NCBI RefSeq assembly: GCF_025642135.1
Contig: NZ_CP106793.1
Coordinates: forward strand, 3,083,001-3,147,000
Direction of reading: 5' to 3'
DNA from: Streptomyces cynarae
GTDB taxonomy: Bacteria > Actinomycetota > Actinomycetes > Streptomycetales > Streptomycetaceae
DNA: 64,000 nt
Positions 1-64,000 of the stretch are shown here, one piece after another; the stretch's first letter is position 1; every line of letters begins with the position of its first letter. The notes under the pieces were generated by a model. The model saw nothing but the letters and a program-made list of their open reading frames with translations. It made no database searches and was not told the origin of the DNA. Both the position numbers and the translations under genes were made by a program.

Positions 1-120
1 GCCTCGCGGGGTGACAGCCAGGAAAACGTGTGAGCTGCACCATAGAACCTCAAGAAAACCTCAAGTAACAATCCGGATTCAAAGGTTCCCGAAATTGTTC
101 GCCTCAGATTCACTGGACCG

Positions 121-143
121 GCTCGTACACCGCTCGTACGAGC
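121..143. promoter_or_regulatory. Possible operator upstream of the first permease
   Basis: A perfect 12-bp palindrome, GCTCGTACGAGC, lies at 132-143, and its half GCTCGTAC is repeated at 121-128. It is about 95 bp before the permease start, inside the leader or promoter region. The rest of 1-237 holds no convincing gene. The symmetry suggests a regulator site, but no regulator can be named. Confidence 0.3.
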
Positions 144-237
144 CCCCGTACTTCCGCTCGTGCGGGGCAGAAGGTGTCCGTCCGTACGTGTGTCCCCTCT
201 TGTTTCCCGTACACCCGGCGCAAAGGAATCACCCTTT

Positions 238-1707
238 ATGACTTCGCAGCCGACCCCCACCCAGGCCGGAAACGCATCCGGCCGCCCCGGAGAACCCGGC
301 GGCGGCCTTCAGGCAGGACTCAAGAACCGTCATCTGTCGATGATCGCCATCGGTGGCGTCATCGGCGCCGGCCTGTTCGTCGGATCCAGCTCCGGCATCG
401 CCACCGCCGGCCCCGGCATCCTGCTCTCGTACGCTCTCGTCGGCACGCTCGTGGTGCTGGTGATGCGGATGCTGGGCGAGATGTCCGCCGCGAACCCCAC
501 CTCGGGCTCCTTCTCCGCGCACGCGGACCGGGCGCTCGGCCGCTGGGCCGGTTTCTCGATCGGCTGGCTGTACTGGTTCTTCTGGGTGGTCGTGCTGGCC
601 GTGGAGGCCACCGCGGGCGCCAAGATCCTCTCCGGATGGGTCCCGGCCGTGCCGCAGTGGGGCTGGGCGCTCATCGTCATGATCGTGCTGACCGCGACCA
701 ACCTGGTCTCCGTCGGCTCCTACGGTGAGTTCGAGTTCTGGTTCGCCGGGATCAAGGTCGTGGCGATCGGCGCGTTCATCGTCGTCGGCGCCCTCGCCGT
801 CTTCGGGGTGCTGCCGGGCGTCCACAGCGACAAGGCGAGCCTGGGCAACCTGACCGGTCAGGGCGGCTTCCTGCCCCACGGACCCGGCGCCATCCTCACC
901 GGTGTGCTGCTGGTCGTGTTCTCCTTCATGGGCAGCGAGATCGCCACGCTGGCGGCCGGCGAGTCGGAGGACCCGCAGCGGGCGGTCACCAAGTCCACGA
1001 ACAGCATCATCTGGCGAATCGCCGTCTTCTACCTGGGCTCGATCTTCGTGGTCGTCTCGCTGCTGCCGTGGAACGACCCGTCGATCAAGGACAAGGGCTC
1101 CTACGTCGCCGCCCTGGACTCCCTCGGCATCGCGCACGCCGGCCAGATCATGAACGTCATCGTGCTGACGTCGGTGCTGTCCTGTCTGAACTCCGGGCTC
1201 TACACGGCCTCCCGCATGGCCTTCTCGCTGGGCCAGCGGGGTGACGCTCCCAAGGCGTTCGCGCGGACCACGTCCCGGGGTGTGCCGATGGCCGCGATCG
1301 TCGCGTCCGTCGTCTTCGGCTTCGTCGCCGTCTTCTTCAACTACAAGTTCCCGGACTCGGTCTTCCTCTTCCTGGTCAACTCCAGTGGCGCGGTGGCCCT
1401 GTTCGTGTGGCTGGTCATCTGCTTCTCGCAGCTGCGGATGCGGAAGATCATCCAGCGCGAGGCGCCGGAGAAGCTGCTCGTCAAGATGTGGCTGTACCCG
1501 TACCTGACCTGGGCGACGGCCGCGCTGATCGTGTTCGTCCTCGGCTACATGCTGACCGACACCGAGCACGACGGACGTGAGACGGTGCTGCTGTCGCTGC
1601 TCGTCGCCGCCGTGGTGCTGGTGATCGCCGTGGTGAAGGAGCGGATCGCGGGCAACCGCACGGCCGCCCCCACCGAGGCACCGGCCGACAAGGTATCCGT
1701 CGGCTGA
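238..1707 (+). CDS. Amino-acid permease (APC superfamily, GABA permease type)
   Basis: This 489-residue integral membrane protein should import an amino acid or GABA by cation symport. The first helix carries the family signature GGVIGAGLFVGS, and about twelve hydrophobic segments follow, with conserved patches such as MRMLGEMSAANPTSGSFSAHA and the PxK(S)-type loop after helix 6. The ATG at 238 is chosen because an AAAGGA-like ribosome site sits about 10 bases upstream; an upstream in-frame GTG at 160 would add 26 residues with no membrane character. It stands alone, followed by a strong hairpin at 1725-1767. A paralogue lies at 10556-11932. The substrate cannot be told from sequence. Confidence 0.93.
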   Translation: MTSQPTPTQAGNASGRPGEPGGGLQAGLKNRHLSMIAIGGVIGAGLFVGSSSGIATAGPGILLSYALVGTLVVLVMRMLGEMSAANPTSGSFSAHADRALGRWAGFSIGWLYWFFWVVVLAVEATAGAKILSGWVPAVPQWGWALIVMIVLTATNLVSVGSYGEFEFWFAGIKVVAIGAFIVVGALAVFGVLPGVHSDKASLGNLTGQGGFLPHGPGAILTGVLLVVFSFMGSEIATLAAGESEDPQRAVTKSTNSIIWRIAVFYLGSIFVVVSLLPWNDPSIKDKGSYVAALDSLGIAHAGQIMNVIVLTSVLSCLNSGLYTASRMAFSLGQRGDAPKAFARTTSRGVPMAAIVASVVFGFVAVFFNYKFPDSVFLFLVNSSGAVALFVWLVICFSQLRMRKIIQREAPEKLLVKMWLYPYLTWATAALIVFVLGYMLTDTEHDGRETVLLSLLVAAVVLVIAVVKERIAGNRTAAPTEAPADKVSVG

Positions 1708-1724
1708 TCCGCGCCCCTCGGAAC

Positions 1725-1767
1725 ATGGCCGCATAACTTGACGGAACCTGTCAGGTTATGCGGCCAT
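1725..1767. terminator. 18-bp hairpin between permease and oxidase; terminator and/or operator
   Basis: Arms 1725-1742 and 1750-1767 pair over 18 bp with one G-U wobble and a 7-base loop, and there is no T run after it. The second arm ends one base before the next start codon, which is odd for a plain terminator. Inside it is an odd-centred palindrome AACCTG-T-CAGGTT at 1745-1757, with a further AACTTG half-site at 1735, exactly 10 bp from AACCTG. That layout also fits a repressor site. Confidence 0.6.
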
Positions 1768-1768
1768 C

Positions 1769-3106
1769 ATGCGTGGCATGACCTACACGGACAACCCCGC
1801 AGACCTGACCCTGCTCCGCCCCGGCGACGCCGGCTACGACGACGAACTCGCCGGGTTCCAGACCGGGTTCACCCAACGGCCCTCGGTGATCGCAGCCGTC
1901 CGGTCGACCGCGGACGTGGTGGCCGCCGTACGGTACGCGGCCGCCGAAGAGCTGCCGGTGGGCGTGCAGGCCACCGGACACGGGCTGCCCGGGGGCTACG
2001 AGGGCGGGCTGCTCATCACGACCCGGCGGCTGGACGGGCTCGCCGTCGATCCCGAGGCGCGTACGGTCCGCGTGCAGGCGGGGGTGCGCTGGGGGCAGGT
2101 GGTCGCGGCGGCCGAGCCGTACGGGCTGGCACCGCTCAACGGCTCGGCACCGGGCGTGGGCGCGGTGTCGTACACCCTGGGCGGCGGACTCGGCATCCTC
2201 GCGCGGGAGTTCGGGTACGCGGCAGACCATGTGCGGTGGCTGGAGGTCGTCACCGCCGACGGCGAACTCCGCCGTGTCACCCCGGAGTCCGACCCCGACC
2301 TGTACTGGGCGTTGCTGGGCGCGGGGCAGAACTTCGGCATCGTGACCGAGCTGGAGATCGGCCTGGTTCCGGTGCGGACGCTGTACGGCGGCTCGCTCGC
2401 CTTCGACGGGCGCGAGGTGGACCCCGCGGCCGTGCTGCGCGCGTACGAGGCGTGGACGCGGACCGTGCCGGACTCGCTGACCTCTTCCTTCGCCGCCGTA
2501 CCGTACCCGGACCTGCCCGCGCTGCCGCCCCACCTGCGCGGCCGGTACCTCGTCTCGATCAGGATCGCCCACACGGGCGCCGACGGCGAACGGCTCACGG
2601 CCCCGCTGCGGGAGATCGGGCCGGTGCTGTCGGACTCGCTGCGCGAGATGCCGTACGCCGAGAGCCACACCATCCACAGCGACCCGGACTTCCCGCACGC
2701 CTACTACGGCGACAGCGCGGTGCTGCGGGAGCTGGACGTCGAACGGGCCGGGGAACTGCTGAAGCGGACCGGGCCCGAGGCGGGCCAGATGTGTGTGGTG
2801 CAGGTCAACCACCTGGGCGGGGCGCTGGCCCGGCCCGCGCCGAACGCGGTGCCGTACCGCGAGGGGCGGTTCCTGGTGCGGCTGTTGACCGTGGGGGACC
2901 GTGAGCGGGCGCGGGCCGTACTGGACCCGGCGTTCGCCCTGCTGGCGGACGATCGACTGGGCCGCTCGCTGAACTTCGCCTTCGGGTCCGGGGACCGGGG
3001 TGCCGGACTGTACGACCCGGAGACGCGGAAGAGGCTCGCCGGGCTGAAGGAGACTTACGACCCGGCGAACCTCTTCCGCAGGAACTACGGCGTCAGCGCT
3101 TGCTGA
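1769..3106 (+). CDS. FAD-binding oxidoreductase (PCMH fold with berberine-bridge C-terminus)
   Basis: 445 residues, probably a covalently flavinylated oxidase of sugars, alcohols or a secondary metabolite. The N-terminal half has the PP-loop region TGHGLPGGY (residues about 68-76), where the His is the likely FAD attachment site, then GAVSYTLGGGLGILAREFG. The C-terminus ends NLFRRNYGV, the berberine-bridge (BBE) signature. The usual second (Cys) flavin attachment site is not evident. An ATG at 1778 is a possible alternative start. The start codon abuts the 1725-1767 hairpin, so little room is left for a ribosome site. The 3' end overlaps the convergent bioY by 14 bp. Confidence 0.88.
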   Translation: MRGMTYTDNPADLTLLRPGDAGYDDELAGFQTGFTQRPSVIAAVRSTADVVAAVRYAAAEELPVGVQATGHGLPGGYEGGLLITTRRLDGLAVDPEARTVRVQAGVRWGQVVAAAEPYGLAPLNGSAPGVGAVSYTLGGGLGILAREFGYAADHVRWLEVVTADGELRRVTPESDPDLYWALLGAGQNFGIVTELEIGLVPVRTLYGGSLAFDGREVDPAAVLRAYEAWTRTVPDSLTSSFAAVPYPDLPALPPHLRGRYLVSIRIAHTGADGERLTAPLREIGPVLSDSLREMPYAESHTIHSDPDFPHAYYGDSAVLRELDVERAGELLKRTGPEAGQMCVVQVNHLGGALARPAPNAVPYREGRFLVRLLTVGDRERARAVLDPAFALLADDRLGRSLNFAFGSGDRGAGLYDPETRKRLAGLKETYDPANLFRRNYGVSAC

Positions 3107-3673
3107 CGAACTTCCAGGCGGTGGGCAGCGCGCCCATCGCCAGGGCGGCCTTGAGGGCGTCACCGATCAGGAACGGGGTGAGGCCGGCCGCGACCGCCTG
3201 GGAGAAGGAGAGGTGGGCCGCCAGCGCCAGGTAGGGGACGCCGACCGCGTAGATGATCGCCTCGCCGAGGATCATCGTGCCCGCCATGCGCAGCGGGGAG
3301 CGGTCGGCGCCGCGGCGGGCCAGGGCGCCCACGGCCGCCGAGGCGAGCAGCATGCCGATCACGTAGCCGAAGGAGACGGCCCCCGCGCCGGAGGCGCCGC
3401 CCGCGAACCACGGCACGCCGGCCACACCGGCGAGCGCGTACAGGGCGAGGAGAGGAAGCCGCGGCGGGCCCCGAGCGCGGTGCCGACGAGCAGCGCGGCG
3501 AAGGTCTGGCCGGTCACCGGCACCGGGGACCCGGGCACCGGGACCGACAGCTGGGCCGCGAGGCCGGTGAGCACGGCGCCGCCGAGGACGAGGGCCGCGT
3601 CGCGGACGCGGGACGTCGGCAGCAGGTCGGCGAGGACCGTGCCGGGGCGGGCGAGGGTGGTGGCGGTGCTCAT
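3093..3673 (-). CDS. bioY: Biotin transporter S component BioY (frameshifted in this sequence)
   Basis: Hydrophobic BioY-family protein that captures biotin at the membrane; no ECF A/T partner genes are nearby, so it works alone or with a shared module. The N-terminal half (ATG at 3673, GGAG ribosome site) carries LSVPVPGSPVPVTGQTFAALLVGTALGARRGFL in one frame. The rest (GVPWFAGGASGA, GYVIGMLLA, FLIGDALKAALA) is one frame over, after about 3455. Restoring one base (for example TCCTC to TCCCTC) gives a 193-residue protein, normal for BioY, reading LALYALAGVAGVPWF across the joint. Either a recent null mutation or a sequencing error. Its stop lies inside the 3' end of the oxidase gene. Confidence 0.85.
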
Positions 3674-3967
3674 GGGGACTCCGCGGGGTGGTGTGGACAC
3701 GTCGGGACAGCGTGACGCTATCCCAGCGCCCTCGAGCGGATCACCATCGGCGATCGACAAAGGGTGGAACGGCGCGTTCATGCACTTCGCACAAAGGGTG
3801 GTCCTTACACATGGTCAGGCGTGAGACCGGTCACTGAGATGAAGACGTTCCCCTCACGCTCCGGTAACGACCGGGAACTGTAGGGTCCCGCCAAAGCCCC
3901 GAGGGGCTCGTCTCGCCCGTCGGTCGCCGTCTGGGCAGCGGTGGGCCGTTTTGCTAGCTTCGAGCAC

Positions 3968-4054
3968 ATGGTTGCCCAGGCCCGGAACTTCACGTCGCGT
4001 CGCTATGTCGACCTGCGACGCCAGGGCACGGCCACCTGTCGCCGCCCGGTGTAG
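3968..4054 (+). CDS. Cysteine-type leader peptide (28 aa), putative attenuator
   Basis: A 28-codon frame begins at an ATG eight bases after a TAGCTT -10-like box and carries TSRRYVDLRRQ, then a single Cys followed by RRP and stop. This matches the actinobacterial leader peptides with an R-H/Y-V-D-L core ending near a Cys that precede sulfur-assimilation genes. The ROK regulator starts 66 bases after its stop. The leader probably couples downstream expression to cysteine supply through ribosome stalling. It may be a leaderless transcript, since no ribosome site is seen. Family role is known; the mechanism here is inferred. Confidence 0.78.
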   Translation: MVAQARNFTSRRYVDLRRQGTATCRRPV

Positions 4055-4120
4055 GGGCGGGCTCCGGCGCGCCTCGAGCCTTCCGAGACGTGTCGGCCCC
4101 GTTCCCGAGGACGGTTCTCC

Positions 4121-5320
4121 ATGCCCCGTACCGCGGCATCCACTCTTGTCTCCCCCGTTCCCCGTGCCGCCGACAGCGACCGGCGGCGTACCAGCGCCAG
4201 CGTCGTGCTGCGGTCCGTGCTGGAGCACGGACCGGTGGCGCGCAGCACCGTCGCCCGGCTGACCGGGCTGTCGCCCGCGTCCGTGACCGAGCACTGTGCC
4301 CGGCTGACCGGGCTCGGGCTGATCCGTGAGGAGGCGGCCCCGCGCCGCTCGAACGGGGTGGGCCGGCCGCATGTGCCCGTCGATCTCGACACCGGGCGGT
4401 TCCTGGTCTGCGGGGTGCATGTGGCCGTGCCGTACACCACGGTCGCGCTGCTCGATCTGCGCGGCCGCGTCGTGGCGCAACGGGAGGTGAAGCACGAGCG
4501 GACGGACCCCGGCTGGGTGCTGGCCCGGGCCGCGGAGGGACTCGCGGGACTTCTCGGTGAGGCGCCCGGCCGCGGGCCGCTGGGGGTCGGGGTCGCGGTC
4601 GGCGGCTGGGTGGACCGGGAGACGGGCACCGTGGTCGAGCACGAGCTGCTGGGCTGGCGCGAGGTGCCGGTGCGGGAGCTGCTCGAGGCCCGTACCGGGC
4701 TGCCGGTCCATGTGGACGGGCACGCGCGCGCGTTGGTCAACGGGGAGCGGCTGTTCGGGCGGGCCCGGGGCAGCCGCAGCGTGCTGCACCTGTTCGTGGG
4801 CAACGTGGTCGACGCGGCCTTCGCCACCAATGACGAGGTGCACCACGGGCCCCGCTCCCAGGCGGGGTCGATCGCCCACCTTCCGGTGCCGGGCGGCACC
4901 GAGCCGTGCGCGTGCGGCCGTATCGGCTGCCTCCAAGTGGAGCTGAGCGAGCGGACGTTGTGCCGACGGGCCCGGGCAGCCGGGGTGATCGACGGGGTGA
5001 ACCCGATGCACGTGGTGACCGCGGCGGCGGCCGGGGACGCGGTGGCGCGGCGGCTGCTGAGGGAACGGGCCCGGACGACCGGGTGGGCGGCCGGGCTGCT
5101 GCTGGACGTCCTGAACCCGGAGACGGTCGTGGTGACCGAGGTGGGTGTCATGCACTTCGAGGACTGCTTGCACGCACTGCGGGAAGCGGCCGGAATACGC
5201 CGGGCGGCGGCCGTCGTGCCGACCAGTTTCCCGGATTCCGTGCTTGCGGTCGCGGGCGGCTCCGTGGTTCTCGACGTGCTGTTCCGGGACCCACTGGGCG
5301 CGTCACCTGAGGCTATTTAA
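4121..5320 (+). CDS. ROK-family transcriptional regulator
   Basis: 399 residues. An N-terminal winged helix-turn-helix (about 24-75: SVLEHGPVARSTVARLTGLS then SVTEHCARL) is followed by a ROK sugar-kinase-like domain. The zinc motif CACGRIGC (C-x-C-G-x-x-G-C) at about 265-272 is intact. The sugar kinase phosphate-binding glycines are poor, so it is a regulator rather than a kinase. It lies between two leader peptides, with the organosulfur transporter downstream, and so presumably controls that operon or responds to a sulfonated sugar or amino sugar. ROK regulators usually sense carbohydrates, which makes this pairing notable. GAGGACGG upstream is a weak ribosome site for the ATG. Confidence 0.87.
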   Translation: MPRTAASTLVSPVPRAADSDRRRTSASVVLRSVLEHGPVARSTVARLTGLSPASVTEHCARLTGLGLIREEAAPRRSNGVGRPHVPVDLDTGRFLVCGVHVAVPYTTVALLDLRGRVVAQREVKHERTDPGWVLARAAEGLAGLLGEAPGRGPLGVGVAVGGWVDRETGTVVEHELLGWREVPVRELLEARTGLPVHVDGHARALVNGERLFGRARGSRSVLHLFVGNVVDAAFATNDEVHHGPRSQAGSIAHLPVPGGTEPCACGRIGCLQVELSERTLCRRARAAGVIDGVNPMHVVTAAAAGDAVARRLLRERARTTGWAAGLLLDVLNPETVVVTEVGVMHFEDCLHALREAAGIRRAAAVVPTSFPDSVLAVAGGSVVLDVLFRDPLGASPEAI

Positions 5321-5353
5321 TTCAGAAACTCGGAATGTTGACAGGGGTCGTCC

Positions 5354-5413
5354 ATGGCCGGGAACATCCTGCTCATGAACCCGCTCACGAGCTGTCGCAC
5401 CCTCTGTTGCTGA
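5354..5413 (+). CDS. Short Cys-rich leader peptide (19 or 12 aa) before the sulfonate operon
   Basis: A frame from ATG 5354, or the internal ATG 5375, ends LTSCRTLCC and stop: three Cys in the last six codons, two of them adjacent to the stop. The substrate-binding gene follows at 5571. Terminal poly-Cys leaders are the known design for cysteine-responsive attenuation in actinobacteria. It differs from the RYVDL-type leader at 3968, so this locus has two leaders of different types. A TTGACA at 5338 could be a -35 element, but no matching -10 was found. Coding status rests on composition and position only. Confidence 0.6.
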   Translation: MAGNILLMNPLTSCRTLCC

Positions 5414-5570
5414 CACATTGCCGCGCATGAAGCGCGTGTTTCCGTCTGCGTGAGTTCACTTCTTCCGGCACCCTTCCCGTCCGGGATTCCCCACTTCCGG
5501 CATGCGGCCCGCCCGGAATTCCTCCTGCTTTTGTGCTCTGTCCCGCTCCGTGCATCCAGGGAGTCCTCCC

Positions 5571-6638
5571 ATGCCTTCTCCATCTGTTTCCGGTCTCGAC
5601 CGCCGCCTGTTTCTCACCTCCCTGCTCGGGGCGTCCGCCGCCGTGGCCGGGCTCAGCGGCTGCGCGGGCGGCAGTGCCGCCGCCGACACCGAGGGCGCCG
5701 CCACCGAGCCGCTCGCCGACAAGGTCCCGGCCGGCACCAGCCTGAAGATCGCCTCGTACCAGAACCAGCAGCAGTTGCAGTTCAAGCTGGCGAGGCTGCC
5801 CGAGCTGCCGTTCACGGTGTCGAGCTGGGTGAACATCGGGGCCGGCCCCGACGTGATCAACGCGTTCCGCGCCAAGTCGCTGGACCTCGCCAACAACGCG
5901 GGCATCCCGCCCATCCAGGCGCACTACCAGGGCTTCGCCGCGAAGATCGTGGCGATCGACATCACCCGCAAGCCCAACTACCTCTTCGCCACCAAACCCG
6001 GCAGCGACATCCGCACCGTCGAGGACTTCAAGGGCAAGAGGCTGGCCTTCTCCCAGGGCCAGGCGCAGGGCGTCGTACTGCTGCGGGCGCTGAAGAAGGC
6101 GGGCCTGAAGTACTCCGACGTGAAGTTGGTCCCGCTGACCAGCAACCAGTTCCTCACCGCCCTGCAGTCCGGGCAGGTGGACGTGGCCCCGCTCGGCAAC
6201 AACCAGGCACCCGCCTATCTGAAGCAGTACGGGTCCAAGGGCGCCCACACCGTCACCACCGACGTGGTCGACCTGCTGAACCTGCTGTGGGCGCCGCAGT
6301 CCGTGCTCAACGACCCGGCCAAGGCCGCCGCGATCGCCGCGTACATCCCCCAGTGGGCCCAGGCCCAGGTGTGGACGTACGAGCACCCGGACGTCTGGGA
6401 CGAGGAGTTCTACGTCAAGACGCAGAACCTGACCCTCGAGCAGGCCAAGTCCATCACCGCGCTCGCCAACAAGCCGCTGTTCCCGGCCGGCTGGGACGAG
6501 GCGATCAAGTGGGAGCAGGAGACCGCCGATCTGCTCGCCGAGGGCGGCTTCGTGAAGAAGTTCGACGTCTCCTCGCTCTTCGACCACCGCTTCGAGTCCA
6601 TCGCCGCCACGGCCGTACCGGCGGAGTACCGGAGGTGA
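5571..6638 (+). CDS. Sulfonate-type ABC transporter substrate-binding lipoprotein
   Basis: 355 residues, SsuA/NMT1-like periplasmic-binding fold anchored outside the membrane. The start is ATG 5571, preceded by GGGAG; an earlier GTG-type start would add residues before the signal. The signal peptide has twin arginines (DRRLFLTSLLGAS) and a lipobox LSGC, so export may be by Tat followed by lipidation. The mature part has SYQNQQQLQFKLARLPE and GPDVINAFRAKSLDLANN, a pattern of the aliphatic sulfonate/nitrate binding family. It overlaps the permease gene by four bases (GTGA). The Cys-rich leader upstream supports a sulfur-source substrate. Confidence 0.9.
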   Translation: MPSPSVSGLDRRLFLTSLLGASAAVAGLSGCAGGSAAADTEGAATEPLADKVPAGTSLKIASYQNQQQLQFKLARLPELPFTVSSWVNIGAGPDVINAFRAKSLDLANNAGIPPIQAHYQGFAAKIVAIDITRKPNYLFATKPGSDIRTVEDFKGKRLAFSQGQAQGVVLLRALKKAGLKYSDVKLVPLTSNQFLTALQSGQVDVAPLGNNQAPAYLKQYGSKGAHTVTTDVVDLLNLLWAPQSVLNDPAKAAAIAAYIPQWAQAQVWTYEHPDVWDEEFYVKTQNLTLEQAKSITALANKPLFPAGWDEAIKWEQETADLLAEGGFVKKFDVSSLFDHRFESIAATAVPAEYRR

Positions 6639-7483
6639 GCGCCGTGACCGCGACGACGGCAGCCGTGGCGGCGACGGCCGTCGAGGAACTCCCCCAGGTC
6701 CGTCGGCGCCGCCGGCTCTCCCCCGGGCGTCACCTGCCCGCCGCCCGGCTCATCGGCCCGCTGGTGGTCCTCGCCCTGTGGTCCGCCGCCTCGGCCGCGG
6801 GAGCGCTCGACCAGGGTGCCGTCCCGGCGCCCTGGACGGTGCTGAGGACGGCCGGCCACCTGTGGACGGACGGCACGCTGTCCACGGATGTGCTGACCTC
6901 GCTGAAGCGGGCCGCGTACGGCTTCGCGATCGGCCTGACCGCGGGCGTGCTGCTGGCGCTCGCCTCGGGGCTCAGCCGGGTGGGGGAAGCGCTGATCGAC
7001 GGGACCGTGCAGCTCAACCGGGCGATCCCGACCCTCGGTCTTATCCCGCTGTTCATCCTCTGGCTGGGCATCGGCGAGACCTTCAAGATCGCCACCATCG
7101 CGATCGTCGTCTACATCCCCATCTACCTGAACACGCACTCCGCGTTGTCCGGCATCGACAGCCGGTACGTCGAACTCGCCGAAGTGCAGGGCCTGTCGAG
7201 GTTCACCTTCGTCCGGCAGGTGGTGATCCCCGGCGCGCTCCCCGGATTCTTCGTGGGACTCCGGCTCGGCGTGACCGGCTCCTGGCTGGGCCTGGTGGTC
7301 CTGGAGCAGATCAACGCAACCAGCGGCCTCGGCTACATGATGTTCCAGGCGCAGAACTACGGCCAGACCGACGTCATCCTGGTCGGCCTGCTGATCTACG
7401 GCGTCTTCGGCCTGGTCTCCGACAGCGTGGTCCGTCTCATCGAACGGAGGGTGCTGTCGTGGCGACGCACACTGAGCAGCTGA
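6635..7483 (+). CDS. Sulfonate-type ABC transporter permease
   Basis: 282 residues with about six membrane helices, SsuC/TauC family. The EAA loop that docks the ATPase is visible as YVELAEVQGLSRFTFVRQVVIPGALPG (about residues 190-212). The GTG at 6635 overlaps the preceding stop; a second GTG at 6644 is equally possible. The N-terminus (about 35 residues) is a cytoplasmic Arg-rich tail. It is translationally coupled to the binding protein upstream and overlaps the ATPase gene by 25 bp, which puts all three in one operon. Confidence 0.9.
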   Translation: MSAVTATTAAVAATAVEELPQVRRRRRLSPGRHLPAARLIGPLVVLALWSAASAAGALDQGAVPAPWTVLRTAGHLWTDGTLSTDVLTSLKRAAYGFAIGLTAGVLLALASGLSRVGEALIDGTVQLNRAIPTLGLIPLFILWLGIGETFKIATIAIVVYIPIYLNTHSALSGIDSRYVELAEVQGLSRFTFVRQVVIPGALPGFFVGLRLGVTGSWLGLVVLEQINATSGLGYMMFQAQNYGQTDVILVGLLIYGVFGLVSDSVVRLIERRVLSWRRTLSS

Positions 7484-8193
7484 CCCGGCCCGCCGTCCGA
7501 CTGCGGAGCCTGACCCGGTCGTTCGACGGCCGTACGGTCCTCGACGGCATCGACCTCGACCTGCCCGCCGGACAGTTCACCGCCCTGCTCGGGCACAGCG
7601 GCTCGGGCAAGTCCACCCTGCTGCGGGCCGTCGCCGGACTCGACCACGGGGTCGTCGGCAGAGGGCGGCTCACCGCACCCGAGCGGGTCTCGGTGGTCTT
7701 CCAGGACTCCCGGCTGCTGCCCTGGCGCCGCGTTCTGGACAACGTCCTGCTGGGCCTGAACGGCAAGGAGGCCGAGGAGCGCGGCCGGGCCGCCCTCGCG
7801 GAGGTGGGCCTGAAGGGCCGCGAGCGGGCCTGGCCGGGTGAGCTGTCCGGCGGTGAGGCCCAGCGGGCCGCGCTGGCCCGCTCCCTGGTCCGCGAGCCCG
7901 AGCTCCTGCTGGCCGACGAGCCGTTCGGGGCACTGGACGCACTCACCCGGATCAGGATGCACAACCTGCTGCGCGAGCTGTGGAAGCGCCATCGGCCCTC
8001 CGTGCTGCTCGTGACCCACGACGTGGACGAGGCGATCGTGCTCGCCGACCGCGTCCTCGTCCTGGACCAGGGCCGTATCGGCCTCGACCTGACCATCGAC
8101 CGCCCGCATCCGCGCTCCTACCGCGAGCCGGTCCTGGGCGAATACCGCGAGCGGCTGCTGGCCGCCCTGGGCGTCACGGAGGACCATCAGTGA
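7459..8193 (+). CDS. Sulfonate-type ABC transporter ATP-binding protein
   Basis: 244 residues, SsuB/TauB family ATPase that powers uptake. Walker A is GHSGSGKST (about 40-48), the Q-loop is VVFQDSRLLPW, the ABC signature is LSGGEAQRAALARSL, Walker B is LLLADEPFGALD and the switch His is in VTHDVDEA. All catalytic residues are present. The GTG at 7459 has GGAGG upstream inside the permease gene. The stop overlaps the start of the monooxygenase gene (GTGA), so import and desulfonation enzymes are co-translated. Confidence 0.94.
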   Translation: MATHTEQLTRPAVRLRSLTRSFDGRTVLDGIDLDLPAGQFTALLGHSGSGKSTLLRAVAGLDHGVVGRGRLTAPERVSVVFQDSRLLPWRRVLDNVLLGLNGKEAEERGRAALAEVGLKGRERAWPGELSGGEAQRAALARSLVREPELLLADEPFGALDALTRIRMHNLLRELWKRHRPSVLLVTHDVDEAIVLADRVLVLDQGRIGLDLTIDRPHPRSYREPVLGEYRERLLAALGVTEDHQ

Positions 8194-9533
8194 CACAGAG
8201 AAGGCTCCACCTCAACGCGTTCCTGATGAACACCGGTCACCACGAGGCCTCGTGGCGGCTCCCGGAGAGCGACCCCTACGCGCACGTCGCCCTCGCGCAC
8301 TACGTCGACCTGGCGCGGACCGCCGAGCGCGGCACCTTCGACTCCCTCTTCCTCGCCGACGGCCCCCAGCTGTGGAACAACCTCGCCCAGCGGCCGGCCG
8401 GTGCCCTGGAACCGCTCACCCTGCTGACCGCGCTGGCGACGGCCACCGAGCACATCGGCCTGATCGCCACCGCCTCCACGTCCTACAACTCCCCGTACAA
8501 CCTGGCCCGCAAGTTCGCCTCGCTGGACATCATCAGCGGGGGCCGGGCGGGCTGGAACATCGTCACCACCGCGGGCGCCGAGGCCGCGCGCAACTTCGGC
8601 CTGGACGCCGAGCCCGCACACGCCGAGCGCTACGCGCGCGCCGCCGAGTTCCTCGACGTGGCCCTCAAGCTCTGGGACAGCTGGGAGGACGACGCCATCG
8701 TCGCCGACGAGGCGACCGGAGTCTGGGGCGACGACAGCAAGATCCACCCGCCCCGGCACAAGGGTAGGTACTTCAGCGTCGCCGGCGCCCTCAACGTGCC
8801 GCGCACCCCGCAGGGTTACCCGCTGCTGGTGCAGGCGGGCTCCTCGGAGGACGGGAAGCGGTTCGCGGCACGGTACGCGGAGGCGGTGTTCACCGCCCAG
8901 CAGACCATCGAGGACGCGCAGGCCTTCTACGCCGACCTCAAGTCCCGCACCGAGCGGGCCGGACGCGACCCCGACCACATCAAGGTGCTGCCCGGCATCG
9001 TCCCCGTGCTCGGCTCGACCGAGGCCGAGGCCGGAGCCGCCGAGCAGCTCCTCGAGGACCACATCGTGTACGACCACGGGGTGGGCCGCCTGGAGAGCCT
9101 GCTGCACCTGGAGCCCGGGACCCTCGAGCTGGACGCCCTGCTCCCCGCCGATCTGCCGCCCGAGTCCGCCATCGAGGGCGCCAAGAGCCGCTACACGCTC
9201 GTCGTGGAGCTGGCCAGGCGCGAACGGCTGACCGTACGGCAGCTGATCGGGCGGCTCGGCGGCGGGCGCGGGCACCTGACCTTCGCGGGGACGCCCGAGC
9301 AGGTCGCCGACCAGATCGAGACATGGTTCACACAGGGAGCCGCCGACGGCTTCAACATCATGCCCGCGGTGCTGCCCTCCGGCCTGGAGGCGTTCGTCGA
9401 GCACGTCGTGCCGATCCTGCGCGCCCGCGGCCTGCTGCGCACGGAGTACGGCCCCCGCCAGACCCTGCGGGAGCGCTACGGCCTCCCCCGCCCCGCCAAC
9501 CAGTATCTGACCCCCGCACTCGCCACCGCCTGA
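8190..9533 (+). CDS. FMN-dependent monooxygenase (NtaA/SnaA/DszA family)
   Basis: 447-residue bacterial-luciferase-like enzyme. It should use FMNH2 from a separate reductase plus oxygen to oxidise a substrate, here probably cleaving a C-S bond of an imported organosulfur compound. Visible family features are LNAFLMNTGHHEASWRLPE at the N-terminus, TASTSYNSPYNLARKFASLD, SGGRAGWNIVTT and HKGRYFSVAGALNVPR. The subgroup is the larger NtaA/DszA type, not classical SsuD. No flavin reductase gene is adjacent, so the partner must be elsewhere. It begins at a GTG overlapping the ATPase stop and is followed 11 bases later by the dioxygenase. Confidence 0.9.
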   Translation: MTQRRLHLNAFLMNTGHHEASWRLPESDPYAHVALAHYVDLARTAERGTFDSLFLADGPQLWNNLAQRPAGALEPLTLLTALATATEHIGLIATASTSYNSPYNLARKFASLDIISGGRAGWNIVTTAGAEAARNFGLDAEPAHAERYARAAEFLDVALKLWDSWEDDAIVADEATGVWGDDSKIHPPRHKGRYFSVAGALNVPRTPQGYPLLVQAGSSEDGKRFAARYAEAVFTAQQTIEDAQAFYADLKSRTERAGRDPDHIKVLPGIVPVLGSTEAEAGAAEQLLEDHIVYDHGVGRLESLLHLEPGTLELDALLPADLPPESAIEGAKSRYTLVVELARRERLTVRQLIGRLGGGRGHLTFAGTPEQVADQIETWFTQGAADGFNIMPAVLPSGLEAFVEHVVPILRARGLLRTEYGPRQTLRERYGLPRPANQYLTPALATA

Positions 9534-9544
9534 AAGGACCCGCC

Positions 9545-10435
9545 ATGTCCATCGAGATCACCAAGGTCACCGCACGCATCGGCGCCCGGGTCTCCGGAGT
9601 CGACGTCACCAAGCCGCTCGACCAGGAGCAGGTCACCGCGATCCGCGAGGCCCTGAACGCCCACAAGGCACTCGTCTTCGACGCCGGGGACCTGGACGAC
9701 GAGGGCCAGCAGGCCTTCGCCCGCCGGCTGGGCGACCTCACCACCGCCCACCCGACGGTCGGCGCCGTCGAGGGCGCCCCGAACGTGCTGCCCGTGGACA
9801 GCGAGCGGGGCCGCGCCAACCACTGGCACACCGACGTCACCTTCGTCCTCAACCCGCCGCAGGCCAGCACCCTGCGCTCGATCACGATCCCGCCCTACGG
9901 CGGCGAGACCCTGATCGCCAACGCGGCGGCGGCCTACCGCGACCTGCCGGAGCCGCTGCGCCGCCTGGCCGACACCCTGTGGGCCGAGCACACCAACGAC
10001 TACGACTACGCGGTGCCGGAGGAGGAGATCGACGAGGAGAAGGCCGCCCAGCGCGCCCAGTTCACCTCGATCAAGTACCGCACCGCCCACCCCGTCGTCC
10101 GCGTCCATCCGCTGACCGGGGAGCGCGGGCTGTTCATCGGCGGCTTCGCGCAGCGGATCGTGGGCCTGTCGGCCGGCGAGTCCCGCAAGATCCTGGAGCT
10201 GCTCCAGGCGTACGTCACCCGCCCGGAGAACATCCTGCGCCACCGCTGGGCCCGGAACGAGCTGGTGCTCTTCGACAACCGGATCACCCAGCACTACGCC
10301 GTCGACAACTACGACGGGCAGCCGCGCCGGCTGCACCGGGTGACCGTCGCCGGTGACGTCCCGGTCGGCATCGAGGGCAAGGAGAGCTACTCGATCGAGG
10401 GCGACGCCTCGCACTACACGCCGGTCGCCGCGTAA
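9545..10435 (+). CDS. TauD/TfdA-family Fe(II)/2-oxoglutarate dioxygenase
   Basis: 296 residues. These enzymes hydroxylate the carbon next to a sulfonate or sulfate ester so that sulfite or sulfate leaves. The iron-binding HxD is in HWHTDVTF (about residues 94-101) and the distal His in ITQHYAVDNY (about 247-256). The Arg that binds 2-oxoglutarate is in QPRRLHRV. AAAGGA lies about 7 bases before the ATG. It is the last gene of the organosulfur operon, ahead of a perfect hairpin at 10473-10510. Substrate (taurine, alkylsulfate or alkylsulfonate) is not determined. Confidence 0.92.
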   Translation: MSIEITKVTARIGARVSGVDVTKPLDQEQVTAIREALNAHKALVFDAGDLDDEGQQAFARRLGDLTTAHPTVGAVEGAPNVLPVDSERGRANHWHTDVTFVLNPPQASTLRSITIPPYGGETLIANAAAAYRDLPEPLRRLADTLWAEHTNDYDYAVPEEEIDEEKAAQRAQFTSIKYRTAHPVVRVHPLTGERGLFIGGFAQRIVGLSAGESRKILELLQAYVTRPENILRHRWARNELVLFDNRITQHYAVDNYDGQPRRLHRVTVAGDVPVGIEGKESYSIEGDASHYTPVAA

Positions 10436-10472
10436 TCGGCAGGTCACCCGGCGTACATCCGGCGTCCGGATA

Positions 10473-10510
10473 GTGGGCAGCCTCTCCGTCCCACCGGAGA
10501 GGCTGCCCAC
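10473..10510 (+). terminator. Terminator of the organosulfur operon
   Basis: Perfect 15-bp stem (10473-10487 with 10496-10510), 8-base loop, then a TTTT at 10520-10523. It lies 38 bases after the dioxygenase stop and 46 before the next start. Confidence 0.8.
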
Positions 10511-10555
10511 ACTGTGGGCGTTTTGCCCCTCTCACGTACGGGACGAGCCGCGCCC

Positions 10556-11932
10556 ATGCCCAGCACCACCGTCGAGACGCCGCCGACCGACGACGTCTCC
10601 CTCTCCCACGGCCTCAAGCAACGCCATCTGTCGATGATCGCCCTCGGCGGGGTGATCGGCGCCGGCCTGTTCGTCGGGTCCGGCGCGGGCATCGCCGCCG
10701 CCGGGCCGTCGATCGTGATCGCGTACGCCGTCTCCGGTCTCCTCGTCATGCTGGTGATGCGGATGCTCGGCGAGATGTCGGCCGCACATCCGTCGTCGGG
10801 CTCCTTCTCCGCGCACGCCGAGCGGGCCATCGGCCCCTGGGCGGGCTTCACCGCGGGCTGGTCGTTCTGGGTGCTGCTGTGCACGGCGGTGGGCCTGGAG
10901 GGCATCGGCGCCGCGAAGATCGTCACCGGCTGGCTGCCCGGCACCCCGGAATGGGCGTGGGTGGCGCTGTTCATGGTGGTCTTCTGCGGGGCCAACCTGG
11001 CCGCCGTGAAGAACTTCGGCGAGTTCGAGTTCTGGTTCGCCGCGCTGAAGGTCGGCGCGATCACCCTGTTCCTGGTGCTCGGCGTGCTGGCGATCGCGGG
11101 CGTACTGCCCGGCACCGACTCACCCGGCGCCTCGCACCTGACCGACTTCCTGCCGCACGGCAGCGAGGGCCTGGTCATCGGCCTGCTCGCGTCGGTGTTC
11201 GCGTACGGCGGCCTGGAGACCGTCACCATCGCGGCGGCCGAGTCGCAGGACCCGGTCAGGGGTGTGGCGAGCGCGGTGCGTACGGCGATGTGGCGCATCG
11301 CGGTGTTCTACGTCGGCTCGATGGCGGTCATCGTCACGCTGGTCCCGTGGAACGCGAAGGAGGTCGTCGAGAAGGGCCCGTACGTGGCCGCCCTCGACCA
11401 CCTGGGCATTCCGGGCGCCGGGCAGCTGATGAACGTGGTGGTGCTGGTCGCGCTGCTGTCCGCGATGAACGCCAACATCTACGGCTCCTCGCGCATCGCG
11501 TACTCGCTGGTGGAGCGCGGCCAGGGCCCGAAGGCGCTGGGCAGGGTCTTCGGCGGCGTCCCGCGGATCGCGGTGCTGGCGTCCTCGGTCTTCGGGTTCG
11601 TGTGCGTGGTGCTGAGCTACTGGCGGCCGGACGACGTCTTCCCCTGGCTGCTGAACATGATCGGCGCGGTGATCCTGGTCGTCTGGGTCTTCATCGCGGT
11701 CTCGCAGCTGCGCCTGCGCCGTCGCCTGGAGCGGGAGACGCCCGGCAAGCTGGTCGTGCGGATGTGGGCGTTCCCCGTGCTGACGTGGCTCGCGCTGGCC
11801 GGCATGGCGGCGATCTTCGTGCTGATGGCGCGACAGCCCGACACCCGTGTTCAGCTGTACTCGACGGGCGGGATGACCCTGTTCCTGGCGGCCGTCGGCT
11901 ACGCCTGGCAGCGGGCGCGCGCCGAACGCTGA
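10556..11932 (+). CDS. Amino-acid permease (APC superfamily), paralogue of the first gene
   Basis: 458 residues with about twelve membrane helices. It shares with the gene at 238 the blocks RHLSMIALGGVIGAGLFVGS, MRMLGEMSAAHPSSGSFSAHAERAIG and GEFEFWFAALKVGAI. The ATG at 10556 is preferred because a GTG at 10514 would add 14 residues and sits just past the terminator stem. No good ribosome site is visible. It is a single-gene unit closed by a hairpin at 11937-11958. The two permeases flanking the organosulfur genes could import related amino acids, but nothing in the sequence shows the substrates. Confidence 0.92.
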   Translation: MPSTTVETPPTDDVSLSHGLKQRHLSMIALGGVIGAGLFVGSGAGIAAAGPSIVIAYAVSGLLVMLVMRMLGEMSAAHPSSGSFSAHAERAIGPWAGFTAGWSFWVLLCTAVGLEGIGAAKIVTGWLPGTPEWAWVALFMVVFCGANLAAVKNFGEFEFWFAALKVGAITLFLVLGVLAIAGVLPGTDSPGASHLTDFLPHGSEGLVIGLLASVFAYGGLETVTIAAAESQDPVRGVASAVRTAMWRIAVFYVGSMAVIVTLVPWNAKEVVEKGPYVAALDHLGIPGAGQLMNVVVLVALLSAMNANIYGSSRIAYSLVERGQGPKALGRVFGGVPRIAVLASSVFGFVCVVLSYWRPDDVFPWLLNMIGAVILVVWVFIAVSQLRLRRRLERETPGKLVVRMWAFPVLTWLALAGMAAIFVLMARQPDTRVQLYSTGGMTLFLAAVGYAWQRARAER

Positions 11933-11936
11933 CGCC

Positions 11937-11958
11937 GGGACCGCCGCGTGGCGGTCCC
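11937..11958 (+). terminator. Terminator after second permease
   Basis: Perfect 9-bp stem GGGACCGCC/GGCGGTCCC with a GCGT loop, starting four bases after the stop and followed by CTCCTCTTT. Confidence 0.75.
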
Positions 11959-12065
11959 GCGCGCTCCTCTTTCCGTCGCACGTGGGATTGACGGTCCGCC
12001 ACCTCGGGATCACCCTCGGTCGACAAGCCGTTCCCACGAGGGGACGGGGACGGGAAGGGGAGCCG

Positions 12066-13067
12066 ATGGAGTCGACCGACCCGGTACGTGTGGCGGCCGC
12101 GGGTGACCGCTTCGTCGTGCCGTCGCTGATCACGGCGGCCATACACCACGAGATGGACGAACATCCCTGCGAAGTACGGGAGTTGGCGCTCGCGGAGGGC
12201 GCGGGCGACGCCGAGGAGGAGCTGATCAAGGCGCTGGCGGACGCCGAGGTCCTCGTCACCCGCGGCGGTCCGGTCACCGAGCGGGTGCTGGCCGCCGCAC
12301 CGGAGCTGCGGCTGGTGGTGGTGTGCCGGGGCGGCCCGGTGAACGTCGACCTCGATGCGGCCAAGGCACATGGCGTCCGCGTCTGCCGTGCGCCCGGCGG
12401 CGAGGCGGCGGCCACCGCCGAGTTCACGCTCGGCCTGATGCTGGCCGCGCTGCGCCGCATCCCGGAGGCCCACGCCTTCCTGACCCGGCAAGGGGGGTGG
12501 CAGGGCCCCGCGTCCCCTACGTACGAGCACGCCGGCCCGGAGCTGGAGGACCTGCCGGTGGGCCTGATCGGTCACGGCGCGGTGGGCAGCCGGGTCGCGC
12601 GGGCGCTGTGCGCGTTCGGGGCACGGGTGATGGTCTACGACCCGTATGTGCGCGGCGAGGTGCACGGGCTGCGGATCGGCTCGCTCGACGACCTCCTGCG
12701 CCGCTCCCGGGTGATCACCCTGCACGCCCCGCTCACCTCCGGCACCCGGGGCCTGATCGGGGCCCGGGAGCTGGCCGTGCTGCCGCGCGGCGCGGTGGTG
12801 GTGAACGCGGCGGACGGGGAGCTGCTGGACGAGGACGCGCTGTGCGACGCCCTGGAGAGCGGGCAGCTGTCGGCAGCGGCCCTCGACACGTACGCGCACG
12901 AGCCGCTGCCGCCGGACTCCCGGCTCCTCGCTCTGGCACCACGGCTGGTGCTGACCCCGCGCCTCGGCGGGTCGAGCCGTGCGGCGGCCGAGAAGGCGGC
13001 CGGGATCGCGGCGGAGGAGGTGGGCCGCTGGGTGCGCGGGGAGCCCCCGGCGCACTCCCTGGCGTGA
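12066..13067 (+). CDS. D-2-hydroxyacid dehydrogenase-like protein lacking two catalytic residues
   Basis: 333 residues with the fold of phosphoglycerate/glycerate dehydrogenases. The NAD-binding motif GHGAVG is intact (about residues 175-180), as is the substrate-loop CRGGPVN. In this family the catalytic Arg sits in N-x-x-R-G and the catalytic His in TPH. Here those positions read NAADGELLDE (Asp250) and TPRLGG (Arg299), while the catalytic Glu is kept (HEPL, Glu279). It may therefore bind NAD and a ligand without normal turnover. ATG 12066 follows AAGGGGAG. It is followed 23 bases later by a zinc-ribbon gene, probably in one transcript. Confidence 0.85.
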   Translation: MESTDPVRVAAAGDRFVVPSLITAAIHHEMDEHPCEVRELALAEGAGDAEEELIKALADAEVLVTRGGPVTERVLAAAPELRLVVVCRGGPVNVDLDAAKAHGVRVCRAPGGEAAATAEFTLGLMLAALRRIPEAHAFLTRQGGWQGPASPTYEHAGPELEDLPVGLIGHGAVGSRVARALCAFGARVMVYDPYVRGEVHGLRIGSLDDLLRRSRVITLHAPLTSGTRGLIGARELAVLPRGAVVVNAADGELLDEDALCDALESGQLSAAALDTYAHEPLPPDSRLLALAPRLVLTPRLGGSSRAAAEKAAGIAAEEVGRWVRGEPPAHSLA

Positions 13068-13090
13068 TCGGGCACTACGAGGAGACAGCC

Positions 13091-13321
13091 ATGACCTACC
13101 GGGCATACCGGCGGTGTCCCAACTGCGGGGACACCATGCAGGACTTCCGGGAGCTGGAGGGGGACGCGGAGAAGGCGGCGGCCGAGGAGGTCCTCCGGCC
13201 GGTCCTGGAGGGCCATCCCTTCGTCGCGAAGGACTACCACCGCTGCGCCCGCCCCGGCTGCCGGCGCATCCAGCGCAAGGACCACTGGAGGACGGGGGCG
13301 ACGTTGCCGGAGGAGTCCTAG
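13091..13321 (+). CDS. Small zinc-ribbon protein
   Basis: 76 residues, unknown function. Two Cys pairs, RCPNCG near residue 9 and CARPGC near residue 54, can bind one zinc ion. The intervening segment is acidic and helical (ELEGDAEKAAAEEVLRPVLEG). GAGGAGAC precedes the ATG. It is coupled in position to the degenerate dehydrogenase gene 23 bases upstream. Confidence 0.75.
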   Translation: MTYRAYRRCPNCGDTMQDFRELEGDAEKAAAEEVLRPVLEGHPFVAKDYHRCARPGCRRIQRKDHWRTGATLPEES

Positions 13322-13349
13322 TGCCCCGACAGGCACGGGACACGGGAAA

Positions 13350-13380
13350 GGGCGCCGCACCGGCCATGGCTGCGGCGCCC
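13350..13380. terminator. Terminator between convergent genes
   Basis: Perfect 10-bp stem GGGCGCCGCA/TGCGGCGCCC with an 11-base loop. It can serve both the zinc-ribbon gene and the convergent DsbA-fold gene. Confidence 0.65.
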
Positions 13381-13417
13381 TGGTCCACGCTGCCTCAGCG
13401 GCACCCGGCGGTGAGGA

Positions 13418-14092
13418 CTACAGGTTGCTGAAGTCCGGCCCCTTCGTCCGCGTCCGCTTGATCTCGTAGAAGCCCGGCACCGACGCGACCGCCAGCGTCC
13501 CGTCCCAGAGCCTCGCCGCCTCCTCGCCCTTCGGCGCCGGAGTCACCACCGGTCCGAAGAAGGCGATCTGCTCCCCGTCCGGGCCCGGCACCGCGATCAC
13601 CGGCGTGCCCACCTCCTGGCCCACCTTCTCGATGCCCTCCTTGTGCGAGGCCCGCAGCTCCGCCTCGAACTCGAAGTCCTCCTGCTCGGCGTAGTCGATC
13701 AGGTCGGCGGGCAGACCGACCTCCTGAAGCGCCGCCGCGATCGCCTCGAGCGTCGGCCCCTCGCCCTGGTTGTGGAAGCGCGTGCCGAGCGCGGTGTACA
13801 GCGGTCCGAGGACGTCCGCACCGTGCTTCTGCCACGCCGCCGTCACCACCCGCACCGGCTTCCACGCCTTGGTCGCCAGCATCTCCCGGTACTCCTCGGG
13901 CAGCTGGTCAAGCTTGTCCTCGTTCAGCACGGCCAGGCTCATGATGTGCCAGCGCACCTCGATGTCCCGGACCTTCTCCACCTCCAGCACCCAGCGGGAG
14001 GTCATCCAGGCCCAGGGGCACAGCGGGTCGAACCAGAAGTCGACGGGGGTCTTGCCGGAAGCGGTCGCGGTCTCGGTCTCGGTCTCGGACAT
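13418..14092 (-). CDS. DsbA-fold oxidoreductase, Rv2466c-type mycothiol-linked family (CPWA active site)
   Basis: 224 residues, thioredoxin-fold with helical insertion, cytoplasmic. Strong resemblance to the mycobacterial mycothiol-dependent nitroreductase Rv2466c: VDFWFDPLCPW, SRWVLEVEKVRDIEV, MSLAVLNE, LGPLYTALGTRFHNQG, FFGPVVTPAPKGEEA and the C-terminal IKRTRTKGP. The active site, CPWC in Rv2466c, is CPWA here (codons TGC CCC TGG GCC), so only one Cys is available and the chemistry would have to use mycothiol as the second thiol. It is divergent from the first pepN. Confidence 0.88.
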   Translation of the reverse strand: MSETETETATASGKTPVDFWFDPLCPWAWMTSRWVLEVEKVRDIEVRWHIMSLAVLNEDKLDQLPEEYREMLATKAWKPVRVVTAAWQKHGADVLGPLYTALGTRFHNQGEGPTLEAIAAALQEVGLPADLIDYAEQEDFEFEAELRASHKEGIEKVGQEVGTPVIAVPGPDGEQIAFFGPVVTPAPKGEEAARLWDGTLAVASVPGFYEIKRTRTKGPDFSNL

Positions 14093-14254
14093 GGCTCTCC
14101 TCGGAAACGTGGACGTTCAACCGGCGACAACCGGCGCACCGCCCGCGTCATTCCCTCACGCGTGCCTGTCGTACTCCCTGCTGCCCCAGGTCAGGGGCGC
14201 ATGGCAGGATCGGTCCTGTCCGTGCCACCCAGCAGCCGCCAAGGAGTGCCGCCC

Positions 14255-16864
14255 GTGCCCGGTGAGAACCTGTCCCGCGACGAGGCCCAGGAGAGGGCCG
14301 CCCTGCTGTCCGTCGACGGGTACGACGTGTCGCTCGACCTGCGCTCCGCCGTGGGCGAGGCACCCGGCGGCGCGGACGAGCAGCGTACCTTCCGCTCGGT
14401 CACCACGATCCGCTTCCGCTGCGCCGAGCCGGGCGCGGCCGGCTTCGCCGACCTGATCGCCCCGAGCGTCACCGCGGTGTCCCTCAACGGCAAGGACCTC
14501 GACCCCGGCGAGGTCTTCGACGGCACCCGCGTCCTGCTGGAGGACCTGGCCGTCGAGAACGAGCTGGTGGTCGACGCCCAGTGCGCCTACTCCCGCACCG
14601 GTGAGGGCCTGCACCGCTTCGTCGACCCGGAGGACGGCGAGGTCTACCTGTACACCCAGTACGAGCCCGCCGACGCCCGCCGCGTCTTCGCGAACTTCGA
14701 GCAGCCCGACCTCAAGGCCCCCTTCCGCTTCGAGGTCCGCGCCCCCGAGGGCTGGACGGTGTGGAGCAACGGCGTCGGCGAGAAGCACGACGGGGTGTGG
14801 CGGTTCGCGGAGACCAAGCCGATCTCGACGTACATCACCTGCGTCGTGGCGGGCCCGTACCACTACGTCACCGACACCTACACCCGCACCCTCGACGACG
14901 GCACGACCCTCGAGATCCCGCTCGGCGCGATGTGCCGCAAGGGTCTGGCCCGGCACTTCGACGCGGACGACGTCTTCCTGATCACCAAGCAGGGCCTGGA
15001 CTTCTTCCACGACCACTTCGACTATCCGTACCCGTTCGGCAAGTACGACCAGGCGTTCGTGCCCGAGTACAACCTCGGCGCCATGGAGAACCCGGGGCTC
15101 GTGACCTTCACCGAGGAGTTCGTCTTCCGCGGCAAGGTCACCCAGGCGTCCTACGAGCGCCGGGCCAATGTGATCCTGCACGAGATGGCCCACATGTGGT
15201 TCGGCGACCTGGTGACCATGGCCTGGTGGGACGACCTGTGGCTGAAGGAGTCCTTCGCGGACTTCATGGGCTCGTTCTCACTGGTGGAGGCGACCCGGTT
15301 CACGAGCGGCTGGATCACCTTCGCCAACAACCGCAAGGCGTGGGCGTACCGCGCCGACCAGCTGCCCTCCACACACCCGATCACGGCGGACATCCGCGAC
15401 CTCCAGGACGCGAAGCTCAACTTCGACGGCATCACCTACGCCAAGGGCGCGTCCGTACTGAAGCAGCTGGTTGCGTACGTCGGGCGGGAGGCGTTCCTGG
15501 AGGGCGCGCGCCGCTACTTCAAGCGGAACGCGTACGGCAACACGCGCCTGACCGACCTGCTGTCGGTGCTGGAGGAGACGAGCGGCCGGGACATGGCGTC
15601 CTGGGCGCGCTCCTGGCTCCAGACGGCGGGCGTCAACTCCCTGACTCCGCAGGTGCTGCTGGGTGAGGACGGGCGGATCGCGGAGCTGTCGGTGCTCCAG
15701 GAGGCCGCGGGCCCTGCCCATCAGCCGGCTCCGCCGACGGGCATCCATGAGCTGCGGCCGCACCGGGTGGCGGTCGGCCTGTACCGCACCGAGGGCGGTG
15801 CGCTCGTGCGGTACGCGCGCGCCGAGGTGGACGTGCACGGTCCGCGGACGGTCGTCGGTGAACTGGCGGGGGCCGGGGCGCCGGAGCTGGTCCTGGTCAA
15901 CGACGACGACCTCACCTACTGCAAGATCCGCTTCGACGACACCTCGCTGGAGACCCTGAAGGACCGTCTCGGCGACATCACCGACCCGCTGGCCCGCGCC
16001 CTGTGCTGGTCGGCGCTGTGGAACCTGACCCGGGACGCTCTGCTGCCGGCGCGGGACTTCGTCGACCTGGTGCTGCGGTTCGCCGGCCGGGAGTCCGACA
16101 TCGGCGTGCTGCAGATGCTGCACACCTGGGCCGACTCGGCGCTGACGCACTACGCGGCGCCCGCGTGGCGGGAGACGGGCGGGCGGCTGCTCTCCGAGGG
16201 CGCGCTGCGCGAGCTGCGGCAGGCCGAGCCGGGCAGCCAGCACCAGCTGACCTGGGCGCGCTTCTTCGCGGCGGTGGCGTCCCAGGAGGCCGATCTGCGG
16301 CTGCTGCGGGGGCTGCTGGACGGCACGGACAAGATCGACGGGCTGGACGTGGACCAGGAGCTGCGCTGGGCGTTCCTGCGGCCGCTGGCGGCGCACGGGG
16401 CCGCCGACGAGTCGGTGCTCGCCGCCGAGCTGGCCCGCGACGACACGGCCTCCGGCAAGCGCCACCAGGTCCGCTGCCTGGCCTCGCGCCCCTCGGCCGC
16501 GGTCAAGGCGCAGGCGTGGGCGCAGGTCGTCGAGTCCGACACGCTGTCGAACGCGCTCGTCGAGGCGACCATCGCGGGTTTTGTGCAGCCCTCCCAGCGG
16601 GAGCTGCTCGCGCCGTACGCGGAGAAGTACTTCGCGGCGATCGGACGGGTGTGGGCGGAGCGGTCCATCCAGATCGGGATGCATGTGGTCAGGGGCCTGT
16701 TCCCGGCGTTGCAGGACTCGCCGGGGACGCTGGAGGCGACGGACGCGTGGCTCGCCGCGCACGAGGACGCCCCGCCGGCGCTGCGACGGCTGGTGCTGGA
16801 GGCGCGCGACGACCTGGCGCGCGTCCTGCGGGGGCAGGCCTGCGACGCGGCGGCGGCCGGCTGA
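14255..16864 (+). CDS. pepN: Aminopeptidase N (M1 family), copy 1
   Basis: 869-residue zinc metallopeptidase that removes N-terminal residues from peptides, in the cytoplasm. The substrate N-terminus site GAMEN lies near residue 280. The zinc site HEMAHMWFGDL with the third ligand Glu 18 residues after the second His (WLKESFAD) lies near 312-336. The usual ERAP1-type C-terminal helical domain follows. The GTG start has AAGGAG eight bases upstream. It is a divergent paralogue of the gene at 26101. It differs in having WWDDLWLKES where copy 2 has the usual WWNDLWLNES. It is followed by a 37-bp tandem repeat. Confidence 0.94.
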   Translation: MPGENLSRDEAQERAALLSVDGYDVSLDLRSAVGEAPGGADEQRTFRSVTTIRFRCAEPGAAGFADLIAPSVTAVSLNGKDLDPGEVFDGTRVLLEDLAVENELVVDAQCAYSRTGEGLHRFVDPEDGEVYLYTQYEPADARRVFANFEQPDLKAPFRFEVRAPEGWTVWSNGVGEKHDGVWRFAETKPISTYITCVVAGPYHYVTDTYTRTLDDGTTLEIPLGAMCRKGLARHFDADDVFLITKQGLDFFHDHFDYPYPFGKYDQAFVPEYNLGAMENPGLVTFTEEFVFRGKVTQASYERRANVILHEMAHMWFGDLVTMAWWDDLWLKESFADFMGSFSLVEATRFTSGWITFANNRKAWAYRADQLPSTHPITADIRDLQDAKLNFDGITYAKGASVLKQLVAYVGREAFLEGARRYFKRNAYGNTRLTDLLSVLEETSGRDMASWARSWLQTAGVNSLTPQVLLGEDGRIAELSVLQEAAGPAHQPAPPTGIHELRPHRVAVGLYRTEGGALVRYARAEVDVHGPRTVVGELAGAGAPELVLVNDDDLTYCKIRFDDTSLETLKDRLGDITDPLARALCWSALWNLTRDALLPARDFVDLVLRFAGRESDIGVLQMLHTWADSALTHYAAPAWRETGGRLLSEGALRELRQAEPGSQHQLTWARFFAAVASQEADLRLLRGLLDGTDKIDGLDVDQELRWAFLRPLAAHGAADESVLAAELARDDTASGKRHQVRCLASRPSAAVKAQAWAQVVESDTLSNALVEATIAGFVQPSQRELLAPYAEKYFAAIGRVWAERSIQIGMHVVRGLFPALQDSPGTLEATDAWLAAHEDAPPALRRLVLEARDDLARVLRGQACDAAAAG

Positions 16865-16889
16865 CGCCGGGGGACGGCGGTTGGCGGGC

Positions 16890-17030
16890 GGCCCGCCGGC
16901 ACCGGGGACGGTGGTGGACGAACGGGCGGCTCGCCGGGCCGGGGACTGTGGTTGACGAACAGGCGGCTCGCCGGGCCGGGGACTGTGGTTGACGAACAGG
17001 CGGCTCGCCGGGCCGGGGACTGTGGTTGAC
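16890..17030. repeat. 37-bp direct tandem repeat, about four copies
   Basis: Units start at 16928, 16965 and 17002 (the last truncated at about 17030) and are identical in their shared length; a diverged 38-bp copy covers 16890-16927. Each holds GGCTCGCCGGGCC and GTGGTTGACGAACAGG. There are no spacers. The rest of 16865-17212 shows no gene. The near-perfect identity means recent slippage or an assembly-sensitive tract. Confidence 0.9.
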
Positions 17031-17212
17031 AGGCGCGGCGGGACGACGGTGACGAAATACGAGTATCGGAACCCGTAACCTGCCGCGTCCCCCGTCCGGA
17101 CCAGCCTCTTTCGGCAGTCGAACGCACGTACTTTAGCGCCGTGTTGTCCGCATTTGTCGACAGGCGTGTAACAGCGGTTAGAGGGTGCACCGGGGGCGGG
17201 AAACCCGGGATC

Positions 17213-18265
17213 ATGAACCACAACACCCCGCTCTCCCCCCGCCCCCTCCGCCATCTGTCCGATGTGCAGCGCCGGGTGCTGACCACCGCCCAGCTGCGCG
17301 CCCACGGAGTGAGCGCCGCCGAGACCACCGGCAAGTGCCGGCCCGGAGGCCCCTGGCAGCAGTTCCTGCCCGGCGTGTACCTGCTGCACCCCGGCCCGCC
17401 GACCTCCGAGGAACGCCTGCACGGGGTGCTGCTCTACGCGGCCCGTTCCTCGCTCGCCGACCCGGTGCCCGCGGTCCCGGCCCAGCCCGGCGCGGGCGCC
17501 CCGCACGGCCCGCTGCCGTACACGGACGCGATGGTCACCGGTCTGGCCGCCCTCGCTCTGTACGGCTTCACCTCCGCGCCCGGACTGTCGTCACTCGAGA
17601 AGATCGACGTCCTGGTGCCGCGGACGCGCCGGCTGCGCAGCACCGGCTGCGCCCGGCTGGTCCGCACCCCCTCGCTGCCCGACCCGCGGCTGATGACCGG
17701 TGTGCCCGTCGCCCCGGTCGTGCGCGCCCTGGCCGACGCGGTGGCCGAGGTGCCGGACGCGGCTGTGGTGCGCCGCCTGCTGACCGAGGCGGTCCGCGAC
17801 GGGCACTGCGAACCGGCCGTGCTCGTACGGGAGTTGAACCAGGCGCGGCTGCTGAGCCGCCCGCACGTGGTGGACGCCGTGGACGCGCTGCTGGCGGAGA
17901 GCCGGGCGGTCGCGGAGGACCGTCTGTACCGGATGGTGCGCGAGCACGGCCTGCCGGACCCGGTCTGGAACGTGGACCTGAGGCTGCCGGGCGGCCCCTA
18001 CCTCGGCGGCCTGGACGCGTACTGGCCCGAGCAGGCGGTGGCGCTGGAACTGGACACCCGCGCCCCGCGCCACGACGAGGACGCGCTGTGGTCGGAGTAC
18101 GCCCGCAAGCGCGAGCAGCTGGAGCGGCTCGGGATCACGGTCGTGTACCTGACGCCGAAGAAGCTGCGCGACTGTCCGGAGCAGCAGGCGACGGTGGTCC
18201 GTACGGCGCTGATGGCGTCCCTGGACCGGGAGCCGGCCGCGCCGGTGGAGGTGCTGCCCCGGTGA
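17213..18265 (+). CDS. AbiEi-like N-terminal and DUF559-like nuclease-fold protein
   Basis: 350 residues. The N-terminal part (LRHLSDVQRRVLTTAQLRAHGVS, then WQQFLPGVYLLHPGPPT) resembles the winged-helix domain of AbiEi-type antitoxin-like proteins common in actinobacteria. The C-terminal part (EDRLYRMVREHGLPDPVWN, GGLDAYWPEQAVALELD, RKREQLERLGITVVYLT) matches the small Vsr/DUF559 PD-(D/E)xK-like fold, with a usual E-x-D rather than E-x-K. No toxin partner is next to it, so it is probably a solitary protein of unknown role. ATG 17213 is chosen over an upstream frame with no homology. Confidence 0.75.
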   Translation: MNHNTPLSPRPLRHLSDVQRRVLTTAQLRAHGVSAAETTGKCRPGGPWQQFLPGVYLLHPGPPTSEERLHGVLLYAARSSLADPVPAVPAQPGAGAPHGPLPYTDAMVTGLAALALYGFTSAPGLSSLEKIDVLVPRTRRLRSTGCARLVRTPSLPDPRLMTGVPVAPVVRALADAVAEVPDAAVVRRLLTEAVRDGHCEPAVLVRELNQARLLSRPHVVDAVDALLAESRAVAEDRLYRMVREHGLPDPVWNVDLRLPGGPYLGGLDAYWPEQAVALELDTRAPRHDEDALWSEYARKREQLERLGITVVYLTPKKLRDCPEQQATVVRTALMASLDREPAAPVEVLPR

Positions 18266-18291
18266 CGGACCGGGGTGACACGAGGAGGGGA

Positions 18292-18329
18292 GAGGAGGGG
18301 CCGCCGACAGGTGCCGGCGGCCCCTCCTC
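18292..18329. terminator. Bidirectional terminator
   Basis: Perfect 15-bp stem (18292-18306 with 18315-18329) with an 8-base loop, placed between the convergent nuclease-fold and glycosyltransferase genes. Confidence 0.8.
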
Positions 18330-18368
18330 GTGTGCGGGTCCGGTTCGGCCCGGGGACGCCGGTGACCG

Positions 18369-19622
18369 TCAGAGAGGGTCGGGGAGGGGCGGTTCGGGGA
18401 GCGCGGGCTCCCGCTCCGGCGCGGTGGGCCTCATCGCCTGCGCGTGGACGCGGTCGATGAGGTCGGCGTACGAGGCGATCATGCGGGTACGGCTGAAACG
18501 CTCGCGGCTGCGGGCGAGGACGGGCGCGAGGTCGGTGCGGGCGGCGACGGCCTCGGTCCAGGCCCGGGCGATCACGTCGGGGTCCGGCGGGGTGAGGTGG
18601 CCGTGCCCGGACACGATCAGCGCGCTGTCCCCCACGTCCGTGGCGACCGGGACCGCTCCGCACATCATGCCCTCGATCAGGCACAGCGGGGCCGCCTCCC
18701 CCCAGGACGAGGTCAGCGCCACCACGTCGGAGGCGGCGTAGACGGTCTCCATGTCGCGCCGGACACCCAGCGCGTGCAGCCGCTCGGTGAGCCGCGTGTC
18801 GTCGCCGAAGGCCTCCCGGATGTCGGCGGCGAGCCCCGGCTGGTCCCCGGTCATGCCGGCGCCGCACATCAGCACGTGCCCGGCGGGCTCACGGCGCAGC
18901 CAGGCGTGCGCGGCGCGCAGGAACAGCGGGACGTTCTTCATGGCGTCGTAGCGGGCCGCGAAGACGACGACCGGGGCGGTCTCGGGGATGCCCAGCGCGT
19001 CCCGCGTGCGAAGGCGCCGGGCCGGGTCGGGCCGGAACCGGAGCAGGTCGACCCCGTTGGGGATGACGTGCAGCAGCTCGGCCGGGATCCCGGCGGCCCG
19101 GTAGGCCTCCCGGGTGGACTCGGCGCAGCAGACGCAGGCGACCACGGTGCCGTCGGCGATGGCGGCCTTCAGCTCGGCGAGCGCCCCGCCCTGGTTCTCC
19201 GGGTCGGAGCGGTGCAGGCAGACGATCACGGGGCGGCGCGGCAGGCCCCCCTGGTTGAGCAGGCCGAGCGGCTGCTCCTTGAGCGACAGGACGACGTCGG
19301 CCCCGGCCATCGCCCGTGCCGTCTCCGCCAGCTCCGGCCCGCTGAAGACGCCCGGATCGACGGCCGGGACCCCGCTCAGCCCGAAGGTGCGGCCCAGGGA
19401 CGTGACCTCCACCCCGGCCGCGGTCAGCGACCGGTAGCAGGCGTCGTCCCGCATGGTCTGCCGGGTCGCCTCACGGAGCACTTCCCCGTGGACGCTGAGC
19501 ACCCGGTGGTGCTGGCCGCCTTCGCGCAGCCCCAGGACGACGTCGCTGTGGAGGATCCGGGCGCCCCCGGAGAAGAAGCCGTCGTAGACCGACAGCACGC
19601 GCAGCTCGTGCCTTACGCGCAC
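18369..19622 (-). CDS. Glycosyltransferase family 4 (GT-B fold)
   Basis: About 417 residues, a cytoplasmic or membrane-associated sugar transferase. The N-terminal Rossmann domain starts RVLSVYDGFFSGGARILHSDVV. The C-terminal domain carries VIPNGVDLLRFRPD, VVVFAARYDAMKNVPLFLRAA, and the donor-binding EGMMCGAVPVATDVGD typical of GT4. The sugar and acceptor are unknown. The GTG at 19622 is chosen because the conserved sequence starts there and homologous proteins commonly begin just before RVLSVYD; ATG 19655 would add 11 residues. It stands alone and is convergent with the nuclease-fold gene. Confidence 0.85.
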   Translation of the reverse strand: MRVRHELRVLSVYDGFFSGGARILHSDVVLGLREGGQHHRVLSVHGEVLREATRQTMRDDACYRSLTAAGVEVTSLGRTFGLSGVPAVDPGVFSGPELAETARAMAGADVVLSLKEQPLGLLNQGGLPRRPVIVCLHRSDPENQGGALAELKAAIADGTVVACVCCAESTREAYRAAGIPAELLHVIPNGVDLLRFRPDPARRLRTRDALGIPETAPVVVFAARYDAMKNVPLFLRAAHAWLRREPAGHVLMCGAGMTGDQPGLAADIREAFGDDTRLTERLHALGVRRDMETVYAASDVVALTSSWGEAAPLCLIEGMMCGAVPVATDVGDSALIVSGHGHLTPPDPDVIARAWTEAVAARTDLAPVLARSRERFSRTRMIASYADLIDRVHAQAMRPTAPEREPALPEPPLPDPL

Positions 19623-19834
19623 GTGACCACCCGCCTTGCACAAGTGTCGAACCATCCCCGTGAACAGCGGGTTGGTCGCTATGAGGCGGCACGAACGTTT
19701 CGAGCGGATGAACACCGCGTCTCATGTCCGGGTCGACTGGGTTACGCCGCAATTCGTCGGTCTTGTACACCGTGATCCAGTGGCACACGCATTTTCGGTG
19801 GCCAGGGGCTGGCGGCCGGTGTGACGATGATCCG

Positions 19835-20404
19835 ATGACCGAGCCGATCACCGTGACCACGGAGGACGGGCGCCGGTACACCGTCCGCGAGGCCACGCCG
19901 GACGACGAGCCGGGCGTGACGTCCCTGTTCGAGGCGAGCACGGAGTACTTCGAGGCGGCCACCGGCCTGCCCTCGGGCCCCGCCGATCTGCAGAGCCTGT
20001 ACTACAGCCTGCCGCCGGGCGCCGACTGGCAGGACAAACGGATCCTGGTCGTGACCGAGGGCGCCGACGGCCCGGTGGTGGGGATCGTCGACGCGGTGCT
20101 GCGCCACCCGGACCCGGACGCCTGCGCGGTGGGCCTGTTCCTGCTGCACCCCTCCTTGTGGGGCACCGGAGCGGCCAGGCCCCTGGCCACCGCGCTGCTG
20201 GACCGCACGGCCGCCTCGGGCACGGCCCGGGTGACCGCGACTGTGCCGACGGACTGGGACCGGGGTCGCCGCTTCCTCGCCGCGCTCTCCTTCCGCTTCA
20301 CGGGCCCGGCACCACAGGGCCCGACGACCGCGAACCGCTCGACGGGGCCACGGGAGCCGGCGGTGGAGGGAGCGGAGCTGGTGCTCGCACCGAAGGCCGG
20401 GTGA
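19835..20404 (+). CDS. GNAT-family N-acetyltransferase
   Basis: 189 residues, acetyl-CoA dependent transfer to an unknown amine. The order of elements fits: YTVREATPDDEPGVTSLFEAS at the N-terminus, then GIVDAVLRHPDPDACAVGLFLLHPSLWGTGAARPLATALL, in which the acetyl-CoA loop (Q/R-x-x-G-x-G/A) is the degenerate HPSLWGTGAA. The C-terminal 25 residues are low complexity. There is no clear ribosome site. It converges on the Nudix gene. The 180 bp upstream hold no recognisable signal. Confidence 0.82.
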   Translation: MTEPITVTTEDGRRYTVREATPDDEPGVTSLFEASTEYFEAATGLPSGPADLQSLYYSLPPGADWQDKRILVVTEGADGPVVGIVDAVLRHPDPDACAVGLFLLHPSLWGTGAARPLATALLDRTAASGTARVTATVPTDWDRGRRFLAALSFRFTGPAPQGPTTANRSTGPREPAVEGAELVLAPKAG

Positions 20405-20450
20405 CGGCACCGAAGGACGGGTGACGGAGGCCCGCCCCCGAGAGACGCGG

Positions 20451-20942
20451 TCACTCTTCGTGCGCCTCCTGGGGAAGGGGAGGAGTCTCAAGAACTGCGA
20501 GGTGTCCGTCGGCCGGCCGTTCGCGCCACAGCCGCAGTGCCACGTCGACGAGCCGTACCCGGGTCAGTCCGGGCACCGCGTCCAGGTCCTGCCAGGCGGC
20601 GAAGTCCGTGGAGCCACCCACCTCGTACCGGAGTTCGCCGCCGACGATCTCTCCCTCGTAGATCAGCCGCAGTGCCTGGTGGTCGGTGGCGGGCTCCAGG
20701 CCGCGGCGCTGGAAGAGGTGGCGGCGGGAGTCGACTCCGAGGAGGCCGGTCACCCGGATCCGGTAGCCGGTCTCCTCGGTCACCTCGCGGCGGACGGTGT
20801 CGTAGGGGTCCTCGCCGTGCTCCATGCCGCCGCCGGGCAGCACCCACTCGGGGGTGCCGTCGGGACCCGGCGAGCGGGCGAGCAGGAGTTGTCCGTCGCG
20901 GACGCACACGGCGTAGGCCGCCACCCTCAAGTTCCGTCGCAT
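20451..20942 (-). CDS. Nudix hydrolase
   Basis: 163 residues that should cleave a nucleoside diphosphate linked to another group. The Nudix box is complete: GGGMEHGEDPYDTVRREVTEETG (about residues 37-59), with the metal-binding R-E-x-x-E-E. A core sheet strand, NLRVAAYAVCVRDGQLLLARS, precedes it. The length is normal. Substrate is not predictable; the WVLPGGG form is common to the MutT-like and ADP-ribose types. It is divergent from the subtilase. Confidence 0.9.
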   Translation of the reverse strand: MRRNLRVAAYAVCVRDGQLLLARSPGPDGTPEWVLPGGGMEHGEDPYDTVRREVTEETGYRIRVTGLLGVDSRRHLFQRRGLEPATDHQALRLIYEGEIVGGELRYEVGGSTDFAAWQDLDAVPGLTRVRLVDVALRLWRERPADGHLAVLETPPLPQEAHEE

Positions 20943-21319
20943 ATGGGGACGTTAGCGCGCCGAGGCGGGGCCGGCCGGTGCGTGTCCGGGCGGGGTCGGC
21001 ACCGCGGCCGCCCGCGGCGACCGCACGAAGGCGGCCCGTCACTCGGCGCGCACACGCGTGGGCCGACCGCTCCGCTACGCGCGTAGGGGCACGGTCGGCT
21101 CCCAGATATGTCCCGTCCTGCTCCCGTACGTCCCCGATGACGCATGGCGGGATTACGCCATGAGTCCACCCCGTCTCGGTCAACTCTCCCCAAACATCTG
21201 TCGCTTGGGTAAAGCTGAGCGGTCACCCGGACCCGACATCCGGACGACTGCGGTCAGGACCGATCCACTGTCGGATTCCGGCCGCACCGCCCACGTTCCT
21301 TTACCTACAAGGGATGCCG
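20943..21319. other. Intergenic region upstream of the subtilase
   Basis: 377 bp between the divergent Nudix and subtilase genes. It is relatively AT-rich near 21180-21230 and should hold the promoters of both. No hexamer pair or inverted repeat was convincing enough to call, and no small coding frame with a ribosome site was seen. Confidence 0.5.
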
Positions 21320-24300
21320 ATGACCACCGACCCTCACCGCGCCCCGACATCGGGCGCGAGACGCGTGGCCCGCGCCGCCGTGACCGCCGGTCTCGTGGCC
21401 GCGCTCTCCGCGGCCGGGCCCATACCCCTGGCCTTCTCCGCGGACCACCCCCCGGCCGACGCCGACCCCACCGTGAAGTCCGCGAGCGCCAAGCTCGGTT
21501 CGGACGACGCGGACCTGCTCGCCGAGGCCAAGGCCGACGGAGCCAAGAACGTCACCATGATGGTCGCGACCGCGCCCGGGCAGACCGAGCAGGTCGCCAA
21601 GGAGCTGGACGCGGTCAAGGGCGGCTCCGTGGGCCGCGCCTACGACAAGCTCGGCTACGTCCGCGCCACCGTCCCGACGGCCGAGGCGGACTCGGCGATC
21701 GCCGCCGCCGAGAAGCTGTCCTCCGTGCACGCCATCGACCTGAAGCGGGAGATCCCGCTCGACGACCCGTCGCCGAGCGCGGACGGCGCCAAGTCCGGTG
21801 CCAGGAGCGCCACTTATCCGGCCCCGGGCGAGAACACCCCGGCCAGGAACCCGTACAACCCGTCCTTCGAGACGGGTGCCGTCGACTTCGTGCAGGAACA
21901 CCCCAAGGCGGACGGCCGCGGCATCACCATCGGCATCCTCGACTCGGGTGTGGACCTCGGCCACCCGGCGCTGCAGAAGACCACCACCGGCGAGCGGAAG
22001 ATCGTCGACTGGGTGACCTCGACCGACCCGATCGTCGACAGCGACGCGACCTGGCGCCCGATGGTGACGACGGTCTCCGGCCCCGCCTTCACCTACGGCG
22101 GCCAGAGCTGGAAGGCCCCGGCGGGCTCGTACGGGATCAGCTCCTTCAAGGAGTCCGCGACCACCGGCGGCGACGAGAAGGGCGACCTCAACCGCGACGG
22201 CGACACCACCGACAGCTGGGGCGTCCTGTACGACCCGGCGGCCGGCACGGTCACCGTCGACCTGAACAACAACAACGACTTCACCGACGACACGCCGATG
22301 AAGCCGTACAAGGACGGCTTCCAGGTCGGCTACTTCGGCACCGACGACCCGAAGACGGACGTCGTCGAGCGGGTGCCGTTCGTCGTGCAGATCCGCAAGG
22401 ACGTCCCGATGGACCCCTACGGCGGGTCCTGGGTCGGCAAGAAGGCCGACTTCGTCAACATCGGCGTCATCGAGTCCGAGCACGGCACCCACGTCGCCGG
22501 CATCACCGCCGCCAACGGCCTGTTCGGCGGCAAGATGAACGGCGCCGCCCCGGGCGCGAGGATCGTCTCCTCCCGCGCCTGCACCTGGACCGGCGGCTGC
22601 ACCAACGTCGCGCTCACCGAGGGCATGATCGACCTCGTCGTCAACCGCGGCGTCGACATCGTCAACATGTCCATCGGCGGCCTGCCGGCGCTCAACGACG
22701 GCAACAACGCGCGCGCCGAGCTGTACACGCGCCTGATCGACACCTACGGCGTCCAGCTGGTGATCTCCGCGGGCAACTCCGGCCCCGGCGCCAACACCAT
22801 CGGCGACCCCGGTCTCGCCGACAAGGTGATCTCGGTCGGCGCGGCCATCTCCAAGGACACCTGGGCCGCCGACTACGGCTCGGTCGTGGAGAAGGAGTAC
22901 CAGATGATGCCCTTCTCCTCGCGCGGCCCGCGCGAGGACGGCGGCTTCACACCGACGCTCGTCGCGCCCGGGGCCGCGATCAACACCACCCAGACCTGGC
23001 TGCCGGGCTCCCCGGTCGCCGAGGCGGGCTACTCGCTGCCGGCCGGTTACTCCATGCTGCAGGGCACCTCGATGGCTTCCCCGCAGGCCGCGGGCGCGAG
23101 CGCGCTGCTGTTGTCCGCCGCCAAGCAGAAGGGCATCGACCTCACGCCCGCGAAGCTGCGCACCGCGCTGACCTCGACCGCCGACCACATCAAGGGTGTG
23201 CAGGCGTACGAGGAGGGCGCGGGCCGCATCAACATCGTCGACGCCTGGGACGCGATCCGCGACGACGTGACCTCCCACGACTACACCGTGAAGGCCCCGG
23301 TCGACACCGCGATCGACTACGCGCTGAAGACCCCCGGCTTCGGCACCGGCCTGTACGACCGCGAGGGCGGCCTCAAGGCGGGCGAGAAGAAGACGTACGA
23401 CATCACCGTCACCCGCACCTCCGGCCCCGACAGGCCGGTCTGGCACACGCTGCGCTTCGAGAACAACGCGGGTGACACCTTCCGCCTCCTCGGCTCGCCC
23501 CTGGTGAAGCTGCCGCTGAACCAGCCGGTGACCGTGAAGGTCCAGGCCGCGCCGCGCTCGGCGGGCATCAAGAGCGCGATCCTCGAGGTCGACGACCCGT
23601 TCACCGAGGGTGTCGACAAGCAGATCCTCACCACCGTCGTGGTGTCGGCCCCCGTCAAGTACACCTACTCGGCATCGGGTTCGGTGCAGCGCAACAGCAC
23701 CCGGTCGTACTTCCTGACCGTGCCCGAGGGCGCGAAGTCGCTCGAGGTGGCGATCGGCGGGCTGAAGGACAAGAGCCAGACCCGGTTCATCGCGATCCAC
23801 CCGTACGGAACTCCGGTCGACAACACCTCGACGCCGTACTGCTACAACAACTACCTCGACGGCAACGGCTGCAAGCCCGACGTGCGCTCGTACGCGGACC
23901 CGCAGGCCGGTGTCTGGGAGATCGAGGTCGAGTCGCGCCGCACCTCGCCGCTGCTCGACAACCCCTACACGCTGGACGTCACCGTCCTCGGCGCGGCGTT
24001 CGACCCTGAGACCGTGACCGTGCCCGAGGCCAAGGTCGGCTCCCCGGCCGCTGCCTCCTGGAAGGTGACCAACAAGTTCGCCGCGCTCGACGGCAAGCTG
24101 GTCGGCGGCCCGCTCGGCTCGTCCAAGACGGCCCGGCCGACGATCAAGAACGGCGAGACGCAGACCACCACCGTCGAGGTGCCCGCAGGTGCCGCCTCGC
24201 TGGACGTCGCGATCGGCAACGTGTCCGACACGGCCGCCGACCTCGACCTGGTGGTGTACGACGCCTCCGGCAAGGAGGTCGGCAAGTCCGCCGACGGCGA

Positions 24301-24619
24301 CTCGGAGGAGTCGGTGCACATCGGCTCGCCGGCCGCCGGAACGTACACGATCCAGGTGGCGGGGTACTCGGTCCCGTCCGGCTCGACCGCCTACGACTAC
24401 CGGGACGTGTTCTTCTCCCCCGCGCTCGGTTCCGTCACGGTCGACGGCTCGGCCCCGGTCAAGCTCGGCACGGGCGACTCCGCGACGGTGTCCGGCACGG
24501 TCACCGCGGCCGCTCCGGCACCCGAGGGGCGGGAGTTCTTCGGCCAGGTCCAGCTGGTGAACGCGCGCGGCACGGTCGCGGGCACCGGCAGCGTGAAGAT
24601 CGAGAAGGTCACGCCGTAG
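21320..24619 (+). CDS. Large secreted subtilisin-like serine protease (S8)
   Basis: 1099 residues. A signal peptide covers about 1-40 (RR, then AAVTAGLVAALSAAGPIPLAFSA). An I9-like propeptide region follows to about 135. The catalytic triad is Asp in GILDSGVDLGHPAL, His in ESEHGTHVAGI and Ser in GTSMASPQAAGASALL. A long insertion (about 100 residues) sits between Asp and His. The C-terminus has two beta-sandwich PPC-like domains (VPEGAKSLEVAIGG, VPAGAASLDVAIGN), usually cleaved during maturation. The second ATG (21320) is chosen because AAGGGA lies five bases before it. It is followed by a hairpin. Confidence 0.95.
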   Translation: MTTDPHRAPTSGARRVARAAVTAGLVAALSAAGPIPLAFSADHPPADADPTVKSASAKLGSDDADLLAEAKADGAKNVTMMVATAPGQTEQVAKELDAVKGGSVGRAYDKLGYVRATVPTAEADSAIAAAEKLSSVHAIDLKREIPLDDPSPSADGAKSGARSATYPAPGENTPARNPYNPSFETGAVDFVQEHPKADGRGITIGILDSGVDLGHPALQKTTTGERKIVDWVTSTDPIVDSDATWRPMVTTVSGPAFTYGGQSWKAPAGSYGISSFKESATTGGDEKGDLNRDGDTTDSWGVLYDPAAGTVTVDLNNNNDFTDDTPMKPYKDGFQVGYFGTDDPKTDVVERVPFVVQIRKDVPMDPYGGSWVGKKADFVNIGVIESEHGTHVAGITAANGLFGGKMNGAAPGARIVSSRACTWTGGCTNVALTEGMIDLVVNRGVDIVNMSIGGLPALNDGNNARAELYTRLIDTYGVQLVISAGNSGPGANTIGDPGLADKVISVGAAISKDTWAADYGSVVEKEYQMMPFSSRGPREDGGFTPTLVAPGAAINTTQTWLPGSPVAEAGYSLPAGYSMLQGTSMASPQAAGASALLLSAAKQKGIDLTPAKLRTALTSTADHIKGVQAYEEGAGRINIVDAWDAIRDDVTSHDYTVKAPVDTAIDYALKTPGFGTGLYDREGGLKAGEKKTYDITVTRTSGPDRPVWHTLRFENNAGDTFRLLGSPLVKLPLNQPVTVKVQAAPRSAGIKSAILEVDDPFTEGVDKQILTTVVVSAPVKYTYSASGSVQRNSTRSYFLTVPEGAKSLEVAIGGLKDKSQTRFIAIHPYGTPVDNTSTPYCYNNYLDGNGCKPDVRSYADPQAGVWEIEVESRRTSPLLDNPYTLDVTVLGAAFDPETVTVPEAKVGSPAAASWKVTNKFAALDGKLVGGPLGSSKTARPTIKNGETQTTTVEVPAGAASLDVAIGNVSDTAADLDLVVYDASGKEVGKSADGDSEESVHIGSPAAGTYTIQVAGYSVPSGSTAYDYRDVFFSPALGSVTVDGSAPVKLGTGDSATVSGTVTAAAPAPEGREFFGQVQLVNARGTVAGTGSVKIEKVTP

Positions 24620-24637
24620 GGCTTCCTACGGCTGTGG

Positions 24638-24664
24638 GGGCGGGCGTCCGTGGGGCGCCCGCCC
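24638..24664 (+). terminator. Terminator after the subtilase
   Basis: 9-bp stem GGGCGGGCG/CGCCCGCCC with a 9-base loop, followed by TTCTCTC. The remaining 24665-24951 shows no gene; it should carry the asd promoter. Confidence 0.75.
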
Positions 24665-24897
24665 TTCTCTCGTCCGCCCGGCCGATGGGGCGTACGTCAC
24701 ACCGTCGTGTGCGCCGGACGGGGCGGGGGCAGGCACGGGGCAGCACAGCTTGCGGTGCGGGACCCCCGTCGGCTGAATTTCTGCAGCTCAGCGGGATGGA
24801 CGCCGCAGTTCCGCAACCGCCGGCCGGGCCGTCGCGTCCCATTCCTCGGGCACTGGGTGCAAAGAATTGGACAGGCGGGCCGGGGTCGGCCGCATGA

Positions 24898-25968
<1,071 letters not shown>

Positions 25969-25989
25969 GGAAAACCCTCACGCCGAGAT

Positions 25990-26019
25990 GGGGCGCGCAC
26001 CGCTGCCGGTGCGCGCCCC
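25990..26019 (+). terminator. Terminator after asd
   Basis: Perfect 12-bp stem GGGGCGCGCACC/GGTGCGCGCCCC with a 6-base loop, 22 bases after the asd stop. Confidence 0.8.
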
Positions 26020-26100
26020 TTGCTGTGCGTCCGGTCATCGCTTGGCACGGCGGTGACGTGGAAGGATGACGGAACCGACACACCACGAGGAGATGACCGC

Positions 26101-28680
26101 GTGCCTGGCACAAACCTGACTCGCGAAGAGGCGCAGCAGCGGGCGAAGCTGCTCACCGTTGACTCGTACGAGATCGATCTCGACCTCTCCGGCGCGCAGG
26201 AGGGCGGCACCTACCGGTCCGTGACCACGGTGCGCTTCGACTCCGCGGAGAACGACGCGGAGTCCTTCATCGACCTGGTGGCCCCGACCGTCCACGAGGT
26301 CACTCTCAACGGCGACTCCCTCGACCCCGCCGACGTCTTCAAGGACTCGCGGATCGCCCTGCCCGGGCTCCTGGAGGGCCGCAACATCCTCCGCGTCGTC
26401 GCCGACTGCGCCTACACCAACACCGGCGAGGGCCTGCACCGCTTCGTCGACCCCGTCGACGACCAGGCCTACCTCTACACCCAGTTCGAGGTGCCCGACG
26501 CCCGGCGGGTGTTCGCCTCCTTCGAGCAGCCGGATCTGAAGGCCACCTTCCAGTTCACGGTGAAGGCGCCCAGCGGCTGGACCGTCATTTCCAACTCGCC
26601 CACCCCCGAGCCCAAGGACGACGTCTGGGTCTTCGAGCCGACGCCGCGGATCTCGACGTATGTCACCGCGCTGATCGTCGGCCCGTACCACTCCGTGCAC
26701 AGCGTGTACGAGAAGGACGGCCAGAGCGTCCCGCTCGGCATCTACTGCCGGCCCTCGCTCGCCGAGTACCTCGACTCGGACGCGATCTTCGAGGTGACCC
26801 GGCAGGGCTTCGAGTGGTTCCAGGAGAAGTTCGACTTCGCGTACCCGTTCAAGAAGTACGACCAGCTCTTCGTGCCGGAGTTCAACGCGGGGGCGATGGA
26901 GAACGCGGGCGCGGTCACCCTGCGCGACCAGTACGTGTTCCGCTCCAAGGTGACGGACGCGGCATACGAGGCCCGGGCCGCCACGATCCTGCACGAGCTG
27001 GCCCACATGTGGTTCGGCGACCTGGTGACCATGGAGTGGTGGAACGACCTGTGGCTGAACGAGTCGTTCGCCACCTACGCCGAGGCCGCCTGCCAGGCAC
27101 TCCACCCGAATTCCCGGTGGCCGCACTCCTGGACCACGTTCGCCAACCAGATGAAGACGTGGGCGTACCGGCAGGACCAGCTGCCCTCCACGCACCCGAT
27201 CATGGCCGAGATCAACGACCTGGACGACGTCCTGGTCAACTTCGACGGCATCACGTACGCCAAGGGCGCCAGCGTCCTCAAGCAGCTCGTCGCGTACGTC
27301 GGCATGGACGAGTTCTTCCGCGGCGTGCAGGCGTACTTCAAGCGGCACGCGTACGGCAACACGCGCCTGTCGGACCTGCTGGGCGCCCTGGAGGAGACCT
27401 CCGGCCGGGACCTGAAGACGTGGTCCAAGAAGTGGCTGGAGACCGCGGGCATCAACATCCTGCGGCCCGAGATCGAGACGGACGAGCACGGCGTCATCAC
27501 GTCCTTCGCGATCCGCCAGGAGGCCCCCGCCCTGCCCGCCGGCGCCAAGGGCGAGCCGATCCTGCGCCCGCACCGCATCGCGATCGGCCTGTACGGCCTC
27601 GACGAGGACAGCGGCAAGCTGCTGCGCGACGAGGACGGCCGGATCGAGGTGGACATCGACGGCGAGCTGACCGCCGTGCCGCAGCTGACCGGCCGGCGCC
27701 GCCCGGACGTGGTCCTGCTCAACGACGACGACCTGTCGTACGCCAAGGTCCGCCTGGACGAGAAGTCGCTGGCCTTCGTCACCGAGCACCTGGGCGACTT
27801 CGAGTCGTCGCTGCCGCGCGCCCTGTGCTGGGCCTCGGCCTGGGACATGACCCGGGACGCGGAGCTGGCGACCCGGGACTACCTCTCGCTCGTCCTGTCC
27901 GGCATCGCCAAGGAGTCCGACATCGGTGTCGTGCAGTCGCTGCACCGCCAGGTGAAGCTGGCGATCGACCTGTACGCCGACCCGTCCGCGCGCGAGGCGC
28001 TGCTGACCCGGTGGACGGACGCGACCCTCGCCCATCTGCGCGCCGCCGAGCCGGGCAGCGACCACCAGCTCGCCTGGGCGCGCGCCTTCGCGGCGACCGC
28101 CCGCACCCCGGAGCAGCTGGACCTGCTGGAGGCTCTGCTCGACGGTTCGCAGTCGGTGGAGGGCCTGGTCGTGGACACCGAGCTGCGCTGGGCGTTCGTG
28201 GAGCGGCTCGCCGCGGTGGGCCGCTTCGACGAGGCGGAGATCGCGGGCGAGCTGGAGCGCGACAAGACGGCGGCCGGTGAGCGGCACGCGGCCACCGCCC
28301 GGGCCGCCCGCCCGACCGCGGAGGCCAAGGCGGAGGCGTGGGCGTCGGTCGTGGAGTCCGACAAGCTGCCGAACGCCGTGCAGGAGGCGGTGATCGCCGG
28401 CTTCGTCGAGACCGACCAGCGGGAGCTGCTCGCTCCGTACGCGGAGAAGTACTTCGAGGTGGTCAGGGACGTCTGGGACTCCCGCTCGCACGAGATGGCC
28501 CAGCAGATCGTGGTCGGTCTCTACCCGTCGATCCAGGTGTCCGAGGACACGCTGGCGAAGACCGACACCTGGCTGGCCTCCGCCGAACCGCCCCCGGCGC
28601 TGCGACGCCTGGTCTCGGAGGCCCGCGCGGGCATCGAACGGGCGCTGAAGGCCCAGGCGGCGGACGCGGCCGCGGCCTGA
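26101..28680 (+). CDS. pepN: Aminopeptidase N (M1 family), copy 2
   Basis: 859-residue zinc aminopeptidase. GAMENAG near residue 266 and HELAHMWFGDL with WLNESFA near 297-320 are canonical. The N-terminus PGTNLTREEAQQRAKLLTVDSYEIDLDLSG aligns with PGENLSRDEAQERAALL of copy 1, so the two are clear paralogues 12 kb apart. This copy has the standard active-site sequence and is the likely housekeeping enzyme. The GTG start has GAGGAG upstream. It ends with a textbook terminator at 28693. Confidence 0.95.
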   Translation: MPGTNLTREEAQQRAKLLTVDSYEIDLDLSGAQEGGTYRSVTTVRFDSAENDAESFIDLVAPTVHEVTLNGDSLDPADVFKDSRIALPGLLEGRNILRVVADCAYTNTGEGLHRFVDPVDDQAYLYTQFEVPDARRVFASFEQPDLKATFQFTVKAPSGWTVISNSPTPEPKDDVWVFEPTPRISTYVTALIVGPYHSVHSVYEKDGQSVPLGIYCRPSLAEYLDSDAIFEVTRQGFEWFQEKFDFAYPFKKYDQLFVPEFNAGAMENAGAVTLRDQYVFRSKVTDAAYEARAATILHELAHMWFGDLVTMEWWNDLWLNESFATYAEAACQALHPNSRWPHSWTTFANQMKTWAYRQDQLPSTHPIMAEINDLDDVLVNFDGITYAKGASVLKQLVAYVGMDEFFRGVQAYFKRHAYGNTRLSDLLGALEETSGRDLKTWSKKWLETAGINILRPEIETDEHGVITSFAIRQEAPALPAGAKGEPILRPHRIAIGLYGLDEDSGKLLRDEDGRIEVDIDGELTAVPQLTGRRRPDVVLLNDDDLSYAKVRLDEKSLAFVTEHLGDFESSLPRALCWASAWDMTRDAELATRDYLSLVLSGIAKESDIGVVQSLHRQVKLAIDLYADPSAREALLTRWTDATLAHLRAAEPGSDHQLAWARAFAATARTPEQLDLLEALLDGSQSVEGLVVDTELRWAFVERLAAVGRFDEAEIAGELERDKTAAGERHAATARAARPTAEAKAEAWASVVESDKLPNAVQEAVIAGFVETDQRELLAPYAEKYFEVVRDVWDSRSHEMAQQIVVGLYPSIQVSEDTLAKTDTWLASAEPPPALRRLVSEARAGIERALKAQAADAAAA

Positions 28681-28692
28681 TCGCAAGCGGAA

Positions 28693-28725
28693 GGGGCGCC
28701 CGGCTCATGCGGGGCGCCCCTTTTT
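28693..28725 (+). terminator. Terminator after second pepN
   Basis: 9-bp stem GGGGCGCCC/GGGCGCCCC followed directly by TTTTT. Two copies of GTGGCCGGGTTTTCG follow in tandem between 28729 and 28759. Confidence 0.9.
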
Positions 28726-28795
28726 CTGTGGCCGGGTTTTCGGTGGCCGGGTTTTCGGTGGCCGCGGTGGCCGGCCGGTTCGCTCGCCGGTACCG

Positions 28796-30280
28796 TCATC
28801 CCCGGCCCGTCCAGCTGAGCAGCGCGGCCTCGATCCGGGCGGCGTCGGGCGCCTCGGCGGCCCAGGCGACATAGCCGTCTGGCCGTACCAGCACGGTCGT
28901 ACGCCGTTCGCCCGCCCAGTGCTCCACGGCCAGCCGGTCCTTGCGGCCGGCCTCGTCGTACGGACCCGGCGTGATCAGCACGAACCGGCCGCCCCGCAGG
29001 GCCTCGTGGAGCCGGCCGCCGGTGAGGGCCACGTCCGGGATGCGCCTGCCGGTCAAGGGGTGAGCCCCGCGGGGAGCGGCGTAGGCGTAGCCGATGCCGG
29101 TGACCTGGCCCGTCACGCGCCGCCGGAGGGGGCCGACGTGGGTGACGGCGGCGGCGAGCACGGTGCGCAGCGCGAGGGTCCAGGGGCGCTTGGCCATGGC
29201 GAGGCGCACGATGCCGCCGCTGCTGCGCAGCACCGACCTGCCGACGGGGTGCCGCTCGGACTGGTAGGTGTCCAGGAGGGCGGGGTCGGCGTGGCCGCGC
29301 AGGACGGCGGCGAGCTTCCAGGAGAGGTTCGCGGCGTCCTGCAGACCGGTGTTCATGCCCTGCCCGCCGGCCGGGGTGTGCACATGCGCGGCGTCCCCCG
29401 CGAGGAAGACACGGCCGACCTGGTAGGCGGGCGCCTGGCGCTCGTCGCTGTGGAAGCGCGACATCCAGCGCGCGTCGCGCATGCCGTAGTCGCGGCCGAG
29501 CGCGAGGCGGACGGTGTCGCGGACCTCGTCGAGGTCGAGCGGCGCGCTGTCGGGGACGTTGCGGCCGCGGTGCCAGGCGATGACGCGGTGGTAGCCGTCG
29601 CCGAAGGGCGCGATGAAGGCGAAGGCGTCACCGACCGCGTTGGCGGTCAGCGTCCGCTCGGGCTGCTCGTCGAGGAGGACGTCGGCGAGGACGACGGAAC
29701 GGATGACGGACTTGCCCGGGAAGGGCAGGCCGATCGAGGTGCGTACGGCGCTGTGGATGCCGTCGGCACCCACGGCATAGGCGGCGCGCAGTTCGCCGGG
29801 CTCGCCGTCGGGGCGACGGACGTGCAGCGTCACACCGTCGGCGTCCTGGCCGACGCCGGTGACCTCGGTCTCGTACAGGAACCGCACCCCGGCGTCGGCC
29901 GCGCGCCGCTCCAGCGCCTTCTCGACCTCGTACTGGGGCAGGACGAGCAGGTGGCGGAAGCGGGAGGGGAGCGTGTCGAGCCGGATGGAGAGCCCGCCGA
30001 AGAGCCGGATGTCGGAGAGCGGCTGTCCCTTGGCCTCGAGGTCGTCGGCGAGATCGCGGGCGTCGAGTTGCTCCAGGGTGCGGGCGTGCAGGACGAAGGC
30101 GCGGGAGAGATTGCTGATCCTGTGGGGGCGCTTCTCGACGAGGGTGACGGGGACGCCGGCGGTGGCGAGGTCACCGGCGAGGAGGAGACCCGTGGGGCCG
30201 GAGCCGACGACGAGGACGCCGGTGGGGGCGGCTTCGCCGTCGCTGTGAGCGGTGGTGACGGTGGTGCGGGGCTGTGCCAT
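28796..30280 (-). CDS. FAD-dependent aromatic hydroxylase (PheA/TfdB type)
   Basis: 494 residues, group A flavoprotein monooxygenase that uses NAD(P)H and oxygen to hydroxylate an aromatic substrate. FAD motifs are in order: GSGPTGLLLAGDL near residue 26, the DG motif GADGIHSAVRTS near 180, and the GD motif FLAGDAAHVHTPAGGQGMNTGLQDA near 302. The C-terminus has a thioredoxin-like tail used in rifampicin- and phenol-type monooxygenases. ATG 30280 follows AGGAGG. Its promoter (TTGACC-18-TATGTT on this strand, 30326-30355) lies in the operator-like array, and the divergent TetR gene is the probable repressor. The substrate may be an antibiotic or phenol. Confidence 0.92.
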   Translation of the reverse strand: MAQPRTTVTTAHSDGEAAPTGVLVVGSGPTGLLLAGDLATAGVPVTLVEKRPHRISNLSRAFVLHARTLEQLDARDLADDLEAKGQPLSDIRLFGGLSIRLDTLPSRFRHLLVLPQYEVEKALERRAADAGVRFLYETEVTGVGQDADGVTLHVRRPDGEPGELRAAYAVGADGIHSAVRTSIGLPFPGKSVIRSVVLADVLLDEQPERTLTANAVGDAFAFIAPFGDGYHRVIAWHRGRNVPDSAPLDLDEVRDTVRLALGRDYGMRDARWMSRFHSDERQAPAYQVGRVFLAGDAAHVHTPAGGQGMNTGLQDAANLSWKLAAVLRGHADPALLDTYQSERHPVGRSVLRSSGGIVRLAMAKRPWTLALRTVLAAAVTHVGPLRRRVTGQVTGIGYAYAAPRGAHPLTGRRIPDVALTGGRLHEALRGGRFVLITPGPYDEAGRKDRLAVEHWAGERRTTVLVRPDGYVAWAAEAPDAARIEAALLSWTGRG

Positions 30281-30294
30281 GGCTGCCTCCTGAT

Positions 30295-30378
30295 GCCAAC
30301 GCGTGTGGGCCAACGCTCGTTTGCCAACATACGTTGGCCAACAGTGGACGGTCAACACCTGTTGGCCTACGGTTGTTG
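30295..30378. promoter_or_regulatory. Six tandem 14-bp operator-like units in a divergent promoter
   Basis: Units start at 30295, 30309, 30323, 30337, 30351 and 30365, with consensus GCCAAC then GTTG at the unit end. Between them they form interlocking palindromes such as CCAACATACGTTGG (30324-30337) and GGCCAACAG/CTGTTGGCC (30336-30344 with 30359-30367). The array covers both start regions and ends two bases before the TetR ATG. It is best read as the binding array of that TetR protein. Confidence 0.8.
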
Positions 30379-30380
30379 GC

Positions 30381-30953
30381 ATGCCCGAGAAGCCCCCACC
30401 CCGCCGCTCCGACGCCACCCGCGGCGCGATCCTCGCCGCCGCCCGGGAACGCTTCGCCTCCGACGGCTATGAGCGCACCACCATCCGCGCGATCGCCAGG
30501 GACGCGCGGATCGACCCGTCCATGGTGATGCGCTACTACGGCTCGAAGGAGGGTCTCTTCGACGCGGTGCTCGACGTCGATCTGCGCCTGCCCGACCTGA
30601 GGGGAGTGCCCGTCCACGATGTGGGCGTGGTCCTGGTGAACCACTTCCTGACGCTCTGGGAGGAGAACCACGACGCGCTCACCGCACTGCTGCGCGTGGG
30701 CGTCACCAATCCGGCGGGGGCCCGGCGGCTCCAGGAGATCTTCCGGGACCAGTTGCTGCCGGTCGCGCGGCAGACCTGCCCCGATCCCGAGCAGGCGCCC
30801 ACCCGGGCCGGGCTCGCCGCCTCGCAGGTCGTCGGGATGGCGTTCGCCCGGTACGTCCTGAAGATCCCGCCGGCCGTCACTCTGGCCCGCGAGGAGGTGG
30901 TGGCCTGGCTGGCCCCCACGCTGCGGCGCTACCTCACCGCACCGCATCCGTAG
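30381..30953 (+). CDS. TetR-family transcriptional regulator
   Basis: 190 residues. A standard TetR DNA-binding domain at about 12-58: AILAAARERFASDGYERTTIRAIARDARIDPSMVMRYYGSKEGLF. A variable ligand-binding helical domain follows, ending VALTLAREEVVAWLAPTLRRYL-like. The ATG at 30381 has no ribosome site and sits right after the 14-bp array, so the mRNA is probably leaderless; an upstream GTG at 30303 would translate the array itself and is unlikely. It is divergent from the flavin hydroxylase it probably represses, and presumably responds to that enzyme's substrate. Confidence 0.92.
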   Translation: MPEKPPPRRSDATRGAILAAARERFASDGYERTTIRAIARDARIDPSMVMRYYGSKEGLFDAVLDVDLRLPDLRGVPVHDVGVVLVNHFLTLWEENHDALTALLRVGVTNPAGARRLQEIFRDQLLPVARQTCPDPEQAPTRAGLAASQVVGMAFARYVLKIPPAVTLAREEVVAWLAPTLRRYLTAPHP

Positions 30954-30976
30954 ACCCGAAGGTGTGGAGAACGACG

Positions 30977-31054
30977 GTAGGCCCGCGGAGCCGCGGGCCT
31001 ACGAACACGCCGAGGGAGCCCACGCCCCCGTCCGGTGCGCGGACTCCCTCGGCG
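30977..31054. terminator. Two inverted repeats between convergent genes
   Basis: First stem: 12 bp, 30977-30988 with 30991-31002, only 2 bases between arms. Second: 11 bp, CGCCGAGGGAG at 31008-31018 with CTCCCTCGGCG at 31044-31054. They separate the TetR gene from the convergent small membrane protein and probably stop transcription from both sides. Confidence 0.65.
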
Positions 31055-31075
31055 GAGAGTACGACCGTGTGGGCG

Positions 31076-31315
31076 TCAGCCCTGCTTGGTCTCCTTGCGG
31101 GTCTTGTCGGTCACCATGACCAGGCCCGCGATGACCAGGAACAGCACGATGGGCGCCGCCACGAACAGCCCCAGCGTGTCGGCCACGCTCAGGCCCTTGC
31201 CGGGGTCGTCGCCGTCGTCGCGGGTCAGCGCGAGCGCGGGGGACGACATGAGCAGCATCATCAGCGTCGTACCGGCGGCCAGGGCGCCGGCGCGCAGGGC
31301 GTTCTTCTTGTCCAC
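31076..31315 (-). CDS. Small membrane protein with signal-like N-terminus
   Basis: 79 residues. The N-terminus (MDKKNALRAGALAAGTTLMMLLMSSPALA) looks like a cleavable signal peptide ending in ALA. A second hydrophobic segment, TLGLFVAAPIVLFLVIAGLVMV, spans the membrane, and the tail is basic (TDKTRKETKQG). No function is known. It lies downstream of malQ on the same strand, across a 22-bp tandem repeat. Confidence 0.7.
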   Translation of the reverse strand: MDKKNALRAGALAAGTTLMMLLMSSPALALTRDDGDDPGKGLSVADTLGLFVAAPIVLFLVIAGLVMVTDKTRKETKQG

Positions 31316-31356
31316 GGTGCAAAAGTAGCGAACGCCCGAACGGCCCGCGCGCCCGG

Positions 31357-31497
31357 GGTGCCGTACCGGGCGCCCCGGGCGCCGTACCGGGGCCGCCGGG
31401 GCGCCGTACCGGGGCCGCCGGGGCGCCGTACCGGGGCCGCCGAGGTCCCGTTCCGGTCACAGGGGCGCCGTACCGGGGCCGCCGAGGTGCCGTACCG
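31357..31497. repeat. GC-rich 22-bp tandem repeat between malQ and the small membrane gene
   Basis: GCCGTACC recurs at 31381, 31403 and 31425 (period 22) with units GCCGTACCGGGGCCGCCGGG plus GC, and again less regularly at about 31359, 31467 and 31489. The tract fills the whole gap between the malQ stop and the next gene on the minus strand. Units fold on themselves because CCGGGGCC and GGCGCC are self-complementary. Confidence 0.85.
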
Positions 31498-31500
31498 CGC

Positions 31501-33576
31501 CTACCGGCCCCGTACCACATCCATCAGCGCATACAGCCGCGGCGAGGCCGCCAGGTCCTCCAGCGTCACCGGGCGTCCCTGCGCGTCCGCGATCGGCAGG
31601 CGCCAGTTCGGGTACTGGTCCCAGGTGCCCGGCAGGTTCTGCGGGCGGCGGTCGCCGACCGCATCGGGCAGCCAGACGCCGACCAGCCGGGCGGGGGTGC
31701 GCAGCAGGAAGCGGTGGACGGCCTGGATCTCCCTCTCCTCCGACACCGCCGAGTTCCCGCCGCTGCCCCCTTCGAGCAGGCCGAGCCGCGACAGCAGGGC
31801 GAGCCACTGGCCGGTCTCGGCGGCGGCTTCGGCGCGCTCCTCGGCCAGGGGGCGGGTGAGCAGGCCGAGCCGGTCGCGCAGTTCGACGTGCTCTCCGCTG
31901 AGCCGGGCGGCGGTGGGCGGCAGGTCGTGGGTGGTGGCGGTGGCCAGGCAGTCGGCGCGCCAGCGTTCCGGCGGCAGCGGCTGCCCGTTGCCCTCCCAGT
32001 CCCGTTCGAACCACAGGACGGACGTGCCGAGCACCCCGCGCTCGTGCAGCGTCTCGCGCACCCCGGGCTCCACCGTCCCGAGGTCCTCGCCGATGACCAG
32101 CGCCCCGGCGCGAGAGGCCTCCAGTACCAGGACGGCGAGCATGGCCTCGGCGTCGTAGCGGACGTAGGTGCCCTCGGTGGGCGGCTGCCCCTGGGGCACC
32201 CACCACAGCCGGAACAGGCCCATGACGTGGTCGATGCGCAGGGCGCCCGCGTGCCGCAGCAGGGCGCGCAGCAGCCGGCGGTAGGGGGCGTAGCCGGAGG
32301 CGGCGAGCCGGTCGGGGCGCCAGGGCGGCAGGCCCCAGTCCTGGCCGCGCGGGTTGAAGGCGTCCGGCGGGGCGCCCACCGACATCCCGGACGCCAGGTA
32401 CTCCTGCTGGGCCCAGGCGTCGGCACCGCCCGGGTGCACGCCGACCGCGAGGTCGTGGATCAGCCCGACCGGCATTCCGGCGTCGCGGGCGGTGCGCTGG
32501 GCGGTGGCGAGCTGGGCGTCGGTGAGCCAGGCGAGCCGGCTGTGGAAGTCGACGCGGTCCATCAGCTCGGCGCGGGCGCGACCGGTCGCGGCCGAGCGGG
32601 GGTCGCGCAGCCGGGTGGGCCAGCCGTGCCAGTCCGGGCCGTAGAGCTCGGCGAGCGCGCACCAGGTGGCGTGGTCCTCCAGCTCCTGGCCCTGCTCGGC
32701 GAGGAAGTCGGCGTAGGCGGCGCGCCGTCCCGGCCCCAGCGGGACGGCGTGCACGAGCTCCAGCGCCTCGCGTTTGAGCTGCCACACGGCGTCGCGGTCG
32801 ATCAACTCGCCCTTGTCGAGGACGGATTCGCGCAGCCGCGCGGCGCGCTCCAGCAGCGTCCGGATGCGGGAGCGGTCCTCGGCGTAGGGGAACTCGGGGA
32901 TGTCCTCGACGCGCAGGTGCACGGGGTCCGGGTGGCGACGGGAGGAGGGGCGGTAGGGGGACGGGTCGGTGGGAGCGCCGGCTACGGCCGCGTGCAAGGG
33001 GTTGACCTGCACGAACCCCGCGCCGAGCGCACGTCCGGCCCAGGCGGTGAGCTCGGTCAGGTCGCCGAGGTCGCCCATGCCCCAGGAGCGGCGGGAGAGC
33101 AGGGAGTAGAGCTGGACGAGCAGTCCGTAGGAGCGCCCCGGCGGCGCGGGCAGCCGGGCGGGGGCGGCGATGAGGTGGGCCTCGGCCGTGCGGCCGTCGG
33201 GGGCGGTGACGTGGAGGGTGTGCACGCCGGGCGGGAGGTCGTCGGCGGAGGCGCGCGTCTCGCCCTGTTCGGTCTCGACGCGCACCCGGGTGCCGTCCGG
33301 GAGGGCGGCGAGTGCGGCGGGCGGCTCGCCGCCCCAGCCGACCACGGTCGGGGGCAGCAGCCGTGCCCGCAGCTCGCTTTCACGGGCGGCCAGGGCGTCA
33401 CCCACGGCGTCCGGGGTGCTCGCGTCCACGCCGAGCGCGGCGAGGGCGGCGGTGACCGCGGTGTCCGAGGCCGTGACCGTACGGTCCGGGGAGGGGCGGT
33501 AGGAGGTGGCGACGCCGTGCAGCGCGGCGAGCCGGAACAGGGGCGTGTCGTCGCGCGCGGGGGCCGCCGGTGTCAT
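31501..33576 (-). CDS. malQ: 4-alpha-glucanotransferase
   Basis: 691 residues, GH77 amylomaltase that moves alpha-1,4-glucan segments between maltooligosaccharides in the cytoplasm. The nucleophile Asp is in LRIDHVMGLFRLWW and the acid Glu in VIGEDLGTV; the transition-state stabilising Asp is in TATTHDLPP. An N-terminal extension of about 150 residues with a small beta domain (VGWGGEPPAALAALPDGTRVRVETEQG) is typical of the actinobacterial form. The ATG follows immediately after the stop of the small repeat peptide, which suggests translational coupling. Confidence 0.94.
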   Translation of the reverse strand: MTPAAPARDDTPLFRLAALHGVATSYRPSPDRTVTASDTAVTAALAALGVDASTPDAVGDALAARESELRARLLPPTVVGWGGEPPAALAALPDGTRVRVETEQGETRASADDLPPGVHTLHVTAPDGRTAEAHLIAAPARLPAPPGRSYGLLVQLYSLLSRRSWGMGDLGDLTELTAWAGRALGAGFVQVNPLHAAVAGAPTDPSPYRPSSRRHPDPVHLRVEDIPEFPYAEDRSRIRTLLERAARLRESVLDKGELIDRDAVWQLKREALELVHAVPLGPGRRAAYADFLAEQGQELEDHATWCALAELYGPDWHGWPTRLRDPRSAATGRARAELMDRVDFHSRLAWLTDAQLATAQRTARDAGMPVGLIHDLAVGVHPGGADAWAQQEYLASGMSVGAPPDAFNPRGQDWGLPPWRPDRLAASGYAPYRRLLRALLRHAGALRIDHVMGLFRLWWVPQGQPPTEGTYVRYDAEAMLAVLVLEASRAGALVIGEDLGTVEPGVRETLHERGVLGTSVLWFERDWEGNGQPLPPERWRADCLATATTHDLPPTAARLSGEHVELRDRLGLLTRPLAEERAEAAAETGQWLALLSRLGLLEGGSGGNSAVSEEREIQAVHRFLLRTPARLVGVWLPDAVGDRRPQNLPGTWDQYPNWRLPIADAQGRPVTLEDLAASPRLYALMDVVRGR

Positions 33577-33816
33577 CTAGTACCCCATGGGGTCCGGGCC
33601 GGCGGCCAGAGGCTCACTTGTCAGGGGGGCGACGTCGGCGAGCGGGGGTTCGCTGGTGAGGGGCTCGGCGTCGGGCAGCGGCGGCTCGCTGGTCAGCGGC
33701 GCCTGGGTGCGGGCGCCCTCCGCGCTGAGGACGCCGATCGGGGCCCGGGGGGCGGCGGACGGTTCCGCGCGACGTTTGGACAGGGTCGGGAGCGGATGGT
33801 GTGCCGGTGCGGCCAC
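33577..33816 (-). CDS. Small Pro-rich peptide with three 12-residue repeats, abutting malQ
   Basis: 79 residues, starting at GTG 33816 with a strong AAGGAGG five bases upstream. The first 38 residues are basic and Ala/Pro-rich (VAAPAHHPLPTLSKRRAEP). The rest is three tandem copies of a 12-residue unit, PLTSEPPLPDAE, PLTSEPPLADVA and PLTSEPLAAGPD, then MGY. The stop codon touches the malQ ATG. It has no signal peptide or membrane segment. The leader-plus-repeated-core layout resembles RiPP precursors, but no modifying enzyme is nearby, so that remains speculation. Confidence 0.65.
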   Translation of the reverse strand: MAAPAHHPLPTLSKRRAEPSAAPRAPIGVLSAEGARTQAPLTSEPPLPDAEPLTSEPPLADVAPLTSEPLAAGPDPMGY

Positions 33817-34117
33817 GGGGGCCTCCTTGTCGTCGTGCGACGTTCTGCGGGTGAGTGCAGCCCTACCCAGTGGGCGCGTGCGCAGACGTGTGAGGACGGA
33901 CAACGTGGGTCTGGTCACAAAACGTACTGCCGCGCCGCCTCCCCGGGTCGCCGACACCCCACAGAAAGGTAAAAGGCAAGAAAACAAACGTTGTTGACAA
34001 GGTGAAGAAGTTAAGTGATCTTTAAAGGCCCCTCCGGACCCTGCCCGGTCCGAAGGGGCCAGGAGGCACATCCGCCTCCGGAGCACATGATCCGCAACCT
34101 GGTGAGGAGTAACAGAC
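33817..34117 (+). promoter_or_regulatory. Promoter and structured 5' UTR of the secreted-protein gene
   Basis: A TTGACA at 33994-33999 stands in an A-rich stretch (unusual here), with no confident -10. Downstream is a 14-bp stem with one mismatch (34027-34040 with 34047-34060), then a 6-bp hairpin GGAGGC/GCCTCC (34062-34079) and a ribosome site GTGAGGAG. The layout suggests a highly expressed or stabilised message. No gene is seen in the rest of the gap. Confidence 0.45.
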
Positions 34118-34552
34118 ATGCGTTCCGTGACCACCATACGCCGGGCGGCTCTGGCCGCCGCCGCCGTGGCTTCCCTCGGCCTGATCAACGCGCCCTCGGC
34201 CGCCGCCAACTGGACCAGTTACATCAGCAGCTGGACCGACGGCAACGAGTCCCGCCGCTGGGCGGACGAGAGCTACTCGCAGGTCCAGTTCACCAACTGC
34301 TTCGCCCAGTACGGCACCCAGGACTCGGTCGTCGTCAAGATGTGGCAGGACAAGCCGCTGGCGACCGACCCGAGCTACGGCAGCAAGACGTTCACCAACT
34401 GCTTCAAGGGCTCGGGCTACACCAGCAACGGCGAGTGGACCGGCCTGCCGTCGGGTGACTTCTACTTCGAGGCGGACAAGATCGCCCAGGGCGGCTCCTG
34501 CTGTCTGCTCAACGTCAGCACCGTCTACGTCGACACCACCCAGGCGGACTGA
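34118..34552 (+). CDS. Small secreted Cys-containing protein
   Basis: 144 residues; family not recognised. A signal peptide covers about 1-30 (RR, then AALAAAAVASLGLINAPSAAA). The mature protein (about 114 residues) begins NWTSYISSWTDGNESRRW and carries the motif FTNCF twice (58-62 and 92-96), plus a Cys-Cys pair at 128-129. Two disulfides are possible, in an extracellular beta-rich fold. GAGGAG precedes the ATG. Next come a strong hairpin and three genes for an ABC system, so this could be the exported product, or a substrate or partner of that transporter. Confidence 0.75.
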   Translation: MRSVTTIRRAALAAAAVASLGLINAPSAAANWTSYISSWTDGNESRRWADESYSQVQFTNCFAQYGTQDSVVVKMWQDKPLATDPSYGSKTFTNCFKGSGYTSNGEWTGLPSGDFYFEADKIAQGGSCCLLNVSTVYVDTTQAD

Positions 34553-34571
34553 ACGGCCGATCACCCGAGGA

Positions 34572-34616
34572 GGGGAGGGGCGTTCACCGGGCACCGCCCG
34601 GGGAGCGCCCCTCCCC
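34572..34616 (+). terminator. Partial terminator between secreted protein and ABC genes
   Basis: Outer 11-bp stem GGGGAGGGGCG (34572-34582) with CGCCCCTCCCC (34606-34616) and an inner CCGGGC/GCCCGG hairpin. There is no T run. It would lower read-through so that the secreted protein exceeds the transporter. Confidence 0.6.
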
Positions 34617-34637
34617 GCCCCCCACCCAAGGACATCC

Positions 34638-35942
34638 GTGAGACTTCGCACGCGGCTGCGCGCCAGCAGCGCCTTGTGGGCCTTCCCCGTCGCGATCGCG
34701 CTGGCCCTCTTCTACTACTACGAGGTCACCGCCGGCCCGATCTCCGCGTCGAGCTACGGCTACGCCCCGACCCTGGTCGCCTACCCGCTGGCGTCCATGT
34801 ACCCGTTCGCCTACGCCCTGGCCGCCGCCCTGGGCGCCTGGGAGAGCGGACGTCTGGCTCAGGGCGCCGTCTGGCAGCTCGCCCCGGCCCGCTCCCGCTA
34901 CCGGATAGCCGCCGATGCGCTCGGGCCCGTGATCGCCGTGGCCTGGCTGCTGCTGCTCCTTCCGGTGTCCATGGCGTTCGCCCAGGAAGGTGCGACGCCC
35001 ACCCTCGTGAGCCTGCGGCCGCTGCTGATGGCCCTGCTCGTGTGCGTCGCGCACTCGGTGATCGGCTTCGCCGTGGGACTGCGGACGAAGCCCGTCTTCG
35101 CTGCGCCCGTCCTGGCCGTGGCGGTCTGGCTGCTGGTGGCGACGTCGGTCACCCTCGACACGTTCTGGTGGCGCCAGATCAGCGGCCAGTACCCCGCGAC
35201 CCTGGGCTTCGGCGAAGCCGCGACCTGGACCTCCATGCTCGCCCAGTCCCTGCCGACCTGCGGTCTGGCACTGGCGGTCGCGCTCCTGTGGTCGTCCTGG
35301 TCCGCGCTGCGCCGGCCCGCGCTGCGCGGGGCGCTCGCCGTCTGTCTCGCGGGCGCCTGTGCGGTGAGCGCCTTCTCCATCACCCGGGACTGGGGCCCCA
35401 TGCCTCCCTTGGCCAAGGGTGAGGTCGCCATGTCCTGCACGGGCACGGCGCCGCAGGTCTGCATGCCGGAGGTGACGGCGGACGACCTGGACGCCGTGCA
35501 CACCGACGTGGCGAGCGCCCTCAAGGACCTGGCAGCCGCAGGCATCACGCGGACCCCTCCGAAGCTGGTCACCGACACGCTCGCCGCCGGACCCGGCCAC
35601 TCGGCCTCCACCGGGAGCACCTGGCGGGTGGGGCTGACCAAGGGCGCCGAGCGCGGAACCGTCCGCTACCAGATCGTGCGCAGCGCGATCGCCTTCCCCT
35701 GCCGCCGGCCCGACCTCGCCACCACCCGGGTCGTGGTCGGATGGGCGGCCGAGCGGACCGGTGAGTCGAAGACGCTCCAGAAGCTCCTGGCGCAGGACCC
35801 GTTCTACGGCACCGAGCAGCGCTCGGCACTCCAGCGGCAGGTGCGTGCCGTGCTCGGCAAGCCCGGGCCGGAGCAGACCCGCTGGTACCGCCGGCAGCTG
35901 ACCGCGGCCTGCGCGAAGGCCGAGAACGGAGGGGCCGCGTGA
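34638..35942 (+). CDS. ABC-system membrane protein with large extracytoplasmic C-terminal domain
   Basis: 434 residues. About six hydrophobic helices fill the first half (from ALWAFPVAIALALFYYYEV to GALAVCLAGACAVSAFSI), as in ABC-2 type exporters. Residues about 255-434 form a soluble domain with several Cys (MSCTGTAPQVCMPEV, FPCRRPDL, TAACAK), probably outside the cell. It is not a known permease by motif. GTG 34638 has AAGGA six bases upstream. Its stop overlaps the start of the next gene, and the ATPase follows, which supports a three-part transporter. Confidence 0.8.
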   Translation: MRLRTRLRASSALWAFPVAIALALFYYYEVTAGPISASSYGYAPTLVAYPLASMYPFAYALAAALGAWESGRLAQGAVWQLAPARSRYRIAADALGPVIAVAWLLLLLPVSMAFAQEGATPTLVSLRPLLMALLVCVAHSVIGFAVGLRTKPVFAAPVLAVAVWLLVATSVTLDTFWWRQISGQYPATLGFGEAATWTSMLAQSLPTCGLALAVALLWSSWSALRRPALRGALAVCLAGACAVSAFSITRDWGPMPPLAKGEVAMSCTGTAPQVCMPEVTADDLDAVHTDVASALKDLAAAGITRTPPKLVTDTLAAGPGHSASTGSTWRVGLTKGAERGTVRYQIVRSAIAFPCRRPDLATTRVVVGWAAERTGESKTLQKLLAQDPFYGTEQRSALQRQVRAVLGKPGPEQTRWYRRQLTAACAKAENGGAA

Positions 35943-36526
35943 TCTGGTGGCTCAAGGCGCGCCAGGCCCACGTGGTGCTTCCCGCGAGCCTCGCCGGACT
36001 GGCCGCACTGACGCTCGTCTTCCAGGACACGACGGCCCTGCTGCCGTCGATCAGCCTGTCGGGCGGCACCCAGACCCAGGTGATGACCTTCGTCGCGATC
36101 GTGCCGGTCGCCGCGGTGGCACGCTGCCTGGACTCCCGGCTCCCGGCGCCGGAGGGCTCGGGGATCCGGCCGGTACGACGGCTGGACACCCTGCTGGTCC
36201 TCTCGGTCGTCGCGGCCTCGTTGCTCGTCGGCTTCGCGGTCGGCGCCCTCACGGGCTCCTCCGCCGCCTGGGCGGTGGGCCGCAACACCGCCTTCCTCAC
36301 CGGTCTGATGCTCTGCTTCCACGCCCTGGTCGGCACGCCCGCCGTCATGGTGCCGGTCGCCTGGGTCATGGCCGTCGTCCTGGTGGGCTTCCGCACCTTC
36401 ACGGACCCGTACTTCTGGGCGATCGTCCCGGAACCGCTCGGCGCTCCGCACGCCGCGATCGCCGCCGTCCTGGCCCTCGCCGCCGGCATCGCCGCCCAGC
36501 TACGCTCCCCTAGGAATCAGCCATGA
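35939..36526 (+). CDS. Small ABC-system membrane protein
   Basis: 195 residues with about six hydrophobic helices (LPASLAGLAALTLVFQ, TFVAIVPVAAVARC, LLVLSVVAASLLVGFAVG, TAFLTGLMLCFHALVG, PVAWVMAVVLVGF and PHAAIAAVLALAAGIAAQL). It has no recognisable family motif. The GTG overlaps the stop of the preceding gene and its own stop overlaps the ATPase start (ATGA), so stoichiometric production is likely. It probably pairs with the 434-residue protein to form the membrane part. Confidence 0.78.
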   Translation: MIWWLKARQAHVVLPASLAGLAALTLVFQDTTALLPSISLSGGTQTQVMTFVAIVPVAAVARCLDSRLPAPEGSGIRPVRRLDTLLVLSVVAASLLVGFAVGALTGSSAAWAVGRNTAFLTGLMLCFHALVGTPAVMVPVAWVMAVVLVGFRTFTDPYFWAIVPEPLGAPHAAIAAVLALAAGIAAQLRSPRNQP

Positions 36527-37260
36527 CCCTGGTACTCGCCGACTGCACCTACTCCTACGGGCGGCGCAAGAGGCCCGTGCTCAGCGACTTCAGCTACGCA
36601 CTGCCCGGCGGCCTGACCATCCTGCTGGGCCCCAACGGCGCGGGGAAGTCGACGCTGCTGAAGATGTCCGCCTCCGTCGTCGTTCCGGAGTCGGGCTCGG
36701 TCTCCTTCGGCAGGCTGCGCGCCGGCAGCAAGGAGTTCCGCAAGGCCGTCGCCTGGATGCCGCAGACCATCACCCCGCTCGCCTCCCTGACTGCCCGGGA
36801 GTACGTCGCCTACATCGGCTGGCTCAAGGGGATGAACCGCGGCGACGCCTGGTCGCAGGCGCGCCGGGCGCTGCAGCGCGTCGAGCTGTCCGACAAGGCC
36901 GACGAGCGCACCACCCGCCTCTCCGGCGGCCAGCTGCGCAGGGTGGGGGTGGCGGCGGCCCTGGTGCACGACGCCAGGGTGCTCCTGCTGGACGAGCCGA
37001 CGGCCGGCATGGACCCGCGTCAGCGCCGGGTCTTCCGGGACATCCTGGCCGGTCTGAGGGAGGACGTGCGCGTGCTCATGTCCACGCACGATGTCGCGGA
37101 CCTCGCCGAGGAGGCCGACCACGTCACCGTTCTGGAGGCCGGCCGGATCCTGCACTCCGGCACCACCGAGTCCTTCCTCGCCCACACCCCGGCCGACGTC
37201 CCCCAGGGACGTGCCGCGGAGGGTGCGTACACCGCTCTCCTGGGCCACGGGGAGCCGTAG
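36523..37260 (+). CDS. ABC transporter ATP-binding protein
   Basis: 245 residues. Walker A GPNGAGKST (about 37-45), Q-loop VAWMPQTI, signature LSGGQLRRVGVAAAL, Walker B VLLLDEPTAGMD and switch His in MSTHDVADLAEEADHV. It belongs to the ABC-2/drug-export type rather than import type. It completes the transporter encoded with the two membrane proteins upstream, and the secreted protein at 34118 is the obvious candidate partner. A perfect 15-bp hairpin follows at 37274. Confidence 0.93.
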   Translation: MTLVLADCTYSYGRRKRPVLSDFSYALPGGLTILLGPNGAGKSTLLKMSASVVVPESGSVSFGRLRAGSKEFRKAVAWMPQTITPLASLTAREYVAYIGWLKGMNRGDAWSQARRALQRVELSDKADERTTRLSGGQLRRVGVAAALVHDARVLLLDEPTAGMDPRQRRVFRDILAGLREDVRVLMSTHDVADLAEEADHVTVLEAGRILHSGTTESFLAHTPADVPQGRAAEGAYTALLGHGEP

Positions 37261-37273
37261 GCCAGTACAGCCC

Positions 37274-37310
37274 GGGGGCGACCCGCGGCATGCCGCCGCG
37301 GGTCGCCCCC
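37274..37310 (+). terminator. Terminator after the ABC genes
   Basis: Perfect 15-bp stem (37274-37288 with 37296-37310) with a 7-base loop, 14 bases past the stop; it also faces the convergent HNH gene. Confidence 0.85.
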
Positions 37311-37332
37311 GCGAACACGAAGGCCCGGATCC

Positions 37333-37869
37333 TCAGGCGGAAATGCCGTCGATCCGGGCCAAGGCGTCGTCCGCGCCGTACGGCTGCAGGTATGGCAGCC
37401 AGCGCGGGTCCCTATGGCCGGTGCCGATGATGCGCCAGGCCAGGCCGGTGGGCGGGGCGGGTTTGTGGCGCAGCCGCCAGCCCAGCTCGACGAGGTGGCG
37501 GTCGGCCTTCACGTGGTTGCAGCGGCGGCAGGAGGCCACCACGTTGTCCCAGACGTGCTGACCACCGCGGCTGCGCGGGATGACGTGGTCGACGCTGGTT
37601 GCGACGCCACCGCAGTACATGCACCGGCCGCCGTCGCGGGCGAAGAGCGCGCGACGGGTGAGAGGAACGGGCCCACGGTAGGGAACCCGTACGAATCGCT
37701 TCAGCCGGACCACGCTGGGTGCGGGGACAGTGACGGTCGCGCTGTGCAGGTAGGCGCCGGACTCCTCGAGGCAGACGGCCTTGTTCTCGAGGACGAGGAC
37801 GAGCGCGCGGCGGAGCGGTACGACGCCGAGTGGCTCGTACGACGCGTTGAGGACCAGGACGTGCGGCAC
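37333..37869 (-). CDS. HNH endonuclease
   Basis: 178 residues. The N-terminal part (VLVLNASYEPLGVVPLRRALVLVLENKAV) is typical of the conserved actinobacterial HNH protein. The zinc/HNH core is CMYCGG then VDHVIPRSRGG, WDNVVASCRRCN: two CxxC pairs, the first catalytic His in DHVIP, and the Asn in WDN. The C-terminus is Arg/Pro-rich. The biological target is unknown, though the gene's conservation as a lone gene argues against a restriction system. A short poly-purine SD is visible upstream. Confidence 0.9.
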   Translation of the reverse strand: MPHVLVLNASYEPLGVVPLRRALVLVLENKAVCLEESGAYLHSATVTVPAPSVVRLKRFVRVPYRGPVPLTRRALFARDGGRCMYCGGVATSVDHVIPRSRGGQHVWDNVVASCRRCNHVKADRHLVELGWRLRHKPAPPTGLAWRIIGTGHRDPRWLPYLQPYGADDALARIDGISA

Positions 37870-38191
37870 GGATGCCCTCCTTGTACGCCGGCGGCGCGTG
37901 GCTCGCGCCGGGACGATCTGAGAGCCAGTCTCCCCTCATGCCTGGTGGAAGCGCCACCATGTCCCGGTAACGGGCTGGGAGTGTTTTCGACCACACCCGG
38001 GGCGCCACCGGGCGCGCGCCCCCCTGCTTCACCTGGTGAACTCCCAGGTGACACGGTCTCTCCACGGGACATCGTCATGATCCCCACACGATGCCCCGTT
38101 AGTGTGGTGCTCCTGCCGTCCGGTGACCTTTCCGTGACCTCGACGACCTTGACCGCCCCCACCGGAGGCAGACGCACTGGAGGTACCCGCC
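37870..38191. promoter_or_regulatory. Divergent promoter region between HNH and MscS genes
   Basis: 322 bp with no gene. It holds an odd-centred perfect palindrome TTCACC-T-GGTGAA at 38028-38040, followed five bases later by another AGGTGA half (38046-38051). This is operator-like and about 150 bp before the MscS start. No promoter hexamers were called. Confidence 0.35.
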
Positions 38192-39289
38192 GTGTCCCTG
38201 CCCGCCCTACCGGCCGCCGGCGCCACACCGTCTCCGTCCCCGACGGAGTCGACGGCTCCGGCGGTTCCCACGCTCCAGGACGCCCAGGAGAGCGCGAACC
38301 ACGCCGCGAGCTGGGTCGAGCAGAACTGGTCGACCTGGCTCGCGATAGGCCTCAGGGTCATCCTGATCCTGGTCATCGCGGCAGTGCTGAGAGTGGCGGT
38401 ACGGCGCGCGATCACCCAGCTCATCGAGCGCATGAACCGCAGCAGCGAGGCGACGGCGAACGGCACCTCGCTGGGCGGCCTGCTGGTCAACGCCGAGCGC
38501 CGCCGGCAGCGCGCGGCGGCCATCGGATCGGTGCTGCGCTCGGTGGCGAGCTTCCTGATCCTGGGCACCGCGGCGCTGATGGTGCTGGCGACCTTCCAGA
38601 TCAACCTGGCCCCGCTGCTGGCCTCGGCGGGTGTCGCGGGTGTCGCGGTCGGTTTTGGCGCCCGCAACCTGGTCACGGACTTCCTGTCCGGCGTGTTCAT
38701 GATCCTCGAGGACCAGTACGGCGTCGGGGACACCATCGACGCGGGTGTGGCCTCGGGTGAGGTGATCGAGGTCGGCCTGCGGGTGACGAAGCTGCGCGGT
38801 GCCGACGGCGAGATCTGGTACGTCCGCAACGGCGAGGTCAAGCGCATCGGCAACCTCTCGCAGGGCTGGGCGACGGCCGGGGTGGACGTCACCGTCCGCG
38901 CGAGCGAGAACCTGGACCGGGTGAAGGCGGTCCTGGACACGGTGGCCGAGCGGATGAGCAAGGACGAGCCCTGGAACGAGATCCTCTGGGGCCCCGTCGA
39001 GGTGCTCGGACTGGACAGCGTGCTGATCGACTCCATGGTGGTCCGTCTCTCGGCCAAGACCATGCCGGGCAAGGCACGGGCGGTGGAGCGCGAGCTGCGC
39101 TGGCGCGTCAAGCGGGCCTTCGACGAGGAGGACATCCGCATCGTGGGCGGCCTGCCCGCAACCCTCGCGGAGGAGGAGGCCGACGACTCCACGGCCCCGG
39201 TGGCACCCCCGTCGGTCCACTCGAACCCGGACTCCCCGCAGTCCGAGGCCGCCTCACCGATCCCGCCACCGCGCCCGGCCGCCAAGTAG
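38192..39289 (+). CDS. Mechanosensitive ion channel (MscS family)
   Basis: 365 residues. A hydrophilic N-terminus is followed by helices near 50-70 and 118-140, then the pore helix and beta domain: APLLASAGVAGVAVGFGARNLVTDFLSGVFMILEDQYGVGDTI, the MscS signature. A cytoplasmic alpha/beta domain follows, ending with a Pro/Ser-rich tail. It releases solutes on hypo-osmotic shock. GTG 38192 has GGAGG nine bases upstream. Stand-alone gene with a textbook terminator at 39318. Confidence 0.93.
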   Translation: MSLPALPAAGATPSPSPTESTAPAVPTLQDAQESANHAASWVEQNWSTWLAIGLRVILILVIAAVLRVAVRRAITQLIERMNRSSEATANGTSLGGLLVNAERRRQRAAAIGSVLRSVASFLILGTAALMVLATFQINLAPLLASAGVAGVAVGFGARNLVTDFLSGVFMILEDQYGVGDTIDAGVASGEVIEVGLRVTKLRGADGEIWYVRNGEVKRIGNLSQGWATAGVDVTVRASENLDRVKAVLDTVAERMSKDEPWNEILWGPVEVLGLDSVLIDSMVVRLSAKTMPGKARAVERELRWRVKRAFDEEDIRIVGGLPATLAEEEADDSTAPVAPPSVHSNPDSPQSEAASPIPPPRPAAK

Positions 39290-39317
39290 CACGGCCGACG
39301 GCTCGTACGACCCGACA

Positions 39318-39347
39318 GGGCGCCCGGAAATCTCCGGGCGCCCTTTT
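39318..39347 (+). terminator. Terminator after MscS gene
   Basis: Perfect 10-bp stem GGGCGCCCGG/CCGGGCGCCC with a 6-base loop and TTTT directly after it. Confidence 0.92.
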
Positions 39348-39357
39348 CCGTGGGGTA

Positions 39358-39413
39358 TTGACGCCTCCGGGACACGGCGCCTACGGTCCTCTCACCAATA
39401 GGAAACTTTCCTA
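39358..39413 (+). promoter_or_regulatory. Promoter and ROK operator of the sugar operon
   Basis: A -35 TTGACG (39358-39363) and -10 TACGGT (39382-39387) are 18 bp apart. An odd-centred palindrome TAGGAAA-C-TTTCCTA (39399-39413) lies about 10 bp past the -10, over or just after the start of transcription. A site like this fits autorepression by the ROK protein encoded immediately downstream and control of the whole operon. Confidence 0.7.
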
Positions 39414-39497
39414 ACAGTGACCGGAAACGAGCGCTCGGTGGACTTCCCCGCGCCCTCGCTGAGAAGCTGGGCCGTTGAAAGGCAGGTGGCGACACGC

Positions 39498-40709
39498 ATG
39501 GCAGGATCCGCCGGTACACCGGGCACCCCCCGGGTGCTGCGCGCCATGAACGACCGCGCCGCCCTGGACCTGCTCCTGGAGCACGGCCCGCTCAGCCGCA
39601 CCCGCATCGGCAAGCTCACCGGCCTGTCGAAGCCCACCGCCTCCCAGCTGCTCGCCCGTCTCGAGGCCGCCGGACTCGTCCTGATGACCGGCACCAGCGA
39701 GGGCCGCCCGGGCCCCAGCGCCCAGCTGTACGTCGTCAACCCGGCCGCCGCCCATGTCGCCGGCCTGGACGTCACCCCCGAGCGCATCCTCGCCGCCGTC
39801 GCCGACATCACGGGCCGGACGGTCGGCGAGTTCGAGCTGGCCACCCCCGGCCGCCGCGCGGCGCAACCCGTCGTACGGCAGGTCACGGACGCCCTCGACG
39901 GCGCCGTGAAGGCCGCCGGGCTCGCCGCCTCCGACGTGCACCGGGTGGTCATAGGCACCCCGGGCGCCTTCGACCCCAACACCGGCCGCCTGCGCTACGC
40001 CTCCCACCTGCCCGGCTGGCACTCCCCCACGCTGCTGGAGGAACTCGCCGCCGCCCTGCCGATGCCGGTCGAGTACGAGAACGACGTCAACCTCGTCGCC
40101 CTCGCCGAGCAGCGCCTGGGCGCGGCCAGGGGCCACGACGACTTCGTCCTGCTGTGGAGCGAGGGCGGTCTCGGCGCCGCCCTCGTCCTCGGCGGACGCC
40201 TGCACCGCGGCTGGACCGGCGGCGCGGGCGAGGTCGGGTTCCTGCCGGTGCCCGGCGCACCCCTGGTCCGCCACGTCGCCAAGGCCAACAGCGGCGGCTT
40301 CCAGGAACTGGCCGGCTCCCAGACCATCCCGGTACTGGCCCGCGAACTCGGCATCGACGACGTGCCCACCGGCCCGTACGCCGAGGTCGCCGCCACCCTC
40401 GTCGCCCGGGCCGCCGACAGCGCCACCGGTCCCCACCGGCGGCTCCTTCAGACGTACGCGACCCGACTGGCCACCGGTCTGGCCTCGCTCGTCTCCGTGC
40501 TCGACCCCGAACTCGTCGTCCTCAGCGGCGCCTCCCTCACCGCCGGGGGCGAGCCGCTGCGGGGCCTGCTCCAGGCCGAACTGGAGGAGCTGGCCGCATC
40601 CCGGCCACGCCTCGTCGTAGGCGACGTGCGTGAACACCCCGTGCTGCGCGGGGCGCTGGAGAGCGCCCTCGCCGCCACCCGCGACGAGGTCTTCGACACC
40701 TCGCGCTGA
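39498..40709 (+). CDS. ROK-family transcriptional repressor of the sugar operon
   Basis: About 403 residues (ATG 39498; GTG 39486 is a close alternative start). The helix-turn-helix is LLLEHGPLSRTRIGKLTGLSKPTASQLLARLEAAGL (about 24-60). The ROK domain follows, with VIGTPGAFDPNTGRL and ENDVNLVALAEQ. It lacks the zinc Cys motif (C-x-C-G-x-x-G-C) expected around residue 255-265; the segment there reads NSGGFQELAGSQ. It is followed 86 bp later by the binding protein gene with no separate promoter seen, so it probably senses the imported sugar and represses the operon. Confidence 0.88.
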   Translation: MAGSAGTPGTPRVLRAMNDRAALDLLLEHGPLSRTRIGKLTGLSKPTASQLLARLEAAGLVLMTGTSEGRPGPSAQLYVVNPAAAHVAGLDVTPERILAAVADITGRTVGEFELATPGRRAAQPVVRQVTDALDGAVKAAGLAASDVHRVVIGTPGAFDPNTGRLRYASHLPGWHSPTLLEELAAALPMPVEYENDVNLVALAEQRLGAARGHDDFVLLWSEGGLGAALVLGGRLHRGWTGGAGEVGFLPVPGAPLVRHVAKANSGGFQELAGSQTIPVLARELGIDDVPTGPYAEVAATLVARAADSATGPHRRLLQTYATRLATGLASLVSVLDPELVVLSGASLTAGGEPLRGLLQAELEELAASRPRLVVGDVREHPVLRGALESALAATRDEVFDTSR

Positions 40710-40795
40710 GTCCCCGGGTCCCCACCCCGGTTCCACCCCTGCCCGGCACCCGCTCCGGTCGAACCACACCCCGCCCGTCCCAGGGAGACCCCGTC

Positions 40796-42127
40796 ATGCC
40801 CGAAACAGTCCGAAAAGTCGCCTTTGCCCTGACCGCGTCGGTCGCTCTCCTCACGACCGCCTGCACCGGCCAGTCCTCCTCCGGCGCGAGTGACGACGCC
40901 TCCAAGCAGACCACCATCAACTTCTGGCACGCCTGGAGCGCGCCGAACGAGACCAAGGCCGTGAACGCGCTGATCGCCGGCTTCGAGAAGGCGCACCCCA
41001 ACATCCATGTCAACGTCGTCGCCAACATGACCGACGACAAGATCAACCAGGCGCTGCGCACCGGCGGCGACAAGGCTCCCGACGTCATCTCGTCCTTCAC
41101 CACGAACAACGTCGGCAAGTTCTGCTCCTCGGGCGCCCTGGTCGACCTGAACCCGTTCTTCAAGAAGGCCGGCGTCGACCCGTCCACGACCTTCCCGAAG
41201 GCGATGAACGAGTACACCCAGTTCGACGGCAACCGCTGCACGGTGCCGCTGCTGGGCGATGCGTACGGGCTCTACTACAACAAGACCGCCTTCGAGAAGG
41301 CGGGCATCGCGGCCCCGCCGAAGACATGGTCCGAATTCGAGACCGACGCCAAGAAGCTGACCGTCCCCGACGGCGACGGCTACAAGCAGCTCGGGTTCAT
41401 GCCGGACTACCACGGCTGGGAGACCACGACCGAGCACTACTTCGCGCAGTTCTCCCCCACCTACTTCGACAAGAACGGCAAGTCGAACCTCGCCGAGGAC
41501 CCCGCCTTCACCGCCGGCTTCACGCTCCAGAAGAAGCTGGTCGACGAACTCGGCGGCTACCAGAAGCTGGAGAGGTACCGCTCGAAGCTCGGTGACGAAT
41601 GGGGTCCCAAGCACCCCTTCCACACCGGTCAGGTCGCCATGCAGCTCGACGGCGAGTGGCGCCTGGGCATGGCCCTGGACGCCAAGCCGAACTTCGACAT
41701 CGGGGTCGCCCCGCTGCCCGTCCCCGACGACCAGGCCTCCCAGTACGGCAAGGGCTACATCACCGGCACGATCGCCGGTATCGCCGCCACCAGCACCAAG
41801 CAGAACGCGGCCTGGGAACTGGTGAAGTACATGACCACCGACACGGACGCGGTGGTGAACTTCTCCAACGCCATCCACAACGTGCCCTCCACCCTGGCGG
41901 CCCTGAAGTCCCCGAAGCTGAAGTACGACCCGCGCTTCAAGACGTTCCTGGACATCGCCGCGAACCCGAACTCCACGACCACCCCCGCCTCGGTCAACGG
42001 CGGCGTGTACCTCACGACGATCCAGCAGCTCGGATACGACTACGAGAGCGGCAAGGTCACCGATCTGAAGGCCGCTCTGCAGAAGACCGCCCAGCAGATC
42101 GACACGGACATCGCGCAGGCCAAGTAG
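40796..42127 (+). CDS. Sugar ABC transporter substrate-binding lipoprotein
   Basis: 443 residues, carbohydrate family 1 (CUT1) binding protein. Signal peptide with lipobox TTAC (Cys about residue 22), then TINFWHAWSAPNETKAVNALIAGFEKAHPNIHVNVV. Ligand-binding features follow: DVISSFTTNNVG, YGLYYNKTAFEKAGI, and the conserved Trp-rich region PHPFHTGQVAMQLDGEWRLGM-like. It is anchored outside the membrane. The neighbours (two permeases, a GH4 glycosidase and a kinase) suggest a disaccharide or amino-sugar ligand. No ATPase is present, as usual for streptomycete CUT1 systems that share MsiK. Confidence 0.93.
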   Translation: MPETVRKVAFALTASVALLTTACTGQSSSGASDDASKQTTINFWHAWSAPNETKAVNALIAGFEKAHPNIHVNVVANMTDDKINQALRTGGDKAPDVISSFTTNNVGKFCSSGALVDLNPFFKKAGVDPSTTFPKAMNEYTQFDGNRCTVPLLGDAYGLYYNKTAFEKAGIAAPPKTWSEFETDAKKLTVPDGDGYKQLGFMPDYHGWETTTEHYFAQFSPTYFDKNGKSNLAEDPAFTAGFTLQKKLVDELGGYQKLERYRSKLGDEWGPKHPFHTGQVAMQLDGEWRLGMALDAKPNFDIGVAPLPVPDDQASQYGKGYITGTIAGIAATSTKQNAAWELVKYMTTDTDAVVNFSNAIHNVPSTLAALKSPKLKYDPRFKTFLDIAANPNSTTTPASVNGGVYLTTIQQLGYDYESGKVTDLKAALQKTAQQIDTDIAQAK

Positions 42128-42129
42128 CG

Positions 42130-43071
42130 ATGAGCACGATCACCCTCGCCTCGAAGCGCCGCAGGGCGGCGCTTCGGACGGCCGCCTTCATGTCGCCCTG
42201 GCTGATCGGCTTCGCGGTCTTCTTCGCGTACCCGCTGATCTCGACGGTCTACTTCTCGTTCATGCACTACGACGGCTTCCGGCCGCCGACGTGGAGCGGA
42301 GCGAAGAACTGGACGTACGTCTTCGAGAACTACCCCTACTTCTGGCCCGCGTTGCGCAACACCCTGTGGCTGGTCGTGATCATGGTCAGCCTGCGGGTCC
42401 TCTTCGGGCTCGGCGTCGGACTGCTGATCACGAAGATCAAGACGGGTACGGGCGTCTTCCGCACCCTGTTCTACCTGCCCTACCTCGCCCCGCCCGTCGC
42501 CGCCACCATGGCGTTCGCCTTCCTTCTCAACCCGGGTACGGGCCCGGTCAACTCGATCCTCGAGAAGATCGGCATCCCGGCACCGGGCTGGTTCAACGAC
42601 CCTTCCTGGTCCAAGCCCGCCCTCACCCTGCTCGCCCTGTGGGGCATCGGCGACCTGATGGTCATCTTCATGGCCGCCCTGCTCGACGTGCCGCAGGAGC
42701 AGTACGAGGCGGCCGAACTGGACGGCGCGTCGGCCTGGCAGCGCTTCCGGTACGTGACGCTGCCGAACATCTCGCCGATCGTGATGTTCGCGGTGGTCAC
42801 CGGAGTGATCCAGACCATGCAGTACTACACACAGCCCCTGATCGCCGGAAAGGTCGCCTCCGGTGTCATCCAGGGCGCCGGCACGCAGTTCGAGCCGGGC
42901 TACCCCGAGAAGTCCACGCTCACCCTGCCCCAACTCGTCTACAACCTCGGCTTCCAGCGCTTCGACTACGGCTCCGCCTGTGTGGTCGCGCTCGTGCTGT
43001 TCGCCCTGTCCATGGTGTTCACCGCGTTCCTGATGCGGCGCCGGGGCGGCCTCAACCTGGCAGGTGACTGA
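42130..43071 (+). CDS. Sugar ABC transporter permease (MalF/UgpA type)
   Basis: 313 residues with six membrane helices. FMSPWLIGFAVFFAYPLISTVYFSF is the characteristic first helix. The EAA loop that contacts the ATPase is YEAAELDGASAWQRFRYVTLPNISP (about residues 205-225). It starts two bases after the stop of the binding-protein gene and is followed two bases later by the second permease. Together with a shared ATPase it would import a glycoside. Confidence 0.94.
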   Translation: MSTITLASKRRRAALRTAAFMSPWLIGFAVFFAYPLISTVYFSFMHYDGFRPPTWSGAKNWTYVFENYPYFWPALRNTLWLVVIMVSLRVLFGLGVGLLITKIKTGTGVFRTLFYLPYLAPPVAATMAFAFLLNPGTGPVNSILEKIGIPAPGWFNDPSWSKPALTLLALWGIGDLMVIFMAALLDVPQEQYEAAELDGASAWQRFRYVTLPNISPIVMFAVVTGVIQTMQYYTQPLIAGKVASGVIQGAGTQFEPGYPEKSTLTLPQLVYNLGFQRFDYGSACVVALVLFALSMVFTAFLMRRRGGLNLAGD

Positions 43072-43073
43072 CC

Positions 43074-43967
43074 ATGACCCAAGTGCTCGACAAGCCGGTG
43101 GGGGTGCGGGCGCCCGCCTCGCCGGCCGCACGCACCGCCCGCCGCAGGGCCGCCCTGGAGTGGGTCGCGGTCCACTCCCTCGGCGTGGCCGCCGCCCTCT
43201 TCTTCACTCTGCCCTTCGTTTTCGTGCTGCTGACCTCGCTGATGAGCGACAGCCAGGCGCTCAGCCGCGACCTGATCCCGCACACCTGGGAGTGGGGCAA
43301 CTACCGGAAGGTGTTCGACACACCCGGCTTCCTCACCTGGTGGAGGAACACCCTGGTCTACGCCGGCCTGGGCACCGTCCTGACCGTCGTGTCGTCCGTT
43401 CCGGTGGCGTACGCGCTCGCCAAGTTCCGCTTCCGGGGCCGGAATCTGTCCCTCATGCTGGTGATCTCGATGATGATGCTGCCACCGCAGGTGATCATCA
43501 TCCCGATGTACCTGTTCTGGGCGAAGCAGTTGGATCTGGCGGGCACGCTGTGGCCACTGATCATCCCGATGGCGTTCGGCGACGCGTTCTCCATCTTCCT
43601 GCTGCGCCAGTTCCTGATGACGATCCCGAACGAGTACCTGGATGCCGCGAAGGTCGACGGCTGCGGTGACCTGCGGACCCTGCTGAAGGTCGTGCTGCCC
43701 ATGGCCCGGCCGGGCATCGCCGCCGTCGGGCTCTTCCAGTTCTTCTACGCCTGGAACGACTACTTCGGCCCGCAGATCTACGCCTCCGAGAACCCGGGCG
43801 CCTGGACGCTGAGTTACGGCCTGGAGTCGTTCAAGGGCGCGCACCACACCGACTGGAACCTGACCATGGCCGCGACCGTGCTGGTCATGGCCCCCGTGAT
43901 CCTCGTGTTCTTCTTCGCCCAGCGGGCGTTCGTCGAGGGCGTCACGCTCACCGGAGTGAAGGGTTAG
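43074..43967 (+). CDS. Sugar ABC transporter permease (MalG/UgpE type)
   Basis: 297 residues with six membrane helices. The EAA loop is YLDAAKVDGCGDLRTLLKVVLPMARPG (about 192-216), and LLPPQVIIIPMYLFWAKQLDLAGTLWPLI is characteristic. The N-terminal 25 residues are cytoplasmic and basic. It is the last transporter gene, followed 10 bp later by the GH4 gene in the same operon. Confidence 0.94.
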   Translation: MTQVLDKPVGVRAPASPAARTARRRAALEWVAVHSLGVAAALFFTLPFVFVLLTSLMSDSQALSRDLIPHTWEWGNYRKVFDTPGFLTWWRNTLVYAGLGTVLTVVSSVPVAYALAKFRFRGRNLSLMLVISMMMLPPQVIIIPMYLFWAKQLDLAGTLWPLIIPMAFGDAFSIFLLRQFLMTIPNEYLDAAKVDGCGDLRTLLKVVLPMARPGIAAVGLFQFFYAWNDYFGPQIYASENPGAWTLSYGLESFKGAHHTDWNLTMAATVLVMAPVILVFFFAQRAFVEGVTLTGVKG

Positions 43968-43977
43968 TCAGCCACAC

Positions 43978-45243
43978 ATGAAACTCACCGTGGTCGGCGG
44001 AGGGTCGACCTACACACCTGAACTCATCGACGGATTCGCACGGCTGAGGGACACGCTGCCGGTCGAGGAGCTGGTCCTCCTCGACCCGGCCGCCGAACGC
44101 CTCGAGCTGGTGGGCGGGCTGGCCCGACGGATCTTCGCCAAGCAGGGACATCCCGGACGCGTCGTCACGACCGGCGACCTGGACGAGGCGGTCGAGGGCG
44201 CCGACGCCGTGCTGCTCCAGCTGCGCGTCGGCGGCCAGGCCGCACGGCAGCAGGACGAGACCTGGCCGCTGGAGTGCGGCTGCGTCGGTCAGGAGACGAC
44301 CGGCGCGGGCGGCCTCGCCAAGGCGCTGCGCACCGTGCCGGTGGTCCTGGACATCGCCGAACGGGTCCGCCGCACCAACCCGAAGGCCTGGATCATCGAC
44401 TTCACCAACCCGGTCGGCATCGTCACCCGCGCCCTGCTGAAGGAGGGCCACCGGGCCGTCGGACTGTGCAACGTGGCGATCGGCTTCCAGCGGAAGTTCG
44501 CCGCGCTGCTCGGGGTCACTCCCGCCGATGTGCACCTGGACCATGTGGGCCTGAACCATCTCACGTGGGAGACCGGTGTGCGCCTGGGCGGTCCCGAGGG
44601 CGGGAACGTACTGCCCAAGCTGCTCACCGAGCACGGCGAGGCGATCGCGGCCGATCTGCGCCTGCCCCGGAGCCTGGTGAACCGGCTCGGCGTGGTCCCG
44701 TCGTATTACCTGCGCTACTACTACGCGCACGACGAGGTCGTGCGGGAACTGAGGACGAAGCCCTCGCGCGCCGCCGAGGTCGCCGCCATGGAACGGGAGT
44801 TGCTCCAGATGTACGGCGACCCCGAGCTCGACGAGAAGCCCGATCTGCTCGCCCGGCGGGGCGGCGCCTACTACTCGGAGGCCGCGGTCGACCTCGCGGC
44901 GGCGCTGCTCGGCGGGTCCGGCTCGCCGTACCAAGTAGTGAACGCGTACAACCACGGCACGCTGCCCTTCCTTCCGGACGACGCGGTGATCGAGGTGCAG
45001 GCGGCCGTCGGCCCGCACGGACCGACCCCGCTGCCCGTACCTTCCGTGGACCCGCTGTACGCGGGGCTGATGGCGAACGTGACGGCGTACGAGGACCTGG
45101 CCCTGGACGCCGCCCTGCGCGGCGGCCGGGACCGCGTCTTCCGCGCCCTGCTCGCCCATCCCCTGATCGGCCAGTACGAGTACGCCGACGCCCTCACCGA
45201 CCGACTGATCGCGCACAACCGGGAGCACCTCGCGTGGGCCTGA
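43978..45243 (+). CDS. 6-phospho-beta-glucosidase (glycoside hydrolase family 4)
   Basis: 421 residues. GH4 enzymes hydrolyse phosphorylated disaccharides by a redox-elimination route needing NAD and a divalent metal. NAD motif GGGSTYTPELIDG at 7-19, metal Cys in GLCNVAIGF (about residue 164) and His in GLNHLTWET (about 195-203) are present, with DFTNPVGI nearby. Because the transporter brings in unphosphorylated sugar, a kinase is needed to make the substrate, and the downstream BadF-type kinase fits. The ATG at 43978 has no obvious ribosome site. Confidence 0.93.
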   Translation: MKLTVVGGGSTYTPELIDGFARLRDTLPVEELVLLDPAAERLELVGGLARRIFAKQGHPGRVVTTGDLDEAVEGADAVLLQLRVGGQAARQQDETWPLECGCVGQETTGAGGLAKALRTVPVVLDIAERVRRTNPKAWIIDFTNPVGIVTRALLKEGHRAVGLCNVAIGFQRKFAALLGVTPADVHLDHVGLNHLTWETGVRLGGPEGGNVLPKLLTEHGEAIAADLRLPRSLVNRLGVVPSYYLRYYYAHDEVVRELRTKPSRAAEVAAMERELLQMYGDPELDEKPDLLARRGGAYYSEAAVDLAAALLGGSGSPYQVVNAYNHGTLPFLPDDAVIEVQAAVGPHGPTPLPVPSVDPLYAGLMANVTAYEDLALDAALRGGRDRVFRALLAHPLIGQYEYADALTDRLIAHNREHLAWA

Positions 45244-46217
45244 CCGCAAGTGTCCTCGCCATCGACGCGGGCAACAGCAAGACCGACGTCGCCGTGGTGG
45301 CCGCCGACGGGGAGGTCCTCGGCACCGCGCGGGGCGGGGGGTTCCGGCCGCCGGCCGTGGGCGTGGAGACGGCGGTGGACGCCCTGGCTGAAGCCGTCGA
45401 GCGGGCCTGCGCGGCGGCGGGGGTCGCCTCGGTCACCCATGTCTCGGCCTGCCTGGCCAACGCCGACCTGCCGGTGGAGGAGGAACAGCTGGCCGCCGCG
45501 CTGCACGCGCGCGCGTGGGGCACGACGGTGGAGGTGCGCAACGACACGTTCGCGATCCTGCGGGCCGGGGTGGCCGAACCGAGAGGCGTCGCCGTGGTCT
45601 GCGGCGCCGGCATCAACTGCGTCGGCATGCGCCCCGACGGACGCACCGCCCGCTTCCCCGCACTCGGCCGCATCTCCGGCGACTGGGGCGGCGGTTGGGG
45701 CCTGGCGGAGGAGGCCATGTGGTGGGCGGCGCGTGCGGAGGACGGCCGCGGCGGCCCCACCGCCCTGGCACGCACGCTGCCGGCGCACTTCGGCCTCGCC
45801 TCGATGTACGCGCTCATCGAGGCGCTGCACCTGGGGCACATCGCCCACGACCGGCGCCACGAGCTGACCCCGGTGCTGTTCACGACGGCCGAGGAGGGCG
45901 ACCTGGTGGCCCGCGCGGTCGTGGACCGGTTGGCGGAGGAGGTGGTCACGATGGCGACGGTGGCGCTGAGGCGGCTGGACCTCCTGGAGGAGGAGACCCC
46001 GGTCGTACTGGGCGGCAGCATCCTGGCGGCCCAGCACCCCCGACTGGACGGCGCGGTAAGGGACCTCCTGGCGTCGAGGGCCCCGAAGGCGGTCCCCCAG
46101 GTGGTCACGGCCCGCCCGGTCCTGGGAGCGGCACTACTGGGCCTGGACCACGAACACGCCCCGAAGGAGGCCCAGGCACGGGCACGGGCGTACTACGAGG
46201 GACCGCAAGGCCGCTGA
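45234..46217 (+). CDS. BadF/BadG-type sugar kinase (N-acetylglucosamine kinase-like)
   Basis: 327 residues, ASKHA fold. The phosphate-1 loop is LAIDAGNSKTDVAV (about 8-21), and the second motif is VVCGAGINCVGM with GRISGDWGGGWGLAEEAMWW, a signature of GlcNAc/glucosamine kinases of this family. It probably phosphorylates the imported glycoside or its amino-sugar product for the GH4 enzyme. GTG 45234 overlaps the GH4 stop by 10 bp, which supports co-translation. It is the last gene of the operon. Confidence 0.85.
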   Translation: MGLTASVLAIDAGNSKTDVAVVAADGEVLGTARGGGFRPPAVGVETAVDALAEAVERACAAAGVASVTHVSACLANADLPVEEEQLAAALHARAWGTTVEVRNDTFAILRAGVAEPRGVAVVCGAGINCVGMRPDGRTARFPALGRISGDWGGGWGLAEEAMWWAARAEDGRGGPTALARTLPAHFGLASMYALIEALHLGHIAHDRRHELTPVLFTTAEEGDLVARAVVDRLAEEVVTMATVALRRLDLLEEETPVVLGGSILAAQHPRLDGAVRDLLASRAPKAVPQVVTARPVLGAALLGLDHEHAPKEAQARARAYYEGPQGR

Positions 46218-46658
46218 GCCGACGGGAAGTCGCGCCTGCGCGGCTGCGGGCGCCCGTGCGCTGGGCTCCCGCCCACCCAGCCGTGGCAGCGAAGCCACCG
46301 GGCGCCAGGTAGCTGCGGCAGCCGCCGCAGCCGCCATAGCTGCCGTAGCTGCCCTAGCTGCGGGCAGTCGAGCCGCCGTAGCTGCGGGCAGTCGTGCCGC
46401 TGGGGCGGCACGGGTGGGCGCTGGGGGTACCTCCCAGGCCGTCAAGGCACTGGGGGAGGCACCCCGTAGGCGCCGGGTCGCGCGACCTCCCCCGGCCCAG
46501 CCCACCCCCGGGAACCGAACACCACCAGAACGCGTATTCAAGAGCGGGGGGAGGGGCAACGCAACGGCACAGCTCAGCAACAAGATCACCCAAAGCCCTG
46601 TGCGGACAGCACCCCCGCGGCGATACTTGCCGCGACGGATGGCCAAGGGGGAGGTCAG
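46218..46658. repeat. Intergenic repeat region before the GlnX operon
   Basis: No gene in 441 bp. Contents: a 24-bp direct repeat with TAGCTGCGGGCAGTCG at 46355-46370 and 46379-46394; a GTGCCGC/GCGGCAC hairpin (46394-46411); one copy of the GC-rich interspersed element, from CTGGGGGTACCTCCCAG at 46421 to GGGGGAGG at 46459; and a CGCGGC/GCCGCG hairpin beside a TACTTG -10-like box near 46625, which may be the operon promoter. Confidence 0.75.
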
Positions 46659-48032
46659 GTGACACAGCTGCAGCACGGCGTCGCCCCACCGGCGACGCCC
46701 CTCGCACCCCGCCGCACCGCCTTCGCCGAGGGCGCCGACCGCCTGCGCGCCGCCGCCGCCACCGAACCCGGCCGGCTCCGCGTCATCGGCGCCGTCCTCG
46801 CCCTGCTCGTCGTATCCTTCGGCGCCGTCACCGCCTGGCAGATGACCGACCGCGCGGGCGCCGCCGACGACGTACTCCACCGCAGCCAGCCGCTCAGCGC
46901 GGGCGCCGCCGACATCTACCGCTCCCTCGCCGACGCCAACACCGCGGCCTCCAGCGGCTTCCTGGCGGGCGGCCAGGAACCCGCCGCGACCACCCTCCGG
47001 TACGAGAAGGACATCCGGACGGCCGCCGCGAAGCTGGTCACCGCCGCGGCCAACGCCGAGCCCGGCTCCCCCTCCGCGACCACCATCACCAAGCTCAACA
47101 CGCTGCTCCCGGAGTACAAGGGCCTCATCGAACGTGCCCGCGCCAACAACCGCCAGGGCTTCCCGGTCGGCGGTGCCTATCTGCGGGCGGCGAACGAGAA
47201 GATGCAGCAGGAGATGCTGCCGGCCGCCCAGGACCTGTACACCAAGGAGAACCAGCGGCTGCGCTCCGACTACAGGAGCGCCACTCCGTATCCCTGGTTC
47301 GCCCTCGCCCTCGGCGTCCTCGCGCTCGCCGCCCTCGGCTGGGCGCAGCGCCGCCACTACCTGCGGACCAACCGGGTGCTCAACCACGGTCTGGTCGCCG
47401 CCACGGCCGCCTCCGCGATCGTCCTGCTGTGGCTGGCCGCCGGCCACAGCGTCGCCCGCGCCGGCCTGAACTCGTCGTACGCGCACGGCATCCGCTCGCT
47501 GAACGTGCTGCACGACGCCCGTATCGCGTCCCTGAACGCGCGCGGCAACGAGAACCTGACCCTGGTCAGCCGCGGCGCCGAGACCGAGAAGCTGCCGAGC
47601 GGGGCGGTCGAGGACGCCTACGACTACGCGTTCCAGCAGGACATGGACGCACTCGGCACGACCCTCGCCAAGGCGGCCTCCCTCGCCGACGACCAGGCGG
47701 GCGAGCAGCCCGTGAAGGCCGCCACCGGCAACATGAAGGTGTGGCAGGAGCGCCACAAGCAGGCCCGGGCGGCCGACGACGACGGCAACTACCAGGCGGC
47801 CCTGAACAAGATCATCGGATCCAGGGCGGACCAGCCCACCGGCGAGTGCTTCGACAGCGTGGACGCGAACCTGGCGAAGGCGCTGGACCACGAGGAGAGT
47901 GAGTTCGTGCAGGCGGCGAGCGACGGCCGGGACGCCATGACCGGGCTCCCGGTGGGCGCGGCCGTCCTCGCCGTGCTGGGCGCCTCCGGCGCGGTGCTCG
48001 GCATCGGGCGCAGGCTGTCGGAGTACCGGTGA
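46659..48032 (+). CDS. glnX: GlnX-like membrane sensor of the PknG pathway
   Basis: 457 residues with four membrane segments (about 41-61, 205-226, 243-262 and 428-450). Two extracytoplasmic helical-bundle domains lie between them; the first contains DIYRSLADANTAASSGFLAGGQEP, the sort of four-helix sensor domain found in GlnX. In mycobacteria GlnX passes the amino-acid signal from GlnH to the kinase PknG. Position and order here match (membrane protein, binding protein, then kinase). GTG 46659 has GGGAGGTCAG upstream. Its stop overlaps the GlnH start. Confidence 0.82.
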   Translation: MTQLQHGVAPPATPLAPRRTAFAEGADRLRAAAATEPGRLRVIGAVLALLVVSFGAVTAWQMTDRAGAADDVLHRSQPLSAGAADIYRSLADANTAASSGFLAGGQEPAATTLRYEKDIRTAAAKLVTAAANAEPGSPSATTITKLNTLLPEYKGLIERARANNRQGFPVGGAYLRAANEKMQQEMLPAAQDLYTKENQRLRSDYRSATPYPWFALALGVLALAALGWAQRRHYLRTNRVLNHGLVAATAASAIVLLWLAAGHSVARAGLNSSYAHGIRSLNVLHDARIASLNARGNENLTLVSRGAETEKLPSGAVEDAYDYAFQQDMDALGTTLAKAASLADDQAGEQPVKAATGNMKVWQERHKQARAADDDGNYQAALNKIIGSRADQPTGECFDSVDANLAKALDHEESEFVQAASDGRDAMTGLPVGAAVLAVLGASGAVLGIGRRLSEYR

Positions 48033-49051
48033 GAGGGGGAGCGGCGATGATCGCACGGCGTCTGCGGGCGAGCGTGAAGGGCTGGGGCGGCGTGGCGGCG
48101 ATGCTCGTCGCCTGTGCGCTCACCCTGGTCCTCGCGCTGCTGCTGCCGCTGACCCACCCGCGCGGGAACGGTTCCACGAGCACCGGCGGCCCGGGCCTCG
48201 CCCAGGCCACCCAGGCCAAGGACGACTCCTGCGACGGCCACCCGGAGCGGCTGAGCCCGCCGCCGTCGAGCGACGAGACGGGCCGGGCGGTCACGGCCAT
48301 CAAACAGCGCGGCTATCTCTCGGTGGGCGTCGACCAGAACAGCTACCACTGGGGCTACCGCGACCCCAACAGCAAGGGCAGCGACCTCGAGGGCTTCGAC
48401 ATCGACCTCGCCCGCGAGATCGCCCGGCAGGTCATCGGCAGCCCGGACGCCGTCCGCTTCCACGCCATCCCCACCAACCAGCGCATTCCGGCGATCAAGA
48501 ACCACCAGGTGGACATGGTGGTGCGCACCATGACGATCACCTGCGCCCGGCTGGCGGACGTCTCCTTCTCCGAGCCGTACTTCACGACCGGCCAGCAGGT
48601 ACTCGCGCCCAAGTCCTCCTCGATCACGGGCTATGACACGTCGCTCGCCGGCAAGAGGATCTGCTCGGCCCAGGGTTCGACCGCGGGCGCGAAGCTGACC
48701 GAGGACAGGAAGTCCGGCCGGCTCGCCGCGTCGGCCGACATCTCCACCACCGTCCCCAACCAGCTCGACTGCCTGGTGAAACTGCAACTCGGCGAAGTCG
48801 ACGCGGTGGTCACCGACGGCGCGCTCGCCGCCAGTCAGGCCGCCCAGGACCCGACCGTCGAACTCAAGGGCAAGCCCTTCACGACCGAGTACTACGGCGT
48901 GGCGATGAACAAGGATGACAAGGATCTGGTACGCCGGGTCAACCAGGTGCTCGAGGACTACCGCAAGAACGGCTGGCAGGCCTCGTACACCAGGTGGCTG
49001 TCCCAGACGCTGGGCAAGGACTCGACGCCGTCACAGCCGCCTTCCACCTGA
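48029..49051 (+). CDS. glnH: GlnH-like amino-acid-binding protein (SBP family 3)
   Basis: 340 residues. A membrane anchor or uncleaved signal (MLVACALTLVLALLLPLTH, about residues 23-41) has no clear lipobox Cys, unlike the lipoprotein form elsewhere. The binding domain reads YLSVGVDQNSYHWGYRDPNSK, LEGFDIDLAREIARQVIG and VDMVVRTMTITCARLADVSFSEPYF. The family binds aspartate, glutamate or glutamine. The GTG at 48029 overlaps the GlnX stop (GTGA). It lies with glnX and pknG, so it should report external amino-acid levels to the kinase. Confidence 0.85.
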   Translation: MRGGAAMIARRLRASVKGWGGVAAMLVACALTLVLALLLPLTHPRGNGSTSTGGPGLAQATQAKDDSCDGHPERLSPPPSSDETGRAVTAIKQRGYLSVGVDQNSYHWGYRDPNSKGSDLEGFDIDLAREIARQVIGSPDAVRFHAIPTNQRIPAIKNHQVDMVVRTMTITCARLADVSFSEPYFTTGQQVLAPKSSSITGYDTSLAGKRICSAQGSTAGAKLTEDRKSGRLAASADISTTVPNQLDCLVKLQLGEVDAVVTDGALAASQAAQDPTVELKGKPFTTEYYGVAMNKDDKDLVRRVNQVLEDYRKNGWQASYTRWLSQTLGKDSTPSQPPST

Positions 49052-49137
49052 ACCGCGCAACCGACCTGGTACCACTGGAGAGTTGCCCCGGCGCACCGGA
49101 CAGGCGCGCGGGGAACGACGAGAGCGAGAGGTGATCG

Positions 49138-50459
49138 ATGGGCGTCACGGGACCCACCGGGCCGGTGCTGGACCGGGACGAGGTGGACCGTGCGCTGGCG
49201 CGGCTCGGTGCGGAGCACGAGGCCATAGAGACCTCGCTCCTCGCCCTCCAGGACCACGCGGGCCGCAGACTCCTCGAGGGCGCCGAGCTGACCGGCGTCA
49301 CCAAGGAGCGGTGGGCGTCGGCGGAGGCGTCGATCACCCTGCTGTGGGCGTACTTCGACGCCTACACGGACACGCTGCGCACCGCGCGGGACATCCGCTC
49401 CCGCAGGCGCTGGTCGAGCCGCGAGGACCTGGCCGAGCTGACCGAACTGCTGCGCGGCCCGAGCGTCACCGTCGCGGGCGGCATCACTGCGACGGCGAAC
49501 GCGCCGACCATGGCGGGCACCGGCCGGCTCAGCGAGCAGTTCACCCTGGAGCAGCTCGTGGACCGGATGAACGACCTGTACGCGTCCTCGCTGGACATGG
49601 TCGTCGCCGCCGACGCGGTGTGGTCGGCGCTGCCCGCCCGGATCGATCTACTGGCCGCGGAGTTGCAGCGCACGCGTCAACTCGCCCACTCGGTGGGCGT
49701 ACGCCCCGGTGAGCATCCGGCGGGCGACGACCTGGAGCGCATCACCCGCACCCTGACCAGGCTGCGCGAGCAGGTGGTCTCCGACCCGCTGGCGTACTGG
49801 GTCCCGGCCCAGGGGAGTTCGGCGCCCGGCGGCGGCAGGCCGGACACCACGGTGTACGACCGCCAGGCACGCGCCCTTGAGGACGTACGCCGGGAGATCG
49901 ACGCAGTACTGACGGTACGTCAGGACGCGGAGAAGCGGCTCGTCAGACTGCGCGACCTGCTCAGCCGCGCCGACCGCACCCTGGCCGAGGCCCGCAGCGC
50001 GCGCGGTGAGGTGCTGGCGAAGATCGCCGCCTCGGAGGTGCCCGCGGTCAGCGGCCCGCCCACCGCGCTGCAGGAGCAGTTGGCGACGGCCGCCGAGTAC
50101 CGCAGGCACGCCCAGTGGCACCGCCTCTCGCCGCTCCTTGACTCGCTGGAGCAGAGGGCGGAGGACGAACTCCAGCGCGCCCGTGAGTCGCTGACGGCGG
50201 TCACCGCGCCGCTCGCGGTCCGCGCCGAGCTACGCGGCCGCCTCGACGCGTACAAGGCGAAGGTGGCCCGGCACGGCCTGGCGGAGGACCCGCTGCTGGT
50301 CGAGCGGTACGACGCGGCCCGCCGCATGCTGTGGAGCGCGCCCTGCGACCTGAGGGCCGCCGAGCAGGCGGTGCTGCGCTACCAGCGGGCGGCCGCGGAA
50401 CTGCTCGGCGCGCGCGTGCCCGAGCCGGGCGCACCGGCCGACCGGAGGGGGAGGCATGA
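49138..50459 (+). CDS. Helical protein of unknown function between GlnH and PknG (frameshift at its end)
   Basis: About 440 residues, almost all alpha-helical with coiled-coil stretches (ALEDVRREIDAVLTVRQDAEKRLVRLRDLLSRADRTLAEARSARG); no signal or membrane segment. No family recognised. In this sequence its frame has no stop and runs 2.7 kb further through the kinase region. Adding one G to the G5 run at 50447-50451 ends it R-G-E-A and TGA, overlapping the pknG ATG (ATGA). I take that as the real end. Presence between glnH and pknG suggests a cytoplasmic adaptor or kinase partner. Confidence 0.7.
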
Positions 50460-53172
50460 GCCAGGCGGGGCGGGCGTGCCAGCGGCCCGGCTGCGAGGGG
50501 TCGTACGAGGACGTGGGCGGCGGCGAGCTGTACTGCGACACGTGCGGGCTCGCGCCGGTCGTCTCGGCGAAGGGCGCGGAGGGCTCGCCGCCCGCGGGGG
50601 GCACCGCGGACGGCAAGGGCTCCCAAGGTTCGGGGACCGGCGGTGCGCGGCCCGGTTCGGGAACGTCGTCGCGGTCGTCGCAGTCCCGGCGGTCGTCACA
50701 GTCGCGGCGGTCGTCACAGTCGCGGCGGTCGGTGTCGGGCCGGCTGTCCGGGAAGTCCACCGGCCGCTCGGTGTCGGTGCGCAGCTCCGGTTCCACCGGT
50801 GGGAGTTCGGGTCGCAGCCGGCTCGGCCTGGGCCTGGTGCAGGTCCCGGCGGTGCCGCGGCCCGACCCGCGGGCCATGGTGCTGGAGCGCGCGGAGGTGC
50901 CCGAACGCAAGCGGTTCTGCTCGCGCTCCGACTGCGGGGCCCCGGTGGGGCGGGCGCGCGGCGACCGGCCCGGACGCACGGAGGGGTTCTGCACCAAGTG
51001 CGGCCACCCCTATTCGTTCGTCCCGAAGCTGAAGGCCGGAGACATCGTGCACGGCCAGTACGAGGTCGTGGGCTGCCTGGCGCACGGCGGGCTCGGCTGG
51101 ATCTACCTGGCGGTGGACCGCGCCGTCTCCGACCGCTGGGTGGTCCTCAAGGGCCTGCTGGACACCGGCGACCAGGACGCGATGGCCGCGGCGATCTCCG
51201 AGCGGCGCTTCCTGGCGGAGATCGAGCACGCCAACATCGTGCGGATCTACAACTTCGTCGAGCACCTGGACCAGCGCACGGGCTCGCTCGACGGCTACAT
51301 CGTCATGGAGTACGTCGGCGGCAAGTCGCTGAAGGAGATCGCCAACGAGCGTCGCGCACCGGACGGGCGACGCGATCCGCTGCCGGTGGAACAGGCGTGC
51401 GCGTACGGCATCGAGGCGCTGGAGGCGCTCGGCCATCTGCACAGCCGGAACCTGCTGTACTGCGACTTCAAGGTCGACAACGCCATCCAGACCGAGGACC
51501 AGCTCAAGCTGATCGACATGGGCGCGGTGCGCAGGATGGACGACGACGAGTCGGCCATCTACGGCACGGTCGGCTACCAGGCTCCCGAGGTCGCGGACGT
51601 CGGCCCGTCGGTGGCCTCCGACCTGTACACGGTCGCGCGCACCCTGGCGGTGCTCACCTTCGACTTCCAGGGCTACACGAACGCCTACGCCGACTCCCTG
51701 CCCGACCCGGACACCATCGAGGTCTTCCGCCGGTACGAGTCCTTCTACCGGCTGCTGGTCCGCGCCACCGACCCCGACCCCGCGCGCCGGTTCGCGTCCG
51801 CGCAGGAGATGTCGGAGCAGCTGACGGGCGTGCTGCGGGAGGTCGTCGCGCTTCGGACGGGCCGTCCGAGGCCCGCGCTGTCGACGCTGTTCGGTCCGGA
51901 ACTCAAGGTCACGGACACGGAGTTGTTCCCGAGGCAGGCCGGGGAGGTGTCGCGGCTGGGGGCACGGGTGGTGCCGCGCGCCGCCTGCGCCGGGCGGCCG
52001 GGGGTGCGCTGCCCGCCACGCCGGGAACCGCGGGCTCCGGAACCGGGGGTGCGCTGCCCGCCACGCCGGAAACGGCGGGCTCCGGCACCGTGCGTGCCGC
52101 GTCCGCCTCTGCCGTCGTGGCCCCTGCCCCCGCCGCCCCTCCCGCCGTCTCCGGCTCCCCCGCCGCCGGTACCGGTCCGGGGGCGGCCGGGGGCACGGGT
52201 GGCACGGCCGCCGTCGGCGCCCCCGCCGTCGTCAAGCCGGTCGACGCCCCTGCCGCCGCACTCGCGCTGCCCGTCCCGCATGTCGACCCCGGCGACCCCA
52301 ACGCCGGTTTCCTGGCTGGTCTCATCGCCTCCGCGCCCGCCGAGCTGATCGTCGCTCTGCGCAGCGCACCCACCGCCTCCCCGGAGCTGAGGCTGCGCGA
52401 GCTGCGCGCCCGGCTGGAGATGGGTGAGACGGCGGGTGCCGGGCAGGCCCTCGCGGCCCTGGAGACGGACCACGCCGACGACTGGCGGGTCGTGTGGTAC
52501 CGCGGTGTCACCGCGCTCGTCACGGGCGACCACGAGGCCGCCGCGCTCTCCTTCGACGCGGTCTACGACGCCTTCCCCGGCGAGCCCGCGCCCAAGCTGG
52601 CCCTCGGCCTGTGCGCGGAGGTCCTCGGCCAGCTCGACAACGCCGCCGAGTACTACCGCCTCGTATGGACGACCGACCCGAGCTACGTCAGCGCGGCGTT
52701 CGGTCTGGCCCGCGTCCAGTTCGCCGCCGGTGACCGCCAGGGTGCCGTGCGTACCCTGGAGTCCGTGCCGGAGGCGTCCATCCACTACACCGCCGCCCGC
52801 GTCGCCGCCGTCCGGGCGCGGCTGCGGCAGCGCACCGGCCGGGGACCGGACCCGGCCTTCCTGGACGACCTGGTGGCCGCCGCGGGACAAGTGCAGGCGC
52901 TGGAGGCGTACGGTCTGGACGCCGTGCGGCGCGAGCAGTTGTCCACAGAGGTCCTGGGCTGTGCGCTGGACTGGGTACTCTCCGGTGGCCAGGGCTCCGC
53001 GCCGCCCGCGGCCGACGGGCGGGCGCTGCTCGGCAGCGACCTGGACGAGCGCGGCCTGCGCTTCGGCCTGGAGCGCTCGTACCGGACGCTGGCCAGGCTC
53101 GCACAGGGCGGCGAGGAGAGGATCGACCTGGTGGAACGTGCAAACCGTTACCGCCCCCGGACGTGGGTGTGA
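50456..53172 (+). CDS. pknG: Serine/threonine protein kinase PknG (frameshifted in this sequence)
   Basis: About 905 residues after adding one base. N-terminal zinc cluster (C8, C13, C27, C30), an SSQSRR tandem linker (about 74-91), a rubredoxin-like cluster (C155, C160, C179, C182), then the kinase: Gly-loop AHGGLGWIYL, VVLKGL, VMEYVGG, catalytic YCDFKVDN (Asp337, Lys339, Asn342), DMGAVRRM and YQAPEV. A Pro/Ala linker precedes a TPR domain that matches mycobacterial PknG (DDWRVVWYRGV, FPGEPAPKLALGL, AAFGLAR). The kinase frame stops at 52348 and the TPR is in another frame; adding one G to the G5 run at 51958-51962 joins them. PknG phosphorylates FHA partners to control 2-oxoglutarate metabolism. 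Confidence 0.88.
50675..50728 (+). repeat. 18-bp x 3 in-frame repeat in pknG
   Basis: Units at 50675-50692, 50693-50710 and 50711-50728, the last two identical, encode SSQSRR three times in the linker between the two zinc clusters. The Ser/Arg content makes it a candidate site for autophosphorylation. Confidence 0.85.
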
Positions 53173-53175
53173 TCG

Positions 53176-54576
53176 ATGTCGCAGATGCCCCGGTCGACGG
53201 CGCTTTCGCGGTGCCCCAGCTGTGAGGAGCCCCTGGAGCCGGGCGACCTCTACTGCGGCGCCTGCGGGTACGACCTGTCGGTGGTGCCCGCTCCGCCGTC
53301 CGACCCCCCGACGCTGACCATGAACGGCACGGTGCCGCGGCCCTCTTCGGAGGCGCCCTCGGTGGACTGGCCGCCTGCCCCGCCGACGGGCGGCCCGCAG
53401 GCGCCCGCCCCGGTGCACCTGCCGACCGACCTGCCGGGCACGGACCCGGGCGGCGCGGAGCCTCCCGGCACGCCCGCCGGGAGGGGCGTGCGGTTCGACC
53501 GTCCCGCGGAACCCGACGACTACCACCTCGCCTCCCCCGAGCACTCGGCTCCTCCCCCACTCTCGGCTTCGCTCGAGCGGGGGGACCCCCATGAGCAGGG
53601 GCGGCCCCCGTCCCAGCCGGTCGACCCGCGCACCACCGTGCCGTCCACGCCTCCCGCCGGCACGAAGGTCTGCGTGGCCTGCCGCGCGGGCACCGTGGAC
53701 AGCGACGGCTACTGCGAGAACTGCGGCCACGCCCAGCCGCGCGAACGCGACCACCTGGAACAGGAGTTGGGAGCGGTCGCGGCGGTCAGCGACCGCGGCC
53801 TGCGCCACCACCGCAACGAGGACGCGTTCGCGGTCTCCTCCACCGCGCTGCCCGACGGCTCGCCCGCGGTGGTCGCGATCGTCTGCGACGGCGTGTCCTC
53901 GGCGACCCGCCCCGACGACGCCTCTCTGGCCGCCTCCCGGGCGGCGAGCGAAGCGCTCCTCGACGCCCTGCCGCGCGGCACGCACCCGCAGCAGGCCATG
54001 CACGACGCGATCATCGCCGCCTCGCACGCCGTCAACTCCCTGGCCGCCGAGCCGGAGACGGCCCAGGAGCACGCCCCGCACCAGAACGCGCCCGCGTGCA
54101 CCCTGGTCGGCGCCGTCGTCACCGCGAGTCTGCTCGTCGTCGGCTGGGTCGGCGACAGCCGCGCCTACTGGGTCCCGGTGGACCGCACCGCGCCGCCGGC
54201 CCGGCTCACCGAGGACGACTCCTGGGCCGCGCAGATGGTCGCCGCGGGCCTGATGAGCGAGGCCGAGGCGTACGCCGACGAGCGTGCCCACGCGATCACG
54301 GGCTGGCTCGGCGCGGACGCCTACGAACTGGACCCGCACACGGCGTCGTTCAAACCGGACCGGCCGGGTGTCGTGGTGGTGTGCACCGACGGGCTGTGGA
54401 ACTACGCGGAGGCCGCCGAGGAGATGGCCGAGGTGGTGCCGCTCGACGCCGGGCTCCGTCCGCTGCACGCCGCCCGGGTACTGCTGGGCCACGCCCTGGA
54501 CGGCGGTGGGCACGACAACGTAACAGTGGCGGTCCTCCCGTTCCCTGCCCTGCCGCAGGGGGCAGGATCCGCCTGA
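53176..54576 (+). CDS. PP2C-family serine/threonine phosphatase with zinc ribbons
   Basis: 466 residues. A zinc ribbon CPSC-CGAC (about 13-34) and a second CVAC-CENC (about 165-184) flank a Pro-rich linker. The PP2C domain follows: SDRGLRHHRNEDAF, VCDGVSSATRP, GWVGDSRAYWV, VVVVCTDGLWN and GGHDNVTVAVL; metal-binding Asp residues are in place, so it should be active. It starts 4 bp after pknG and is probably its counter-phosphatase. Residues about 125-139 (PPLSASLERGDPH) come from an inserted interspersed repeat at 53549-53592. A hairpin follows at 54585. Confidence 0.92.
   Translation: MSQMPRSTALSRCPSCEEPLEPGDLYCGACGYDLSVVPAPPSDPPTLTMNGTVPRPSSEAPSVDWPPAPPTGGPQAPAPVHLPTDLPGTDPGGAEPPGTPAGRGVRFDRPAEPDDYHLASPEHSAPPPLSASLERGDPHEQGRPPSQPVDPRTTVPSTPPAGTKVCVACRAGTVDSDGYCENCGHAQPRERDHLEQELGAVAAVSDRGLRHHRNEDAFAVSSTALPDGSPAVVAIVCDGVSSATRPDDASLAASRAASEALLDALPRGTHPQQAMHDAIIAASHAVNSLAAEPETAQEHAPHQNAPACTLVGAVVTASLLVVGWVGDSRAYWVPVDRTAPPARLTEDDSWAAQMVAAGLMSEAEAYADERAHAITGWLGADAYELDPHTASFKPDRPGVVVVCTDGLWNYAEAAEEMAEVVPLDAGLRPLHAARVLLGHALDGGGHDNVTVAVLPFPALPQGAGSA
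53549..53592 (-). repeat. Interspersed GC-rich element inserted in the PP2C gene
   Basis: About 44 bp: CTCCCCCACTCTCGGCTTCG, CTCGAGCG, then GGGGGGACCCCCAT. It is a near-inverted copy of the element at 55738-55780 and keeps the reading frame, coding PPLSASLERGDPH in a linker. I have seen this sequence type repeatedly in streptomycete genomes, but copy number here needs a search. Confidence 0.8.
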
Positions 54577-54584
54577 GAGGTCTG

Positions 54585-54611
54585 CCGGGGGCACCGTGAG
54601 GGTGCCCCCGG
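54585..54611 (+). terminator. Hairpin between PP2C and VWA genes
   Basis: Perfect 11-bp stem CCGGGGGCACC/GGTGCCCCCGG with a 5-base loop and no T run. The 183 bp between the PP2C stop and the VWA start break the tight spacing of the operon; the hairpin may lower rather than stop transcription. Confidence 0.65.
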
Positions 54612-54759
54612 ACGCGCCCGGGGCCGGCGGGGGCCGGCCCGAGAGGCCCCGAGTCCTGTCGTGGGGGTTCGACGACAGGACGCAGGACCGGAGGGGACCG
54701 GTCCGCCACCAGTCGTCACCCACCGCGGTGGGTTTTCTCAAGGGGGATCCGATACGGCC

Positions 54760-56142
54760 ATGGCCAATTTCTCGAAGTCGAGCGTGCCGCAGTTCTCGGT
54801 GGACGTCTACCAGAACGAGTACCTGCCGGAGGGGGGCCGCGAGGTCAACGCCATCGTCACGGTGACGGCGACCGGCGGCGGCACGATCGGAAGCGCCGTC
54901 AGGGCGCCCCACCTCTACGCGCCGGGGCAGGGCCCGGACGCGGCCGTGGCGATCATGGTCGACTGCTCCGGGTCGATGGACTATCCGCCGACCAAGATGC
55001 GCAACGCGCGCGAGGCGACCGCCGCCGCCATCGACACCCTGCGCGACGGTGTGCACTTCGCGGTGATCGGCGGCACCCATGTGGCCAAGGAGGTCTACCC
55101 GGGCGGCGGGCGGCTCGCGGTCGCCGACGCGACCACCCGCGGCCAGGCCAAGCAGGCGCTGCGCCGGCTGAGCGCGGGCGGCGGCACCGCGATCGGCACC
55201 TGGCTGCGGCTCGCGGACCGGCTGCTGTCCTCGGCGGACGTCTCCATACGCCACGGCATCCTGCTCACCGACGGCCGCAACGAGCACGAGTCCCCCGGAG
55301 CGCTGAAGGCCACGCTGGACGCCTGCGCCGGCCGGTTCACCTGCGACGCGCGGGGTGTGGGCACCGACTGGGAGGTCAAGGAGGTCACCGGGATCGCCTC
55401 CGCGCTGCTCGGCACCGCCGACATCGTCGCCGATCCGGCCGCCCTCGCCGCCGACTTCACACAGATGATGGAGACGGCCATGGGCAAGGAGGTCGCGGAC
55501 GTCGCGCTGCGGCTGTGGACACCCGTCGGCACGGAGATCAAATTCGTCAAGCAGGTGGCGCCCACCGTCGAGGACCTGACCGCCCGTCGGGTCGAGGCGG
55601 GTCCGCGCGCCGGGGACTACCCCACCGGCTCCTGGGGCGACGAGTCCCGCGACTACCACGTCTGCGTCCAGGTCCCGGCGGCGAACATCGGCCAGGAGAT
55701 GCTGGCCGCGCGCGTGTCCTTGGTCATACCCGAGGCCGGGGGTGCCTCACGCTCGAGCGGAGCCGGGAGTGGGGGAGGAAGTGCCCAGAGCCTGGGCGTC
55801 CAGGGGCTCGTACGCGCCGTGTGGACCGACGACATGGCGGCGTCCACGTCCATCAACCCCCAGGTCGCCCACTACACAGGGCAGGCCGAACTCGCCCAAG
55901 TCATCCAGCAGGGGCTGGATCTGCGCAAAGAGGGCGATTTCGATGGCGCAACGGCCAAACTGGGCCGCGCCGTTCAGCTCGCGAATGCCTCAGGGAACGC
56001 GGATACTGCGAAACTGCTTGCGAAGGTGGTGGACGTGGTCGATGCCGCGACAGGTACTGTGCGACTGAAGGCGAAGGTCGCGGAGGCCGACGAGATGACA
56101 CTCGAGACACGGTCCACAAAGACTGTTCGTGTAAAGAAGTGA
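54760..56142 (+). CDS. VWA-domain protein
   Basis: 460 residues, probably cytoplasmic (no signal). The von Willebrand A domain has an intact MIDAS: DCSGSM (Asp68), the Thr in AGGGTAIGTWL and Asp in LTDGRNEHE. A second half follows with a beta-sandwich (DVALRLWTPVGTEIKFV) and a helical TPR-like tail (GLDLRKEGDFDGATAKLGRAVQLANASG). The ATG at 54760 is preferred; AAGGGGG precedes it by about 13 bases. Residues about 327-341 (GGASRSSGAGSGGG) come from an inserted interspersed repeat. VWA proteins next to kinase/phosphatase/FHA genes usually act as scaffolds. Confidence 0.88.
   Translation: MANFSKSSVPQFSVDVYQNEYLPEGGREVNAIVTVTATGGGTIGSAVRAPHLYAPGQGPDAAVAIMVDCSGSMDYPPTKMRNAREATAAAIDTLRDGVHFAVIGGTHVAKEVYPGGGRLAVADATTRGQAKQALRRLSAGGGTAIGTWLRLADRLLSSADVSIRHGILLTDGRNEHESPGALKATLDACAGRFTCDARGVGTDWEVKEVTGIASALLGTADIVADPAALAADFTQMMETAMGKEVADVALRLWTPVGTEIKFVKQVAPTVEDLTARRVEAGPRAGDYPTGSWGDESRDYHVCVQVPAANIGQEMLAARVSLVIPEAGGASRSSGAGSGGGSAQSLGVQGLVRAVWTDDMAASTSINPQVAHYTGQAELAQVIQQGLDLRKEGDFDGATAKLGRAVQLANASGNADTAKLLAKVVDVVDAATGTVRLKAKVAEADEMTLETRSTKTVRVKK
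55738..55780 (+). repeat. Interspersed GC-rich element inserted in the VWA gene
   Basis: GGGGGTGCCTCACGCTCGAG, CGGAGCCG, then GGAGTGGGGGAGGAA. Relative to the copy at 53549-53592 it is in the opposite orientation, and about two-thirds of bases agree along the arms and core. It is in frame and codes a Gly/Ser-rich insert, sparing the VWA core. Confidence 0.8.
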
Positions 56143-56224
56143 CATAACAGCCAGCCCGACCCCCAGGGGTTGGAGAACCACGCCGGTCCCGGTGACCGGA
56201 AGAAGGAGAGGGGGACGCGCCGAC

Positions 56225-57579
56225 ATGCCGACCTGCCCGAACGGACACCAGTCGGGTTCCGACGACTGGTGCGAGGTCTGCGGTCACCGTATGGCCGGTG
56301 CCGTACCCCCGCCGCCTCCACCGCCGCCCGCCGCCGGTTACGGCTACCCGCCGCCGGGTTCGCCCCCGCCGCCTCCGGGCGCGGGCGGCCGCCCGGGGGA
56401 CGCCCGCTGTCCGCCGTACCGGATTCCGAGCCGGAGCTGTGCCCGCAGTGCCGTACGCCCCGCGAGGGCGGCGCCCCGTTCTGCGAGGAGTGCCGGTGGA
56501 ACTTCCTGACCAACACGGCGACCTCGTACACCCCCGCCGCCCCGCGCACGCCGGCGCCGGGTCTGCCGCCGCACTTCCAGCAGGGCGGACCGGCCGGGCC
56601 CGGCCCGGACTCGTACGACTACGAGAGGTCCCGGCCGTCGCAGGTCAACCGGCCTGCGGAACCGATTCCGCCGTCGCCGTTCGGCAGCGAGCCGTCCGGG
56701 CCGACGCGGTTCGGCCCGGACGCCTCACGCCCGGCCGGTCCCGCCGGTCCGTCCGGTCCGCCCGGCTTCGGTGCCGATCCGTCGCGTCCGGTTCCGCCGC
56801 CGCCCGGCCCCACGCCCGGTGGCCCGGGCGGTCATGGTGGTCCCGGTGGCCCGGGTGGTCCCGGCGCGTCCGGTCCGCAGGCCACGGCTCCGGGTGTCCC
56901 GTCGGGCTTCCCGCAGGGCGCACCGCCCTCCGCCTTCCAGCGGCCCGGTCCGCCGCCTCCCCCGCCGCCGACCCAGGGCTTCCCGCCGCCCGCCCCGCCG
57001 CAGTCGGGCGGTCCGTCCTTCGGCGGCGGTGACGACGACTGGGTGATCTCACCGCCGTCGTCCGCCCCGGCGCCGGGCGGTCCCGGCGGCCCCGGTGGCG
57101 GTCAGGGCGGTGCCTACGGTTACCCGCAGCCCGGCGCCACCCAGGCCCCGCCGCGCCCGTACGAGCAGCAGCCCGCGACCTGGACCGCGACCATCGGCCC
57201 GGACCGCGAGTACTTCATGGCGATGATGCAGCGCTCCGGCCCGGAGGCCGCGGGCCTCAACCTGCCCGCGTACTCCCCGGAACAGCAGCGCACGCTCACC
57301 GGCAACCAGGTCAGCATCGGCCGCCGCCGCCACTCCACCGGCGACACCCCCGACATCGACCTGTCGGTGCCGCCGGAGGACCCGGGCGTCTCGCACCAGC
57401 ACGCGGTACTGGTGCAGCAGCCGGACGGGTCCTGGGCGGTCGTCGACCAGAACTCCACCAACGGCACCACGGTCAACGGCTCCGAGGAGCCCATCCAGCC
57501 CTTCGTGCCGGTGCCCCTGCAGGACGGGGACCGGGTGCACGTGGGCGCCTGGACGACGATCACCATCCGCCGGGGCTGA
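56225..57579 (+). CDS. Zinc-ribbon and FHA-domain protein (frameshifted in this sequence)
   Basis: About 451 residues after one base is added. The N-terminus is a zinc ribbon (MPTCPNGHQSGSDDWCEVCG), then a Pro-rich stretch, a second Cys cluster (CPQCRTPREGGAPFCEEC), a long Pro/Gly linker, and a C-terminal FHA domain: VSIGRRRHS, DPGVSHQHAVLV, DQNSTNGTTVNG with the phosphothreonine-binding Arg, Ser and Asn. The two Cys clusters are in different frames; one more G in the G5 run at 56395-56399 joins them. FHA proteins bind phosphorylated Thr, so it is a candidate reader of PknG output, but it lacks the ETT phospho-motif of GarA. Confidence 0.87.
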
Positions 57580-57599
57580 GGGGCTGACGGAACGGACGA

Positions 57600-58580
57600 T
57601 CAGGGGAGGGGCCAGGCGTACGGCCCCTCCGGATCGTCCAGCCACGCCCAGGAGCGGTCGCCGTCGACAGTGATGCCGTACCGCTCCCGCCCGGGCTGTC
57701 CCTCGCGCTCCCACAGCGTGTAGGCCTCGTACGGGTCTAGGCTGCCCCGCGTCAGGGCCAGCAGGAACCGGAACCGGTCGTCGCCGCGCGCCCGCTGCGG
57801 CAGCCCGCCCAGATCCCGCGGCTCCGGTTCGGTGCGGGTGCCCCCGCGCAACGGCACGAAGAAGGCGGGCGTACGCAGGAAACGCCCCTCGGCGTGCCCC
57901 GCGTCCCGCACCCGCAGGGCGATCAGCCCCGTCGCGAACGGCGTGAGGATGCGGGCGCCCGGACCGCACTGCGCGAGCCAGGCGCCCGGGATCGAACTCA
58001 GCGAGCAGGTCGCGATGACCCGGTCGAAGGGGCCGCGTTCCGGTACGCCGCGCGCGCCGTCGCCCGTGACCACGGCCGGGTGGTATCCCGCGGCCGCCAG
58101 GTGCTGCCGGGCGGACTCGGTGATCTCCGGGTCCAGGTCGATGGTGGTGACCCGGTCGTCGCCGAGGCGGTGGGCGAGCAGGGCCGCGTTGTAGCCGGTG
58201 CCGGCGCCGATCTCCAGTACGGCGTTCCCGTCCTCGACCCCCAGCTCGGTCAGCATCTCCGCCATCAGGGAGGGCTGGCTGCTGGAGGAGAGCAGCTCGC
58301 CGTCGCGCACACGGGTGGCCAGCGGGGTGTCGGTGTACGCGCCGCGCAGCCACTGTTCCCTGTGCTCCGGGTCGGGGTCGCCGCACCATCGGCGCTCGTA
58401 GCCGCCCCTGACGCCGATGTAGTAGTACGGCACGAAGAGGTGGCGCGGCACCGCCTCGAACGCCTCCCGCCACACGGGATCCGCGCTCCAGGCGCCGCTC
58501 GCGTCGATCTCCCGCACGAGTTCCGCCCGTGCGGACGCGGCGAGGTTCTCCAGATCCTGGTCGAGAGCGTGCGTGGCCAT
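57600..58580 (-). CDS. Protein-isoaspartate methyltransferase-like SAM methyltransferase
   Basis: 326 residues with start ATG 58580; the frame continues upstream to a GTG at 58601. SAM motif VLEIGAGTGYNAALLAHRLG (about 122-141), followed by VTTIDLDPEI and FDRVIATCSLSSIPGAWLAQCGPGARIL, the layout of isoaspartyl methyltransferases (PCMT/PIMT). The N-terminal SSSSQPSLMAEML loop also fits PIMT. The C-terminus is longer than PIMT (about 120 residues after the fold). It may repair isoaspartate or methylate a peptide natural product. It is convergent with the FHA gene and divergent from the globin. GGAGGT lies directly before the ATG, leaving the start uncertain. Confidence 0.8.
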   Translation of the reverse strand: MATHALDQDLENLAASARAELVREIDASGAWSADPVWREAFEAVPRHLFVPYYYIGVRGGYERRWCGDPDPEHREQWLRGAYTDTPLATRVRDGELLSSSSQPSLMAEMLTELGVEDGNAVLEIGAGTGYNAALLAHRLGDDRVTTIDLDPEITESARQHLAAAGYHPAVVTGDGARGVPERGPFDRVIATCSLSSIPGAWLAQCGPGARILTPFATGLIALRVRDAGHAEGRFLRTPAFFVPLRGGTRTEPEPRDLGGLPQRARGDDRFRFLLALTRGSLDPYEAYTLWEREGQPGRERYGITVDGDRSWAWLDDPEGPYAWPLP

Positions 58581-58699
58581 ACCTCCACTGTGCTGCGGCA
58601 CACAGTCCCGGGGCGAGCACGCCGCGCGCCGGATCCGGAATCCGTCCCTCTGGCCCCCTGGTCCTAAGCCTTGCGTCCTCGGTCGGCGTGTCTGAGACC

Positions 58700-59113
58700 A
58701 TGGAGCATGTGAAAGAGATTCGGCGCGGCACGCTTCAGGAGCAGACCTTCTACGAGCAGGTCGGCGGTGAGGAGACCTTCCGCCGCCTGGTCCACCGTTT
58801 CTACGAGGGAGTCGCCGAGGATCCGGTCCTGCGGCCCATGTACCCCGAAGAGGACCTGGGCCCGGCGGAAGAGCGCCTCGTTCTGTTCCTGATCCAGTAC
58901 TGGGGCGGCCCGACGACGTACAGCGAGCAGCGCGGGCATCCCCGTCTGCGCATGCGCCACGCCCCGTTCGCCGTGGACCAGGCCGCGCACGACGCCTGGC
59001 TGAAGCACATGCGGGTCGCGGTGGAGGAACTCGGCCTCTCCGAGGAGCACGAGACCACGCTGTGGAACTACCTGACGTACGCCGCCGCGACGATGGTGAA
59101 CACCCCGGGGTGA
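58700..59113 (+). CDS. glbO: Truncated haemoglobin group II (trHbO)
   Basis: 137 residues, cytoplasmic haem protein involved in oxygen and nitric oxide chemistry. TFYEQVGGEETFRRLVHRFYEGVAEDPVLRPMYPEEDLGPAEERL has the B10 Tyr (RFY) and CD1 Tyr (MYP). The proximal His is in HPRLRMRHAPFAV and the G8 Trp in DAWLKHM. Starts at ATG 58700, or GTG 58709 preceded by GGAG. It is a lone gene; short repeats of CTTGGGGTGAGC type follow the stop. Confidence 0.9.
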   Translation: MEHVKEIRRGTLQEQTFYEQVGGEETFRRLVHRFYEGVAEDPVLRPMYPEEDLGPAEERLVLFLIQYWGGPTTYSEQRGHPRLRMRHAPFAVDQAAHDAWLKHMRVAVEELGLSEEHETTLWNYLTYAAATMVNTPG

Positions 59114-59151
59114 GCCCTGGGGTGAGCCTTGGGGTCAGGCTCCGCCGAAGG

Positions 59152-59838
59152 TCAGCGGACGCTGACGTTCAGCGCGCCGAGTCCTGCTCTGCGCACGGCG
59201 ATCGACCCGTACGGCGTGCGCAGCCGCAGCCACGCGCCGGAGGAGAGCAGCGCGACCGGTTCCTCGGTGGACGCCTGCGGGGCCGGGCGCAGGAAGCCGA
59301 GCGACTGCGCCGCGTGCACGGCCCGCACCGGCAGCCCGGTGTCCCCCACCGTGCGGGACCAGATCTCACGGCCGATCCGGTCGAGTTCGGCACGGGTGCG
59401 CCGCTCGGCCGGCAGCTCCTCCGTGCGGGACCTGAACTCGGCCACCGCCGCCGCCACGGTCGCCCGCAGCGCGTGGGGCGCCCCGAGCCCGGGCTCGGGC
59501 CGCCAGCCGGCGCGCGGCGGCAGGACGCCCGCCCAGGGCGGTCCGGTGACGGCGGCGGGCACCGCTGCCGTGGCCGCCGACTCGTCGACGGACTCCAGGA
59601 GTTCACCCGCCGACACGGTCACATCGAGCTGGAGCTCCAGCCCGTCCTCGTACGGCTTGGCGAGCCGCACCGCGCGGACCGCGAGCACCTCGAACGACGG
59701 CGGCCGCCCGAAGACCGCCAGCGTCGTCCCGGTCGCCTGGAGACGTACCGCGGCGCCGCGGTCGTAGTGGAGCAGCCGGGCCAGGAAGGCGGCGAGGTCC
59801 GCCGCCTCCCCGTCGTCGGCGAGGTGGAGCACCGTCAT
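59152..59838 (-). CDS. Hypothetical protein coupled to the thioesterase gene
   Basis: 228 residues, no signal or membrane segment. No domain recognised. It starts MTVLHLADDGEAADLAAFLARLLHYDR, and holds FEVLAVRAVRLAKPYEDGLELQLDVTVSAGELL, with a C-terminal strand-rich tail (GAWLRLRTPYGSIAVRRAGLGALNVSVR). Its ATG overlaps the stop of the thioesterase gene (ATGA), so the two are translated together. It has the codon usage of its neighbours. Function unknown. Confidence 0.75.
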   Translation of the reverse strand: MTVLHLADDGEAADLAAFLARLLHYDRGAAVRLQATGTTLAVFGRPPSFEVLAVRAVRLAKPYEDGLELQLDVTVSAGELLESVDESAATAAVPAAVTGPPWAGVLPPRAGWRPEPGLGAPHALRATVAAAVAEFRSRTEELPAERRTRAELDRIGREIWSRTVGDTGLPVRAVHAAQSLGFLRPAPQASTEEPVALLSSGAWLRLRTPYGSIAVRRAGLGALNVSVR

Positions 59839-60245
59839 GCGGCGACGGCCTCCTCCTCGTCGTCCCGGTAGTCCTCGAGGAACGCGCGCTCCTCCGCCGT
59901 GATCCGGCGGGGCCGCTGTGCCTCGAAGTCGAACGGCACGACCACCGTCGAGGCCCGGACGCAGACCTGGTCGCCGTCCTTGACCTCGTAGGCGACCGTG
60001 AAGGACGCCGCCTTGATCTCCGTCACCCACAGCTCGATGTCCACCGGCTCGGGCCGGTGGACGAGCTGCCGCTTGTAGTCGATCTCATGGCGTGCCACCA
60101 CGGATCCCTGCCTGAACTGCTTGTCCGGGCGGCTCAGGAAGTCGATCCGGGCTTCCTCCAGGTAGCTGAGGAACACCGCGTTGTTGACGTGGCCGTATGC
60201 GTCCATGTCCGCCCAGCGCAGCGGGCAGCGGTAGATGTGGCGCAA
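59835..60245 (-). CDS. Acyl-CoA thioesterase (4HBT hotdog family)
   Basis: 136 residues. The hotdog signature is RHIYRCPLRWADMDAYGHVNNAVFLSYLEEARIDFL, with the catalytic Asp in WADMD and GHVNN. It should hydrolyse an acyl-CoA; the chain specificity is not visible. The TTG at 60245 is taken as start because it lies 2 bp after the ettA stop, and upstream sequence in this frame is the 3' end of ettA. It is coupled to the hypothetical gene below. Confidence 0.85.
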   Translation of the reverse strand: MRHIYRCPLRWADMDAYGHVNNAVFLSYLEEARIDFLSRPDKQFRQGSVVARHEIDYKRQLVHRPEPVDIELWVTEIKAASFTVAYEVKDGDQVCVRASTVVVPFDFEAQRPRRITAEERAFLEDYRDDEEEAVAA

Positions 60246-60247
60246 GA

Positions 60248-61912
<1,665 letters not shown>

Positions 61913-62115
61913 GAGAAACCGTCCGGCAGCTTGAAATCTGGCAGTGGGCAGATACACCCCATCTTGCCCGACGGCCGCCCCGGAGCGGAAACCAGTATGA
62001 GCGGGCCCCTCCGACCTGCGGTTTCTCCCCTCGCCGCAGTGGGCTCGACTGTCGCCGACCACACAGCTCGGTCACCTTACGTGCGCTCGCTGTGGCTGTG
62101 CGTCATCCGCACGGT

Positions 62116-62682
62116 TCAGTAGGGGTGCCGGTCCGGCTTCGTCTCCCAGGCCTCGTATGCCGTCGCGCCCAGCTCGGGGTGGATCTGCTCGATGTGGATC
62201 CGGCGCTGGTCCAGCGGTTTCTGGAAGTCCTCGTACTGGAAGGCGTCGTCGAAGCCGATGTTCCGGGTGGCGTCCAGGTCGCAGCTGAAGTAGACGTTGT
62301 CGATACGCGACCAATAGATGGCGCTCATGCACATCGGACACGGTGCGCCGCTGATGTAGATCGAACAGCCCTGGAGCATCCGGGCGCGCTCGGGTACCGG
62401 GTCGGGGGAGCCTTCGGGACGCGGCACATATTGCAGGGTGCCCTCGTTCTGGTGCTCTTCCGAGATGGTGGGCGCCTGGGGGTTAAGGAGCTGGGCCGCC
62501 TTGCGGATGGTCTCCACCTCGGCGTGTGCGGTGGGGTCGCCGGTCAGGAGCACGCGGTTCTGCCCCCGGGCGACGATCTCGCCGTCCCTGGTGATGACGG
62601 CGCCGAACGGGCCACCCCATCCATGCTCGACCGATTCCGTGGCCAGCCGTACCGCCTCCGCCAGGAACTCCTTGTGCCCCAT
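62116..62682 (-). CDS. Nucleoside/nucleobase deaminase (CMP/dCMP deaminase superfamily)
   Basis: 188 residues, cytidine-deaminase-like zinc enzyme with guanine-deaminase-like sequence. Zinc ligands and proton shuttle: HAEVETI (about residue 57, His and Glu) and APCPMCMSAIYWSRI (two Cys near 109-112). The N-terminus GHKEFLAEAVRLATESVEHGWGGPFGAV is typical of GuaD-type proteins. ATG 62682 is chosen for GGAGG five bases upstream; ATG 62709 would add 9 residues. The gene is alone, divergent from the ABM protein. Confidence 0.9.
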   Translation of the reverse strand: MGHKEFLAEAVRLATESVEHGWGGPFGAVITRDGEIVARGQNRVLLTGDPTAHAEVETIRKAAQLLNPQAPTISEEHQNEGTLQYVPRPEGSPDPVPERARMLQGCSIYISGAPCPMCMSAIYWSRIDNVYFSCDLDATRNIGFDDAFQYEDFQKPLDQRRIHIEQIHPELGATAYEAWETKPDRHPY

Positions 62683-62744
62683 GACGACCTCCGCTTCCCG
62701 CCATTTCACGGCTCGACATTCAACGGTATTCGCATTCCACCGAT

Positions 62745-62774
62745 TTGCCCCTTAAATCCCTTTCAGATTACGCT
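62745..62774 (+). promoter_or_regulatory. Putative promoter for a leaderless ABM gene
   Basis: TTGCCC (62745-62750) and TACGCT (62769-62774) are 18 bp apart. The start codon follows 7 bases later with no ribosome site, so transcription may begin at or near the ATG. Confidence 0.4.
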
Positions 62775-62781
62775 ACTCCGT

Positions 62782-63747
62782 ATGAACGCCAGCGCAAACC
62801 GCGCCCCTGGTGGGGCCGGAGCGACCGTGGTGATCACGCAAAGGGTCGTCCTCGGTCGCGAGGAGGACTACAAGCGCTGGCAGGAGCGGGTGAATCGGGC
62901 CGTACGGGACTTCGACGGGTTCGAGGGAACGGAGCTGTACCCGCCCGAATCCGCCGAGGACAACCAGTGGGTCGTGGTGTTCCGCTTCTCGGGCGTCGAC
63001 CAGTTGAGCGCCTGGCTCGAGTCTGCGACGCGCCGGGAACTTCTGCATGACGGCCGCGACTTGTTCGAGGGGGAGTCCTCCCAGCAGGTCCTCAGCGGAG
63101 GGCGACCGGCTCGGGAAGCCGTGACGGCGGTCGTCTCCCACGACGTGAGGCCTGGCCGTGAACGGGACTTCCTGCGCTGGCAGGACAAGGTCCTGAAGAC
63201 TCAGCAGAAGTACCGGGGCTTCAAAGGGTCCGAACTCTTCGCGCCCGTCGAGGGGATCCAGGATCGCTGGGTCGTCATGTTCCGGTTCGACACCCGTGAA
63301 CACCTCGACCAGTGGCTCGAGTCGGACGTCCGCGGGAAACTGCTGGACGAGGGACGCGACTACTTCGCCGACTTCGATGTGCGCGAGATCGCGTCGGCCT
63401 TCAGCGGCTGGTTCCGTTTCGGCGGCAGGGAGGAGGCAGGCGCCCCTCCCAACTGGAAGCAGGCCATGTCCGTTCTCCTCGCGCTCTATCCCACCGTCGT
63501 GGTGCTCAACCTCAGCGTGGGCCGTGCCCTCACCGATGCCGGCGTTCCGGGGTACCTCGGCCTGTTCATCGGAAACGTGTTGAGCGTCGCGATTCTGACC
63601 TGGGTTCTGATGCCGTTGGTGAACCGCGCCCTGACCTTCTGGCTGGCGCCCGACCGGCTGCGGTCGCGACGCGTCGAGCTCGCGGGCGCCGCCATGGTGA
63701 CGGCGTGCTACGCGGGGCTCCTCGCTGTTTTCGGCTTCACCACTTGA
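62782..63747 (+). CDS. Two-domain ABM (antibiotic biosynthesis monooxygenase-like) membrane protein
   Basis: 321 residues. Two ABM domains in tandem, residues about 14-105 (VVITQRVVLGREEDYKRWQ) and 110-205 (AVVSHDVRPGRERDFLRWQ), each with the D-x-F/G-F-x-G-x-E/S-L pattern: GFEGTELYPP and GFKGSELFAP. Two membrane helices follow (LLALYPTVVVLNLSVG and LFIGNVLSVAILTWVLMPLV), with a third at the C-terminus (AAMVTACYAGLLAVFGF). The pairing of heme-degradation or quinone-modifying ABM folds with a membrane anchor is unusual but known. No partner oxidase is next to it, except the truncated FAD gene. Confidence 0.85.
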   Translation: MNASANRAPGGAGATVVITQRVVLGREEDYKRWQERVNRAVRDFDGFEGTELYPPESAEDNQWVVVFRFSGVDQLSAWLESATRRELLHDGRDLFEGESSQQVLSGGRPAREAVTAVVSHDVRPGRERDFLRWQDKVLKTQQKYRGFKGSELFAPVEGIQDRWVVMFRFDTREHLDQWLESDVRGKLLDEGRDYFADFDVREIASAFSGWFRFGGREEAGAPPNWKQAMSVLLALYPTVVVLNLSVGRALTDAGVPGYLGLFIGNVLSVAILTWVLMPLVNRALTFWLAPDRLRSRRVELAGAAMVTACYAGLLAVFGFTT

Positions 63748-63772
63748 CGGGCCGAGGTGAGGAGCACAGGTG

Positions 63773-64000
63773 ATGAAGCGGCACACCCGAACTCACCGTC
63801 TCGCGGGAATGTCGGTGCGACGGGGCGACACCGATTACGAAGACATCCGCACCGCCGCGGTGTGGAACGGGCTCACACCGGCGCGGTTCCCGGACGTCAT
63901 CGTCCGCCCGGCCTCGGCCGACGACGTCGTGGAGGCGGTCCGCCTGGCCCGCGCCCAGGGACTCCGGGTCGCCATGCGGTCGGGAGGACACAGCTGGTGC
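63773..64000 (+). CDS. FAD-binding oxidoreductase, cut off by the window end
   Basis: Only the first 76 codons are in the window. The sequence MKRHTRTHRLAG then DTDYEDIRTAAVWNGLTPARFPDVIVRPASADDVVEAVRLARAQGLRVAMRSGGHSW matches the N-terminus of berberine-bridge/PCMH oxidases; the His in GGHSW is the covalent FAD attachment site. It lacks a signal peptide. ATG 63773 follows GAGGAGCACAGGTG. It starts 25 bp after the ABM gene and may share its transcript. Confidence 0.85.
   Translation, partial: MKRHTRTHRLAGMSVRRGDTDYEDIRTAAVWNGLTPARFPDVIVRPASADDVVEAVRLARAQGLRVAMRSGGHSWC

Follow-up and report, generated by a model that had tools for sequence, protein, structure and literature searches.

The question raised by this locus is whether glnX, glnH and pknG form one system with the genes that lie among and behind them in Streptomyces cynarae, and what the additional proteins would then do. 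In the GlnH-GlnX-PknG-GarA/OdhI pathway of Mycobacterium and Corynebacterium, sensor, membrane protein and kinase of the same families share one locus and a GarA-type homologue is encoded elsewhere in the genome, as is the case here. The present locus differs in that genes for an all-helical protein (here termed Helix), a PP2C phosphatase, a VWA protein and a zinc-ribbon FHA protein are added, in that PknG carries an additional N-terminal ribbon, and in that a Trp of the GlnH pocket is replaced by Gln. A preliminary description of the window (the whole 64,000-nucleotide stretch that was analysed) had seen sensor, kinase, eraser and reader gathered at a single place, the mycobacterial trio being joined by further genes, and had taken the shared zinc ribbons as a hint of assembly or of a response to redox state.

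ORF and profile searches of the window place seven gene products, all on the + strand, within positions 46659-57579. The first (46659..48032) is a GlnX-family membrane signal protein, which scores 503 bits on NF058618 (cut-off 250) and 189 on the narrower equivalog NF041460, short of the 780 required there. It is followed by a GlnH-type solute-binding protein (48029..49051; SBP_bac_3, PF00497, 1.2e-27) that reads as having an N-terminal hydrophobic anchor, and whose pocket keeps the equivalents of R147, T162, R169 and D250, with W232 changed to Q. Helix (49138..50440) belongs to no named family and gave no credible Pfam match; its AlphaFold model (pLDDT 92.9) had no PDB match at E<0.001, which does not demonstrate a new fold. 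PknG (50456..53172) is composed of an N-terminal zinc ribbon, a Ser/Arg-rich linker, and rubredoxin, kinase and TPR domains that all score over cut-off (PF16919, PF00069 and PF16918; 7.8e-29, 1.7e-24 and 1e-88); its catalytic K, D, N and D are invariant in 71 of 71 aligned rows. A general pairing of the TPR domain with GlnX was considered and dropped, as several TPR copies have no adjacent glnX; the kinases that give no TPR match (L247, L248 and L254) have no glnX nearby.

The PP2C phosphatase (53176..54576; PF13672, 1.4e-13) carries two zinc ribbons, and its NED and DG motifs are present in 41 of 41 rows. Behind it lies an intergenic stretch with strong hairpins (54577..54759; RNA fold z of -4.5 over 54577-54700), a possible attenuator or processing site; a promoter scan found none. 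The VWA protein (54760..56142; PF18571, VWA_3_C, 6.7e-23) more likely starts, by reading, at ATG 54760. For the FHA protein (56225..57579; PF00498, 1.5e-16) the ATG at 56225 is likewise favoured over a TTG at 56170. It consists of two N-terminal zinc ribbons, a Pro/Gly-rich linker and an FHA domain whose phospho-binding residues GR, S, H and N are invariant in 23 of 23 rows.

Three apparent frame breaks mark the window copy. PknG lies in two frames, the kinase part (50456 to about 51950) in the frame of position 50456 and the TPR part (about 52200-53172) in that of 49138, with the change falling between about 51950 and 52240; kinase and TPR share one ORF at 13 of 14 other loci of the genus, the remaining one (L047) also being split. 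The Helix ORF has no in-frame stop ahead of pknG, and the two FHA ribbons sit in different frames, with a break between about 56330 and 56440. In seven relatives compared on genome contigs, the Helix ORF ends normally and both ribbons share one ORF. The breaks reflect either faulty assembly or degeneration of the window copy.

How general the block is can be judged from a sample of 197 genomes of the same class, of which 55 have a PknG TPR kinase, 14 of them in a family (f3) that looks mycobacteria-like and 41 outside it. Among these 41, PknG is adjoined by the PP2C in 40, by the zinc-ribbon FHA protein in 37 and by the VWA protein in 35; Helix is present at 37 of the loci (31 by HMM, six by profile comparison). 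Of the long loci on genome contigs, 54 out of 54 carry every one of the eight profiles, and the gene order PknG-PP2C-VWA-FHA is repeated in the main loci of families f1, f7, f78, f84 and f85 and of genome G189. A VWA_3_C match at E 0.001 or better occurs in 36 of the 55 PknG genomes as against 4 of the 142 others. The family does not always lie beside PknG, since 12 of the 47 matches in the class sample are elsewhere, all in f85; the association holds in 10 of 10 matching genomes of a phylum sample and in 9 of 9 of a sample of the f3 order, two of the latter next to a divergent PknG-like kinase. Co-conservation had been set beforehand as the test by which the single-locus claim might be refuted, and the block proved to be co-conserved, so that the refutation fails.

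The direction of the comparison has to be reversed. The 14 f3 genomes retain glnX-glnH-pknG only, and outside f3 the extended block is the common form in this sample, the three-gene form being the exception; the view of the block as an addition to a basic trio is therefore given up. Because families of the f3 order have the full block, the f3 locus is probably a reduced version of the larger one, a conclusion that rests on the block in these families and in another class; a PknG tree built by a quick method left the deep forks open.

The VWA protein comprises a vWA domain with intact MIDAS residues, which are conserved, a beta-sandwich, a C-terminal helical domain and a conserved Ser/Thr tail. 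A Foldseek search of the PDB with its AlphaFold model returned 4FX5, a vWA protein of Catenulispora acidiphila (E 1.1e-57), and then ArnB of the ArnAB complex (8S05, E 2.4e-20). The matches to 8S05 and 5A8J span most of its length and cover the tripartite architecture, and 4FX5 is a full-length relative of the same tripartite fold (51-55 percent identity). On the strength of the model, the VWA protein is ArnB-like in fold. It is only by structure that the two are connected: aligned structurally, they share about 14 percent identity, and a Pfam scan to E 0.1 gave VWA_3_C with no ArnB_C. The VWA protein of the preliminary description is thus present, but its role there as a generic scaffold gives way to a predicted fold in which vWA, beta-sandwich and helical parts are arranged as in archaeal ArnB, which is what is new here. 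A comparison of 4FX5 with ArnE has been published (PMC6509490). A literature search confined largely to openly accessible papers found none that treats ArnB and PknG together.

ArnB binds the zinc-finger FHA protein ArnA in a nutrient-dependent manner, under the control of kinase and phosphatase. The ArnA-ArnB-ArnC-PP2A portion of the network that regulates the Sulfolobus archaellum likewise pairs a vWA/beta-sandwich/helical protein with a zinc-finger FHA protein, likewise includes a kinase and a phosphatase, and is likewise nutrient-linked. Here, in contrast, all parts and a membrane sensor are brought together in one locus, the phosphatase is a PP2C and the kinase is PknG. The FHA protein of the locus has the features of such a partner, an N-terminal zinc finger and a competent FHA domain.

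Is this FHA protein, then, the local substitute for GarA? GarA/OdhI-type matches (E 3.1e-49 or better) lie away from the PknG locus in all 41 non-f3 PknG genomes, which rules this out; the locus FHA protein is therefore an additional reader. In the window's own genome the homologue (G000:C1:1581247-1581582; E 1.3e-54) scores 186 bits, just below the curated OdhI cut-off of 200, and has an ETTST motif upstream of its FHA domain. At E 0.001 a match is found in 197 of 197 class genomes, but no more than 20 reach the curated cut-off, and FHA proteins of another kind may account for the weakest. The VWA tail (ETRST) was also considered as a GarA-like acceptor peptide, but Ala takes the place of T450 in 6 of the 22 rows, which leaves no more than a resemblance.

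Taken together, the locus is best read, tentatively and with somewhat less than even confidence, as one nutrient-response phosphoswitch in which VWA-FHA joins GarA as an output of PknG. By homology with the established pathway, GlnH would detect an extracellular ligand, either an acidic amino acid or an amide, and GlnX would relay the signal through the membrane to PknG, at its TPR domain. Helix is probably an adaptor between GlnX and PknG; this is the weakest step. PknG would then phosphorylate the VWA protein in addition to GarA, most likely on the conserved Ser/Thr tail. By analogy with ArnA-ArnB, the FHA protein would bind phosphorylated VWA, its zinc ribbons docking either on VWA itself or on those of PknG and PP2C. 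The co-encoded PP2C would reset the complex. PknG and PP2C may in this way set an Arn-like VWA-FHA switch; the three-gene f3 locus would be a reduced form that kept the GarA branch alone. A wider reading, possible but doubtful, is that ArnA-ArnB and the actinobacterial VWA-FHA pair share descent, or have converged on the same phospho-controlled complex, which in actinobacteria would be wired to GlnH-GlnX-PknG as a second output beside GarA and lost in mycobacteria-like lineages.

The added genes might instead act back upon the kinase, with the FHA protein binding autophosphorylated Thr residues of PknG in competition with GarA, PP2C dephosphorylating PknG and GarA, VWA serving as scaffold, and GarA remaining the sole output. 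Such an arrangement draws on mycobacteria and corynebacteria, in which PknG autophosphorylates its N-terminus and so brings in the FHA protein GarA/OdhI (PMC8546545), and it agrees with the strong GarA/OdhI-type matches in every non-f3 PknG genome. It appears rather unlikely, leaving as it does the conserved VWA tail and the ArnB architecture unexplained, and the f85 triad occurs without a TPR-type PknG nearby.

The same f85 loci raise the prospect of two systems side by side, PP2C-VWA-FHA-Helix being a separate module, fed by other kinases, that merely shares a locus with glnX-glnH-pknG: in f85, 9 of 9 loci looked at have PP2C and FHA, and in most cases a VWA match as well, but no PknG TPR kinase nearby, and strong hairpins separate PP2C from VWA in the window. 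The concentration of VWA_3_C in PknG genomes and the recurrent gene order make this improbable, as does the behavior of the zinc ribbons, since six f85 loci lack the N-terminal ribbon of PknG together with the second ribbon of PP2C. Four of these six have an FHA protein, with one ribbon instead of two; where a triad stands apart from PknG, PP2C has a single ribbon and the FHA protein all or some of its own. The ribbons that the three proteins share, as first described, are conserved but are lost together only in part: in L101 no PknG ribbon was detected, although those of PP2C and FHA are kept. A regular-expression scan for the ribbons also missed some that were seen otherwise (e.g., L047, L071, L074). 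That the neighborhood is due to chance or annotation, as the three frame breaks might suggest, is hardly credible and is refuted by the PP2C beside PknG in 40 of 41 genomes and by the full set of profiles in all long loci.

Other bacterial systems combine some of these parts. In the threonine phosphorylation pathway of type VI secretion (PpkA-PppA-Fha), a single locus likewise combines a kinase, a phosphatase, an FHA reader and a vWA domain, but it encodes a secretion system, and its vWA forms one polypeptide with the kinase; the FHA protein here scores 35.4 bits on the TagH/Fha-type model TIGR03354, against 120.25. The mycobacterial fhaA-fhaB-pstP-pknA-pknB cluster likewise groups kinase, PP2C and FHA genes, but its kinases serve cell wall and division, and it is without a solute-binding sensor and without VWA. 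In the TerY-P triad, a TerY-type vWA protein occurs with a kinase and a PP2C.

What is known of PknG comes mainly from the three-gene form, yet Streptomyces and many other actinobacteria encode the additional proteins with it, and the mycobacterial locus looks like a pared-down remnant of this wider set. Should the extended locus prove to be the usual one, PknG would possess an eraser and a reader of its own and a candidate substrate, all absent from the usual model organisms, and Streptomyces and its relatives may be the only place where the older role of the pathway can still be seen. The locus also hints at what the VWA_3_C family, and with it the solved structure 4FX5, may do, and it offers a bacterial counterpart of archaeal ArnAB that is open to testing.

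Seven genes read in one direction at 46659-57579 (plus strand) of the window, and encode GlnX, GlnH, an unnamed helical protein (here Helix), PknG, a PP2C phosphatase, a VWA protein and an FHA protein. The genome that carries them is 9.36 Mb in size, and Streptomyces supplies the nearest relatives of the window VWA among the best 80 of 577 matches. Three apparent frame breaks fall within about 6 kb of this copy (50400-56450): one where the helical gene ends, one in the low-complexity pknG linker (about 51950-52240) and one at the N-terminus of the FHA gene between its two ribbons. The helical gene ends normally and the FHA ribbons lie in one frame in 7/7 relatives whose ORFs were inspected, and in the genus, 13 of 14 further loci whose pknG is intact have PknG kinase and TPR in a single ORF, L047 being split too; at locus L066 the helical gene is in two pieces. 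The breaks are taken as assembly errors or decay, and family-level conclusions were drawn from the relatives.

Several other features of the region were recorded. Repeated Ser-Gln-Ser-Arg-Arg-Ser units (50680-50730) occur in the PknG linker between N-terminal ribbon and rubredoxin. Hairpins of very high stability occupy the PP2C-VWA intergenic stretch (54577-54759; z -4.5 over 54577-54700), where a weak terminator-like match at 54716 includes a T tract. Directly upstream of the block lies a sugar-uptake cluster (39417-46217), assigned by reading, with a ROK-type regulator, a solute-binding protein, two permeases, a family 4 glycosidase and a BadF/GlcNAc-kinase-like protein. At 57603-58601 on the minus strand is a PIMT-like methyltransferase related to those of ATP-grasp peptide maturases (TIGR04188, 266 bits against a cut-off of 380).

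PknG_TPR scored over its cut-off in 55 of the 197 genomes sampled from the class, and the PknG locus was retrieved for all 55 (the window serving for its own genome). Genes were counted with profiles built from the block, at a threshold of at least 100 bits, in the 41 genomes outside f3, a family with the three-gene glnX-glnH-pknG form. The preliminary description had placed sensor, kinase, eraser and reader in one locus, and co-conservation bears this out: PP2C is present at 40/41 loci, GlnX and GlnH at 39/41, FHA at 37/41 and VWA at 35/41. Helix reaches threshold at 31/41, and a diverged Helix fills the same slot at six more (five in family f7, one in f78), where profile comparison gave 98 percent and, for three unrelated block profiles as control, <1 percent. 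Contig ends account for two of the six VWA gaps (L050, L103); those at L053, L076, L094 and L099 are apparently real absences. The 41 include one same-genus genome, G423, in which most of pknG is gone from the locus (L075) and the glnX, glnH and VWA genes are broken, with PP2C, FHA and Helix still open; this natural loss is worth comparing with phenotype. The best 80 of 577 matches in a VWA scan of genome_contigs carry the title Streptomyces in 78 cases and Actinobacteria bacterium in 2, and all eight profiles (GlnX, GlnH, Helix, PknG kinase, PknG TPR, PP2C, VWA and FHA) matched, each above 80 bits, in 54/54 of the loci of at least 18 kb among those 80. That the extended PknG locus is functional and co-inherited is very probable.

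In f3, which by its GarA motif and locus structure resembles mycobacteria and related groups, glnX-glnH-pknG is found in 14/14 genomes and the Helix, PP2C, VWA and FHA genes in none. Sampling of 61 genomes from the order in which an f3 genome is placed gave VWA_3_C in 9, none of the nine belonging to f3. Helix, PknG, PP2C, VWA and FHA are together at seven of these loci; six also have GlnX and GlnH, and the seventh is a 5.7 kb contig. The other two show a divergent combination of Helix-like, PknG-like and VWA genes. All eight block profiles also matched in G189, a genome of another class. The deepest forks of the PknG tree were not resolved. Because relatives within the order and a genome of another class carry the block, loss of these genes in f3 is the simplest reading.

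VWA_3_C was found in 40/197 class genomes, namely 36 of the 55 with PknG and 4 of the 142 others. A PknG locus holds 34 of its 47 matches, the broken locus of G423 included; one more is in a PknG genome but on another contig, and the remaining 12, found at other places, all come from family f85. Nine of these 12 were retrieved for gene content: PP2C and FHA of the block families stand side by side at all nine and some VWA match at eight, so that PP2C-VWA-FHA is a coherent unit, usually but not always attached to PknG. The kinase encoded at three of the loci (L247, L248, L254) shows a Cys pattern like that of rubredoxin and lacks a PknG TPR match; Pfam, run on two of them, scores the rubredoxin under its cut-off. 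At L049, L112, L113, L239 and L240 a VWA protein adjoins a divergent PknG-like kinase, and in L049, L239 and L240 it ends in a zinc ribbon instead of the Ser/Thr tail.

Invariant are the catalytic Lys, Asp and Asn and the DxG Asp of PknG (71/71 rows), the MIDAS residues of VWA (25/25) and the G-R, S, H and N-G residues of FHA (23/23), and PP2C keeps its NED and DG motifs in 41/41. The solved structure of mycobacterial GlnH (PMC6069109) has a pocket that includes R147, T162, R169, D250 and W232; in the GlnH of this locus the equivalents of the first four are kept but Gln replaces W232, so the ligand is likely an acidic amino acid, with an amide as the alternative. Helix, whose confident model (pLDDT 92.9) is helical almost throughout, had no significant match among PDB structures; most loci have its gene between those of GlnH and PknG, and f3 lacks it along with PP2C, VWA and FHA. 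A candidate adaptor role is a guess.

Cys-rich zinc ribbons, as first described, are common to three of the proteins, with two zinc-binding units each in PP2C, in FHA and in PknG, where one is an N-terminal ribbon and the other the rubredoxin. By reading, 32 of 39 non-f3 main loci with untruncated PknG, and 0/14 in f3, have this extra N-terminal PknG ribbon. Six related f85 loci (L054, L056, L097, L099, L103, L105) lack it and have a PP2C with a single ribbon, not two; FHA likewise has a single ribbon, not two, at the four that encode it. L101 is an exception. This joint absence is evidence for joint action of the ribbons, though not a demonstration of it.

The OdhI/GarA family model matched at E 0.001 in 197/197 class genomes (20 over the curated cut-off), including those without PknG_TPR over cut-off. 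By comparison of coordinates, the best match (E 3.1e-49 or better) is outside the PknG locus in 41/41 non-f3 PknG genomes, so the locus FHA is additional to GarA. Among the GarA/OdhI homologues inspected, those outside f3 vary at the first Thr of the TT pair.

The last nine VWA residues (452-460) are modeled at pLDDT <50 after a short helix (442-448). Across 22 block rows D444, L448, S452 and T455 are invariant, E445 is found in 21 and T453 in 19, and position 450 has Thr in 16 rows and Ala in the other 6; the motif is not kept in divergent VWA copies beside second PknG-like kinases (L078, L098, L106). With its ETRST, the tail resembles the acceptor region of the same-genome GarA, which has ETTST, and Glu-Thr-Thr occurs in two of the three phosphopeptides quoted for archaeal ArnB. 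As a lead from sequence, the tail is a candidate site that PknG or a related kinase may modify and FHA may read. An Arn-like switch as a second output of the extended locus has slightly less than an even chance of being correct. For PknG, a much studied kinase, the extended locus offers candidate partners and a testable mechanism.
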